Positions 1 through 64,000 of a stretch of 64,000 bases of DNA are shown here, piece by piece. The position numbers were made by a program, and so were the translations under genes. Source of the stretch: Austropuccinia psidii (lineage: Eukaryota > Basidiomycota > Pucciniomycetes > Pucciniales > Sphaerophragmiaceae); contig JALGQZ010000003.1 of the NCBI GenBank assembly GCA_023105745.1, positions 72,762,696 through 72,826,695 of the forward strand, read 5' to 3'. The notes under the pieces were generated by a model. It was given only the letters and a program-made list of their open reading frames with translations. It was not told the DNA's origin and searched no databases. Every line of letters begins with the position of its first letter. Position 1 is the first letter of the stretch.

Positions 1-2
1 CT

Positions 3-866
3 TTCAAGACTCCATCAATGAAGGCACCTGATTCTTTTGATGGTACTCAAGCTCATAAATTGAGAGGATTTATCCAATCCTGTCAATTAATCTTCCATAA
101 TGATCCAGCAAATTTTTTCTCTGACAGGAAGAAAGTTCTTTACTCAACTTCTTTTCTGACTTGTAGATCTGGAAAGTGGATTGAACCCTATCTCTCAAAT
201 ATTTCCAATGAAGACCCTTCCTACCTCCTCAATAATTGGCCATTATTTGAATCTCAATTATTCACTCTGTTTGGTGACCCCAATGAAGTCAGTAAAGCTG
301 AACAAGAGTTGGACAATTTGAGGATAAAGGAAAGTGGTCATGTTTCCTTGTACATTGCATATTTCAGAAGCTTAATGTCAAGAATTGGAGATTGGGGGGA
401 AAGAGCTTATATCCATGTTTACAGAAGAGGATTGGCATCAAGATTATTGGATCAGTTGGCTTCTCACCCTGGAACTTTTGATACTCTTCAAGAACTTATG
501 GATGTCACCTTAGAATTAGACAAAAGATATCATGAGAGGCAAAAAGAAAAGGGTGGCAATCAAGAAAAGAAGCCTCCAGTCATTGGATCCAATCAATCTA
601 GGCCTCCTCAAAACTCATCTTCAAAGAGATCTCACCAGAAGAAGAACAAGAAGGGCAAGCAATTTCAATCTTCAAAGGACAATCACCATGCTGCTCTCCT
701 CAATAAGGACAATAAATTAATTGGTTCTGAAAAGGAGAGGAGGATCAAAGAGGGGCTGTGTACTTATTGTGGTGGGAAGCACCCAATTGAAAAATGCTTC
801 AAGAGACCTCAGAACAAGCCTGGGTCATCATCAAGAGGCTTCCCTAGCAAGCTGGGAAAAGCCTGA
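3..866 (+). CDS. Gag (partial, 5' end outside window), element A
   Basis: Retrotransposon capsid/nucleocapsid polyprotein, open from the window edge to TGA at 864-866. It has the gypsy Gag core (GKWIEPYLSN, LFTLFGDPNEV, FRSLMSRIGDWGERA). A basic serine/lysine-rich stretch follows, then a CCHC-like zinc knuckle with spacing C-X2-C-X3-H-X4-C, one residue shorter than the usual X4 spacer. The copies in B and D have the same spacing. The intact relative in element B is 452 residues, so about 165 N-terminal residues lie outside the window. The reading frame is undamaged here although pol is badly broken. Role: assembles the cytoplasmic particle in which reverse transcription occurs. Confidence 0.9.
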   Translation, partial: FKTPSMKAPDSFDGTQAHKLRGFIQSCQLIFHNDPANFFSDRKKVLYSTSFLTCRSGKWIEPYLSNISNEDPSYLLNNWPLFESQLFTLFGDPNEVSKAEQELDNLRIKESGHVSLYIAYFRSLMSRIGDWGERAYIHVYRRGLASRLLDQLASHPGTFDTLQELMDVTLELDKRYHERQKEKGGNQEKKPPVIGSNQSRPPQNSSSKRSHQKKNKKGKQFQSSKDNHHAALLNKDNKLIGSEKERRIKEGLCTYCGGKHPIEKCFKRPQNKPGSSSRGFPSKLGKA

Positions 867-899
867 GTGGGAATCTTGATGTGTTCAATGGTTCTCACT
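854..899 (+). promoter_or_regulatory. Gag-pol -1 ribosomal frameshift signal, element A
   Basis: The heptamer GGGAAAA (854-860) lies in the gag frame as G GGA AAA, fitting the X XXY YYZ rule. It is two codons before the gag stop. After a 5-nt spacer (861-865), AGTGGGAA (866-873) pairs with TTCTCACT (892-899) in an 8-bp stem with one G-U pair. The pol frame is -1 relative to gag and is open from 848, so slippage here would join Gag to Pol. The same layout is found in B, C and D, with compensatory stem changes in D. The function is inferred from arrangement and covariation. Confidence 0.8.
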
Positions 900-3800
900 T
901 ATTTCCTTCAAGAGCCCAATTGTGCACTCTGAATACTAGTGTCAAGAAATCTTTAAAATTTCTTATTTTCTCTTCTGTCTCTGATATTTTTTATAGTATT
1001 CTGATTGATTCTGGTGCTACAAACTCTTTTATTGCAAAGAATTTTGTTCTCAAGTACTCATTGACTCTGTCAGAGCTCCCTGAAAAGATTCCTCTTTTCA
1101 TTTTGGATTCTAATGAATCCCCTGCCTTGTTCATCACCCATTATACCAAGTGGGTAGTTGAATTGCCTTCCTTCCCAAGATTTGAATGGGACTTCTTTAT
1201 CATAGATTCACCCAAGGGAGAAGACCTGATATTGGGCTATGATTTCCTTTACCATTTTAACCCCATTATTGATTGGAAAAATGGATTGATCACCTATGAT
1301 TCTAGTAATAAGGATTCTAGTGGTATTATTCCTTCTACTAGTAATGTCTTAGCCACTGCTGTCAACATTGTTGCTCTGGTCAGTGAACTTAAGACACCTT
1401 CCCTTCCTTCTTCTGTCCATACCCCTTCCATCATTCCCTCTCAATCATTACTTCCATTAAGAGATGAAGTCTTCAAAGAGATAAAGGATGTTGGAGAAGA
1501 TGTTGCCATATCTTGACTTCATCTCTTTCAAGGGGATATGGACCTTCCTCCTTTATCTTTTCATGCCTCCCTGGAGGAGCAGTGGGATGAGGAGGAAGAG
1601 CCAGAAGAAATTGAAACTGTGTTGAAGGTAGTCCCTCCTGCTTATCACCAATACTTGGATGTATTCTCCAAGGTGAAAGCAGAGAAACTTCCTCCACACC
1701 GCGCCTGTGATCACCATATCGAATTGGAGGGTCTTCTACCTCCAATTGGTGTTATCTACTCCTTATCAAATCAAGAGTCAGAAACACTACGGGCCTACAT
1801 TTCAGAGAATGTAGAGAAAGGTTTCATTAGACCAAGCTCCTCTTAAACAGGAGCACCCGTTGTTTTCGTTAAGAAAAAAGATGGAGGTCTTCGTTTGTGT
1901 GTTGATTACCGCAAACTTAATGCTGTCACTAGGAAGAACAGATACCCTGTTCCTCCTATGAACCAGCTTCTTACCGTATTCAACGGTTCCACTATCTTCT
2001 CCAAGATAGATTTCCGTGTTGCATATAGCCTTCTGAGAATCAAAGAGGGGGATGAGCACTTAACTGCCTTTAGAACCAAATATGGTAGTTATGAGTATTT
2101 GGTTTGACCAATGCTCCTGCTTCTTTCCAAAATCTAGTAAATGATATCTTTGCAGATTTTTTGGATGTGTTTGTTGTGGTTTATTTAGATAATATTATGG
2201 TCTTTTCCGGTTCGGAGGAGGAACATGTCAAACATGTGGCCTCTGTCCTCCAAAGACTGAGGTACAATAATCTGTTTGCCAAAGACTCCAAGTGTGTATT
2301 CCATGCCTCAAGTGTGGAATACTTGGGCTATGTTGTTTCAAGTGATGGCCTCAAGATGGATTCTTCAAAGGTTCAACAAATCCTCAATTGGCCTCAGCCC
2401 AAGAACATCAAGGCCCTCCAATCTTTTCTTGGCTTTGCCAACTTTTATTGTTGTTTCATTAAAAATTATTCCAAAAAAATCTCTGCTCTCACTTCCCTCC
2501 TTAAAAAAGATTCTCCTTTTATCTTCAATGAGGAAGCTCTTAGTCAGTTTCAAATACTCAAAGAAGCTTTCACCTCTGCTTTTATCTTATCCCATTTCAA
2601 TCCATCTCTACCTACTATTGTAGAGACTGGTGCTTCTGATTATGCATTGGGCGCCGTACTGAGTCAGGTGAATGACTCAGGAAAGCATCCCATTGCATTT
2701 GATAGTCGCAAGCTCTTACCAGCTGAACTCAACTATGAAATTCATGACAAGGAACTCCTTGGCATAGTTTGGGCGCTCAAGCACTGGAGAGCATTTCTTC
2801 TTGCTCTTTCCAATCCTTTTGAGGTCTTGACAGACCACTCTTCCTTGCAGTATTTCATGTCTTCCAAAGTTCTTACTTGTTGTCAGGCCCGTTGGGCTTC
2901 ATTTCTCTCAGAATTTCATTTCACTATCACTTACCGCCCAGGCAGGCTGGCCACTTTACCAGATGCCTTGTCATGTTGGGACGATGTGTACCCAGAGAGG
3001 GGGGTGGACTTCATCAGCAAGAATCCTCAAAATTTTCATCAAGTACTTAAGCAAGATGGAATTCAAGAGTCAAGATTCTTCTCAATCAAAGTGGAAATTT
3101 TCTCAGATTTAGTTGACAAGATTCAAAAAGAAGTATGGCAAGACAAAGACTATAAAGGAATACTCAAGAAACTAGCAAGAGGTTAATCAGTTCCAGATTA
3201 TTCTCTTGAACCTCAAGCCAAGTTATTATTATTCAAAGATAGAGTGGTAATCCCAAGCAATGAAGAACTTCAACTCAATATTCTTCAAAAGCATCATGGC
3301 TCACCATTGGCTGGCCATCCTGGCCAGGAGAAGACCCTCAAGCTCATCAAAAGGGATTTTTATTGGGCTGGAATGAATCAATTCATCAAGGACTATGTGT
3401 CCTCATGTCAGAAATGTTCAAGAAACAAGAACATTCATCACAAGAATTTTGGATTACTCAAGCCTCTTGCAATTCCGTCTGGTCCTTGGAATTCATTATC
3501 AATGGACTTCATCACTCAATTGCCTCTGTCAAACAACTTTGATTCAATTAGCAGTTGTGGACAGATTCTCAAAAATGGCAATCTTCATTTCAGCTTATGG
3601 AACAATCACTGCTCTGGACGTAGCTCAAATCTTAATTAGTCATGTATTTTCCAAGCATGGCCTTCCAGTAAGTATTGTCAGTGATAGAGGATCCTTATTT
3701 GTTTCATCATTTTGGACTCAATTGTGTCAGCAGCTCAAGATATCAAGAGATCTTTCAACTGCCTTTCACCCTGAAACAGATGGACAGACAGAGAGGGTAA

Positions 3801-4606
3801 ATCAGATACTAGAACAGTACCTTTGGATGTATGTCAGCTATCATCAAGATGACTGGTACACCTGGCTCCCTCTGGCTGAATTTGCCTATAATAATACAGA
3901 ACACTCATCAACCAAGCAATCACCTTTTTTCACCATTTATGGAAGAAATCCCAGCTTTGACTCAATCCATATTTCTCAAGACTCACCTGCTGGAAAGTTA
4001 TCAACAAAACTCCAATCAGTACAGCAAGTTGTCAAAGAAGAATTAGAGTCAGCAATAAGGAGATTCAAGAAGTATGCAGATAGAAATAGAGCAATTCCAC
4101 CTGATTTCCAACCTGGGGACAAAGTATGGCTAGCTTCCAAGAATATCAAGACAACAAGACCCACCAAGAAATTATCAGAAAGATGGTTGGGACCTTTTGA
4201 AGTTCTGAAGAAGATTGGCAGCCATGCATATCACCTCAAGTTGCCTCAGCAATGGAAGACAGTTCACCCTGTATTCCATGTGGCCTTATTAGAACCAGTC
4301 AAGCATTCAACTATCCCAAATCGTCATCAATTGCCGCCACCACCAGTCTTAGTGGAGGAGCAAGAAGAATGGGAAGTAGCTCAGGTTCTGGACTCAAAAC
4401 TCAAAAGAGGTAAATTATGGTATCTTGTAGAGTGGAAAGGATTCAGTGAAGACCCAGAAAAAACCACTTGGGAACCAGCTTCCAACCTTACCAACTCACC
4501 AGATCTTGTCAAGGATTTCCATTCATTGTATCCAGACAAGCCTGGTCCAAATACCTCAAGAGTTTTAAATATGGTGCTTGGTGGGGAGAAGAACTTACAA
4601 AAGTAA
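867..4606 (+). pseudogene. Pol polyprotein (protease-RT-RNase H-integrase-chromodomain), broken, element A
   Basis: Pol in the -1 frame after gag. Visible domains: aspartic protease (DSGA near 1010), reverse transcriptase (VDYRKLN near 1900; active site YLDN near 2190 instead of YLDD), RNase H (first aspartate replaced by glycine near 2630), integrase zinc-binding region (3280-3420), integrase core (SDRGSLF near 3690, HPETDGQTERVNQ near 3770) and C-terminal chromodomain (WEVAQVLDSKL to TTWEPASNL, 4370-4480). Damage compared with B: TGA at 1514 (TCA changed), TAA at 1844 (TCA changed), a 13-bp deletion near 2102 between TTGGT repeats that removes part of VMPFG, TAA at 3184 (GAA changed), and a 2-bp deletion near 3550. 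The usual stop is also lost, adding about 11 residues. Cannot be functional. Confidence 0.92.
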
Positions 4607-4990
4607 GTTCCTCTCCTGGCATGCACCTTTAAGGGGGTATTCTACCCATATGTTGTTGTAAGCATCACCTTGGCCACTTTGTGAGCACTTGTCAATTCTT
4701 TGGACAGGTTCAGGAAGCATACAACACCAATACCCTCCAATTTGGACCTTATCAAGATATGGCCAAATGTTTCTTTCTTTAATTTTCCTTTCTTTCTCTT
4801 TTATTTATCTTTTCATTTATGCCAATTATCATAATTCAAGATATTCATTACTTCAAGTCATTTACGGCAATTCTTTTCAGAAGTCATTTATGGCAATTCA
4901 TCTCAGAAGTCATTTATGGCAATTCTTTTTAATTTTATGGTGCTTGGTGGGGAGTGGAAGTTATGAAAGTAAGTTCCATCTCCTGGTATG
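4607..4990 (+). other. 3' UTR of element A, first part
   Basis: Non-coding. It holds the first copy of a duplicated UTR segment (about 4571-4690) and the start of the second (about 4936 onward). Both begin ATGGTGCTTGGTGGGGAG and contain a GTAAGTTCC string. AACTTAC/GTAAGTT near 4592-4609 could form a 7-bp hairpin. No gene seen. Confidence 0.6.
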
Positions 4991-5727
4991 TGTCACAGGG
5001 GCTCTTCCAAAATGAAGAGGGCCTGGCACTCAGTGAACAGACTTACTTATGGAGGGCTCAGAAGAAAATACTCAAATGATAAGAGTAATGGAGTAAGAGG
5101 ATAAATTCCTAGTCATAAAATAATAAGCATAAAAGATAAGAGAGACAAAACAAAAGCAATAATAAAGAGCCAACCACAAATAATCCTGTACCACTGTTTC
5201 AACCTGTTCAGAAAAGAGAAAAGGATTAATAAAGGATATGGCCACCAGGACTCTACTGAACAGGTGAGGGAAGGCAAAGACTAACTTAATAAATAATAAA
5301 ATAATATTTCTTAAATGAGAAATAAAATAATATTAGATAATAAATCCAATATTTTAATTAACTGGGGGAAAAACCCCCAGGTGGGTGAAGAGGGGCTGGT
5401 ATATGTGAGAAATACCAGCCTTGGAGTTTGAGTGCTGAGATACTTGTTTGTATGCTGGAAGAAGTTGGATGTGGGATTGAATCCTGTATTGGTGAATCCA
5501 ATACAGGTTATACAGTCAATACAGGTATTTGCGCCTGTATTGATTACAGGACTGTATTTGGTGAATCCTGTATTTGGGTCTTGCCTGTATGAAACTGTAT
5601 TGAGGTCTGGAACTGTATTTGGAGACTGTTGAATGAAACCCCCTTGCTGATTGGGTTTTGAGGGGTATCAATGAAGTAATGATTGTAGAATATGATTGGT
5701 AATGCCCCTGCCTCCTTGGCTGTGACA
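4991..5727 (-). repeat. 3' LTR of element C
   Basis: 737-bp LTR with inverted TGTCACA/TGTGACA ends. Inner features: a perfect stem CTGGGGG-AAAAA-CCCCCAG near 5363-5381, a second stem GGCTGGTAT/ATACCAGCC near 5394-5422, and a dense array of CTGTATT and its complement AATACAG between about 5480 and 5625. In the element's own direction the array is nearest the LTR start, as expected for U3 regulatory sequence. The adjacent TTTTAATTAACT is the proposed partner of the primer-binding region. Confidence 0.93.
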
Positions 5728-5746
5728 TTATCCCCCTCTTGAAAAT
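5728..5746 (-). promoter_or_regulatory. Polypurine tract of element C
   Basis: On the minus strand, TTTTCAAGAGGGGGATAA abuts the 3' LTR start. Purine-rich tracts at this place prime plus-strand synthesis in LTR retrotransposons. The same tract adjoins the 3' LTRs of A and B. Confidence 0.75.
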
Positions 5747-6681
5747 GGTGAGCTCTGAGCACCATAAGTACAGTGAGTCTTGATGAGCTTGAAACAATCC
5801 ATACAGTTCTTTCCTCCAATTCCTTAAATTTATCCCATTAAACTTTCTTCTTCAAACAATACTCAAACAAACCTTCACTTGATAACTTGTAGGTATTTTC
5901 CCCTTGATCTTGATTCTGAATTCCCTCTTTTACTTCAAAATACTTTCATTCTTCTTAAAATTTCTTCATTCTTGTCTTGAGTGTCTTCACCAAAACTTCT
6001 CTTGAGTCCTCATGGCTTTTGAAAAGTGGGTGACCTGGGTTAATGTCCCAAGAACACCTGATATCATCATAATTTTCATCTTGAGAGTGTTGGCATAAGG
6101 TGGCCAATACTTGAGGTTATGGACCATTTCAGAGGTCCTGGCCAAAATCCTTGATTTTGTGTTTAAAAGGGGATTTTAGCCAATTTGCGCAAAAATGCGC
6201 AAAGTGCGCAAATGCACATATATGCCATAATGGCATATAATGCTGAAAAAAATGAAAGAACTTGATTTCTGATGAAAATTGGCCTTATAGAGTATCCTGG
6301 CCATTTTGCGCATTTTTGCGCAAAATGCGCATTTATGATGAAATGGGCCAAAAAGGCCTTTTGAAGCCTTTTGACGAGATAAAGAGGCCTTTTGCGCAAA
6401 TTTGCCAATATGCCTAATTAAGCATATTTTGATGGAAAATGATAAAAAATGAGCTATTTTGAAGTTTTGAGGTCTGATGTGGCCATTTGTGCCAAAGTGC
6501 ATAAATCCATGAAATTGGCCAATTGGGCCAATTGAAGCGGTTTTTTCTTCTTTGATCTTGATTTCTTCTTGAATGTCTTCCTTCTTATCCCTTCCTTGAC
6601 TGGTCAATTGCCATAAATGCCTTGCTGACTTTCAATTGCCCATAATTCTCTTGGTCTTGAATTTGAAATTTTGACTTGAAG
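5747..6681. other. 3' UTR of element C with GCGCAAA palindromic motifs
   Basis: No convincing gene. Between 6176 and 6400 the strings TGCGCAAA and TTTGCGCA recur at least seven times in both directions, with the partial palindrome TATATGCCATAATGGCATAT near 6219-6238. This region also lies upstream of the antisense gene and could contain its promoter, but no TATA box or other site could be assigned. Confidence 0.5.
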
Positions 6682-7841
6682 ATGAGTTCAAGGCTGACTT
6701 CCCTTTGTAATTTCAATCACTCTGATTCCCCACCTTCTGTACTTTATGGTCCTGGTGTTTTTGATAACTTGAGGGAGCTTTCTGAAGAGAGTATGGCCCC
6801 TACAGAGATTTGGGACATCAAGAAAGCCTATAATGGTTTTAAATCTGTCAGAGTTATTGAACCACCCTGCACCAATTGTAAGAGGAAAGGGATTCCTTGT
6901 GTGGAATCTGCTACTGCTAGGTCCACCAGGTGTCAATTTTGCAATCTTGGAAAAAGAAATTGTTCTCAAGCCCACTATAGCTTTCCTGAAGATGCCAGAA
7001 GATTATGGAGCAGCATCAAGAAGGGTGGAAGATTTGGATTGGAAGCTCCTGTTGATGAACCTCCCACCTCTGATGCCACCTCTGGTCACTCCAATTGTGA
7101 GTTTATTGGCCAAAAAATTGATGGGTTACTGACTTCTATGTTTTCTTTTCTTTTTCTTCAGTGACTGGATCTAGAATAAGAGGTGTCCAACAATGGAATA
7201 ATACCAGCGGTTCCTGGGCAGCCATTGGAGGATCAATTCACCCCCAAGGAAATCCCATTGGAGTGGCCCCAGAGGTTCCCATTTTGGTTACCAGAAAGGA
7301 TGGAAGACTTGGAAAATTGAAGAGAAATTTGGTGGTGCAAGATGAAAATGATACTGATGCTGAAGGCAGTGATGAGATTGATGGAGAAGAGCTTGAAATG
7401 ACTACCCCAATCCAGAAAAGAAGAATCCAATCCACCTCACAATCCCCAGTCCAAGCCAGTACCACCAATAATGAAGTGATCAGGTCTTCCCAACCACCTC
7501 AGCTGCCAATTAGATCCCCAACCAGGCCCTCCACACTTGCCTCCACCTCTACCAATATCCAACCACCAGTGGCCAGCACTTCTAGAGACCCAATGTCTCC
7601 AGAGCCTGAATCAATCTTTGAAAACCGTCGCCGCTGGAATATTACTGGCAACTTCACTGATCAGAAAAGGGTGAACAAGAAGGTGGTCACCACTCTATTT
7701 GCTGAAGTTGATGCTTTGACTGAGGTTTTTGTTGATAAGGCTATGAAGAGTGCTATTCCAGGGGAGCCCACTGCTGCTTTGGCCAGGGATGCAGTTGCTT
7801 ATGAAGATGCCATGGTTGCTAAGTTTAGAGAAGCCTTGTAG
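6682..7841 (+). CDS. Antisense Zn2Cys6-type cysteine-cluster protein carried by element C
   Basis: Two exons (6682-7096 and 7162-7841) joined across a 65-nt GTGAGT..TTCAG intron give 364 residues from ATG at 6682. Without splicing the frame runs on only to a stop at about 7162, and splicing restores a long open second exon. Cysteines at residues 63, 66, 73, 84, 87 and 94 have spacing C-X2-C-X6-C-X10-C-X2-C-X6-C, which satisfies the fungal Zn(II)2Cys6 binuclear cluster rule (GAL4-type DNA-binding domain). The cluster is followed by a Ser/Pro/Thr-rich acidic region and a helical C terminus. No fungal-specific transcription factor domain is recognised. It is transcribed opposite to its host retrotransposon, so its intron would survive retrotransposition of the element's RNA. 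I recall similar proteins as abundant in rust genomes. A nuclear regulatory role is inference. Confidence 0.72.
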
Positions 7842-8576
7842 AAATTTTGATTAGGATTATCTGTAGCTGGTCTTTACCATTACTAGTGTTTGCTCTTGAT
7901 TATTACATAAATTGACTCCCCAAACAAGATATGGGAGTTATTATTGCTGCTTTTGAAACAAGAAATGAAAAATAAATCATACAAGTAAAGAAAATGAAAT
8001 AAAAAAAATAAAAAATAAAAAATAAAAAATAAAAAATAAAAATGAAAAAGAATTGAGAGAAAAAGAGAGTAAAGAAAGAAATAAGGAATGCCTGAGGGTT
8101 GTCCTTCTTGTGGTTAATTTCTTGATTTTGGCCAAAGTGTTCTGAAATATAAAATCAAGCATTTGATGCTCACAGCGTGGCCAAGGTAATGTTTTACAAG
8201 AAGTAGACCCCTCAGGGATGCATACCAGGAGATGGAACTTACTTTCATAACTTCCACTCCCCACCAAGCACCATAAATGAAAAAGAAATTATGCCATAAC
8301 ATGAATTGTGGTAATGAATGTCTTGAAAGATAATTTATGGCATGATTAAAGAAAGAAAAGAAAATAAGAGAAAGATTGGGCCATATCTTGATGAAAGGTC
8401 CAAATCTTGAGGGTATGATGTTGCAAGGCCTTCTGAACCTGTCCAAAGAATTGACAAGTGCTCACAAAGTGGCCAAGGTGATGCTTACAACCAATTTGGG
8501 TAAAATACCCCCTTAAAGGTGCATGCCAGGAGAGGAACTTACTTTCATAAACTCCAATCCCCACCAAGCACCATAA
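7842..8576. other. Element C 3' UTR with AT run and duplicated segment
   Basis: Contains an (AAAAAT)n-like run at about 7995-8050. Two copies of a UTR segment (about 8160-8276 and 8465-8576, minus sense) both carry TGGTGCTTGGTGGGGA and GTAAGTTCC. Elements A and B have the same pair in the same place. No gene seen. Confidence 0.6.
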
Positions 8577-11500
8577 TCAAACTCTTGAGGCATTTGGGCC
8601 AGGCTTGTCTGGATACAAAGTGTGAAAATCCTTGACAAGGTCTGGTGAGTTGGTAAGGCTGGAAGCTGGTTCCCAAGTTGTTCTTTCTGGGACTTCATTG
8701 AATCCTTTCCACTCCACTAAATACCATAATGAACCTCTCTTGAGTTTTGAATCCAGAACCTGAGCCACTTCCCATTCTTCTTGCTCTTCCACTATTACTG
8801 GAGGTGGTGGCAATTGGTGTCGATTTTGGATAGTTGATTGCTTCACTGGTTCTAACAAGGACACATGGAAAACAGGGTGAACTGACTTCCATTGTTGAGG
8901 CAACTTGAGGTGATATGCATGGCTGCCAACCTTCTTAAGAACTTCAAAGGGTCCCAACCATCTTTCTGAAAGCTTTTTGGTGGGTCTTGTTGTCTTGATG
9001 TTCTTGGAGGCTAGCCATACTTTCTCCCCAGGTTGGAAATCAGGTGGAATTGCTTTATTTCTATCTGCATACTTCTTAAAACGCTTTATTGCTGACTCTA
9101 ATTCTTCTTTGACAACTTGCTGTACTGATTGGAGTTTTGATGATGACTTTCCAGCAGGTGTATCTTGAGAAATGTGAATTGAATCAAAGCTGGGATTTCT
9201 TCCATAAATAGTGAAAAATGGAGACTGTTTTGTTGATGAATGTTCTGCATTATTATAGGCAAATTCAGCCAGAGGGAGCCAGGTGTGCCAGTCATCTTGA
9301 TGGTAACTGACATACATCCGAAGATACTGTTCTAGAATCTGATTTACCCTCTCTGTATGTCCATCTGTTTCAGGGTGAAAGGCAGTTGAAAGATCTCTTG
9401 ATATCTTGAGCTGCTGACACAATTGAATCCAAAATGATGAAACAAATAATGAACCTCTATCACTAACAATACTGATTGGAAGACCATGTTTGGAAAAGAC
9501 ATGATTAATGAATATTTGAGCTAAGTCCAAAGCAGTGATTGTTGAATAAGTTGGAATAAATATTGCAATTTTTGAAAATCTTTCTACAACTACTAAAATG
9601 GAATCAAAGTTGCTTGACAAGGGCAATTGAGTGATAAAGTCCTTTGATAAAGAATTCCAAGGACCAGATGGAATTTGAAGAGGCTTGAGTAATCCAAACT
9701 TCTTATGGTGGATGTTCTTGTTTCTTGAACATTGCTGACATGAGGACACATAGTCCTTGATGATTTGATTCATGCCAGCCCAATAAAAATTCCTCTTGAT
9801 GAGCTTGAGGGTCTTCTCCTAGCCAGGATGGCCAGCCAACGGTGAGTCATGATGCTTTTGAAGAATGTCCAATTGAATTTCATGATTGCTTTGAATGACT
9901 ACTCTATCTTTGAGCAATAATAATTTTGCTTGAGGTTCAAGAGAATAGTCTGGGACTGATTCTCCTCTTGCTAATTTCTTGAGGATTTCCTTATAATCTT
10001 TGTCTTGCCATACTTGTCTTTGAATTTGATCAACTACATCTGAAAAAACATCAACTTTAATTGAAAAGAATCTTGACTCTTGAATTTCATTTTGCTTGAG
10101 AACTTGATGAAAATTTTGAGGATTCTTGCTGATGAAATCCACCCCCCTCTCTGGGTACACGTCGTCCTGACGTGACAAGGCATCTGGTAAAGTGGCCAGG
10201 CTGCCCGGGCGGTAAGTGATGATAAAGTGAAATTCAGATAGAAATTCTGCCCAACGGGCTTGACGACAAGTAAGGACTTTAGAGGACATGAAATACTGCA
10301 AGGAAGAGTGGTCTGTCAAGACCTCAAAAGGATTGGAAAGAGCAAGAAGAAATGCTCTCCAGTGCTTGAGCGCCCAAACTATGCCAAGGAGTTCCTTGTC
10401 ATGAATTTCATAGTTGAGTTCAGCTGGTAAGAGCTTGCGACTATCAAATGCAATGGGATGCTTTCCTGAGTCATTCACCTGACTCAGTACGGCGCCCAAT
10501 GCATAATCAGAAGCACCAGTCTCTACAATAGTAGGTAGAGATGGATTGAAATGGGATAAGATAAAAGCAGAGGTGAAAGCTTCTTTGAGTATTTGAAACT
10601 GACTAAGAGCTTCCTCATTGAAGATAAAAGGAGAATCTTTTTTAAGGAGGGAAGTGAGAGCAGAGATTTTTTTGGAATAATTTTTAATGAAACGACAATA
10701 AAAGCTGGCAAAGCCAAGAAAAGATTGGAGGGCTTTGATGTTCTTGGGCTGAGGCCAATTGAGGATTTGTTGAACCTTTGAAGAATCCATCTTGAGGCCA
10801 TCACTTGAAACAACATAGCCCAAGTATTCCACTCTTGAGGCATGTAATACACACTTGGAAGCTTTAGCAAACAAATTATTGTCTCTAAGTCTTTGGAGAA
10901 CAGAGGCCACATGTTTAAAATGTTCATCCAAAGAGCTAGAGAAGACCATAATATCATCTAAGTACACTACAACAAAAATATCCAAAAAGTCTGCAAAGAT
11001 ATCATTCACAAGATTTTGGAATGAAGCTGGAGCATTGGTTAAGCCAAATGGCATAACCAAATACTCATAACTACCATATTTGGTTCTAAAGGCAGTTAAA
11101 TGCTCGTCCCCCTCTTTAATTCTCAGGAGATTATAAGCACCACGCAGATCTATCTTGGAGAAGATAGTAGCACCGTTAAAGATGGTAAGAAGCTGATTCA
11201 TTGGAGGAACAGGATACCTGTTCTTCCTAGTGACAGCATTAAGTTTGCGGTAGTCAACACACAAATGAAGACCACCATCCTTTTTCTTAACAAAAAGGAC
11301 AGGTGCTGCTGTTGAGGAGGAGCTTGGTCTGATGAAACCCTTCTCTACATTCTCTGAAATGTAGGCCCGCAGTGTTTCTGACTCATTCTTTGATAAAGAG
11401 TAGATAACACCAACTCGAGGTAGAAGACCCTCCAGTTCAATATGATGATCACAGGCAGGGTGTGGAGGAAGTTTCTCTGCTTTCACTTTGGAGAATACAT

Positions 11501-12305
11501 CCAAATATTTGTGATAAACAGGAGGGACTACCTTCAGCACAGTTTCAATCTCTTCTGGCTCTTCCTCCTCATCCCACTGCTCCTCCAGGGAGGCATGAAA
11601 AGATAAAGGAGGAAGGTCCATATCCCCTTGAAAGAGATGAAGTGAAGATATAGCAACATCTTCTCCAACATCTTTTATCTCTTTGAAGACTTCATCTCTT
11701 AATGGAATTAATGACTGAGAGGGAAAAATGGAGGGGTTATGGACAGAAGGAGTAAGGGAAGGTGTCTTAAGTTCACCAACCAGAGCAACACTGTTGACAG
11801 CAGTGGATACGTCATTACTAGTAGAAGAAATAATACCACTAGAATCCTTATGACTAGAATCATAGGTGATCAATCCATTTTTCCAATCAATAATGGGATT
11901 AAAATGGTAAAGAAAATCATAGCCCAATATTAGGTCTTCTCCCTTGGGTGAATCTATGATAAAGAAATCCCATTCAAAGCTTGGGAAGGAAGGTAAATCA
12001 ACAACCCACTTGGTATAATGAGTGATGAACAGGGAAGTGGATTCATTAGAATCCAGAATGAAAAGAGGAATCTTTTCAGTGAGCTCTGACATGGTCAATG
12101 AGTAATTGAGAACAAAATTTTTTGCAATAAAGGAGTTTGTAGCACCAGAATCAATGAGAATACTATAAAAAATATCAGAGATTGAAGAAAAAATAAGAAA
12201 TTTTAAAGATTTCTTGACACTAGTATTCATAGTCCACAATTGTGCTCTTGAAGGAAATAAGTGAGAACCATTGAACGCATCATGATTCCCACTCAGGCTT
12301 TCCCC
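8577..12305 (-). pseudogene. Pol polyprotein, one nonsense codon, element C
   Basis: Pol in the -1 frame relative to gag, nearly intact. Protease DSGATNSF, reverse transcriptase with an intact YLDD, RNase H with glycine instead of the first catalytic aspartate (VETGASDYAL), integrase zinc region, D,D-35-E core (SDRGSLF, HPETDGHTERVN) and terminal chromodomain (VAQVLDSKL..TTWEPASSL). The only stop is TAG at 9819-9821 in the integrase zinc-binding region, where B has CAG (Gln). The A and C RT/RNase H segments share the Asp-to-Gly change and other variants absent from B. The loss of an RNase H catalytic residue means C probably could not move without help. Confidence 0.92.
12260..12305 (-). promoter_or_regulatory. 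Gag-pol -1 frameshift signal, element C (weakened)
   Basis: Same layout as in A: heptamer at 12299-12305, 5-nt spacer, stem arms at 12286-12293 and 12260-12267 (minus sense AGTGGGAA/TTCTCACT). The heptamer reads GGGGAAA instead of GGGAAAA, so re-pairing of the second codon after slippage would be imperfect. This may be decay. Confidence 0.68.
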
Positions 12306-13649
12306 TGCTTGCTAGGGAAGCCTTTTGATGACCCTTGCCTGTTTTCAGGCCTCTTGAAGCATTTTTCAAATGGGTGTTTACCACCACAATAATTGCACAA
12401 GCCTTCTTTAATCCTCCTCTCCTTTTCAGAACCAATTAATTTGTTGTCCTTATTGAGGAGAGCAGCATGAGGCTTGTCTTTAGACACTTGAAAATTCTTC
12501 CCCTTCTTATTCTTCTTGTGATAAGGCATTCTTGATGATGAACTTTGAGGAGGCTTGGAGGAGTTGGATCCACTGATTGGAGGCTTCTTCTCTTGATGAC
12601 TGCCCTTTTCCTTCTGCCTCTCATGGTATCTCGTATCTAATTCCAAGGTGATATCCATGAGTTCTTGAAGACTATCAAAAGTTCCAGGGTGAGAAGCCAA
12701 TTGGTCCAACAATCTTGATGCCAAACCTCTTCTATACACATGAATATAGGCCCTTTCCCCCCAGTCTCCAATTCTTGACATTAAACTTCTGAAATCAGCT
12801 ATGTACAAGGAAATTTGACCACTTTCCCTCATCCTCAAATTGTCCAACTCTTGTTCAGCTTTTCTGACTTCATTGGGATCACCAAACAGAGTGAATAACT
12901 GGGTTTCAAACAACTGCCAGTTATTGAGGAGATAAGAAGGGTCTTCATTGGAGATATTTGAGAGGTAAGGTTCAATCCATTTGCCAGCTCTACCAGTAAG
13001 AAAAGAAGTTGAGTAAAGCACCTTCTTCCTGTCAGAGAGAAAGCTTTCTGGGTCATTATGAAAGATTAATTGACAGGATTGAATGAATCCTCTCAATTGA
13101 TAAGCTTTAGTACCATCAAAAGAATCAGGTGCCTTCATTGATGGAGTCTTGAATGCAGGGACTTTTGAAGTGTCCCTTGGGGCAACTGCTTGAGTGAGTT
13201 GTCCCATAAGCTGAGTCATTTGCTCCATCATCTTGAGGAAATTTGGTTCAGCTTGAGAGACAGAATGTTGATTAGAAAGGGCTAGATTTGGAGCCTCAGG
13301 AGCTTCAGGAGCACCTGCCAAGGCAGCTGCCACTTCAGTCTCCTCAGATTCTTCCTCTTCCACAGACTCCTCCCCCTCCTCATCTTCAGCTTCCCCAAAT
13401 CTACTTCTAGGCCCTTGAGAAACACCAGGATAACCACCCAATAGTCCAGAGAATGATCTTGATCTTCTAGACTTCACACCTCCTCTTCTGGAGGGTGCTG
13501 CTCCTTCCATTGGTGGTCCTGTCCAAATTTTCACTCAGTTGATGAACTGATGGTGTGCGGTCAAGAGGAGCCCTTGGTGTAGGAGTGAGAACAGCTTGAT
13601 GTCTCTGAGATCTTGTATTCTTGGCTGGTGGGCTATGCTGAACTGGCAT
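12293..13649 (-). pseudogene. Gag with a 2-bp frameshift, element C
   Basis: Starts MPVQHSPPAKNTRSQ like the B gag. The frame shifts near 13518, where C lacks two bases (AG) present in B. The rest (from about 13534) runs open to TGA at 12293 and has an acidic Glu-rich stretch, the capsid-like core and the zinc knuckle C-X2-C-X3-H-X4-C. Expected full length about 450 residues. Gag assembles the particle and binds element RNA. Confidence 0.92.
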
Positions 13650-14423
13650 TATGAAAGAAGAATGAATAAAAACTTGATGATACTTTGAATAAATTAAGGC
13701 TTGACCAAATCAAATTAAATGAGAATCTTGATGATCTTGAAGAATCAATAAACAGTCTTGAAGTGAATCAATATGAATAAATCTTGAAGAGTGAAGATGA
13801 CAAAGTCAAATTCTTATGAATAATCAATTTCAATCAATAAGTCAAATCAAGTCAATCAAAATCAAATCAATTAAGTCTTGAGGAATTCAATCAATATCTT
13901 CAAAAATCAATTCAATTTTCTTGAGGAATCAAATTCAAATCAATCAATTAAATCAAATCTTGAGGATGAATCAGCTATCTTGAAGAATCAAATCAAGTCA
14001 ATCAAATCAAATCAAATCAATCAAAGTCAATTCAAAATCTTGAGGTGAAATCAATGTCTTGAGGAATCAATCAATCAATCAAAAATCTTGAGAAATTTCA
14101 AAACCAAAATCACTGAATACCCCAAATCAATAAAATCCCTGAATGATGAATCAATTAACCCAAATAATTCCACTCAAATAACCTGATAAAAACCTGAATT
14201 CACACAAAATAGAAATTAGAATGATAAAGAATAAAGTGAAATGGTCAGCAGAATTTTTGAAATGAGAAAGAGAATCAATTTTCATTTGAATAAAATGAAT
14301 GAGATGAAAATTGATAAGAGAGAAAAATCATAAAAATCATAAAAAATCATAAAATCATGAAAAAATCATAATTGAAGAATGAGATAAATGAATAAAAGGA
14401 GTGAAAGGAAAGAAGCAATTATG
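13650..14423 (-). repeat. Low-complexity 5' leader of element C
   Basis: Untranslated leader between 5' LTR and gag, made of imperfect TCAATCAA and CTTGAGGAATCAA words (plus-strand spelling). B (29624-30340) and D (20242-20908) have similar leaders. No ORF of note. Confidence 0.6.
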
Positions 14424-14438
14424 AGTTAATTAAAATAA
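14424..14438 (-). promoter_or_regulatory. Putative self-priming primer-binding region, element C
   Basis: Directly downstream of the 5' LTR in the element's direction. It does not begin with the TGG typical of tRNA-primed sites. Its first 14-15 bases (plus-strand AGTTAATTAAAATAA) are complementary in RNA to the LTR segment at 14798-14811. B and D differ in the last four bases at both places in a matching way. This fits self-primed reverse transcription as established for Tf1 and related chromoviruses. Confidence 0.6.
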
Positions 14439-15175
14439 TGTCACAGGGGCTCTTCTAAAATGAAGAGGGCCTGGCACTCAGTGAACAGACTTACTTATGG
14501 AGGGCTCAGAAGAAAATACTCAAATGATAAGAGTAATGGAGTAAGAGGATAAATTCCTAGTCATAAAATAATAAGCATAAAGGATAAGAGAGACAAAACA
14601 AAAGCAATAATAAAGACCCAACCACAAATAATCCTGTACCACTGTTTCAACCTGTTCAGAAAAGAGAAAAGGATTAATAAAGGATATGGCCACCAGGACT
14701 CTACTGAACAGGTGAGGGAAGGCAAAGACTAACTTAATAAATAATAAAATAATATTTCTTAAATGAGAAGTAAAATAATATTAAATAATAAATCCAATAT
14801 TTTAATTAACTGGGGGAAAAACTCCCAGGTGGGTGACGAGGGGCTGGTATATATGAGAAATACCAGCCTTGGAGTTTGAGTGCTGAGATACTTGTCTGTA
14901 TGCTGGAAGAAGTTGGATGTGGGATTGAATCCTGTATTGGTGAATCCAATACAGGTTATACAGTCAATACAGGTATTTGCGCCTGTATTGATTACAGGAC
15001 TGTATTTGGTGAATCCTGTATTTGGGTCTTGCCCATATGAAACTGTATTGAGGTCTGGAACTGTATTTGGAGACTGTTGAGTGAAACCCCCTTGCTGATT
15101 GGGTTTTGAGGGGTATCAATGAAGTAATGATTGTAGAATATGATTGGTAATGCCCCTGCCTCCTTGGCTGTGACA
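14439..15175 (-). repeat. 5' LTR of element C
   Basis: 737 bp with TGTCACA/TGTGACA ends, same length as the 3' LTR, differing at about a dozen single bases. One difference puts a mismatch in the CTGGGGG/CCCCCAG stem. Should hold the element's promoter; no clear TATA box could be fixed. Confidence 0.93.
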
Positions 15176-16550
15176 GTATGCATCCCTGAGGGTTCTAATT
15201 CTTGTAAAACATTACCTCGGCCACTCTGTGAGCATCAAATGCTTGGTTTTCATTTTTTAGACACTTTTTGGCCAGAATCAAGCAACTCACCACAAGAAGG
15301 ACCAACCATCAGGATTTTTCTGTATTTCTTTCTTTACTCTCATTTTCTCTTATTCTTTTATTTTTCTTTCTTTCTTTTATTTCTTTAAAGCAGTAGCATC
15401 CCCTTCCAAATTACGTATTGGGAGGTTCCTTTATTTTTTATTCTTATTTTACTTTAATTTATTTTTATTCCATTTATTAGTATTTATAAGAGTATGAACA
15501 GAAGCCAACCCAAACACAAATAAGAACAAGATACTGGTCTTTAACTCCACCCAAATTGTCAAAGTTCACGGGGATTCAGTTATCAACTCATGGAGAATAC
15601 CCAAGCAGAAGGGTCAAGACGTCAAATTCAGAGAAAGCCCTCAAGGAAGTGGGCCATAACTCAATTATGACCCCCCACTCAAGCCCTCCTCAGGCTGGAT
15701 TCATCACCCAGGGCCTCCCCTGCAACTTTGGAGAGGCCATGGTCTTGGTGGTCCTGGACCCCCCAATGGGTCCAGGCCATGTAAGGGAAGTTATGGGTCA
15801 TGGGGCCAATTTATGGTCCCATGGTACCCCTGGGTTCCCAGCAAACTTGGGCCCAGGGGCTCATTTTCGTCCTGGGGGCCTCCAATAACCCTCACGGACC
15901 GCGGCATATGGTCCACGGCATACGGCCCGCAGACCGTAGGACCCGAAAATCAAAAAAATGGCCAAATAGGCCCATAATTCCAATAAGCCCTAAAATGGCC
16001 ATAAATGGTCATAGGTCAAGAAATTCACCATAATCACCTAGAACCTCAAAAAGGCCAGAAATGGCCATATGTTCTAATATGACCAATTAGGCCAAAAGGG
16101 CCATAAGGGCATGAGTCATCCAGAGTTACTATAGCAAGGGCCACAGTCCAAGATTGTTATGGAGGGCTGTTGAGGAAGTTTTTTCAAATCAAATGGGGAC
16201 AAGACCCCTGAATTCACTTTTTAATAAATTTCTTCTGATTAAGCCTGGCCAGATGGGTACACTTCATATACTCATCTGGCCCCATTTTTTGAGCACAAGA
16301 GCTCAGTGGCCATCCATTTGGGATAAAACCCAAGGACAAGTAAACTCACTGAATCAGAAGAAAAGTTTAGTCCGAAGTGGGGTACTTACTCAAAGTTAAA
16401 AGAAGGGGGGGAAATAAATTTAATTTACAGAGAAGAGTTGAAGAAGGATTTCAAGATAATGGTCAAAAGAAAACTTTTTGAAGGAGTGTGTGGGGGAGTG
16501 AGATGCCACTCAATAATGGCAGGGTATTATGGTGTTCAGGAGCCCACCAG

Positions 16551-16567
16551 TTTCAAGAGGGGGATAC
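16551..16567 (+). promoter_or_regulatory. Polypurine tract of element A
   Basis: TTTCAAGAGGGGGATAC directly precedes the 3' LTR and is the expected primer site for plus-strand DNA synthesis. It also fixes the element's plus orientation. Confidence 0.75.
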
Positions 16568-17329
16568 TGTAACAACCATCCATCAGGGGTAAGGGTATTC
16601 ATTCATACACCCACTCAAGCATCTCAAATCAGCAGATCCAGCACTTGTATCAGCATTCAGTTTCAGCAATCTTCATTCTAAAGCAGTTATACAGCTTGGT
16701 ACCTCAATACAGCCTGTCAATACCTGTACAGGTTGGATTCACCCAATACAGTTCCAATACACCAGTATAAACTGTATGATCACTCAAATACACCACACCT
16801 CTTGTACAGGTTTTGTACAGCTGTACAGGACCTGTATTGGCCAGACTCAATTCAATCATCAATTATTCCCATGAAAATTCTTCCTCTGGATCAGGGCTGG
16901 TGATTCTCACATATACCAGCCCCTCTTTCTCCCCCCTGGGGACGTTTCCCCAGTTAATTAATTTAGTTTATTTATTATTTTATAATTCCTCTTATCCTTA
17001 TATTTGGGTATTATAATTATTTGATTTTAAGTTAGTATTTGCATTTTTCTCTCTTCGCCTGTACAGTATGAGTTGGGTGGCCATATCCTTATTAACCCTT
17101 CTCTTTCCATTCTGACAGGTTGAAACAGTGGACTTGGACTTGTTTGTGGTTGGATCTTCTATTTCTTACTCTTATTTCTTGTTGCCGCTTTTCTTATATT
17201 TATTCTTTTAGTAATTCATCTTTCATACTCTTAAGTGTATCCCTTCTTACCATATCTCTGAGCCCTCCATAAGTGAGTCCCAGTTTACTGAGTGCCAGGC
17301 CCTCTTCACTTCAAAGAGCCCCTGTGACA
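16568..17329 (+). repeat. 3' LTR of element A
   Basis: 762 bp, TGTAACAACC to CCCTGTGACA, nearly the length of the B LTR (763 bp) and alignable to it throughout in reverse complement. Contains the CTGTA/TACAG array (about 16690-16850), the ACCAGCCC hairpin and the CTGGGG/CCCCAG stem followed by TTAATTAATTTAG. Confidence 0.92.
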
Positions 17330-17704
17330 CTTGATAATTAATAAAATAATATTAAATAATAAATCCAATATTTTAATTAACTGGGGGAAAAACCCCCAGG
17401 TGGGTGAAAGGGGGCTGGTATATGTGAAAAAGTGCCAGCCTGGTGTTTGAGTGTTGAGAAACCATGATTGTATGATTGAGGAGCCTGTATTTGAGATTTG
17501 AAACTGTATTGGTGTATCCAATACAGTTATTTGAATCAATACAGGTATTTGCGCCTGTATTTAGGACAGGCCTGTATTGAGCTGTATTGAGGTCTGGAAC
17601 TGTATTTGGTGAATCTTCCATGAAACCCCTTGCTTATTAGGTGTTGGAGGATTTTCCATTAGTAATGAGTGGTAATGCCTTGCCTGTCTCCATGGCTGTG
17701 ACAA
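17330..17704 (-). repeat. C-type LTR fragment, interrupted by element A
   Basis: Closely resembles the right half of the C LTR: AATATTTTAATTAACT, the perfect CTGGGGG/CCCCCAG stem, the CTGTATT array, and end CTGTGACA at 17704. Its left half should lie beyond element A, outside the window. It ends directly against D reverse transcriptase sequence, and its type differs from D's own 5' LTR. It is therefore best read as a separate insertion (solo LTR or element) into D. Confidence 0.8.
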
Positions 17705-18964
17705 TAACCAAGTACTCAAAACTGCCATATTTAGTTCTGAAGCATGTCAAATGTTCATCACCCTCCTTGATTCTGAGCAGGCTATATGCACCATGCAAAT
17801 CAATCTTGGAGAAGATAGAAGAACCATTAAAACATTCAGAAGCTGATTCATAGGAGGAAAAGGATACTTGTTCTTCCTAGCAACAGCATTGGGTTTGCGG
17901 TAATCAAAACACAAATGGAGGCCACCATCTTTCTTTTTGACAAAGAGGACAGGTGCTCCTGTTGAAGAGGAGCTTTTCCAGATGAAACCTTTCTCTAAAT
18001 TCTCTGAAATGTAGGCCCTGAGTGTATCTGACTCTTGTTTGGATAAAGAGTAGATCACCCCAACTGGAGGTAGCAACCCCTCCAGCTCAATATGATGATC
18101 ACAGGCACGGTGAGGAGGAAGTTTCTCTGCTTTCACCTTGGAGAATAGATCCAAATACTGGTGGTAAACAGAAGGAAAAACCTTCATCACAGTTTCTATT
18201 TCTTCTGGCTCTTCCTCTTCATCCCACAACTCCTCCAGGGAGTCATGATAAGATGAAGTAGTAAGGTACATATTCTCAAAGAAGAGATGAAGTGAAGATA
18301 CAGAATTATCTTCTTCAACATCTTGAATCTCTTTGAAGACTTCATCTCTGGATTATATTAATGACTGATGGGAATTAAGGGAAGGAATATGGACAGAAGA
18401 TGGAAATGATGGTGTTATAGAATCACCAACCAGAGCTGCACATTATTTGGCAGAAGAAAAGTCATTACTGAAAGATTTTGAAGGATCATGATAGTCCTTA
18501 TGATCAGAATTAAAGGTGATCAGCCCTTGCCTCCAATCAATAGATGGATTAAAATGATTGAGAAAGTCAAAGCCAAATATGAGGTCTTCTCCCTTTGGAG
18601 TATCAATGACTAAAAAGTCCCATTCAAAGCTAGGGAAGGAAGGGAGCTAAACCATATATTTAGTATGGTGAGTCACAAATAAGGAAGGGGACTCAGAGGA
18701 GTCCAAAATGAGAAGAGGAATCTTCTCTGGAAGCTCTGACGTAGTCAATGAGTACTTGTGAACAAACTGCTTTTCAATAAATGAGTGTGTAGCACCAGCA
18801 TCAATGACAATACTGTAAAAAACATTAGAAAGAGAGAAAAAAACAAAGAATTTGAGAGAATTCTTGACACCAGTATTCAGAATGCACAATTGTGCTCTGG
18901 ATTCAAAACAGTGAAGACCATTGAACACAACATGATCTTCACTCAGGCTTTTCCCTGGCTGGGA
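17705..18964 (-). pseudogene. Pol fragment (protease and RT start), element D
   Basis: The -1 frame runs from inside gag. Protease motif DAGATHSF (near 18805; DSG changed to DAG), then linker and RT start (VIYSLSKQES, FDYRKPNAV). In-frame stops near 18647, 18446 and 18355, and a frameshift near 17840 before the RT fingers/palm. Sequence stops at 17705 just upstream of where YLDD would be coded. Not functional. Confidence 0.88.
18910..18955 (-). promoter_or_regulatory. Gag-pol -1 frameshift signal, element D (covarying stem)
   Basis: Heptamer GGGAAAA (18949-18955 on minus strand), 5-nt spacer, stem AGTGAAGA/TCTTCACT (18936-18943 and 18910-18917), a perfect 8-bp helix. Compared with A-C, a G-C pair became A-U, an A-U pair became G-C and a G-U became A-U, all preserving pairing although the surrounding sequence diverged. 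Confidence 0.8.
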
Positions 18965-20241
18965 AAACTTCCTGACGGTTGGGTAAGCTTGTTTTGAGGC
19001 CTTTTGAAACAAGACTCAAGACTATGCTTCCCACCACAATAAGTACACAAGCCCTCCTTCATTCTTCTTCCTTTTTCAGAACCTTTCAACTTGAAGTCCT
19101 TATTCAACAAGGAAGAATGGGGCTTGTCCTGCTTTTGAGAATGAAAATTCTTCTTCTTATGACTTGAGCTTGAAGAATTTTGATGATGAGAAGAGTTTGA
19201 CTTTGAGGCTTCAGGCTTCTTCTCCTTTTGCCTCTCATGGTACCTGGTATCAAGTTCCAGGCTGACATCCATTAAATCTTGAAGAGAATCAATATTTGAA
19301 GGATGGGAGGCCAAACCCTTCCTGAAATGATGAATAAGAGCCCTTTCACCCCAATCTCCAATTCTTGAAACCAAACTCCTGAAATTGGCGATTTATAAGG
19401 CAACATGCCCACCTTTTTTCATTCTAAGGCCATCCAACTCTGCTTTGGCCTTCCTAACTTCATTGGGGTCCCCAAATAAAGTGAAGAGTTGGGATTCAAA
19501 CAATGGCCATGAATTGAGAAGATAACTTGAGTCTTGATTGGTGAGATTGGAAAGATAAGTCTCAATCCATTTTGCAGCCCTGCCAACTAAGAATGAAGTG
19601 GCATAAAGAACTTTCTTTCTGGCTTGTGAGAAATTTTTTGGTTCATTGTGAAAGATAGATTGACAAGACTGAATGAAACTTCTGACTTTGAAGGGTTGAG
19701 TCCCATCAAAACATTCCGGTGCCTTCATAGATGGAGTCTTGAAGGCTGGGAGTCTGGAAACTTCAGAAGATGCAGCTGCTTAAAGATTGGCCATAATTTG
19801 GGTCATTTGCTGCATGATGGCCAATAAGGATGGTTCAGTTTGGTGAGAGGCAGGCTGATCAGACTGGGCTAGAGTTGGTCCTCTGGTGCCTTCAGATGCT
19901 ACCACAGGAGCAGGAGCAGCCTCAGTGCCATCAGACTCTTCCTCTTCCACATAATTCTCCTCCTCCTCTTCACCATCTTCACCTGGACCTCTAAAAGTAG
20001 TCCTTGACATGCCTGGAAAACTAACAACTACTCCTGAGAAATAATTTGATCTTCTTGGCACTCTTCCTTCCTTCCTGGATGGTGCTGCTCCCTCCTTTAT
20101 TGGTCCTCTGTCTAATTGGGCCTTCAGGGGTGGAACTGCTGGGGTCCCATGAAGAGGAACTCTTGCAGTAGGAGTTAGAACAGCCTGAGATCTTGTCTGT
20201 CTCTCAGGAGGTGAATGTTGTAGTGGCATGATTGAAAACAA
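18943..20241 (-). pseudogene. Gag, element D
   Basis: One continuous frame with MPLQHSPPERQTRSQ near the start, acidic stretch, capsid core and zinc knuckle (CTYCGGKHSLESC), broken by TAA near 19780 and TAA near 19393. An in-frame deletion shortens the RGLASRLLDQLASHPG region. Overall about 430 codons, close to family length. Confidence 0.88.
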
Positions 20242-20908
20242 ATAAAATTTAAATAAAAATAATCAAAATTTGAATAAACAACTTGAGGCAAAACCGAAAT
20301 AGTCTTGAAGTTAAAATCAAAATCAAATCTTGAGGAAAAAATCAATAATTCAATGAATCAAAATGAACAAATAAATTAAACTCAAATTTCAAATCGATTC
20401 AAAATCAAAATCTTTCAGAAAAATCAATCAATAAATCAATTCTTGAGGTCAAAATCAATGTGAGTCAATTTTCTTGATGTGAAAAGTCAGCAAAATCAAT
20501 AAAATCTTCAAGTCAATCATTTATCTTTAATTTTATGTCAATTTATGTTAAATCAATCAGTCAAAGTCAAAATCAAGTGAAATCTTCTTTAAGAACAGAT
20601 CAAATATGAATCTTGATGTGAAGACGTGTCTGGATGATAATAATGATCCATTTCAATTTCAATAATGAGGCCTGAATACAAAGGATTTGATGAACTGAAT
20701 GAAGATGAAAATGAGATAATATTTCAAAAAGGGAAACAAAAGATAAAATTGGGGTCAGCTTTCAATTTCCAGACTGAAGAATGAATGAGAGAAAATTGAG
20801 AGCTGACGAATAAATCATAAGATCATAAAATGTTACAGAGTCATAATTTTGATGAAGTGAAATGAATGAATTAAGATATAAGAATGAATGAACAGAAGAA
20901 AAATTATG
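20242..20908 (-). repeat. Low-complexity 5' leader of element D
   Basis: AATCAA-rich untranslated leader like those of B and C; no gene seen. Confidence 0.5.
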
Positions 20909-20923
20909 ATTTAATTAATATAA
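20909..20923 (-). promoter_or_regulatory. Putative self-priming primer-binding region, element D
   Basis: Plus-strand ATTTAATTAATATAA adjoins the LTR. The core TTAATTAATATA is complementary in RNA to the LTR segment at 21318-21331. The variable TATA differs from TTTA in B and AATA in C, and matches its own LTR. Confidence 0.55.
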
Positions 20924-21899
20924 TGTCACAGAGGCTCTTATAGAAGCAAGAGTGGCCTGGCACTCAGGAATCAAGGACTCACTTGGAGGGCTCCAAAAGA
21001 TATAAGGAATAATAAAGATTAAATTTCTTTAAAGAAGAATAAGGGAAAAGACAAGTATGCCAAAGATAAAAGGAAAAGATAAGAAGCCAAAGGCCAAAGA
21101 TAATAAGAGAAGCCAAATGCCAAGAAACCAACCAAGTCAATCCTCAATTCACTGTTTCAACCTGCCAGAAAAGGAAATGGAATTAGCAAAGGATATGACC
21201 ACCAATATCCACTGACAGGCAAGGAAGAAAAAGGGAAAGAGTGCTGAATGACTGAATTAAGATTATCAGTATTAACTTTAATAAAGTAAAATAAAACAAA
21301 GATAAAAATAAATCTAATATATTAATTAACTGGGGAAAAAGTCCCCAGGTGCTGAAAGGTGGCCAGTATATGTGAAAAGTTGAAAGACTGATCATGGAAG
21401 GTGAGTCACCGGCTGTATTGTCTGAATTGGGTCAATACAGATCTGGCCATCTTGAGATTTGAACTGTGTGACTGAATTCCTACAGTGGAATATGAATTGG
21501 CCCAATTGGGCCAAGTACATACAGGTTTATTGATTGATGCCTGTATGGACCAATTGAGTTGTCCAAGGAGTATTGAAATACTTGATGCCTTGACAGCTGA
21601 TTGAAAGAATGTATAACCTCTGAGAATGTCCCTTGGAATAATCCCGAATGAATTGACAACCAAACTCCTGCAGGGCCAGGTGGTTGGGATCCTTGAATGG
21701 TCTTCTGATTGCCGCCATGGATTGCCAGACTGATGAGTTAAGAAGTCCTCCTTCAAAATGGGTGTTGGATTTTGGGACCTTCATTTGGAAAGATGGAATT
21801 GGGTCCTGGAAACGTCACCAATGAATTGCTGAGCAAAGATGGTACATAATGGTATATAATACCATTTATGCACCACTCCTGCAACCTTGAGTACAGGGT
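20924..21899 (-). repeat. 5' LTR of element D and adjoining DNA
   Basis: Starts (plus strand) TGTCACAGAGGCTC and keeps LTR landmarks: the CTGTTTCAACCTG string, TTAATTAACTGGGG stem and TATATGTGAAAA. After about 21450 similarity to the other LTRs fades and I cannot place the outer end. Element B interrupts at 21900. Confidence 0.65.
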
Positions 21900-22647
21900 T
21901 GTCACAGGGGCTCTTCGAAGTGAAGAGGGCCTGGCACTCACTTATGGAGGGCTCAAGGATAGGATAAGATGAGATACACTTAAGAGTGTTAAAGATGAAT
22001 TACTAAAAGAATGAATATAAGAAAAGCAGCAACAAAAGAAATAAGAATAAGAAATAGAAGAGCCAACCACAAACAAGTCCAAGTCCACTGTTTCAACCTG
22101 TCAGAATGAAAAGAGAAGGGTTAATAAGGATATGGCCACCCAACTCATACTGTACAGGCGAAGAGAAAAGGGCAAAGACTAACTTAAGATTAAATAACTA
22201 TAATACCCAAAAATAAGGAATAGAATAATTATAAAATAATAAATCAACTAAATTAATTAACTGGGGAAAAGTCCCCAGGGGGGAGAAAGAGGGGCTGGTA
22301 TATGTGAGAATCACCAGCCCTGATCCAGAGGAAGAATTTTCATGAGAATATTTGATGATTGAATTGAGTCTGGCCAATACAGGTCCTGTACGGCTGTACA
22401 GAACCTGTACAAGAGGTGTGGTGTATTGGAGTGATCATACAGTTTCATACTGGTGTATTGAAACTGTATTGGGTGAATCCAGCCTGTACAGGTATTGACA
22501 GGCTGTATTGAGGTACCAAGCTGTATGCATGTTCAGAATGAAGATTGCTGAACTTGAATGCTGATACAAATGCTGGATCTGCTGATTTGGGGTGTTTTGA
22601 GTGGGTGTATGACTGAATACCCTTACCCCTGATGAGTGGTTGTTACA
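21900..22647 (-). repeat. 3' LTR of element B
   Basis: 748 bp. It lacks 15 bp present in the 5' LTR, bounded there by ACTCA direct repeats, which points to slippage. Contains the CTGTA/TACAG array near 22375-22535 and both LTR hairpins (about 22257-22322). Confidence 0.95.
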
Positions 22648-22668
22648 GTACCCCCCTCTTGAAACTGG
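22648..22668 (-). promoter_or_regulatory. Polypurine tract of element B
   Basis: On the minus strand GTTTCAAGAGGGGGGTAC abuts the 3' LTR. Same position and sequence type as in A and C. Confidence 0.75.
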
Positions 22669-24548
22669 TGGGCTCCTGAACACCATAATAACCTGCCATT
22701 GTTGAGTGGCATTTCACTACCCCACACAATTCCTTGGAAGGTTTTTCTTTTGGCAATTATCTCGAAATCCTTCTCCATCTTATCTCTGTCAATTAAATTA
22801 TTTCCCCCCTTCTTTTAACTTTGAGTAAATACCCCACTTCGAACTGTTCTTTCTCCTGATTGAAACAACTGACGTCCTTGGGGCATGGCCTTGGGTTGTA
22901 TCCCAAAATTATGGCCACTGAGCTCTTGTGCTCAAAAATGGTGCCAGATGAGTATATGAAGTGTACTCATCTAGCCAGCCCAATCAAGGAAATTGATGAT
23001 GACAAGAATTCAAGGGTCTTGTCCCCAATGGCCTTCAAAACGCCTCAACCAGCCCTTTATGGTGATTTTGGGCTGGTGCCTTCTCTATGGATGGTCCTGA
23101 GGATTCTTGAATTTATGGCCATTTTGGCCTTTTGTTTTGGTCCTTAGTGCCTTGGGGTGACATGTGATCCATCGCCAATTCTGGCCTTTTCTTGGGTCCT
23201 TGGTGTTTTGGGTGAAATTTTGGTTCATGGCCATTTTTGGCCTTTTCTTGAAAATTGAGGTTTTTTTTTTGGCCTTTATGGGCCTTTGGGGTAATTTGGG
23301 GTCTTGCGGTCCGCGGGCCGTACGCCGCGGTCCGTGGTACGTGGACCGTACGCCGCGGTCCGCGGGCCGTGGGGGCTATAGGAGGCCCCCTGGGCCCAAA
23401 TTTGCTGGGGACCCAGGGGTGCCATGGGACCTTGATTGGCCCAAAAACAAGAATCTTCACCTTATATGGCCTGGACCCATTGGTGGGGTCCAGGACCTCC
23501 AAGAACTTGGCCTTCCCCAAACTTTCAGGGGAGGCCCCCCATGCTGATTCCAGCCCCTGAAGGGGTCTTGGGCCTTGACATTTGAGAGGTTTTGAGGGGG
23601 GGCCATGATTGACTTGTGGCCCAATTCCCTTGAGGTCAAATCTTGGGCCTACAACTGGACTGATTCTGCCGTACTGAATCTTCTGCTTGCGTATCTTCAG
23701 CCATGAGTCAACCATGGCCTCTAGTGGAATTTTGATGAATTGGGTAAGTATAACCAGTTGCTTGTCCTTGTTTGTGTTTGGTTTGGCTTCTATCCATGCT
23801 CTTATCACAACTAAAAAGTAAAAAATAAAATAAAAAATAAAAAAGATAATGGAACCTCCCAATACGTGATTTGGGGAGGGGCTGCTGCTGCTTTAAAGAA
23901 ATGAAAGAAGAAAATTATACAAGTAAAGAAAGAAAGAAAAAATGAAAGAATAAGAGAACATGAGAGTAAAGAAATAAATAAAGAAAAATTCCTGATGGCT
24001 GGTCCTTCTTGTGGTGAGTTGCTTGATTCTGGCCAAGAAGTGTCTGAAAAATGAAAACCAAGCATTTGATGCTCACAGAGTGGCCAAGGTGATGTTTTAA
24101 AAGAAGTAGAACCCTCAGGGATGCATACCAGGAGATGGAACTTACTTTCATAACTTCCACTCCCCACCAAGCACCATAAGACTGAAATAAATTGCCATAA
24201 ATGCCTTCTGAAATGAATTGCCATAAATGACTACTGAAATGAATTGCCGTAAATGACTTGAAGTAATGAATGTCTTGAATTATGATGATTGGCATAAAAT
24301 GAAATGATAATAAAGAAAGAAAATGAAAACAAAGGAAAGAAAGAGACATTTGGCCATATCTTGATAAGGTCCAAATGGAGGGTATTGATGTTGTATGCTT
24401 CCTGAACCTGTCCAAAGAATTGACAAGTGCTCACGAAGTGGCCAAGGTGATGCTTACAACAACATATGGGTAGAATACCCCCTTAAAGGTGCATGCCAGG
24501 AGAGGAACTTACTTTCATAACTTCTTCTCCCCACCAAGCACCATAAAA
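22669..24548 (-). other. 3' UTR of element B
   Basis: About 1.9 kb without a supportable gene. It includes a strongly palindromic, CpG-rich CGGTCCGCGG/CCGTACG cluster (23306-23372), an A-rich run near 23815-23845, and the two direct copies of the ATGGTGCTTGGTGGGGAG segment (about 24065-24180 and 24435-24547). ORFs in the GC-rich part look like chance. Confidence 0.7.
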
Positions 24549-27500
24549 TCAAACTCTTGAGGTATTTGGACCAGGCTTGTCTGGATACAATGAGTGGAAA
24601 TCCTTGACAAGGTCTGGTGAGTTGGTAAGGTTGGAAGCTGGTTCCCAAGTGGTTCTTTCTGGGTCTTCACTGAATCCTTTCCACTCTACAAGATACCATA
24701 AATTACCTCTTTTGAGTTTTGAGTCCAGAACCTGAGCCACTTCCCATTCTTCTTGCTCTTCCACTAAAACTGGTGGTGGCGGAAATTGATGACGATTTGG
24801 GATAGTTGAATGCTTGACTGGTTCTAATAAGGACACATGGAATACAGGGTGAACTGTCTTCCATTGCTGAGGCAACTTGAGGTGATATGCATGGCTGCCA
24901 ATCTTCTTAAGAACTTCAAAGGGTCCCAACCATCTTTCTGATAATTTCTTGGTGGGTCTTGTTGTCTTGATGTTCTTGGAAGCTAGCCATACTTTGTCCC
25001 CAGGTTGGAAATCAGGTGGAATTGCCCTATTTCTATCTGCATACTTCTTGAATCTCCTTATTGCTGACTCTAATTCTTCTTTGACAACTTGCTGTACTGA
25101 TTGGAGTTTTGTTGATAACTTTCCAGCAGGTGAGTCTTGAGAAATATGGATTGAGTCAAAGCTGGGATTTCTTCCATAAATGGTGAAAAAAGGTGATTGC
25201 TTGGTTGATGAATGTTCTGCATTATTATAGGCAAATTCAGCCAGAGGGAGCCAGGTGTACCAGTCATCTTGATGATAGCTGACATACATCCGAAGGTACT
25301 GTTCTAGTATCTGATTTACCCTCTCTGTCTGTCCATCTGTTTCAGGGTGAAAGGCAGTTGAAAGATCTCTTGATATCTTGAGCTGCTGACACAATTGAGT
25401 CCAGAATGATGAAACAAATAAGGATCCTCTATCACTGACAATACTGACTGGGAGTCCATGCTTGGAAAATACATGGCTAATGAATATTTGAGCTAAATCC
25501 AGAGCAGTGATTGTGCCATAAGTTGGAATGAAGATTGCCATTTTTGAGAATCTGTCCACAACTACTAAAATTGAATCAAAGTTGTTGGACAGTGGCAATT
25601 GAGTGATAAAGTCCATTGATAATGAATTTCAAGGACCAGATGGAATTGAAAGAGGCTTGAGTAATCCAAACTTCTTGTGATGGATGTTCTTGTTTCTTGA
25701 ACATTGCTGACATGAGGACACATAGTCCTTGATGAATTGATTCATGCCAGCCCAATAAAAATCCCTCTTGATGAGCTTGAGGGTCTTCTCCTGGCCAGGA
25801 TGGCCAGCCAATGGTGAGTCATGACGCTTTTGAAGAATATTGAGTTGAAGTTCTTCATTGCTTGGGATTACCACTCTATCTTTGAATAATAATAACTTGG
25901 CTTGAGGTTCAAGAGAATAATCTGGAACTGATTCACCTCTTGCTAGTTGCTTGAGTATTTCTTTATAGTCTTTGTCTTGCCATACTTCTTCTTGAATCTT
26001 GTCAACTAAATCTGAGAAAATTTCCACTTTGATTGAGAAGAATCTTGACTCTTGAATTCCATCTTGCTTAAGAACTTGATGAAGATTTTGAGGATTCTTG
26101 ATGATGAAGTCCACCCCCCTCTCTGGGTACACGTCGTCCCGACGTGACAAGGCATCTGGTAAAGTGGCCAGCCTGCCTGGGCGGTAAGTGATAGTGAAAT
26201 GAAACTCAGAGAGAAACTCAGCCCAACGGGCCTGACGACAAGTAAGAACTTTGGAAGACATGAAATACTGCAAGGAAGAGTGGTCTGTCAAGACCTCAAA
26301 AGAATTGGAAAGAGAAAGAAGAAATGCTCTCCAGCGCTTGAGAGCCCAAACTATGCCAAGGAGTTCCTTGTCATGAATCTCATAGTTGAGCTCAGCTTGT
26401 AAGAGGTTGCGACTATCAAATGCAATGGGATGCTTTCCAGAGTCATTCACCTGACTCAGTACGGCGCCCAATGCATAATCAGAAGCATCAGTCTCTACTA
26501 TAGTAGGTAGAGAAGGATTGAAATGAGATAAGATAGGAGCAGAGGTGAAAGCTTCTTTGAGTGCTTGAAACTGACTAAGAGCTTCCTCATTGAAGATGAA
26601 GGGAGAATCTTTTTTAAGGAGGGAAGTGAGAGAAGTGATTTTTTTAGAATAATTTTTAATGAAACATCGATAAAAATTGGCAAAGCCAAGAAAAGATTGA
26701 AGATCCTTGATGTTTCTGGGCTGAGGCCAATTGAGGATTTGCTGAACTTTTGAAGAATCCATCTTGAGGCCATCAGTTGAAACAACATAGCCCAAGTATT
26801 CCACACTTGAGGCATGGAATACACACTTGGAGGCTTTGGCAAACAGATTATTGTCCCGCAGTCTTTGGAGGACAGAGGCCACATGTTTGACATGTTCCTC
26901 CTCAGAACTGGAAAAGACCATAATATCATCTAAATAAACCACAACAAACACATCCAAGAAATCTGCAAATATATCGTTTACCAGATTCTGGAAAGAAGCA
27001 GGAGCATTGGTCAAACCAAATGGCATGACCAAATACTCATAACTACCATATTTGGTTCTAAAGGCAGTTAAGTGCTCATCCCCCTCTTTGATTCTCAGAA
27101 GGTTATATGCACCACGCAAATCTATCTTGGAGAAGATAGTGGAACCATTGAATACGGTAAGAAGCTGGTTCATAGGAGGAACAGGGTATCTGTTCTTCCT
27201 AGTGACAGCATTGAGTTTGCGGTAGTCAACACACAAACGAAGACCTCCATCCTTTTTCTTGACAAAAAGGACAGGTGCTCCTGTTGAAGAGGAGCTTGGT
27301 CTAATGAAACCTTTCTCTACATTCTCTGAAATGTAGGCCCGCAGTGTTTCTGACTCTTGATTTGATAATGAGTAGATAACACCAATTGGAGGTAGAAGAC
27401 CCTCCAATTCGATATGGTGATCACAGGCGCGGTGTGGAGGAAGTTTCTCTGCTTTCACCTTGGAGAATACATCCAAATATTGGTGATAAGCAGGAGGAAC

Positions 27501-28277
27501 AACCTTCAGCACAGTTTCAATTTCTTCTGGCTCTTCCTCCTCATCCCACTGCTCCTCCAGGGATGCATGAAAAGATAAGGGAGGAAGGTCCATATCCCCT
27601 TGGAAGAGATGAAGTGAAGATATGGCAACATCTTCTCCAACATCCTTTATCTCTTTGAAGACTTCATCTCTTGATGGAAGTAATGACTGAGAGGGAATTA
27701 TGGAAGGGATATGGACAGAAGAAGGGATGGAAGGTGTCTTAAGTTCACCAGCCAGAGCAACACTGTTGACAGCAGTGGCTAAGTCATTACTAGTAGAAGG
27801 AGTAATACCACTAGAATCCTTATGATTAGAATCATAGGTGATCAATCCATTTTTCCAATCAATAATGGGATTGAAATGGTAAAGGAAATCATAGCCCAAT
27901 ATCAGGTCTTCTCCTTTGGGTGAATCTATGATAAAGAAATCCCATTCAAAGCTTGGGAAGGAAGGCAAGTCAACTACCCACTTGGTATAATGGGTGATGA
28001 ACAAGGCAGGGGATTCATTAGAATCCAAAATGAAAAGAGGAATCTTTTCAGGGAGCTCTGACAGAGTCAATGAGTACTTGAGAACAAAATTCTTTGCAAT
28101 AAAAGAGTTTGTAGCACCAGAATCAATGAGAATACTATAAAAAATATCAGAGACAGAAGAAAAAATAAGAAATTTTAAAGATTTCTTGACACTAGTATTC
28201 AGAGTGCACAATTGTGCTCTTGAAGGAAATAAGTGAGAACCATTGAACACATCATGATTCCCACTCAGGCTTTTCCC
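24549..28277 (-). pseudogene. Pol polyprotein, single nonsense codon, element B
   Basis: Entered from gag by -1 frameshift. Protease (LIDSGATNSF), reverse transcriptase ([19 protein letters not shown], active site VVYLDDIMVFS), RNase H (VETDASDYALG, HDKELLGIVWALK, TDHSSLQYF), integrase zinc region (H..H, CQQC), integrase core (MDFITQLP, VSDRGSLFVSS, HPETDGQTERVNQ), GPY/F-like WLGPFEVL and C-terminal chromodomain (WEVAQVLDSKLKRG to TTWEPASNL). The sole defect is TGA at 25629-25631, TGG (Trp) in A, between integrase zinc region and core. The chromodomain places it among chromoviruses, where it is known to target integration to chromatin. If the stop is an error or read through, the element could be active. 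Confidence 0.93.
28232..28277 (-). promoter_or_regulatory. Gag-pol -1 frameshift signal, element B
   Basis: GGGAAAA (28271-28277), 5-nt spacer, AGTGGGAA (28258-28265) pairing with TTCTCACT (28232-28239) on the minus strand. Gag stop TGA overlaps the stem start. Confidence 0.8.
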
Positions 28278-29623
28278 TGCTTGCTAGGGAAGCCTCCTGA
28301 TGATCCTTGCCTATTCTCAGGCCTCTTGAAGCATTTTTCAAATGGGTGTTTTCCACCACAATAATTGCACAAGCCTTCTTTAATCCTCCTCTCCTTTTCA
28401 GAACCAATTAATTTGTTGTCCTTATTGAGGAGAGCAGCATGAGGCTTGTCTTTGGACATTTGAAAATTCTTCCCCTTCTTATTCTTATTGTGATAAGGCT
28501 TCTTGGATGATGAACTTGGAGGAGGCTTGGAGGAATTGGATCCAATGATTGGAGGCTTCTTCTCTTGATGACTGCCCTTTTCCTTTTGCCTCTCATGATA
28601 TCTTGTGTCTAATTCTAAAGTGAAATCCATAAGTTCTTGAAGAGTGTCAAAAGTTCCAGGGTGAGAAGCCAATTGATCCAATAATCTTGATGCCAAACCT
28701 CTTCTATACACATGAATGTAAGCTCTTTCTCCCCAATCTCCAATTCTTGACATTAAGCTTCTGAAATCTGCAATGTACAAGGATACATGACCACTTTCCT
28801 TCATCCTCAAATTGTCCAACTCTTGTTCAGCTTTCCTGACTTCATTGGGGTCACCAAACAGAGTAAATAATTGAGATTCAAACAATGGCCAATTATTGAG
28901 GAGGTAGGAAGGGTCTTCATTGGAAATATTTGAGAGGTAAGGTTCAATCCATTTGCCAGCTCTACCAGTAAGAAAAGAAGTTGAGTACAAAACCTTCTTC
29001 CTGTCAGAGAAGAAGTTTGCTGGATCACTATGGAAAATTAATTGACAGGATTGGATAAATCCTCTCAACTTATGAGCTTGAGTACCATCAAAAGAATCAG
29101 GTGCCTTCATGGATGGAGTCTTGAAAGCAGGGGCTTTGGAATTGTCCCTGGGGGCAACTGCTTGAGTGAGTTGTCCCATGAATTGAGTCATCTGCTCCAT
29201 CATCTTGAGGAGACTTGGATCAGTTTGAGAGACAAGAGGTTGACTAGAAAGGGCTAGATTAGAACCCTGAGGTACCTCTGGAGCATTTGCCAAGGCATCT
29301 GCCACTTCAGTTTCCCCAGAATCTTCCTCTTCCACAGACTCTTCCCCCTCTTCATCTTCAACTTCCCCTAATCTTGCTCTTGCACCTTCAGACATGCCAG
29401 GGTAGCCACCCAAAAGTCCAGAAAAGGATCTTGATCTTCTAGATTTTATTCCACCTCTTCTTGAGGGTGCTGCTCCTTCCATTGGTGGTCCTCTGTCCAA
29501 ATTTGCACTCAGTTGATGAACTGATGGTGTGCGGTCAAGAGGAGCCCTTGCTGTAGGAGTGAGAACAGCTGGAATTTTCTGGGATCTAGTATTCTTTGCT
29601 GGGGGGCTATGCTGGACTGGCAT
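28265..29623 (-). CDS. Gag, intact, element B
   Basis: 452 residues from ATG in MPVQHSPPAKNTRSQ. Pro/Arg-rich N terminus, acidic Glu-rich segment, a short MEQMTQFMGQLTQAV helix, capsid core around GKWIEPYLSN and LFTLFGDPNEV, Lys/Ser-rich linker, and zinc knuckle Cys419, Cys422, His426, Cys431 (C-X2-C-X3-H-X4-C). It packages element RNA into cytoplasmic particles. The start is supported by the same start in C and a similar one in D. It ends two codons after the slippery heptamer. Confidence 0.93.
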   Translation of the reverse strand: MPVQHSPPAKNTRSQKIPAVLTPTARAPLDRTPSVHQLSANLDRGPPMEGAAPSRRGGIKSRRSRSFSGLLGGYPGMSEGARARLGEVEDEEGEESVEEEDSGETEVADALANAPEVPQGSNLALSSQPLVSQTDPSLLKMMEQMTQFMGQLTQAVAPRDNSKAPAFKTPSMKAPDSFDGTQAHKLRGFIQSCQLIFHSDPANFFSDRKKVLYSTSFLTGRAGKWIEPYLSNISNEDPSYLLNNWPLFESQLFTLFGDPNEVRKAEQELDNLRMKESGHVSLYIADFRSLMSRIGDWGERAYIHVYRRGLASRLLDQLASHPGTFDTLQELMDFTLELDTRYHERQKEKGSHQEKKPPIIGSNSSKPPPSSSSKKPYHNKNKKGKNFQMSKDKPHAALLNKDNKLIGSEKERRIKEGLCNYCGGKHPFEKCFKRPENRQGSSGGFPSKQGKA

Positions 29624-30340
29624 TATGAAAAGAATTGAAATAACTTGATGGTATTAAGAAGAATAATCAGGCTTGGCCAAATCAATCACAATAAAATCTT
29701 GATGAATCTTGAGGAATCAATTCAAATCTTGAGGAATCAAATTCAATCAACAGTCAAATAAATTCAATCAATCAACAATCAATTCAATCAAATATCAATA
29801 ATCTTGAGGAAATCAATAATCAATCAATATTCAATCAATAATCAATCAATAAGTGTCTTCAATATGAAATCAAGTCTTGAGGAATCAATCAATCAGTTCA
29901 AAATCTTCAGAAATCAATTCAATATCTTGATGAGTCAAATCAAATCAATAATCAAAATCAATTCTTGAGGATCAATAAATATCTTGAGAGTTCAAAGTCA
30001 ATAAATCCAATAAATCCTCAATCAATAACCCAAATGAATCCCAATGACTAATCCAATCAATCAAACCAATCAATAATCCCTAGATAAAACCTGAATAAGA
30101 ACACAGAAAAAATTTGATTGATAAAAGTAAAATGAAGTGATGAAATGGTCAGCAATGATTGAGAAAAGAAAAGAATCAATTTTCATAAGAGTGAAATGAG
30201 TGAGATGAAAATTGATAAGAGAGAAAAAATCATAATCATTAAGATCATTAAATCATAAAAATCATACAATCATGAAAAGGTCATAATTGATGAATGAGAG
30301 GAAATGAATATAAATGAATGAAAAGAAAGAATCAAATATG
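29624..30340 (-). repeat. Low-complexity 5' leader of element B
   Basis: Untranslated AATCAATCAA/CTTGAGGAATCAA-rich leader; no gene. The composition resembles the C and D leaders and is unlike the coding regions. Confidence 0.6.
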
Positions 30341-30355
30341 AGTTAATTAATTTAA
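30341..30355 (-). promoter_or_regulatory. Putative self-priming primer-binding region, element B
   Basis: Plus-strand AGTTAATTAATTTAA next to the 5' LTR. Fourteen consecutive bases are complementary in RNA to the LTR segment at 30719-30733 just after the CTGGGG/CCCCAG hairpin. No tRNA-like TGG start. Confidence 0.62.
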
Positions 30356-31118
30356 TGTCACAGGGGCTCTTCGAAGTGAAGAGGGCCTGGAACTCAGTAA
30401 ACTGGGACTCACTTATGGAGGGCTCAAGGATAGGATAAGATGAGATACACTTAAGAGTGTTAAAGATGAATTACTAAAAGAATGAATATAAGAAAAGCAG
30501 CAACAAAAGAAATAAGAATAAGAAATAGAAGAGCCAACCACAAACAAGTCCAAGTCCACTGTTTCAACCTGTCAGAATGAAAAGAGAAGGGTTAATAAGG
30601 ATATGGCCACCCAACTCATACTGTACAGGCGAAGAGAAAAGGGCAAAGACTAACTTAAGATTAAATAACTATAATACCCAAAAATAAGGAATAGAATAAT
30701 TATAAAATAATAAATCAACTAAATTAATTAACTGGGGAAAAGTCCCCAGGGGGGAGAAAGAGGGGCTGGTATATGTGAGAATCACCAGCCCTGATCCAGA
30801 GGAAGAATTTTCATGAGAATATTTGATGATTGAATTGAGTCTGGCCAATACAGGTCCTGTACGGCTGTACAGAACCTGTACAAGAGGTGTGGTGTATTGG
30901 AGTGATCATACAGTTTCATACTGGTGTATTGAAACTGTATTGGGTGAATCCAGCCTGTACAGGTATTGACAGGCTGTATTGAGGTACCAAGCTGTATGCA
31001 TGTTCAGAATGAAGATTGCTGAACTTGAATGCTGATACAAATGCTGGATCTGCTGATTTGGGGTGTTTTGAGTGGGTGTATGACTGAATACCCTTACCCC
31101 TGATGAGTGGTTGTTACA
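30356..31118 (-). repeat. 5' LTR of element B
   Basis: 763 bp, TGTCACAG to GGTTGTTACA on the plus strand (TGTAACAACC at its functional start). Holds the U3 CTGTA-type array, two hairpins and AT-rich tract. Should contain promoter and polyadenylation signals, which I cannot pinpoint. Confidence 0.95.
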
Positions 31119-31506
31119 AGGGTGCATGGAGGAGTGGAAGAATTCCCCTTAAGGTGAGGGGAAAGCTTGAGCTGAGCTGATCTGGTTGCCTTTGGTGGTT
31201 ACCAGAGGCCATGGGCTGAAAAGTGGTCCATGGTGGTTATTGGCCAAAATTGGGTCCTGAGGGTCTTATGGCCACTTTGGGTTTGATGGAATTTGGGGCC
31301 AAAATTGGCTCAGGTGGTCCCAATTGTGGTTTGGGACCCACCTGGCCTTGGGGGCTAATTAGCTTCCCCCTTTGCCCCCTTTTGGCCTCATTGGATTAGG
31401 CCAAAAGGGGCCTGATTGGCCCACAGACCATGGACCGTGGACCGTGATTATGGCCCACAGACCGTAGAGGCTGTATGGGGCCTAAATGGCCCAAAAAGGC
31501 CATTTA
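31119..31506 (+). other. Gypsy 3'-UTR-like fragment, left piece
   Basis: GC-richer DNA with GGACCGTGGACCGTG and CACAGACCGTAG strings resembling the palindromic part of A and B 3' UTRs, in a decayed form. It is split from 33491 onward by a solo LTR with target duplication ATTTA. No gene. Confidence 0.55.
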
Positions 31507-33490
31507 TGTGAGCCTTTGAGATATGACCACATACCCAATAAGGTCACAAAAAAGACTTAGAATAATTATACATTAAAAATAATTACTTAAATATACAAAA
31601 AATACCATAAATTGGTACAAAAATTGGTTTAACTTAAAAACCAATGAGTCAACATGTAAAATAAATTATACCATTGGATTCCCCATGGTAAAATACACAT
31701 ATATCATTCTTATGGCATATCTGTAAAGTCAATATTTAATGAATTATAAGGTATAATACCTTATAAAAACCATAAACCCTTATTTATCTCAAGAACTAAT
31801 GAAACAACATGTAAAATAAATTGTACCAGTGGATTCTTCACGAAATTCCACACATAAAACAATTAATAAGCTGATTTCCAAAGCTAATACTTAAGGAATT
31901 AACCTGAATATATGCACTTTTTTGGTCAACGCATATATTCAAGGATCATAGCTAATATCTCCTAAACTATACATGATAGAATGATGAACCAAAGAAAAAG
32001 TTACCACATAATTACTGTAAGAACACAGATATGAACTTTATTTTCCAAATTATAAACAAGGTTAAAACCTATGATGAAATATTGATAAAAATCAACAGAG
32101 CTGTTGACCACTTTGTTGTGAAAGTATTCCAAACTTAAAAAAAAGTATACAGTTGAATTCTACTAGTTCATTCGTGAAGAATGATGTAATTTTTATTATT
32201 AAATTCAGGGTATAACCCCCTGAAATCAAGGCTTGAAGTTTAAAATATTGAATTTCGACATAAAAGATGAGTTACAAGAAAAATCATCAAAATTAGAGTT
32301 TTGATGATGGAATGAAAAGCTCTTGACAGCATAATAAGGTTATGCCAGGCTATCAGTCTTCACTCTCTGAATTGCTGTAGCGTGTAAATCTTAAAAGTTA
32401 TTGAGGATCAAAGTTTGAGCTTAATTTGAGCAGTTATGATCACTCACAGTAACCTTAATTTAAGTTTAACAGCCTTAAGAGTGAGAAAATTGGTGAATAC
32501 TATTAGCTTATGATTAAAACTAATAAAATCCACGAAATTTGGGGTTCTGCCAAGCCTCTGATGTCATCAAACTTAGAGTTATAGTGATAACTCTAAATAA
32601 TGGTGTAATAATGATGTAATATGGTTTGATCATGATGTAATCATCATCAAACCTTAAAATATTGATCAATTCCAGTGGATATGATCAGTACACGTCTACT
32701 AGAAGCCTGTTGGACTCTAGGACGGAGGTATTTACTATAAATAGAGCTCTTTTTACTCTATTTTCCCCTCAGACGCATCAAAAACATTAAATCAATTAAA
32801 TCAAAGGTAATTTCTTTATTCTTTATACATAAAACTATTATATTATTAAAGACCAAAGACCACCTTATTATAATCATCTATTTTGACGTGATTAAATCAT
32901 TTATTTAATTGTTTTTGTTAAAAATCTCTCTAAAACTCATTTCCACGTAAAAATACAGAATAATTTGTAATTTTCTTTATTTTTATTGTAAATACAATTT
33001 GAAAAGGTTGTATTTATATTTTTTGGCGTAAAATATTTCAAAATTATTATATTAAGTGTCAAAAGTAGGTTATTTTCTCTTATTATAATAATTTCTCTAT
33101 TATTACTCTCTTAATAATTCTCTAATTAATATAAATAGTATTTATATTAATTCATAACTTTAATATTAGTAATATTATTGTTATTAATTGTTTTTTATTA
33201 ATAAAAAGCAATTTTTTACGCCTTTATTATTTGTTGGTAACAATAATAAAGAGATTTTTAAATATATTAATTATTTTATATTAATATATTTATTTATTAT
33301 ATTATATTTTCATAATATAAATTATATTATTATATTTATTTAATAATATAATTATTTTACGCCTTAATAATAATAATTATTTATTATTATTATATTTTTA
33401 ATCTTATTTATTCAATTCATAAGGACATTCAGAGTACAATAAGTAATAAATTAGTAATTTTTACTTATTGTTTCATAGTCAAACCTTACA
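31507..33490 (+). mobile_element. Solo LTR, family S, copy 1
   Basis: 1984-bp AT-rich block bounded by TGTGAGCC and CCTTACA (TG..CA) with perfect 5-bp duplication ATTTA (31502-31506, 33491-33495). No internal coding region. TATAAATA at 32736 lies about 1.2 kb from the start, and similarly placed TATA-like boxes in the other three copies set the orientation. Reading it as a solo LTR of an unidentified retrotransposon is inference from ends, duplication and promoter-like box. Confidence 0.82.
32736..32743 (+). promoter_or_regulatory. TATA-like box in solo LTR copy 1
   Basis: TATAAATA followed by GAGCTC. Comparable boxes on the minus strand: ACATAAAAGG near 47177-47186, TCTATAAAAG at 54031-54040, CTTAAAAGAGG near 56115-56125. 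All lie 1.2-1.3 kb from the TG end. Confidence 0.6.
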
Positions 33491-33850
33491 ATTTAGGCCA
33501 GGACCCCCCTAATGAAAAGGGTTGGTCCAAGCCAAATGATGATGGCTAGGGGACCCAGAACCCCCTAGAAGACAGAGAGAGACCCCCAGGCCCAAAAACA
33601 AAGATAGAGGCCTGGGGGTTGAGGGTAAGGAAATTGGCCAGGGAGGTCAATGATGGCAGGATATGGCCTGAGGCCATAATTGGCCAGGGAAGTATGATAT
33701 GGCAAAAAGACCATAGAGCACCAGAGGGGGCCAAATTGGCCATAAAGATATGGTGTGGCCAATTGGTCCCAGGTTGGAATTGCCGCAACACCAATGGAGG
33801 AGAGTCTTTCTTCGTGGTTGTGACGCAGATACTGCTTCCTGCCATTTGAA
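33491..33850 (+). other. Gypsy 3'-UTR-like fragment, right piece
   Basis: Continues 31119-31506 after the solo LTR. Rich in GGCC and GGGG words like the chromovirus 3' UTRs; no gene. ORFs on either strand here look like chance products of GC-rich DNA. Confidence 0.45.
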
Positions 33851-34866
33851 GCTAAGGCCTTTTGAGTCCAGAATGGTGTCCAATGCACAAAGAGCTTTAT
33901 TCAGCACACATCTTTGACTTCCCTGTTGGAGCCCACATGACATTGGCTCAATCTAAACCAACTAAAGCCAATGTTCTTCCATGGGGCCCAATGAGGGTGC
34001 CACATAAATGCTGAAGCATATATATATACCCTGAGAATAAGCTAGTCACTCATGCTTTCCTGAAAGTTCCCTTTTATGATTCTTTCCTTTTTCATGAATG
34101 GCATGCTTGCACCAGAAAATGAAATGAAACCATGTGATTACTGACTGTTGTGTGAATTATTAATTTCAACTAAATTTGATTTCGGTTGATGAATGTTTTT
34201 TAATTGTGGCTAAAAATGAAAGATTACATATGACTTTTGCAAATTGGTGATCTCAAGTACCTGAACCTGAAAAATGCAGTGTATACTGCATTATTCAATT
34301 TGATATATTCATATTGTGATTCAATGAGGTTCAAATCCAACCATGTGGAATATTGCAACCATGTGCAAATGCAATATGCACTCAGCGGTGGATCCCTAAT
34401 CATCTTAGTCCTCTATAAAATGACCAGTGCCATTTGGCCTATTATTAGCTGGGGGGAAGTGATAAAACACACTTCCCGCAATTCCCCCGCATGTGCTAAT
34501 CGCGGGCACAACTTCCTGACTCAGTTTGCGTCTTGTTGGAGTATTTTCAATGGTGTATGGAGGCATGCCTCCGTACAAAGATAGTTATTATTGGTATTCA
34601 TACTTAGGCATCCGGGCAGTGGGAGGATAGATAGTCACAACTATTAAATTCATAAATCACTTTGCAAAATTCAATTACAATCTATCTGATACAAAGCTAA
34701 TCTAAAACGGGTCAATCCTGGCTGTAATTTTAGCTGACCTGGGTACAGTCAATGTGACCTCATCACTTGAACCAAGACTGCACTTCTCCACCCAGGTATC
34801 ACCAAAGTCTAATACCAAGCATCATGCAAATTCAAATCTAAGAGGTACAGTGGGGTTAAAAGACTC
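33851..34866. other. No supportable gene
   Basis: A 115-codon plus ORF (34237-34584) has no recognisable motif. A 25-bp near-perfect palindrome at 34553-34577 recurs at 58951 and 60848. TGTTGGAG at 33924 resembles a Copia LTR start but no matching end or duplication was found. Confidence 0.4.
34553..34577. repeat. 25-bp palindrome, copy 1
   Basis: Centred on GGAGGCATGCCTCC, flanked by GTGTAT and GTACA. Two more copies flank the mariner insertion. Confidence 0.6.
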
Positions 34867-36805
34867 TTATGAGAAGAAACTCTTATTCAGTAAATTACAT
34901 ATATATTTATTAGTTCGTAGCCACACCGACTCTACTAGATCTTTACCCACTGAAAGTCTTTTGGAAATGTCAATGAGTGATAAAGCCCCTTTCACCAATC
35001 TTGTTCTCCAGTCATCTGAGAATACCATCAAACCACAAACCCCTGCCGCACAGGATGCCACCAATATACCATAGAAAATTCGATTTTTTACAAGATTCTT
35101 GTGACACATCAAAAGATCTTTATTTGCCTCATTTGTTTAGAGCTTTTGAGTTTGCCTTCTATGCCATTGACTTCGACCTTTGTATGTGCACCTACCATGT
35201 TGCATGCAATCATAAAGTGGATAACTGTATCCATTAGATCCTCCAGGTTCCTGTGCAGCTTTTTCAATATCTCATTGTCAGCCCCGCCACCTTCAATGCT
35301 AAGTTGTGTTGCATTTTGCTTTGATTTACTCAAGAAAGAGGCAAGGTATTCAGCTTCTCCCCATTTGAGTCAAAGAGGATTGGTTTAATTTGATGTTGGT
35401 GCCACATATTGTTTGGATGCAATCACATTGTATGAGATTAAACTAATGGATTCAAAAATAACATTTTCCCAAAAATGTTTGATTGGATTGGCAGGGTAAA
35501 GAAGGCTCTGAACCATTCTGAAGAAGGAGTGTTCAGATTTTGGAAGATTATCTGGAGGTTTTTCTTATTCCTTCATCAATTTGAGATTCCAAATGTTATT
35601 ATTAGAAACTTCTTCTGTTTCTGGTGGCTTAAAAAAATCTAACCCTATATATTGCAATTTATATCACAAGTAATTAGTCAATAATCATGTATCATGCACA
35701 AAGATAAAACTCACTTTCAATCTCAAGCTCCTCAAGCCAGGCTGACATTTTAAGCTCTTGGCTACTGATCACATTAATACAAACAGGAAGGAATGTATCA
35801 GCATCATTTGTTGGTAAATTGTCCCATCTACTTTTGTAAATACTATTGATATTATCATGCCCCCTTTTCCATGATTGTTGAGTAATATTGGAATAATAAT
35901 TCAAAAGTTCTCCAAACTCTTCAATGCAGGATAAAAATATTCCTTAAAAATCAGTGGAGGATGACACTTCAGGCTCAGGGTCAGTCATTATATCAGTCAT
36001 ATCTTGTCCCATTGTATCATGTTTAATTGTCTCCCTTTCTTGAAAAGCTTCAATATTTTGAGGAGAGGTGGGAGTGGTTTCTTCATGGATTGTTTCATTG
36101 AGTATGGGGGGCTTTCAGTATGCAGAGGTTCATTATCAATATGGTCCACTTCAACATTGATCATGTCATCACCTTGATCCCAGGAATCTTTTGCAGCTTC
36201 AAAGTTACGGTGTTTTTTGTTGGTTTTTTTGGTGGCATTTATATTTGGTCTTTTTCCTAATGCTTTTCCTGGAACTCCAATTACCACTCGAGATCCTTCA
36301 GGTAGATATCTTCCCACCTCCCACCTGCCTATATATTGTAAGCAGCCATTTTTAATGTCTTTGTATTGAATTAGTAATGGACTTATGGTTCAAATCCATT
36401 TTGAGGAGGCTCATTGCTTCAGCAATCTTTTGACGCACATAATCAGGAATTTTACTATCATTTTTAATTTTTTTCAAGCCTTGAAATTTCTTGAGCAATG
36501 TTTGAGACAAAATTTTCCTTGGATATAATTTCAACCTCCCCACTGAAAATTACGTCATCTTGCCCTGCATCTTCTGTTGGTGCACAAGGTTCAACAGTCT
36601 TTTCCTTCTCATAGCTTTTAAAATTCAGTTTCTGAGAGCTTGGAGGCTGAGCTGAAATAAAGTCCATGACAAAAGTATCATGTTTGGATAGACTACAAAT
36701 ATTCAAGATAAATATATGCTCACATTCTGGAAGAACTGGTGGATCTGGATGACTTTCATGTGCCAGGCTATCTACTTCGATGCCTAATTCATGACTGATA
36801 GCCAT
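34867..36805 (-). pseudogene. Unrecognised broken minus-strand gene
   Basis: Six neighbouring minus-strand ORFs of 60-113 codons look protein-like, but I recognise no domain. From 5' to 3' they include an acidic segment with HESHPDPPVLPECEHIFIL, a basic segment with PGKALGKRPNINATKKTNKK, a segment with SYSNITQQSWKRG-like polar composition, and a C-terminal part with SDDWRTRLVKGALSLIDISK. They could be exons of one gene or remains of a transposon protein; boundaries between them are unassigned. The lysine-rich segment suggests nucleic-acid binding, which is only a guess. Confidence 0.35.
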
Positions 36806-37169
36806 ATCAGAGATTTTAATTCTACTCTCTGGGGCTGAAGTTCATAGTTCATTGAATTAAGTTAAATTTCCCGGGGTTTGGGGCAGTGGTTGGGGCATAG
36901 CAGAGGTAGTTCATTGAATAAAGAGATGGTGACGAGTTGATGGATAACTTGATTGAAATTCTTTGAATAAAAACATCAAAATTGACAAAAAAAAGGTGGG
37001 AGTTCTGAAAGTTGTGGAAGTAAAATAAGCTTCAAATATTAATTATTGATTCCTTTTTAGGTAATGTCAATATGGGAGAATTTTGGAAATTTTGAAAGAA
37101 CTTAAATATCAATTTAAATCAGTTCAATAGTTGGTGAATTTTCTAGAAAAAATACATTTCAGAACCACA
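36806..37169. other. No gene seen
   Basis: AT-rich intergenic DNA without motif or repeat that I could assign. Confidence 0.4.
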
Positions 37170-38496
37170 AGCTGACCAAAATAAACCTGCCCATTGACAG
37201 CCTTGGAACCTTCTATCAATATCTATTGAGCTTGTTGTATTTAATTTGCAAAATATGATTTGTTGGGAAATTCAAGGAGGTGATGTGTTACAACTTATTT
37301 CAAATCATTCAAATGAAATCACATCCCTGTGAGAAATTGAATAAAGTTGACTAGTGAGAAACCTACTAAAGTCAACTTTTTAACTATTCAACGCTCATGA
37401 GGTAAGGACTAAGCAAAGTGTTCCACTTGAATGTTATGAAATAAAATGGTTTTGTTGCCAAAACAGAAGAAAAAAATTGTGTATTAAATAGTCCACTTAT
37501 TAAGTTTTAATTTGTGAGCCTCATGATTTAAACCCTAACCACAACATTGTGAATATACCTACCAATTTCCCCCCAGAACCTGTTGGCAGAGAAGGCCACT
37601 CAGCATATTTCTGTGATTGCATTCATCATGTATGCCAACAAGCCACCGTACCCTATGGATCTAATACCTGAGCATAAGGATGGTAAGCAGTGGAGAAGAT
37701 AAGGCGGGGGTGGAGATAAGTAGTGGTTAGGGCAGAGATGGGTGGCAGCATCATAGTCTCATCTTGAGGGTGCTGCAGGAGTGTAAGGATCATAAGGGGT
37801 GTTGAGGATTAGGCCAGTTTGAGGCCGACATTGGAGGCATGTTGGGAGGGAACTACCTGAGCATAAGGATGGTAAGTGGTGGGGGTGCGGAAGCATAAGG
37901 AGTGGTGAGGGTGGAGATGGGGGGCAGTGTGGAAGTCACATCTTAAGGGCGGTGTGGGATGAAATAAGGCAGTATCTTGAGGGGGAAATTATTGGTAAGT
38001 CTGTTTTGAATTTCAGAATTGTCCAATAACCATGGGTGCTAAGGTGTATTAGCTGCCCCTCTAAATAATACTGAATAGTCAGCCTACAGAGAATTACAAA
38101 ATAAAATAAGATTTGTGGCTTTAACAGATAGAGAAGACTTATCAGCAGTCTCTAAATCAGACCTATCAGTAACACTACAGTAAAACTCTGATTTAAAACT
38201 AAAATTTCTGATAAAATAAACACTAAGATTTTTCATTTTTTTTTAATAAAAGTGATGATAATATATATATATATATTGTTTTTTGGTTTTCTCTTATTTT
38301 AATAAAAGTAATAAGTTTGTTTGTTTTTTCAATAAGAATGATAAGAATATATATTTTTTTATGGTTTTATGTTGATTATAATGATTTTTTTATATGAATA
38401 CTAATAAGAAGACTACTGGATTTGATTCTTTTAAAATTTTTTAATACTGAGTTTATATCACTACTACTTTTTTGTTAATAACACTAAGTTATTGAG

Positions 38497-38640
38497 CAAG
38501 GATACTAAGCTTTAACTATGGTTATACTACTATTTCTTTAACAATTATAAGCTAATGAGCTTTTTACTATGGTTTTACTACTATTCTTCACTAATACTAA
38601 GCTACTGAGCTTTTCACTACTAAAACACTACTAATATTCT
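38497..38640. repeat. Short imperfect tandem repeat
   Basis: About 66-bp units with AGCTAATGAGCTTTTTACTA and ACTATGGTTNTACTACTATT words, about two copies. Confidence 0.5.
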
Positions 38641-38847
38641 AGATATCCTGCTAGTTCAGGGAATGGTGGTGATCCTGGATAGTAGGAACTTGTTCCATTA
38701 TTTTGGGAAAAATGAGGGAGAGAGTACCTCTATTTATGGCTTTTGGGCCTCCATAGAGCTTCTCAAAACAGGGCACTTAGAAAAAAATTATAGTTGAGAG
38801 GTTTTAGCTGGTTAGATTTGTAGTTTTGGTGTAGCAATGTGTTTTCT

Positions 38848-39165
38848 GAGAGAATTATGCTCATGGTACTTTTTCTTATCAAAATCATGTGATGTCTTTG
38901 AGATAATTTGGCTGGTTACATTTTCTTTTTTGCCAATAAAGTGGAGAAAATCCAGCTCCTGACAATTGAGCTTTCTTCTAGTCATATGATATATATGAGA
39001 AAATTATGCTGGTGTTTCTGTTTCTTATCAAGATCATGTGCAGTTTTTGAGATAATTTGACTGGTGAGAGTTTTTTTATGCCAAGAAAGTGGATAAAATA
39101 CAGCTTCTTACAATTGAAATTTCTTCTAGTTATAGGATATCTTTGAGATAATTTAGCTGGTGAGG
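38848..39165. repeat. Tandem duplication of about 149 bp
   Basis: GAGAATTATGCT at 38848 recurs as GAGAAAATTATGCT at 38997. Shared inner words are TTTGAGATAATTTGNCTGGT and CAATTGANNTTTCTTCTAGT, with a third partial unit near 39140. Confidence 0.65.
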
Positions 39166-39369
39166 TTTTCCTTTGAAGTGGGGAAAGTGGGGAAAAGAAA
39201 GGTTTTCCTATTTAGTGCACTGCCATTATATTTGAAAAAGGTAGGGAAATTGGTATTTTCAATTTTAATTGAATTTCTGCTGGTTGAAACTCCAATCTTC
39301 TTGATTATGCCCTCGGACTTCTTTACAGTTTGATTTACCTAGTTCCAGAGTTCTGAAATTTGATTTCCA

Positions 39370-39625
39370 CCTCCAGAGTTATTCCCTAATTCCCATTTCC
39401 ATTTGCAGAGCTATTCCCGCAATTTTTATTTCCATTTGCAGAGCCATTCCCACAATTTTTATTTCCATTTGCGGAGCCATTCCTGCAATATTTTTTCCAT
39501 TTGCGGAGCCATTCCTGCAATGTTTTTCCATTTGTGGAGCTATTCCCGCAATTTTATTTCCATTTGCAGAGCCATTTCCGCAATTTTTTATTTCCATTTG
39601 TGGAGCCATTCCCGCAATTTTTTTT
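39370..39625. repeat. Minisatellite of 31-34 bp
   Basis: Seven units starting CCATTTG at 39399, 39432, 39465, 39497, 39528, 39560 and 39594, each with GGAGCCATTCCNGCAATTTT-like content. Open frames through it encode only a reiterated NGNKIAGMAPQ-type peptide and are not taken as genes. Confidence 0.8.
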
Positions 39626-40080
39626 AATTTTTTTGTAAGCTTGAGACTGGTATAATTGGTATGCAATACCACAGAAGTGTGGGTGCATAAGCATGCTAAG
39701 GGTCATAGAGGATTAGGCAGGGATGCAGAAGCCAATTCAAGTGTGAGAGTAGGAATGGTAAAGGGGTGAGATAATCAGGCAGTGGGGAAGAAGTCTTCTC
39801 ATTCACAAATTTGAGCATGCCAAACTGCTGCCTTGCACCATGAGGTGTAATTACCCAAACATTGCAAATAGTGTTGAAATGGGTTTGGGCTTTGAGTGAC
39901 ATTCTCATGTGACACATGTGACAATTGATGTTGTCTTGACGCAGACATGATGTGACCCACTAAATCCAGTGACCATAATGTGATACTAATGAAACTGAAG
40001 CAAGATTTTATACTGACCACAGTGCAATGTGAAGTCAATTTCCAGCGATTGACACAACATTTGACCTGGTGTATATATGT

Positions 40081-42480
40081 GTGCAAAAAATTCTCAAGTT
40101 CTGGAGGCCTTATTTTCAATAAAAGGGCCCCAGTTTCAGTATCATTTATATGTAGATTCACATGAATGAGTTATTCAAACTGTAATATTTATGTAAAAAT
40201 ATATAAGAAAGAACTTGAATCTTGAGTTTTTTGTTCATAAAAGGCTCTAAAGTAGGAACACAATTCAAATACATGGTGAATGGAGATTAATTATTTTATC
40301 ATTTATTGTTGGGTTATTGAGCTTTGACAGTTGTTACAAAACACTGATATTAAGCCAATTGAATTTAGCTTTTTTGACTCACATTTTTGGCTTGAATTTA
40401 TTCCGAAAATTCTTTTTCTAAATTAAATTTCTGTCCAATTTTCTACAGGAATACAATCTATATCCCATGTCAAATTCCAAATGGGACACTGATATAAGGT
40501 GTAGCCGTTTTTCTCATGGTGAGAAATTGTCAAGATCAATCATGAAAACCAGACAAATTTATAATTAAAATGAGACAAGACCAATATAGAATATAGGTTT
40601 TGATTAACATAACAATTTAAAATAAATAACTAAATGGAATATTAGACATTCAAATGGCCATGAATATTTTTAAATATTTTTTAATTTTTCACCTTTTCTT
40701 TGTCAAAGTATCAATTAATTTTCTGTTACCACAAAACATTCTGACACTTGTCTTCCTCTTTGGTATAAAGGAGTTCAATTTTTCCAGGGTGTGTGAAATG
40801 GAAGTGTAAGACTCTAACTAGAAGGAAAAATTTGTCTCCAGGACAGATACAGTTGGAAATTCCCCCACTCCTAAGAGCTATAGTAAGTTACAAAAACATT
40901 AAATTGATTCTCATAATATATTGCAAGCTTCAAGTATGAATAATAATTCCCCAAAGGTCATGTTGAATATTTAATCTGTAGCTTGATAAATAAATTGGAT
41001 TCTTCACAAAAGAAATTATTGAAAAAAACCTAGAAATTGACATGGCTCAAGTTTTTGTTCATGTATGTTTTTTCAGAAACTCTTATTTTTCACATATTTT
41101 ATTAGAATCTTTAATTCTTTATTTTGATTAAATTTTAATATTTTTAAAAGCTATTGACCCAAAATGTTTTAGTTATGATTTGGCTCTCAGTTCATCAATG
41201 TATTTTGAAAATCTAATGGAAATGTTTTGAGACATTTTCTTAGAATATTTTAAATATCATTTGAAATTAAACCCTAATTTATTTAAATATATCTATTTCA
41301 AATTTCCTTTCTTCATATAAGCTATAGTAATATTCTACAATTCCTTTTTTTACTTCATATATCATTCATGATAAATTTGAAACTTTCTTTGAGCTTTGTT
41401 TTACATATTAGCTTTCTTGCCAATTCATAATATTCATAAATAAATTCAGCATATGATGATATTTGATTTACTTAAAATCACAAAGAATAATATTTTCAAC
41501 TTCATTGGTTTTTTATTTATAGAAACATGAAAAATTTGAGTTAAATTGTTTTGTCACAATCCATTCCAGATTTGTTCTGATATATTATGAATTGTTTATA
41601 TTTTTGAACCACTTCAAGAGGTTTCTCAATTTTTTACTGAAGTATTTTTTTCTGAATCTTGTGAGGCTCAACTCAGTATTTTGAAAGGAAAACATATAAT
41701 AATAAAATTCATTTAACAAGAATTTTTGTAAACTATAGATTAATTAATTAATTTCTTGAAGAGATCTTGATCCTTTTTAATTCAAAAGACCAGTTTGACC
41801 AGTTTGTAAACAATGAAATTTGAATCCTAAAACATTCATATAAATTCCCTCCATTAATTTTTAAAAATTATTAAGTTTCAAATAAGCATAGCCAATTTCT
41901 CCTTAGATGGATCATTCATCAGAATAAAATTTGAACTTACCTATATTAGGGATTTCAGAAACAAAAATAAACATCTCAATTATTCAAAAACACTTTATTA
42001 TCCTCAAGTATATTTCACTCATTACCAGAACTTTTATTTCCTTAGTTAAAATTTTTCAATTATCTAAAATTAATTTTTCTCAACAAGCGAATATTTTCCA
42101 ATTTAAGTCTGTAAATTGAATCAGAGTTTCAATAGAATGGGTGTATATAATATCTACATTTTTTCATTGAAGCGATTTCCAAGACATGAATGATTTGAAG
42201 TAAGCTTCATTCTCAATTAATTTGACAAAAAACATTGTGTTTTTGTTGATAAACTCTCAATTTTTCCAATTTAAATTTCATCCTAGTGAATTTTTATGGT
42301 TGTTAAATTAATTTCCTACTTTGATTTAAACCTGGCCATAAAAAGGCGTGATTGAGTAGGTAAATCTTTTGAGAAAAGCTTCATATTGGAGCATTTTGGG
42401 CAACCTTGAGAAAGACTTGACTGATTGAGCTTTGCTGGAATAAAATCCTAGTGATAAATTCCTGAGCTGATCCTTCAGAA
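40081..42480. other. AT-rich DNA, no gene seen
   Basis: About 2.4 kb with only short ORFs, homopolymer runs and no transposon motif recognised. The last few hundred bases may include promoter sequence of the LSB5-like gene. Confidence 0.45.
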
Positions 42481-42668
42481 GGAGTGGAATGGCTTGCCTT
42501 GGATTAAATTAAATTTGCCTGGGGCTGGCTTGGCGGGCAGGATCTGCGGCGTCGACCGAGTTTTGGTTGCTGGATTCCATAAAAAGCTTCATCCGTCGAT
42601 TTCGAATCTTTCTATAAATTTTCTAGATACTTTTCAAGATTTCCTTCGACGAAGACCAGACAGCATAA

Positions 42669-44369
42669 ATGAAAGCAAAAGTGATCCTCAGCTCGAGCTC
42701 TAAGCATTCATCAACAGCTATAACCAGCTGGATCCAGCGGGCATCTGATCCACATCAAAATCTCGCCGAAACTGACTTTAACAACTTGATTATCGAATTG
42801 ATTCAAACAATTAATCTACAATCAAAAGCTGGGTAGGATAAAACTTACCAGAGACTGCACTTTCTCAATATAACTAACAGTTGTTTCATGTGTTTTTTGT
42901 GGGAGGTTTAGTATTGAAGAAGCAAGTCGGGCCATCCGTAAAAAACTCAAACATGGTTCAGCCCCAGAGCAAAAAAAGTCTTTATCTGTGTTGGAATCTC
43001 TGGCTTTAAATTCAAGTAGTAGATTTACTTGTGAGTACTCTGAATAATCTTATATCCCCGTCTTGTCATCTGGATCTTAACCTTGAATTCAATCTTAGCC
43101 TCATTAATCGACAATCGACTCGCAGAAACTTTTAAATTATTGGCATTCGATCCAACCACTGACCGGGCCGTAAAACGCAAATTGATGAACGTCCTTTACG
43201 ATTGGCAAAGAAGATATTCAAATGATTCATCAACTGCTACCCTCAGTGACCTTTACAAAACTTGTGGTGGCAAATCAACTTCAGATCAGCCACTAAACTT
43301 ATCCCCAATTTCAAACCCAACAGACAAAACCATTCGCAACGTCTTCACAGGTATTGACAATCCCTCAACTAATCCAACAGATCAAACAATCACCAAAAAA
43401 TCAATTAAAAAAGAAAAAGAGGAAAAACAAAACAAAAAAAAAGCTGCCAAAAAGTCAAAGCAATTGGAACTAACAGCCGTTGAATTGGACAATTATATGA
43501 CCAACTTTTTAAAATCTCAAATTATTGACTCTCTTGCAAATGGCTCCCAACTTTCAAGCAAGTCAGTCTGCAGCGAATTGACTACTTTAAATCAAACTGC
43601 TGACATACTTATTTGATCATCGTAGTTTAGTCAATACTTTACAATTGACTAACCCCCAAACAATAGATATTCAAACCGATACTTACATTCAATCACTTGT
43701 AAACAGACTCAAGCTTGTTCAAAAGGACTTGATTCGGTACATCAGAACTTGTAAGCCTAAGCGACTCCATTTTTCCATAATTTCAGCACGCTAAACTACC
43801 CTTAACTGGTTCCAGTGACTGAAAAAGATTCAGAAAATGAATACCTTGGCACTTTATTGAATACCAATTCCCAAGTTATCACCGCTTTGGAACTATACCA
43901 TTCATTCACTGACCCCATTCAGGGTGAGATGAACTCCAAAAGCCTCAAGAAACAAGTCGAAACGAATTTATTAGAACTACAACCCAGCGAAGAGTCTAAT
44001 CCATTTGAAACAAATGAAGAAAGTCAAGTTCTCGGTAGCAAGATTGAAGGGATAAATCATGATTTACTAGAACTGGATCTTACCTCTCCCATCACCTCAG
44101 ACTCCATTAATTTACCCAGTCCTATTAAACCCAACCACATCGGAAAACTTGATGGAACAATGGATTATGATCCAGGCACTTTGTCTGATTATTCAGAATT
44201 TGAATCCTTAAATGAAGAATCTTCGTTGGATTCCAAGTCTCAACCATGTAACAATAACTCGCATGAAAAAAACTTAATGGAAAGGAAATCTAAGGATGCA
44301 AGTCAAAACTCAGTTCTTGATAATGTTTCAAATCACAATCATTTGGATCCATTTGCCGATCCGTCCTAA
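42669..44369 (+). CDS. LSB5-like VHS/GAT-domain protein (four exons, one apparent frameshift)
   Basis: Exons 42669-42832, 42912-43030, 43099-43750 and 43816-44369 with GT..AG introns of 79, 68 and 65 nt. All junctions keep frame and give about 495 residues. N-terminal VHS domain: AITSWIQRASDP, EEASRAIRKKLKHG, VLESLALN, AETFKLLAFDP, KRKLMNVLYDWQRRYS. A Lys-rich linker follows, then a GAT-like helical region (SLVNTLQL, VNRLKLVQKDLIRYI, SQVITALELY) and an acidic tail with SNPFETNEES, YDPGTLSDYSEF and a terminal DPF. Yeast Lsb5 is known to link actin assembly, ubiquitin and endocytic traffic. One extra T at 43614 makes TGA in exon 3 while the next frame continues the GAT helix: assembly error or recent mutation. 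ATG at 42669 is chosen because the VHS helix starts just after it. Confidence 0.8.
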
Positions 44370-45370
44370 GTTAATATGGATTTTATTTATCTACGCATTT
44401 TTTGATAATCTCCTTGTAATTTACGTTTGTTTTGCATTCATGCCTACAAAACAAGAATTCGACAATGAAATAATTTGTAGCTTGTTTTGAACATTGTATA
44501 TATAGAAGCACGTTTCACCATATTCTGTATATAATTTTGAAAACATCCACTTTCGGAGGAAGTGTCTTTGCTGAAATAAACTAACATATTCTAATGCTGC
44601 AACAATTTACCTCAACGCGATGAAAGTGTGCAGCGTGTGCTATAAGGCTAGATTTATTGGTTTCGTAAATAGGCGATGAAAAGTCGAATACCACGTTGTC
44701 ATGTACTCAGGTTCTGCCATACTATGCGCAAGACAGAGATCCGACAATATTTGCTCTGCAATTATAGTAATCAAGCTTATCTTGAGCTTTAAAATCTTTA
44801 ACACTCCTATTTATTTGACAAAGGAAATTATTAGATAACAAGTTTTTTTGGACTGATTAAGATTGAAGTCAAAATTTAAAGTTGTTACAATTATTTAAGT
44901 AGTTAGAATTAAATCATTAATTAATAATTGTTAATCAAATTAAAAAAAATGTATAAATAACATTAATAATAAGAAGTAAAAGGGATGATGAAAGAAAAGA
45001 TGAAAGGATTTGAATAAATAAATAAAGTTTTATTTTATTTTATTTAATTCCAACAAAAATTAAATAAATAAAATGTTATGTATGATGAAGAAAAAAAAAG
45101 AAATTGAAGTGAAACATTTTAAGCTTTATATTAAATAATGATAATAGCCCCCCACAAAGTTACTACATACCACGCGCAAAACACCCAACTTTTTTTTGAC
45201 CTAAATGACACAATTAATTTTTGGCATTTTGAAAAAATCACACCTCAAAAGCTGTGGTGTTTTCAATCCCCAAAACCTTGATTTTTTAATACAAAATTCC
45301 ATCTTTACCAAAAAAACAACACTAACCCATCTTCAAAACTCTTTAAGCCTACCAAATTAATTCTTTTATA
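44370..45370. other. Intergenic, no gene seen
   Basis: Presumed 3' UTR and spacer after the LSB5-like gene, then AT-rich DNA. A 64-codon ORF at 44296-44490 overlaps the gene end and is a shadow. Confidence 0.5.
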
Positions 45371-48300
45371 ATGCCAAAGAGCTTACAGCTGAGACAAATT
45401 AATTTGAATTTAAACACAGCCCATTATGCATATTTCATGGAAGGAAAGACTGATTAAGAACTTGAAGAAGTCATTTTAACCCTTGGTTACTTATTTGAAA
45501 AGAAATATCTGAAGCAATGCCAAGTTCACAACCCCTCACATATTTACCAAGCATGTGATTTGGAAAGCTTACCATCTGCAAATGTTAGACAATTATGTCA
45601 AACATCATATTCTAGCTTTCAAGATCTGGTGAATCTTATAAGCCATGATGAAGTATTCAAAACTAATTCCAAGGTCAAGAAATGTGATATCAAAATACAA
45701 TTGGCTGTGGCACTGTGCCACCTAGGTAGGAATGGAACAAGATCTTCCGTTGGTCTTATTAGATCAATCTTTGGAATTGGCCAAGGAACTGTGATACTTT
45801 ATACACAACATATTATATCAGCACTTCTAAATCACAAATCAATATATCTTACATGGCAAGATGCAAATGAATGGGTAGAGCTGTCACAGATAATGCAAGC
45901 TAAGGTAATTCCAGGTTGAATTGAATTTATTGATGGAAGCTTAATTCGATGATCTCAAAAGCCATCCAATGATTCTGAGGTTTACTTTGATAGAAAGCAT
46001 AAGTATGTGAGACCCATTTTTATATTGATTAATAAAGAGCTGATATTTTGGCTTTTATATAGTTACTCAATCTCAATGCAGCTTGTATGTGATGCAAACA
46101 AATGTTTTCACGCATTACACATAGGCCTTCCAGGGTCAGTGCATGACTCAAGAGTAAATCAACATATGAATATTTGTCAAATGCAGGAGCTATTTTTCTC
46201 AGAAAATCAATAATTACTTGCTGATTCAGAATACTCAAGCTTCAAATTTATAATTCCTGCTTATAAAGGAAAATTTTACACAGGAATTGAATGATAATTT
46301 TTTTTTAATTATTTCCTAGCCCAATCACCTGTGTGTATGGAGAATGTGTAAGGTTTGTCTATGAAACTACTGATAATAGTAGAAATATCAAGAGTACTAT
46401 GACTATCCTCAGTAGAAAAATATAATAGAATAGAATATTATAACCACAAATATATATAATTATTGAAAATAATTATATTAAAAAAAAGAACTTCAATTAT
46501 TATTAAATGATTTAATAATTATAAAAATCTTAATAATCATAATAAATTATAATTATTCTATTATTGTTATAGTCACTGACAATTATAACAATAAGAAGTG
46601 TAAAGCTCTTAATGAGACAATTACATGTGGAAAATATGAATATTTAACCACTTATAAATAATATAAATATTATTTATAAAATAATTTATCATACACACTG
46701 TGCAGAAAAAAAGCTTATAGAAAAATTTTATATAAAAAAACTAATAATAGATAAAGAAATTTAGAACTTCAGAGAAAAACTTACTTATAATATATGTTTA
46801 ACACAACAAGTTAAATACAACAGTTATTATTATAAATAATTATTATAAGTTAAAAACATGCCAAAAAATAAATATCTTAAAGATAAAACAACTTTTCATA
46901 ATAAAAATATGATTTAAAGAGTTTTTAAGAGGAATTGATGGATTTTGAAAGATATTTAAGATGATAATTTCATAAAATAAAATATATTATTGGTAATTAC
47001 AAAAATAATCTGAATTCTATGATTTCAATTATTTAATTTAAGATTAATCAAGAATAACATAAATTAATAATCATTTTAATAATAAAATTTTATATGTAAT
47101 AAAACTTTACCTGTTTAAATGTCTAATATAATTGGATTGATAATGATTGATGGACAAGAACAGTGATGAATAGACTCCTTTTATGTCTTCAGAGAAGCTC
47201 TCATGATTCACAATGGATCTAGAGGGTGTTCTCAGGTCAAACCATGCTTAAAAAAAAGGTTCTTAAATTAAGGTAACTTATTTCTAATTCTAATTTAAAG
47301 CTACCAGTGTTATTCTTAACTCCAAGTAATTTGAATCCTCATTTGGGTTAATTATTTTAAGTTTTAATATAGGATAAGTTTATTTATATTAAATTTTATC
47401 ACATGAAAAACTTAAAAATAGAGTTTCAAGCAAAAATCTCCTAAACTCAATTTTTAATTAATTTTTAAAGAAATCTTAATTTTCTTTAAGTATAATTAAA
47501 AAAAGTAAATTTCCAGGTTAATTACCACTGAAACCTTCTAATAAAAGATACTTAAAATTTAAGATTATATACAGGTAGCATTAATTTGTAAGCTGTGTAA
47601 AAATTTCAGGCAAATCCATTAATAATTGGATTTTTAATGAATCTTTGAAGTTATTACTATTTTTCCACATAAAATAGCAATACACACCAAACCTTAAATT
47701 TTGATAACGTTTTAATTCTTTTAACTTTAAAGTTTTAAGCTTAATTCAGCTTTGAAAGTTCCTAAAACCTTAATCTCAAGCTTGTATATTTGGATTTACC
47801 CTTTGGCAGCTTGAAATTCCTGTCCAAATTGGGATAAAACCAGTTTCAACTTTAAGATTGGATCAAATTCTAATCTTATAGTTTAAATAAGGTTTAAAAT
47901 AATCAAATAAAGGTGTAAAACCTTAATTGAATCCTTGCAGATCCAAAAAGTTGGGTACCCCAGCTCTGTTTGGTCTTTTTCCTTTGTCCCACCTTTTTGC
48001 ATGGATTTTGCCCTTTTATTTATTTAAAGCCATACTATGTCCTTAAACCCTTTTAAATTGAACTCATGCAGGATTTACATACTGTATGGCAAATCCTTAG
48101 CCAATTAAGTAAATATACACAACACCTCAATTTTAACTAAAATTTTGGTATGTTTGCATAAACCTTATGCAACATTCAATTTAAGTTTAAAAATTTAAAA
48201 GATGTTAAAAATAGTTGAAATTGTACTGTGAGACTCTTAAATCTTCTAATAACATAAGAAATAATCATTTTTGGGCATAACACCCTATGGGTGTACCATA

Positions 48301-48775
48301 GGTTATTGTTGGTGTTGAATCCAAAGATGACATACTAATTATAACTTTGTTTATCCAAAAAAGGTTATTGTTATTTTTTGTTATTTTTATTTTAAATTCA
48401 ATTGAAAAGTCTGTTGAAGACTAAGTCAACTGTATATAAAGCTATTTGTGGCCTTATGGGTATGTCTTACATACCTCACAGGTTCACAAAATGCAATAGG
48501 AATACTCAAAGGTCACTGGTAATCATTGCAGCAATTGAAATTTCAAATGAAGAATGGAGAAGATGTTAAAGGTTTTGTTTATTGAGTAATCAGCTGTGTA
48601 ATATTACATAATCTCCTAGCAAAAATTGATGATCAATGGTTTGAATTATATGACAATAATTACCCACCCAAGCTTCAAGTAATACAGGAAATACATGAAA
48701 ATGGTTCTGCAGAAAATATATGTGAAAAGATGAGAGAAATTACATTAAGTTGGTATAATAATTTGTGATTTTGAT
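45371..48775 (+). pseudogene. Harbinger (PIF/DDE_Tnp_4) transposase, split by a solo LTR
   Basis: Left part 45371-46346, right part 48494-48775, with solo LTR S2 between. One frame carries the N-terminal helical region (RNGTRSSVGLIRSIFGIGQGT), catalytic blocks FIDGSLIR, VCDANKCF..PGSVHDSRV and LADSEYSS, and after the insertion MENAIGILKGHW and CVILHNLLAKIDDQWFE. A 60-nt GTATGT..TATAG intron at 46003-46062 restores RKHNYSISMQLVCDAN. Stops at 45455, 45917 and 45950 plus others after the LTR show it is dead. These transposases cut and paste DNA through a DDE active site. No terminal inverted repeats or partner Myb-like gene were found. Confidence 0.85.
46347..48488 (-). mobile_element. Solo LTR, family S, copy 2
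   Basis: 2142 bp, plus-strand TGTAAGGTTTGTCTATGAAAC to GGTTCACA, flanked by GAATG (46342-46346) and AAATG (48489-48493), a 4/5 match. Removing it together with one flank rejoins the Harbinger transposase frame, which confirms both ends. Confidence 0.85.
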
Positions 48776-49979
48776 ATATTTTATCATAAAAAAGTTTGAA
48801 AAAACAAAAATAAAGCAAAATCATTTTTGATCAGATAGCAATTTTCATTTCCAACCTACTCTCATTAATCCGATTTCTTTGATATAAATTTAGATTTTAT
48901 TATTTATAAGAAAAAAAATAGAATGATTCAATTTGGTGGCTATGATAATTTTGTTTCTATATAAATAACAGTGAATGGATTGTTCATAGCTTCACAAATA
49001 AAATGTAAATAACAAAGTTTTTTTGAAAAAATCCATTACTAAATAATCTTTGAATACTTCTATTTCTAGAGAAATTGCTAATGAATTCAAAGAAATTTTC
49101 TACTGTTAACAAAAAATTTCCTTCTTACTCACCAAATTAACTTTTTTTCAAATTATAATACATTTCATTTGGAAAGAATAAGTGGTTGCTAAAGGTTTTT
49201 TATATTCTTTTTTTAATAAGAAAACAGACAATTGAAAACATATTTCCAATATCAAAAGAATTCAAAAGTAAGAAAATTAAATAATTTTCCTTTTCATTGT
49301 AAAAGCTCTGAGAGGTGAGTAGGCTAACACTTTTGTTAGTCTTTTTATTTTGCTTTTGCAAATAAAAATTGCAAACAACTTGGAACAGATGTTTTCAAGG
49401 TATTCTCATCTTTTTTTTATGAATTCACCAAGAAAATAGTGAAATTTGATTAATTAAAGTTTTTTAAAATAAAATTGGTTATTCATTTTTCAAAGAGTTA
49501 AATATCTCAAACAAAAACTCAGTAACAAAAGTGGTAATTACTCTTTTCATCATAAAACAGTAATATTTTAAGACTACTCATTATTCAAGATATGTAAGAT
49601 CTATTAATTTCCACCCAAATGATCTCAGTGAGTAATATTTTCAGACTACTCCCTATTAAACAAAGAACTAATTAATTTGCATTTCATTTTATTGGTATTG
49701 TTTTGAATTTTCATTTTTGGAGCAAGAAATTTTGAATATCTTTCAAAATATCCTTTATTTTAATTGAATTCAAGGAGAATTTCCACAATTAAGTGATTCT
49801 TTTAGTCTACCCTTTGTTAAAAAAACATGAAATATTTGATTTTCATTTCACACTCATTTTTTGGTTAATTTAAATTCATTTATTGGTCAAATTATTTTGA
49901 AATGTTGAGTTTGTTTCAACGAAAATAAGCAAAAACTTAAAGTCTATTTGAATTCTTCTTCTACTTAAATATAAATCAA
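48776..49979. other. AT-rich DNA, no gene seen
   Basis: Homopolymer-rich sequence leading into the tandem array; possible very degenerate copies of its unit. Confidence 0.4.
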
Positions 49980-51830
49980 AATATATAAGATAACTAAATT
50001 TCTTTTGTTACTAATTTTTGTAGATCTAATTTTATTCTATCCAACTCAAATATTTTTGAGTTGAATTTTATTAAATATTTAAAAAACAAGTGAGTGATTA
50101 TTACTATCTATTTAAGAAACATATGATTATATTTCACTTATTATAGTATTCTAATTTATTTTCAGAAAATGAGGCTTTGATCAATATAAAACCTTTTTAC
50201 AATAAAGGATTGATAAAACTATATTTTTTCAAAAAATAGTATTCATTGATCTAATTATTTTTTGAAAAAGAAAATTCTAAATATAATAGAAAATCACTGA
50301 ATTCTTTTTATTACTAATTCCTGTAGATATGAAGATACTTTTTAAAAAAAATTCTCATTGTTGACTCTATTTTAAAATTGGTTTCATTTGAATATCAATC
50401 ATTGAAAAAGAATGTGAGTTTTAATTATCATCTGTGTAAAGATAAACTATTTTATTTTATTTTACTATTGATTTATATTCATCCATCTTTTTTAAAAAAT
50501 ACTTTTAGTCAATAAGATTTCTCTTTGAAAAGAAACATTCATAAATCTAATTATTTTTGGGAAAATTCCTTTTTGAATAAAATAGAAAGTAACTTCCTTA
50601 TTTTAATACTAATTTCTGTAGATACTATCCTATTTTCTTGAAAAATCTGATTTTTAATTCTATTTTTAAAGTTGTTTCATTTCAATATAAATGATTTAAA
50701 AAGAATGTAAGTGTTGATTATCATCTGTTCAAAAATAAACTATTTTATTTTATTTTAATATTGATCTATATTCAGCAATCTTTTTTTAAAAGAGACCTTT
50801 GATTGATCAGATTTCTCTTTTAAAAGAAATATTGATTGATCTAATTGTTTTTTGAAAAAGTCCATTTTTAATAAAATAGAAATTGAATGACTCATTTTTA
50901 CTACTAATTTCTATAGATAATATCATATTTCTTTAAAGAAAGTCTCATAATTAATTCTATTTTGAAAGTTTATTTGACTTCTATATCAATCATTGAAAAA
51001 AGTGTCAGTTTTAATTACTATCTATTTGAAAAATTAAGTAATTTTTGATTTGGCTAATAAAATATATTAATAAATAGTTCTTTTTTTAAAAAAATTCTTG
51101 ATCAATCTGATTTTTTTTTAAAGAAAATATTGATTAATTTAATCATTTTTTAGAAAAACAAACTTTGATCAATCTAATAGCGTTTTAAAAAAAGGATTGA
51201 TAAAACTATAATTTTCAAAAAATAGTATTGATATATTTAATTGTTTTTCAAGAATATTAAAAAATCCAAATACTTAAATATGTAGAATAATTCCAAATAA
51301 AATCGAAAATAACTGAATTATTTCTATTACTACTTCCTGGAGATCTAATTATATTTTTTTTCGTTCTGATTTTTAATTAGATATTATTTCAATATAAATA
51401 ATTAAATAACAGGTGAGTGTTGATTAATATATATTTCAAAAAAGAATAATAATCTGCTTTTGAATATAATAATTGAATTAATCTCACATCATTCTTTTTA
51501 AAAGGGGAATTAATTGATAAGCTTTCTTTTTTAAATAGAATTGATCTGCTTCTTTTTTTTGAAAAAAGGTTTGGTCAAACTCCTTTTTTTTGACAGAGAA
51601 TATTGATTGATGTAGTTATTTGTTTGAAATTATTACTCAATCCAAATATTTCACTATACAAACCAATCTTAAATCAAACAAAAAATTACTGAATTTTCTT
51701 AATTACTAATTTTTTAGACTCAATTTTATTTTATTCTTAAAAAATATCTTTAATTCTATTTTTAAATTGGATTTCATTTCAATATAAATTATAAAAAAAT
51801 AATGGGGAGAAAGAAGAGCAACCATCATGA
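49980..51830. repeat. Degenerate tandem array of about 300-bp AT-rich units
   Basis: The anchor TTACTAATTYCTGTAGAT recurs near 50008, 50311, 50606, 50901, 51327 and 51702 (spacings about 303, 295, 295, 426, 375). Each unit also has TTTCATTTCAATATAAAT-like, ATTGATCTAATTNTTTTTGA-like and TTTTATTTTATT-like blocks in the same order. No coding capacity. Confidence 0.7.
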
Positions 51831-52029
51831 CCAGTTGATTATTTTTCTTCTTTTTAGTCAAGAAATATAGCTGACATATTTTATTTTTTACATTTTTATT
51901 AATGTTTTTTGTGGAAATCTCTGACTGGTGAATTCAGTGAATTAATTTCTAAACCAATGTTTTACATTGGGATATCAGCCATTTGCCAGAGATTTATCAA
52001 ACTCATTCCTCAATAATTCATTCAGATAG

Positions 52030-52990
52030 AATCAAAAAAAAAACACCAGGGCAAATCTCGCATCAATCATTGGTGATTGACTTCACGTCGCACCATGGTC
52101 AGTATAAAATCTTGCTTCAGTCACATTAGTGTCACTTTATAGTCACTGGATTTAGTGGGGCATGTCACATCTGCGTCAAGACAATGTCAATCATCACATG
52201 TGTCACATGAGAATGTCACTCAAAGCCCAAAAACATTTCCACACTATTTGCAATGTTTGGGTAATTACACCTCATGGTGCTATTCAGCAGTCTGGAATGC
52301 TCATATTATTTGTGCATGAGAAGACTTATGCCCCACCGCCTGGTCATCTCACCCCTTTACCATGCCTACTCTCACGCTTGAATGGGCTTCCGCATCCCTG
52401 CCCAATCCTCTCCAACGCTTAGCATGCTTATGCGCCTGCCCCTGCTCCAGATGAGACTCCGACACTGCCCCCCCATCTCCGCCCTAATGACTCCTTAGGC
52501 TTCTGCCCCCCCGCCTCATCTTCTCCTTGGATTACAATCTTTACGCTGCTGCGGGGCCCTCAAGTTATGCCTCCGACACGGCCCTCACCCCCCTTACCAT
52601 CCTTATGCTCATGGAGTGCCTTCCCAACATGCCTCCAATGCCGCTTACCATCCTTACACTCGCAGTGCCCTCCCAAAATGCCTCTGACACTGCTTACTAT
52701 CCTTATGCTCACAGTGCCCTCCCAACATGCCTCTGACGCTGCTTATCTGTGCGTGTGGAAACAGGAGGGTCTTGTGTAATTTTTACCAAACTTTGGATGG
52801 TTGAGGGAGGATCAGGTGGTGAGGAATCTCAGTTGAAGGCACAGGGGAACCAATATTGGTGGATGTCACAGGATTTGGTGTAAGACCAGAGTGTGATGTG
52901 TGCTCAATGTTCGCTTGATTTTCACTTGACGTGAGCTTGACTTTTATCCTGCTTGACATGAAGTCAATCGCCAACTATTGACACGAGCTT
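52030..52990 (+). repeat. Composite repeat R, copy 2
   Basis: AGTATAAAATCTTGCTTCAG, GTCACTGGATTTAGTGGG and TTTGGGTAATTACACCTCA blocks, then a C-rich part with CTTACCATCCTTA words, then GGGTCTTGTGTAATTTTTAC and GTTGAGGGAGGATCAGGTGG as in copy 3. It abuts the start of the glutamate 5-kinase pseudogene. Confidence 0.72.
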
Positions 52991-53413
52991 TGCCCTTGTG
53001 TCAGATCCTATAGACTTGTGGTGACTTGGCCAATGTCAGCTATTAATTGAGCTACCAGCCTTTAACTTTTGGGCGTATTCAGAAATATTTCTTCCTATCC
53101 CTTTCTTGTTTAACAAGAGATCTAGATATCTAAATGCTTCCTCCCCTCTTACCACTTGGCTTAATCATGGTGTCGTTACGATCATCAACAAAAACAATAC
53201 TTTATCAGTTTCCGAAATCAAATTTGGAGATAATGATACTCTCTCTGCCATCACAGCTGCCATGTGCCATGCTGAATTTCTCTTTCTAATGACTGATGTC
53301 AATTGCTTATATACTGAGAACCCTTGCTCAGATAGTCAGAGTGGTTTATCACATTGAAGGTGTTAGAAAAATTGGTGAGAAAATAGTCTTATCACAATAA
53401 TCGGCCTCAAAGT

Positions 53414-55223
53414 CTGTAAGGTGTGGATATTAAACTTTGATTAAAAATCAAGTACTTTTCCTGTCCTCAAAATTTGTATAAGGTGAAAATCAATTAAAAA
53501 TAGTAAGAAATATTATTTTTAAGAGAAAACACGCCAATTTTATTGTTTATAACTTTATTAGTATAAAGCAATAATATTATAAAGATTTATTGTTTTACCA
53601 ACAATAAAAATTTATCCAAAAATACTCCACAAGAGATATTTAAGGTTACAAAAGAAATTTCTTCAAGAGCAATTTCAATTGGAATTAATTGAGCAAAGAA
53701 CTGCAAGAAATTGATTAAAGAACAAAGTATTTAAAAAGAATATTAAAGAGAAAACAGGCCCTAAAGTGACCAGAGTGAATTTGGAAACAAAGTGACAAAG
53801 TTTACAGTGATGAAAGATGCTTTAATTCACTATTGGGGTGGTTCAGGGGTAAAAATGATTATAAGAGTTACAAACAATGATTATAATGATTTTTTCACGT
53901 GGTTTACAAGGTTTAAAATGATTTAAAAAAGGTGGTTGGAATCTTTTATTGATTGGTTTAACAATGTTTAAACTAATTATAAAAGGAAAAGATTCTAACC
54001 TGAAGAGAAAAGTGGGGCAAAGAAGAAATTCTTTTATAGACATCAATTTTCTTACTCCAAAAGTAAAATTTACTCTTGTCAGTCGTGAAAAACAGTCTGA
54101 CAACAGAAAAGCCAATTATGGCATCATTGAACCCTGGTTTAGACCAAAAAGGGCTGGTTTAAGCCATTTTTAGCCATTTTAGACCCTTAAATCAGCCATT
54201 ACTATAGCAATACCTGGTCTAGAGCCTTAAAAACACGTCATAATGTGTGTAATAGACGTAGAAACCAGTTAAAGCTGTTTTTACTATGATTGTTTTATCT
54301 TAAGTGTAGTTTTACCCTCTTGGCAACAGCTAAAACTACCCCAGTTGGTATCAAAACCTCATAATCAATTGAGTCCACAGACCCTGTAACTCAATTCCAG
54401 GCCAAAAAAGATGAACTTTAGCGTGAATTTTGACACCACAAACCTGTCAGCAAGTATTTTGGGGGTCTAGCTCCCCCTTAGAGCTGGAGTTCCTTTCCCC
54501 CCCAAATTTATTTTTCCTTTAATTCCTCATCATGTATTATACTTATAATTTACATATGTGATTCAATTGAGTTTTACAGTTCAATACAGTAATAATTGAT
54601 ACCTCATATGTAAATTAAAGTTCACTTATGTAATACATGTGTACATTTTGACATTTCAATTGAATTCAATTGAAAATACTTTAATTCCTCATAGCTTCTA
54701 AAATATACACAACACCTCAATTTTAACACAAATTTTGGTGATAAACACTACATGTGATGTGAATTAAATTAAAATTTGAGGATTTTAAATTTTCATACAG
54801 AAAATGCTAAAAACTCAATTTAAGCTTATTTAGAGTTGAGTTACAAACTTTTCACTCAGAGGTGACCCCACTTGATTTTTTATGAGGAATCCAATGGTGA
54901 AAAAATATTTATATGTTTATTTATTGGATAAAAAGTTATAATAATTTTTATTTAACTTTTTTCCAAATTTATTAATTTTTTTACAATTTTGTTGAAAATT
55001 CATTTTTACTTAATTTTTTCAAGTATAAATGTAATTTTATAATTTCAAAATTTAATGTAATTTTATTTTTAAATTGTAATTAAAATTTTAATTTTGAATA
55101 TAATTTTATACTTATACTTTGATTTTTATTTTAATAATATAAATAAATTTATTTATTTATATTTATATGTTCATTTTGTATTTGTGGTCTTTTGGGTATA
55201 TGAAATTACCTCTAAGGCTCAAA
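53414..55223 (-). mobile_element. Solo LTR, family S, copy 3
   Basis: 1810 bp, plus-strand TGTAAGGTGTGGATATTAAAC to AGGCTCAAA, flanked by perfect AAGTC duplication (53409-53413, 55224-55228). TATA-like TCTATAAAAG on the minus strand at 54031-54040. Its outer CA has decayed to AA. Confidence 0.82.
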
Positions 55224-55539
55224 AAGTCCAAACCAACATTTTTTCATTCCAACCAAGTCTACAGTTTCAACTGCTACACTTGGTTCTTCTTTAGGAACAG
55301 GTGGAATGGAAACAAAACACATTGCAGCCAAACTGGCTACCATTGCTGGTGTCTCAACAGTCATCTGAAATGCCACAAAAACACAGGTTATTACCTCCAT
55401 AATGACCAAGATTGGCACTCTACACTCATCAATTAGCGGAATTACTGGGAACACCTCAGCCAAATACTTCTCCACTAGCATGTGAAACCAAGCCATTATA
55501 TACTGTCTTTCTTACACAAAACACCCCTCTCACAAGTCG

Positions 55540-57448
55540 TGTAAGATGTGACTATGAAACTGATGATAATATTACTATTAATCAACAGTACTATGTCTGT
55601 TCTTATGAAATATAATAATAAAATATTATTATAACCACAATTAAATAATTAAAAATTATTTCTTCCACGTGTTAAGCACTACTAGTGATTTTAACAGTGA
55701 GCAAGTGATTGTCTACAAGAAGAATTTAATAATAAAAACTTCTTTTATTAAAATAATAAATTATTTTAATATATAATTATCTTTTGCAAGAATAATTATA
55801 AAGCTAATCCTTGAAGAAAACTATTACTAGAGAAAAACTTTAAGAATTAAAGATAAATGACTCACTAATACTCCAAAGAACTTATTGATAGATAAAAGTA
55901 GAGAAATGTGATGTAGAATTGTGGATTTAAGAGATCAAAATGATTTATAGCAGGATTACAACAATATATAGTTGGATTCTATGATTTCACGTCTTTCTGA
56001 TTGATTCTGAAAGATTTAAAACACTTAAGAATAGCTTAACTAATACTTACTTTTTGATAACAATGATATAAAATGATAATAAGATGATGATACGGAAAAA
56101 ACAGCAAGAGAAGGCCTCTTTTAAGTCAACAACAGCTCACAGAGGCGTGCCGTGGAGCAAACTGAAAAACCAGTGAGTGAGAAAGCATTAAACTCTTTTT
56201 GGATTAGTGCTTACATCATCTGTTGTCACGTGAATTTATCATAATTGCTTAATTGATGCTTTTACGTGACTACCAACCCCAATATGGTTAAGAATAAAAG
56301 GAGTAACATTTGTAAATCTTCTTTTATTTCAAATTAATCATTAATTTCCCAAAGTTATCAATGTTATTGACAATTTCATCACAGGTTGTATTTACTGTGA
56401 ATTTTTGAAGATTCAGTGTTTCACATAGAATAACCAAAAATGGACTGTACGTAAAACTTTTAATTTTACTAGTAAAACTGTAATTCCTTTTGGTTGTACC
56501 ATAGATAGTACAGTTCTCAATTGGTCCTGAAATTTTCAGAAAGATTTATTAAGAATTGTATTTTTAATGAATTTTTGAAGTTTTTACCTCATTTCTACGT
56601 AGAATTGCAAATATCAGTGTTTGACTGGTTGCTATGAGGTAAATCAATGGATAAAAGTCCAAAAAGGGTTTTAATTACTCTTTTTGGGTTTATCTATTGA
56701 AAGTCATTAATAATTGACGTGGTTACAGGAGCCTAAGTAGCTTTTTACCTCCTTGGCACGTCAAAATAGCTGGTTATTTGCTATTTTCTTAAGATTTACA
56801 GTAGTTGTGACATGGTAACCAAGTTCCCAAAAGGTTTTGGTTTACCAATTAGTCTAATATCAGCCATGTATCCAAGCTTTAGAGCTGTCCACGCCTCTAA
56901 GGCCTCAGAAGTTGGGTACCCTGGCTCTCTTTGATGTCTTTTGTCCCCCTTACTTATTTTTCACGTCAAAATAGAAATTTAAGCTTAAAGTGAGATATCC
57001 ACTATGGGTGTACCAAAAGTGCATGTAAGAATACCATAATATTAAGTGCTCAAAACATGTATAACACTATTCTTAGTGTATATGTAACATGGGATTTCTC
57101 ACTTTCCCATTATTTTGGCGTAAAATCAAGAAAAACAAAACTTTTCACAGATCTTTTATGTGGTATTAATGATGTGGTATTGAAGTATTTTCCATATTAC
57201 CACCTCAAAGAGTTAATTTGAGCTTATTCACTCTATGGAGCTACCCTAGGTGAATTTTTGTGTAAAACCCAAATCTGGCCTTAAATCCATGGATTTACTT
57301 ACTCAATAAAAAGTTATTCATCTTTTCTGAAATCAAAAATGATGAATTTTGAATATATGCATGATTTATGAGTTATGTATAATTCAAAATTTCTTTTTAA
57401 GATAATTGTGGCCTATTTGGGTATGTAAAATATACCTCAAGGCTCATA
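55540..57448 (-). mobile_element. Solo LTR, family S, copy 4
   Basis: 1909 bp, plus-strand TGTAAGATGTGACTATGAAAC to AGGCTCATA, flanked by perfect AGTCG duplication (55535-55539, 57449-57453). It sits within the glutamate 5-kinase pseudogene just before the PUA part. Confidence 0.85.
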
Positions 57449-58073
57449 AGTCGCAAGTGTTGGGTTGCACATGGCTTGGTGGGCATCAACAAAGGGGAAT
57501 ATGGAGCAATAAGTCATGAATAAATTGGTGACAGATTGCTTCCAGCTGGTGTTGTCCAAGTTTGTGGAACGTTTGCTGTGGGAAAAGCAGTGACTATAAT
57601 TGTTCCTCAAGCTTATCTGAATACAGACCTTGAATCGCATGACTGAAAGAATGATGAACCCAGTGGTTCTCTTTCAGCTCAGATTGCCATGACAAATGAA
57701 CCTGTAGGTGGCAAAGTAGAATTAGGCAGGGGGTTGGTCAATTAAAATTCCTCTGACATGGACAAGCTTAAGGGTTGACAAAGGTAAGAGAACCTTTTAT
57801 TGCCATTTCTCCTTGTGGTATTTTGAAATTGCATGAGAATCTGATCTTTATTACCTCTCCTGTTTTCCTGATTTTGAAATAAAAAAATCCCAAATTTAAT
57901 CTGATGATATATTGATTAGCTTGGAAATACAGGTACTACTAGGGCATATTGAATCTGAGCATGTGGTCGAGTCAATTGTGTTATTTAAGCCTAGCTCATC
58001 ATCTCAGACTTCATTGTCTTTGTCAAGCCTCAATTTGGAGTCTCAGACTGATTTGAAACCTGTCAATTTTTGA

Positions 58074-58950
58074 TGGCTTACCTTTGTATATTTTAAGAGT
58101 AATTTTCTCCAAAGTCAGTAGTTAATTGACATTGCGCTATTAAGACTTTTTTTTGGGTTTCAATCGGAGATTAGTAGTATAGCACACTTAGTGCTTCCTG
58201 TACTCTGGCTACAGACTAACATTCTTTTGCGCTTAGCTTATTGAAAAGATCCCGCAGCGTTAATAACAATTATCTTCCAGAGGGCTCCATTGATTTGTTA
58301 AAGAAAGCTTCCAATTTTTGGTCAATTAGGGAGGTCTCTGTGTGGTTTGTGCTGTGCATGCACAAAAAAAACAGCGCAGCAGCTAAGTGCTATCTGTTAT
58401 AATGTGCAATGTAGCTGATATATCATATGGGAAAACAGTTATTGACTCCAGTATATACCCAGTGCAGGTTTGTTTAGAAATTTCTCTATATTTGAGTTGC
58501 AACTGACATTGTTTACCCCTACTACTCTACACTTTACTAACTAGAAGTCTAACATTTTCTGCATATGTTTCCAGGACATTGAAGCCCTTATCTGAATGAG
58601 TGGTCCAAGAAAAACAGACCAAGCCTGTACAGGAATTATTCATTGTATTTGGTGTTTCCCTAGATTTTTCAGAACATTGTACCATTGCATGTGAGGGTAC
58701 AACATATATTGATAATGTCTGTGCTTGTGAAAAGCACAGTTTGGTCAAGGTTCAGTTATCTGTTTTGAACTTTGAGCTAAGCACTTGGTTCAATTACCCC
58801 TATCTGCAGGGTGGAAGTCCAGAGCTGAAAGTGGTCATCATGGTGACTTAATGGACAAAACTTGACTTTAGTCGGTTTCGCACTAGTCAAGGCCATTTGG
58901 TTATCCACATGACTTTATGCTTACAATTTGAACATTGGCCTGTTCACAAG
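58074..58950. other. No gene recognised
   Basis: Includes an 83-codon plus ORF (58600-58851) without recognisable motif. No repeat family assigned. Confidence 0.4.
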
Positions 58951-58975
58951 GTGTATGGTGGCATGCCACAGTACA
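58951..58975. repeat. 25-bp palindrome, copy 2
   Basis: Centre GGTGGCATGCCACA with GTGTAT and GTACATGAA flanks; 45 bp before the mariner insertion. Confidence 0.6.
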
Positions 58976-59020
58976 TGAATGATCAAACCACCAACAAGGT
59001 GTTGGTGTCTTGCCATAGTA

Positions 59021-59058
59021 CAGTGCCCTCCAGAAAAGATCCAAACACTTTTTTTTGG
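59021..59058 (+). repeat. Left terminal inverted repeat of mariner element
   Basis: 38 bp matching the right end (60782-60819, reverse complement) at 37 positions; a T8 run lies near its inner end. Confidence 0.9.
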
Positions 59059-59514
59059 TTTCTGAATTGCTACCCCTAACTCCATTTTCTTAATCTTTAT
59101 TTTTTGATCTTTTACAACTCTGATGATAATTTCCTTATCTCTTTTATTTCTCTCTCTGTTTTTCTTTTTATTTAAAAAAAACAACCATTGTTTGTTCTTT
59201 TAAGTTCGCTTTTTATTCTAATTAAACCAATCAATTGGAACTATAGGCTGGTTGCCAAAATTAGATTTGGCTATATAAAATTTCTGACTTGTTCTGACTG
59301 TCCAGTAGCTGTCAGATGGTGTTTAACACCATCTTGTCTCCAACCAATAATTGTCAACCATCATAAAATACCCAATCAATTTGTGTTTTGTGGTCTCTGC
59401 AATGGTTTTACTATTTCAATATTGATCTTTGAGTTTTTTTTCAGGTAAGACCAAATCATAATTTCTTAAAAACACTGTAAATTTTGACTTATATATATAG
59501 TTTTTTTTATTGTC

Positions 59515-60552
59515 ATGTCCCAATCACTTGATGAAGGAACTTGGGGTCAGATTGTGGGAATGAGAGCTTCTGGAGTCTCAATACAAACAACGAGAAATTA
59601 TTTGCAAGTCCCTCCAACTACCATTCATGATACGATTTGCAAGAATCAGGAGCGTGGCCATCTTAGATCGCTACCAATACCAGGAAGACCCAGAAATCTC
59701 AATGACTGTCATCTTCGCCAGTTAGCTCATGTAGTTCAACAGGATCGACGCAAGAAGCTAGCCAAAATCAAAAAGCACATTACCATTGATTTCTCGATCA
59801 ACACCCTTTGAATCGCGATTCACAAGGACCTTGGTAAGCAATCTTGTATTGCTGTCAAGAAGCACCATCTCTCACCTATGCACATGGAACAACGATTAAG
59901 CTTTGCATGGTAACACCTCAACTGGACCATTGAAAAATGGTCCAGAGTGATTTGTACTTATGAGTTGTCCTTTGAGCTTGGAAAACAGTCGACAAGGACT
60001 CGAGTCTGGCACACACCTCAGGAGAAGTATGAGCTAGAGTCAATGACTGTCAACCACCAATCAGGCCAAAGGTCATTTATGGTATGGGGGGCTCTTTGTG
60101 GGGCTATTCAATCCAAATTTGTCTTCTTACCTCCTGGGCAGCATTCAGCCGTCAATTTTATTTCAAATGTTTACAAACCCGCCCTTCTTCCTTTTTATGA
60201 TGAACTCATTGATGCTGGCATGGTTGAGAATTACGACCAACTTACACTCATGGAAGATGGAGCTCCCATACATACGACTCAAGTAAGCAATTATTGGCAA
60301 CAATCAAACAACATCCACAAACTTCAATGGCCTGCAAACTCATCTGACTTAAATCCAATCGAGAATGTATGGTTCAAAATGAAATACATGGTCACCAACC
60401 TTTTCAATCCAAAGACAATGGAAGAACTGAAGGAAGCAGTCAATGATGCATAGGAGGAAATTCCATTTGAGCATTTAGACAATGTCCTTGTCTCTATGCC
60501 TCACCGGATGCAAGCTGTGGTCAATGCAAGAGGAGCACCAGTGCAATGGTAA
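59515..60552 (+). pseudogene. Tc1-type DD34E transposase, three stops and lost catalytic Asp
   Basis: One uninterrupted frame of 345 codons from ATG 59515 to TAA 60550, with in-frame stops TGA 59809, TAA 59911 and TAG 60451 and no indel. N-terminal paired helix-turn-helix (GTWGQIVGMRASGVSIQTT, IPGRPRNL with GRPR hook). Catalytic region: first Asp replaced by Tyr (VICTYELSF in place of a TDE-type motif), second in LMEDGAPIHT, Glu in LNPIENVW, with 34 residues between the last two. The enzyme family cuts and joins DNA at TA. This copy is inactive but its ends look usable in trans. Confidence 0.92.
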
Positions 60553-60847
60553 ATAAAAATAGTTTTTGAATTATTTTTTCATTTTTCTTTTCTTTGAATA
60601 GTTGTAATATTGAAGTGAAAAAAATCATACACAAAATGATATTCTGCTGTTTGAGCCAACTATGGCTGTGTGAGAACAGCTATAACAATGAGAATTCCAA
60701 ATAAAAAACTAAAAAGTAAATTGAGTGTCCCACCCAAAAAAAGTGATACAAGCATGAGAAACCAAAAAAAAAAAGTGCCCCCCAAAAAAAAGTGTTCGGA
60801 TCTTTTCTGGAGGGCACTGTACATGGGAGATAACACTGCTTAGAATG

Positions 60848-60872
60848 GTGTACGGCGGCATTCCACCGTACA
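60848..60872. repeat. 25-bp palindrome, copy 3
   Basis: Centre GGCGGCATTCCACC with GTGTAC and GTACATGAAATG flanks, 28 bp after the mariner element. The following bases also resemble those after copy 2. Confidence 0.6.
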
Positions 60873-61204
60873 TGAAATGCTCCACCACTTGAAAATGAGG
60901 TATGGTGGAACAATAGTATTTGAATGATCAAATTATATGAATTTCTTTTTATCAAATATTTTCTCTTCATTCTCTCTTCCATTTTTGTGCTTAATTGTGT
61001 CCACCAAAACATGGCATCCAGAATTGGTTCTTTTTGGTGTCAATGTGAGTCACACATGATTCAAATGTTCTTTTATCACATTCAATAAGTTGATACACTC
61101 ATCAAGGCAAATTTAATGTCAATTTCCCATGATTGACTTCACATCACACCTCTGCCCTACACAATTATTACTCTCATGCATGAATTGGCTTACACACCAA
61201 CATC

Positions 61205-61470
61205 TCATTATCTCTGAAATTTACAATAATTATACTCACACAAATTTTGTCTTTGGACCTTCCCCCTCATCATGATATCCGCAATTTACCATGTTTAAAC
61301 TCCCACACCCCTCCCTTATCATTTCTGCAATTTACCATGCTTACACTTCCACACATCCACCTCATCATCTCTAAAATTTACCGCTCTTATGGTTCTGCAC
61401 AGCCACTTCATTATCTCCACAATTTACCATACTTACACTTCCGCACATACACCTCATCACCTCCTGCTCA
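61205..61470. repeat. Tandem array of 46-bp units within R copy 3
   Basis: AATTTACC recurs at 61283, 61329, 61375 and 61421 with constant 46-bp spacing, plus TCATCATCTCT and CTTACACTTCC words. Confidence 0.75.
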
Positions 61471-61499
61471 TTGATGGGCAGATTCATTACTACAGAAAG

Positions 61500-62270
61500 T
61501 TAAGCCTGCACATGCTTTTGCCTTTGTATGTGTGTTTCACCCTTACAATGCTGCACCTGCAGCATTATGGGAGTGCCTCCACCTATGTCGCCCACATTCT
61601 CAATCCCACTTGTGCTGAGAATATTCATAGTTACATTAACTTAGGCTTGCATATGATTTTGCCTCCATGTGCATGTGTCACACTTACACACCCACACCAA
61701 CAGCATTATGGGGCTTGTTCCAAGTGTATTCATTAATACACATGCTTTTTCCTGCGTTTGCATGTGTCACACTTATGCACCTGCCACAGGGTGCAGTGGT
61801 CTTCACACATGTCACCCACAAATTTCCATTCCTCTTGATATTAGGCCTGAACCTCCTTTGGTGTTTATGTGCATGTCACACTTACACAGCTTCCACAGGG
61901 TGTGGCAAGCTTCACACATGTAACCCACAAAATTCTTTTGCCTTTGGGTGTGTGTGTCACACTTACACACCTGCCACACCTGTCACCTGAAAATTGTTGA
62001 TGCCTCTTAACATGAATTAGGCCCTCACATTCTTTAGGCATGGTGTGCATGTGTTACACTTAGGAACCCAAACCTGCTAATTTCCAATTCCTCTAGTCAT
62101 CAAGGCATCACATCCTTTTTTCCTTTGTGTGTATATCACACTTATTCACCCACTGCATTGTGTGGTGAGCTCCACCCATGTCACCTGCAAATTATCAATC
62201 CCACTCATGCTGAGCTCATTCATAGCTTAGCTGGGGAAGTCACACACCCCTCAGCTACATCTAGACTGGT
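61500..62270. repeat. Irregular array with TGTGTCACACTTACAC units
   Basis: Seven occurrences of a TGTGTCACACTTAC-like word at roughly 80-140 bp spacing, with CCACAGGGTG and CACATGTCACCCACAAATT between them. Confidence 0.6.
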
Positions 62271-62789
62271 TGAAGGACCTCTCTGATATGTGCATGTGGA
62301 AAGAGGTGGGTCTTGTGTTACTTTTACCAACCTTTGGCTTGTTGAGGGAGGATCAGATGGTGAGACACCAAGGCAAATTTTGCATCAATTGATGGCTATT
62401 GACATCTCTTTGCACCTTGGTAAGTATAAAATCTTGCTTCAATGGAATTAGTGTCACATTAGAGTCACTGGATTTAGTGGGTCACATCACATCTGCATCA
62501 AGACAATGTCAATACAATTTCATTTGTCAAATGTGTCACATGAGTATTTCACTCACTGCAAAAACCCATACCCACACCATTGACAATTTTTGGGTAATTA
62601 CATCTTGAGGTGCAAGGAAGCAGTTTGGCATTCTCATGTTTGTCCCTTGGATGACTCCTGCCCCTCTACCTGATCATCTGACCCCTTTACCATACCTAAT
62701 CTCACTAATGAATTGGCTTCTGCACTATCTACTAATCATCTCTGCCAGCAGCCAAGATATGCTTCCACTCCTGCCACTGCCCCTCCACA

Positions 62790-63480
62790 GCCACCCATCC
62801 TTATGCTTCCGCACCCTCATGATTTCCCTCTGACACTGCCACCCCATATCTTCCCTCACTCATCTTCACGCTTTGGAACCCCTGCCACACCCTCATGATT
62901 TCCCTCCAATGCTGCCACCGCATGTCCACCCTCACTCATCCTTAAGCTTCCACACCCCCGCTGCGCCCTCACAATTTCCCTCCAACACTGCCACCACATG
63001 TCCACCCTCACCCATCCTTACCCTTCCGCACCCCCACCTAATCCTCATGATTTCCTTCCAACACTGCCACCCCATATCCAGCCTCACCCCTGCGACTTAC
63101 CATCCTCATGCTCCTGCTGTGCACTCATGATTTACCTCCAACACTGCCACTACATATTGACCCTCACCCATCCTTATGCTTTGGCACCCCCACCGTGCCC
63201 TCATGATTTCCCTCCAATGCTGCCACCCCATATTGATCCTCACCCATCCTTACAATTCCGCACCCCGTGGCTTACTGTCCTCACGCTCCAGCTGCACCCT
63301 CATGATTCACCTCTGACACAACCACCCCAGGTCCTCCCTCACCCCCACTGCTTACCATGCTCACAATTTCCCTCTGACGCTGCCACCACATGTCCACCCT
63401 CACCCCCACAGCTTACCTGCTTACACTCACGCACAACCCTCAAGGTATGGGTCTGAAACTGCCACCTCTCCCTACACTTT
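62790..63480. repeat. Tandem array of about 76-bp units within R copy 3
   Basis: CATGATTTCCCTCC or CACAATTTCCCTCC recurs near 62818, 62894, 62970, 63045, 63126, 63202, 63301 and 63362, with ACACTGCCACC and CACCCATCCTTA between. A reverse-complement version occurs at about 37690-37970. Confidence 0.78.
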
Positions 63481-64000
63481 CACACCCCGCCTCATCTTCT
63501 CCACAGGTTACCATGCTTATGCTCCCGCATTAGATCCGTAGGTTATGGTGGCCTGTTGGCATACATGATGCACCCAATCAAATAAATATGCTGAGTGGCC
63601 TTCTCCACCAACGTCTTCTGGGGGGAAATTGGCTGGGATATTCACAATGTTGTGGTTAGGGTTGAAATGATGAGACTTGAAAATTGAAACCTAATAAGTG
63701 GACCATTTAAACCAGAAATGTGTCTTTTGTTTCACCAAAAAACCATTTTACTTCATATAATTCAAATGGAACACTTTGCTTAGTCCTTACCTCATGAGCA
63801 TTGAATAGTTCCAAAGTTGACTTTAGTAGGTTTCTCACTAGTCAACTTTATTCAATTTCTCACAGGGAAGTGATTTCATTTGAATGATATGAAATAATTT
63901 GCAACAAATCAACTACTTGAATTTCCCAACACATCATATTTTGCAAATGCAATTCAAGTTCAATAGATATTGATGGAAGGTTCCAAGGATGTTTATTGGC

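Follow-up and report, generated by a model that had tools for sequence, protein, structure and literature searches.

A two-exon gene predicted to encode a zinc-cluster-like protein lies in reverse orientation inside a complete Ty3/Gypsy chromovirus of Austropuccinia psidii, and its predicted product belongs to a large family of A. psidii proteins. We propose, at roughly even chances, that this antisense gene is an accessory gene or regulator of an A. psidii chromovirus lineage that acts on the element's own DNA. The gene was found in a stretch of 64,000 nucleotides (hereafter the window), where nested Ty3/Gypsy elements make up most of the first 31 kb. The element that carries it, element C, has the following parts.

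4986-4990: target-site duplication GTATG, left copy
4991-15175, minus strand: element C, a complete Ty3/Gypsy chromovirus of 10185 bp, nested in element A
4991-5727, minus strand: 3' LTR of element C (TGTCACAG...CTGTGACA), with 12 substitutions relative to the other LTR
5728-5745, minus strand: polypurine-like tract adjoining the 3' LTR, recognized by eye, with ~40 bp similar to elements A and B
8577-9773, minus strand: C-terminal part of the integrase, SH3-like domain and chromodomain
9819-12239, minus strand: protease/RT/RNase H ORF, with one in-frame stop before the integrase ORF
12293-13534, minus strand: Gag ORF, with a frame break near the N terminus
14439-15175, minus strand: 5' LTR of element C
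15176-15180: target-site duplication GTATG, right copy

Element C has the chromovirus order of Gag, protease, RT, RNase H, integrase and chromodomain, in which the integrase core (rve) scores 29.7 bits, under the Pfam cutoff of 32.6. The chromodomain scores 38.6 bits against a cutoff of 25.1, RVT_1, RT_RNaseH, RVP_2 and Retrotrans_gag also exceed their Pfam cutoffs, and Pol matches the Tf2-type SH3 model. Paired LTRs and a target-site duplication bound the element, and the two LTRs are 98% identical (12 substitutions in 737 bp, of which 10 are transitions; K2P 0.0165). Because of the frame break near the start of gag and the in-frame stop in pol, this copy of element C is probably not autonomous. 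The target-site duplication and the LTRs rule out a host gene that is merely surrounded by retrotransposons. Element A (plus strand; 1-4990 and 15176-17330) was interrupted when element C inserted, which produced the 5-bp duplication GTATG.

The antisense gene lies between the integrase/chromodomain ORF, which ends at 8577, and the 3' LTR, on the strand opposite to gag-pol, and consists of three parts.

6682-7096, plus strand: exon 1, an open frame that holds the six-cysteine cluster
7097-7161, plus strand: intron of 65 nt, GTGAGT...CTGAC...CAG, with GT-AG ends
7162-7841, plus strand: exon 2, an open frame

The sequence-only reading had placed a two-exon ORF antisense inside a chromovirus, with integrase on one side of it and the 3' LTR on the other, and this description is confirmed: the element is complete, both exons are open and the intron between them is of the GT-AG type, with a CTGAC branch-like site that begins 33 nt before the intron end. 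The location and strand are those of an aORF-3R, the class of additional ORFs that run antisense in the region from pol to the 3' LTR. The predicted spliced product has 364 amino acids; those relatives that extend to the C terminus continue for about three residues beyond its end, as does the relatives' consensus. At the local composition, 364 stop-free codons in one given frame have a chance of ~1e-10, and this probability, together with a cysteine pattern that is absent from simulations, rules out a chance ORF. Neither tblastn nor a profile of the family found a second copy of the gene in the 64-kb window (next best E 1.2 and 0.43, respectively).

Zn(II)2Cys6 proteins follow the spacing pattern C-X2-C-X6-C-X5-12-C-X2-C-X6-8-C. 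The spacing that had been read from the antisense gene, C-X2-C-X6-C-X10-C-X2-C-X6-C, is exact and agrees with that of PF00172; the looser pattern has one match in a six-frame search of the window and none in 60 windows of equal size simulated by a first-order Markov model. The earlier assignment to a Zn2Cys6-type gene holds for this exact spacing, but the Pfam scores fall below cutoff. The full-length protein has no Zn_clus match at E<=1; exon 1 alone scores 12.8 bits (E 0.13) and isolated 51-aa pieces in natural order score 17.0 and 18.2 bits against a cutoff of 21, and neither the protein nor any of its pieces reaches the curated Pfam cutoff. At E<=1, PF00172 is matched by 25 of 31 members, which are exon 1 and 30 relatives picked for intact cysteines (best E 0.048), and in a 16-member set it is matched by seven (best E 0.068). 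One of the 31 members weakly matches an unrelated family in NCBIfam (E 0.1), and the window protein contains no other fungal transcription-factor domain at E<=1. In exon 1 and in the pieces, the best alignment to PF00172 pairs the protein's first knuckle with the profile's second (profile 18-32 or 18-33), and exchanging the knuckles yields one continuous PF00172 match with no clearly higher score. Swapped knuckles are unproven because the permuted piece scores about as the natural one does (18.2 for both in the second pair; 17.4 vs 17.0 in the first). A single-sequence search of solved structures gave no match at E<=5, while the profile search gave LEU3 zinc clusters only, with E of 1.4 and 2. 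The AlphaFold models are of low confidence (mean pLDDT 49.4 and 59.3), and Foldseek with a low-confidence model found no PDB match with E<=0.001. As read from these comparisons, the predicted protein is Zn2Cys6-like by spacing, with its membership of the family unproven.

The same results bear on whether the product might be a metal-knuckle protein that acts on RNA or on proteins, for instance in packaging or in nuclear import of the pre-integration complex, and is no DNA-binding regulator. Such a protein would be consistent with a PF00172 match that is partial and sets the first knuckle on the profile's second, and with the lack of a fold match at E<=0.001 from a weak model. The exact binuclear spacing of all six cysteines argues against it, as does the isolated piece, of which two stretches match Zn_clus and for which no other Pfam family is listed; we consider it improbable.

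Relatives of the protein are numerous. Of 2284 candidates in the single-sequence search, 167 proteins reached E<=0.01, and the best 120 of these 167 are all from A. psidii MF-1. A 16-member profile scored 7997 candidates, of which 295 had E<=1, and the 120 of them that are listed are again all from A. psidii MF-1. A third, unsaturated search, with part of one relative, found 73 of 91 candidates at E<=10, all 73 from A. psidii, and is a weak test for other species because its query region is without the second knuckle. No relative from outside A. psidii is therefore among the matches listed in the three protein searches, and a scan of IMG/VR found no relative of the protein. Among the matches listed, the closest relative is 93% identical over 245 amino acids, and six of the best 120 bear the UniRef name 'Zn(2)-C6 fungal-type'. 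Absence of homologues from other copies had been named as the sign of a chance capture; since the gene belongs to a large A. psidii family, it is no single chance capture, and capture in one copy alone is ruled out by the multi-copy family.

The intron is also found beyond the window. Its reverse complement has CT at the start and AC at the end, and the sense RNA of the element cannot splice CT...AC as a GT-AG intron, which bears out the proposal that an antisense intron escapes removal when the element's RNA is copied. Because the sense RNA carries the intron in reverse complement, the intron survives every round of retrotransposition; its loss would require copying from spliced antisense RNA. 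The junction is spanned by 66 of the 120 listed relatives, the other 54 being ambiguous or not spanning it. In these protein records, 17 of the 66 read through the intron in frame, in a version whose length, deduced from protein, is 66 nt, and from 49 precisely the residues that it would encode are missing, as splicing would leave them. The intron is thus present at the same place in other copies, a point that the earlier reading had proposed to check.

Decay is evident among these copies. The relatives are gene predictions from one draft assembly, and in the best 120 all six cysteine positions are covered in 85, of which 30 keep all six cysteines; where a cysteine is lost, F or Y frequently replaces it. 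The rate of change at the cysteines is similar to that at other sites or higher, exceeding the average in three of four groups, and the listed copies differ from their own subfamily consensus at 7-13% of residues. Judged by their sequences, single copies look dead, and there is clear evidence of this kind that most listed copies do not keep the protein. The private changes include C-to-T types (P to L, P to S and T to I), and many need G:C to T:A transversions (A-S, D-Y, C-F, V-F, T-N and L-I). In the LTRs of element C, by contrast, 10 of 12 substitutions are transitions; the wealth of transversions in the relatives points either to an unusual spectrum of mutation or to an artefact in the assembly of MF-1. 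The intactness of the window copy carries no meaning, because the divergence of its LTRs is too small.

Comparison between subfamilies gives a different picture of the elements from which the copies came. Of 121 rows (120 relatives and the window protein), the 74 that cover at least 80% of residues 1-290 split into four groups of 7, 13, 6 and 48, and the six cysteines and the stretch PCVESATARSTRCQFCNLGKRNCSQA are kept in all four subfamily consensus (majority) sequences. The full-length consensus sequences, those of groups 2 and 4, differ at 31 sites with a mean BLOSUM62 of +0.42 and 13% radical changes, compared with a mean of -0.57 and 32% radical among 1949 private changes. The differences between groups 2 and 4 are more conservative than the private changes (P=0.0006, and again P=0.0006 after matching of transition/transversion classes), where the grouping itself used shared-variant sites that are partly the same sites that then differ. 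Over the first 240 residues, P is 0.003 for groups 2 and 4, 0.009 for 1 and 4, 0.02 for 1 and 2 and 0.00005 for 2 and 3, in comparisons that share sequences and hence are not independent. With class matching over the same residues, the values are 0.0035 (2-4), 0.011 (1-4) and 0 of 10000 (2-3), and the comparison of groups 3 and 4 with private changes is not significant in this region (P=0.13; class-matched 0.12). On the protein tree, changes on internal and on terminal branches could not be told apart by a Fitch test (mean BLOSUM -0.459 vs -0.552; permutation P=0.094). It counted 10 cysteine losses on internal branches where 12.7 were expected and 40 on terminal branches where 30.1 were expected; the tree is star-like (internal length 1.36, terminal length 9.45), and the internal branches are poorly resolved because of this shape. 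Taken as a whole, the consensus comparisons and the tree give moderate evidence that source elements kept the protein.

These two sets of results pull in opposite directions on whether the gene is a passenger, that is, a host zinc-cluster gene caught once by one chromovirus lineage, copied since and useless to the element. Drift of the listed copies from their consensus, cysteines that change faster than average in three of four groups and a Fitch test without clear constraint are what a passenger would leave, and the related elements A and B of the window manage without the gene. Subfamily consensus sequences that retain all cysteines and differ mostly conservatively are not, and no protein from outside A. 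psidii is among the matches listed, two of the three lists being full of copies. On balance we think a passenger possible but rather unlikely. The family could also have been taken over by the fungus or act mainly on host genes, with the element as its vehicle. A cluster that resembles a DNA-binding one and the hundreds of copies would suit such a host-side role, but all six cysteines are kept in so few of the listed copies that cover them fully (30 of 85), and no link to a host gene was seen; this is the least probable of the readings considered. Nor does the useful product have to be a protein: a role of the transcript itself, through dsRNA, silencing or transcriptional interference and with the protein incidental, has been proposed for plant-element antisense ORFs (PMC7264820). 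An antisense RNA, however, needs neither 364 open codons across a precise intron, nor conserved cysteines, nor conservative differences, and we hold this explanation to be very unlikely.

Returning to a regulator that acts on the element's own DNA, we note that a candidate control array adjoins the gene, and that a related element in the same window offers a comparison.

6186-6398: seven TGCGCA palindromes, candidate control array, with starts at 6186, 6196, 6205, 6307, 6317, 6326 and 6393
~21900-31118, minus strand: element B, related to element C

The TGCGCA sites form two triplets with steps of 10 and 9 bp, in inverted orientation, and one single site, and all of them lie ~280-500 bp upstream of the ATG of the antisense gene. 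Within 213 bp the array holds seven of the eight TGCGCA sites of the whole 64-kb window; in the 953 bp between LTR and gene, 7 are observed vs 0.02-0.07 expected. Element C is CpG-poor, with 43 CpG in 10185 bp, and 8 of the 43 fall within 220 bp at 6181-6400, seven of these eight being part of the TGCGCA palindromes; it has other CpG-richer spots, for example at 10101-10300 within pol. Deamination is reported to erode the CpG sites of A. psidii elements (PMC8063080, PMC12774611). Because of this reported decay, the surviving CpG cluster suggests selection or recent origin, between which one copy cannot distinguish.

Elements A and B are relatives of element C in the same window, and neither has the antisense gene, which indicates that the gene is not needed by every element or is often lost. 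They have in common with element C the LTR edge (~40 bp) and an AT-rich stretch after 7960, nearer to pol. Between these parts, A and B hold a block of their own, mutually related (71% identical over 1358 columns) and devoid of the gene, in which the longest antisense stop-to-stop frame has 128 aa (element B) or 52 aa (element A). A decayed gene in these blocks was sought and none was found, the remaining matches to element C having E of 0.03 or worse. Roughly where C has TGCGCA, after pol, A and B have CGG/CCG arrays amid element DNA that is mostly CpG-poor: that of element B (23300-23372) holds 16 CpG and 13 CGG/CCG triplets in 73 bp, and that of element A (15890-15950) holds 8 CpG and 8 CGG/CCG triplets. 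CGG/CCG is the usual half-site of Zn2Cys6 factors. To take the arrays of A and B as Zn2Cys6 half-sites is suggestive only.

Based on these features, we propose that the antisense gene may be transcribed from its own promoter, in the stretch 5728-6681 with the TGCGCA array, and that the transcript may be spliced and give rise to a zinc-cluster protein. The protein would then enter the nucleus and act on the element's own DNA, where it would most likely adjust the ratio of sense to antisense transcription or influence what becomes of a new copy. A narrower version of this model is a self-targeting circuit, in which a zinc-cluster protein with swapped knuckles would bind the helically phased TGCGCA array, held against methylation-driven decay of its CpG sites, and thereby set the antisense/sense balance, while the different arrays of A and B would suggest a separate control site for every lineage; we regard this version as doubtful.

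Fungal Zn(II)2Cys6 factors (PF00172) have in common with the window protein the exact spacing and basic residues after the second cysteine, whereas the window protein differs from them in its sub-cutoff scores, its seemingly swapped knuckle order and its being encoded by a retrotransposon. HBZ of HTLV-1 is of a different DNA-binding type (bZIP), and HTLV-1 is a virus unrelated to element C. HBZ and other antisense retroviral regulators are likewise products of antisense regulatory genes in reverse-transcribing elements (PMC11963269). Closer in position are the antisense ORFs of LTR retrotransposons. The gene brtn of Boty-like elements in Botrytis cinerea and Sclerotinia sclerotiorum is also an antisense additional gene in a fungal LTR retrotransposon and is classed among antisense ORFs between pol and 3' LTR (PMC7264820); its host is an ascomycete, unlike A. 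psidii, and it is compared here by its description only. The aORFs of Grande (gene23), RIRE2 and Retand (TRP28 domain) have the same place and strand, are multi-copy and are proposed to be nuclear or DNA-binding regulators (PMC7264820, PMC11963269). The window protein has no match to TRP28 at E<=1, Retand is described as a non-chromovirus, unlike element C (PMC7264820, PMC11963269), and the word 'zinc' is absent from the main text of both papers on plant aORFs. The antisense gene works like this known class of antisense ORFs, sharing its features of position and strand.

The sequence-only reading had called a retrotransposon that carries such a regulator in reverse unusual. The word fits the type of this accessory gene, but it needs tempering because Boty, Grande, RIRE2 and Retand elements are known to carry antisense genes in this position (PMC7264820, PMC11963269). 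Among the open-access papers listed in the literature searches, none was seen to report an antisense gene of zinc-cluster type in an LTR retrotransposon of a fungus (Zhao 2011 lies outside this scope). As far as those papers show, neither the zinc-cluster-like motif nor the intron, the rust chromovirus or the adjoining array has been reported for the antisense-gene class. What antisense genes do in LTR retrotransposons is described as an open question (PMC7264820). Transposable elements, for the most part Gypsy, make up >90% of the gigabase genome of A. psidii (PMC8063080), and a chromosome-level assembly has been described (PMC12774611). The present case combines an intron, a putative DNA-binding motif, a between-subfamily conservation signal and an adjoining candidate target array, and this combination in the TE-rich A. 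psidii makes antisense-gene function directly testable with existing genome and RNA data.

Other parts of the window include a region at 42400-44800 with several CpG-rich 200-bp windows (O/E ~0.7-1.4) and ORFs at 43083-43616 and 43815-44369, which is perhaps a host gene within otherwise CpG-poor DNA. By eye, the translation of an ORF at 59947-60453 resembles a Tc1/mariner-type transposase, and a 4-kb block at 48001-52000 has a very low G+C content of 22%.
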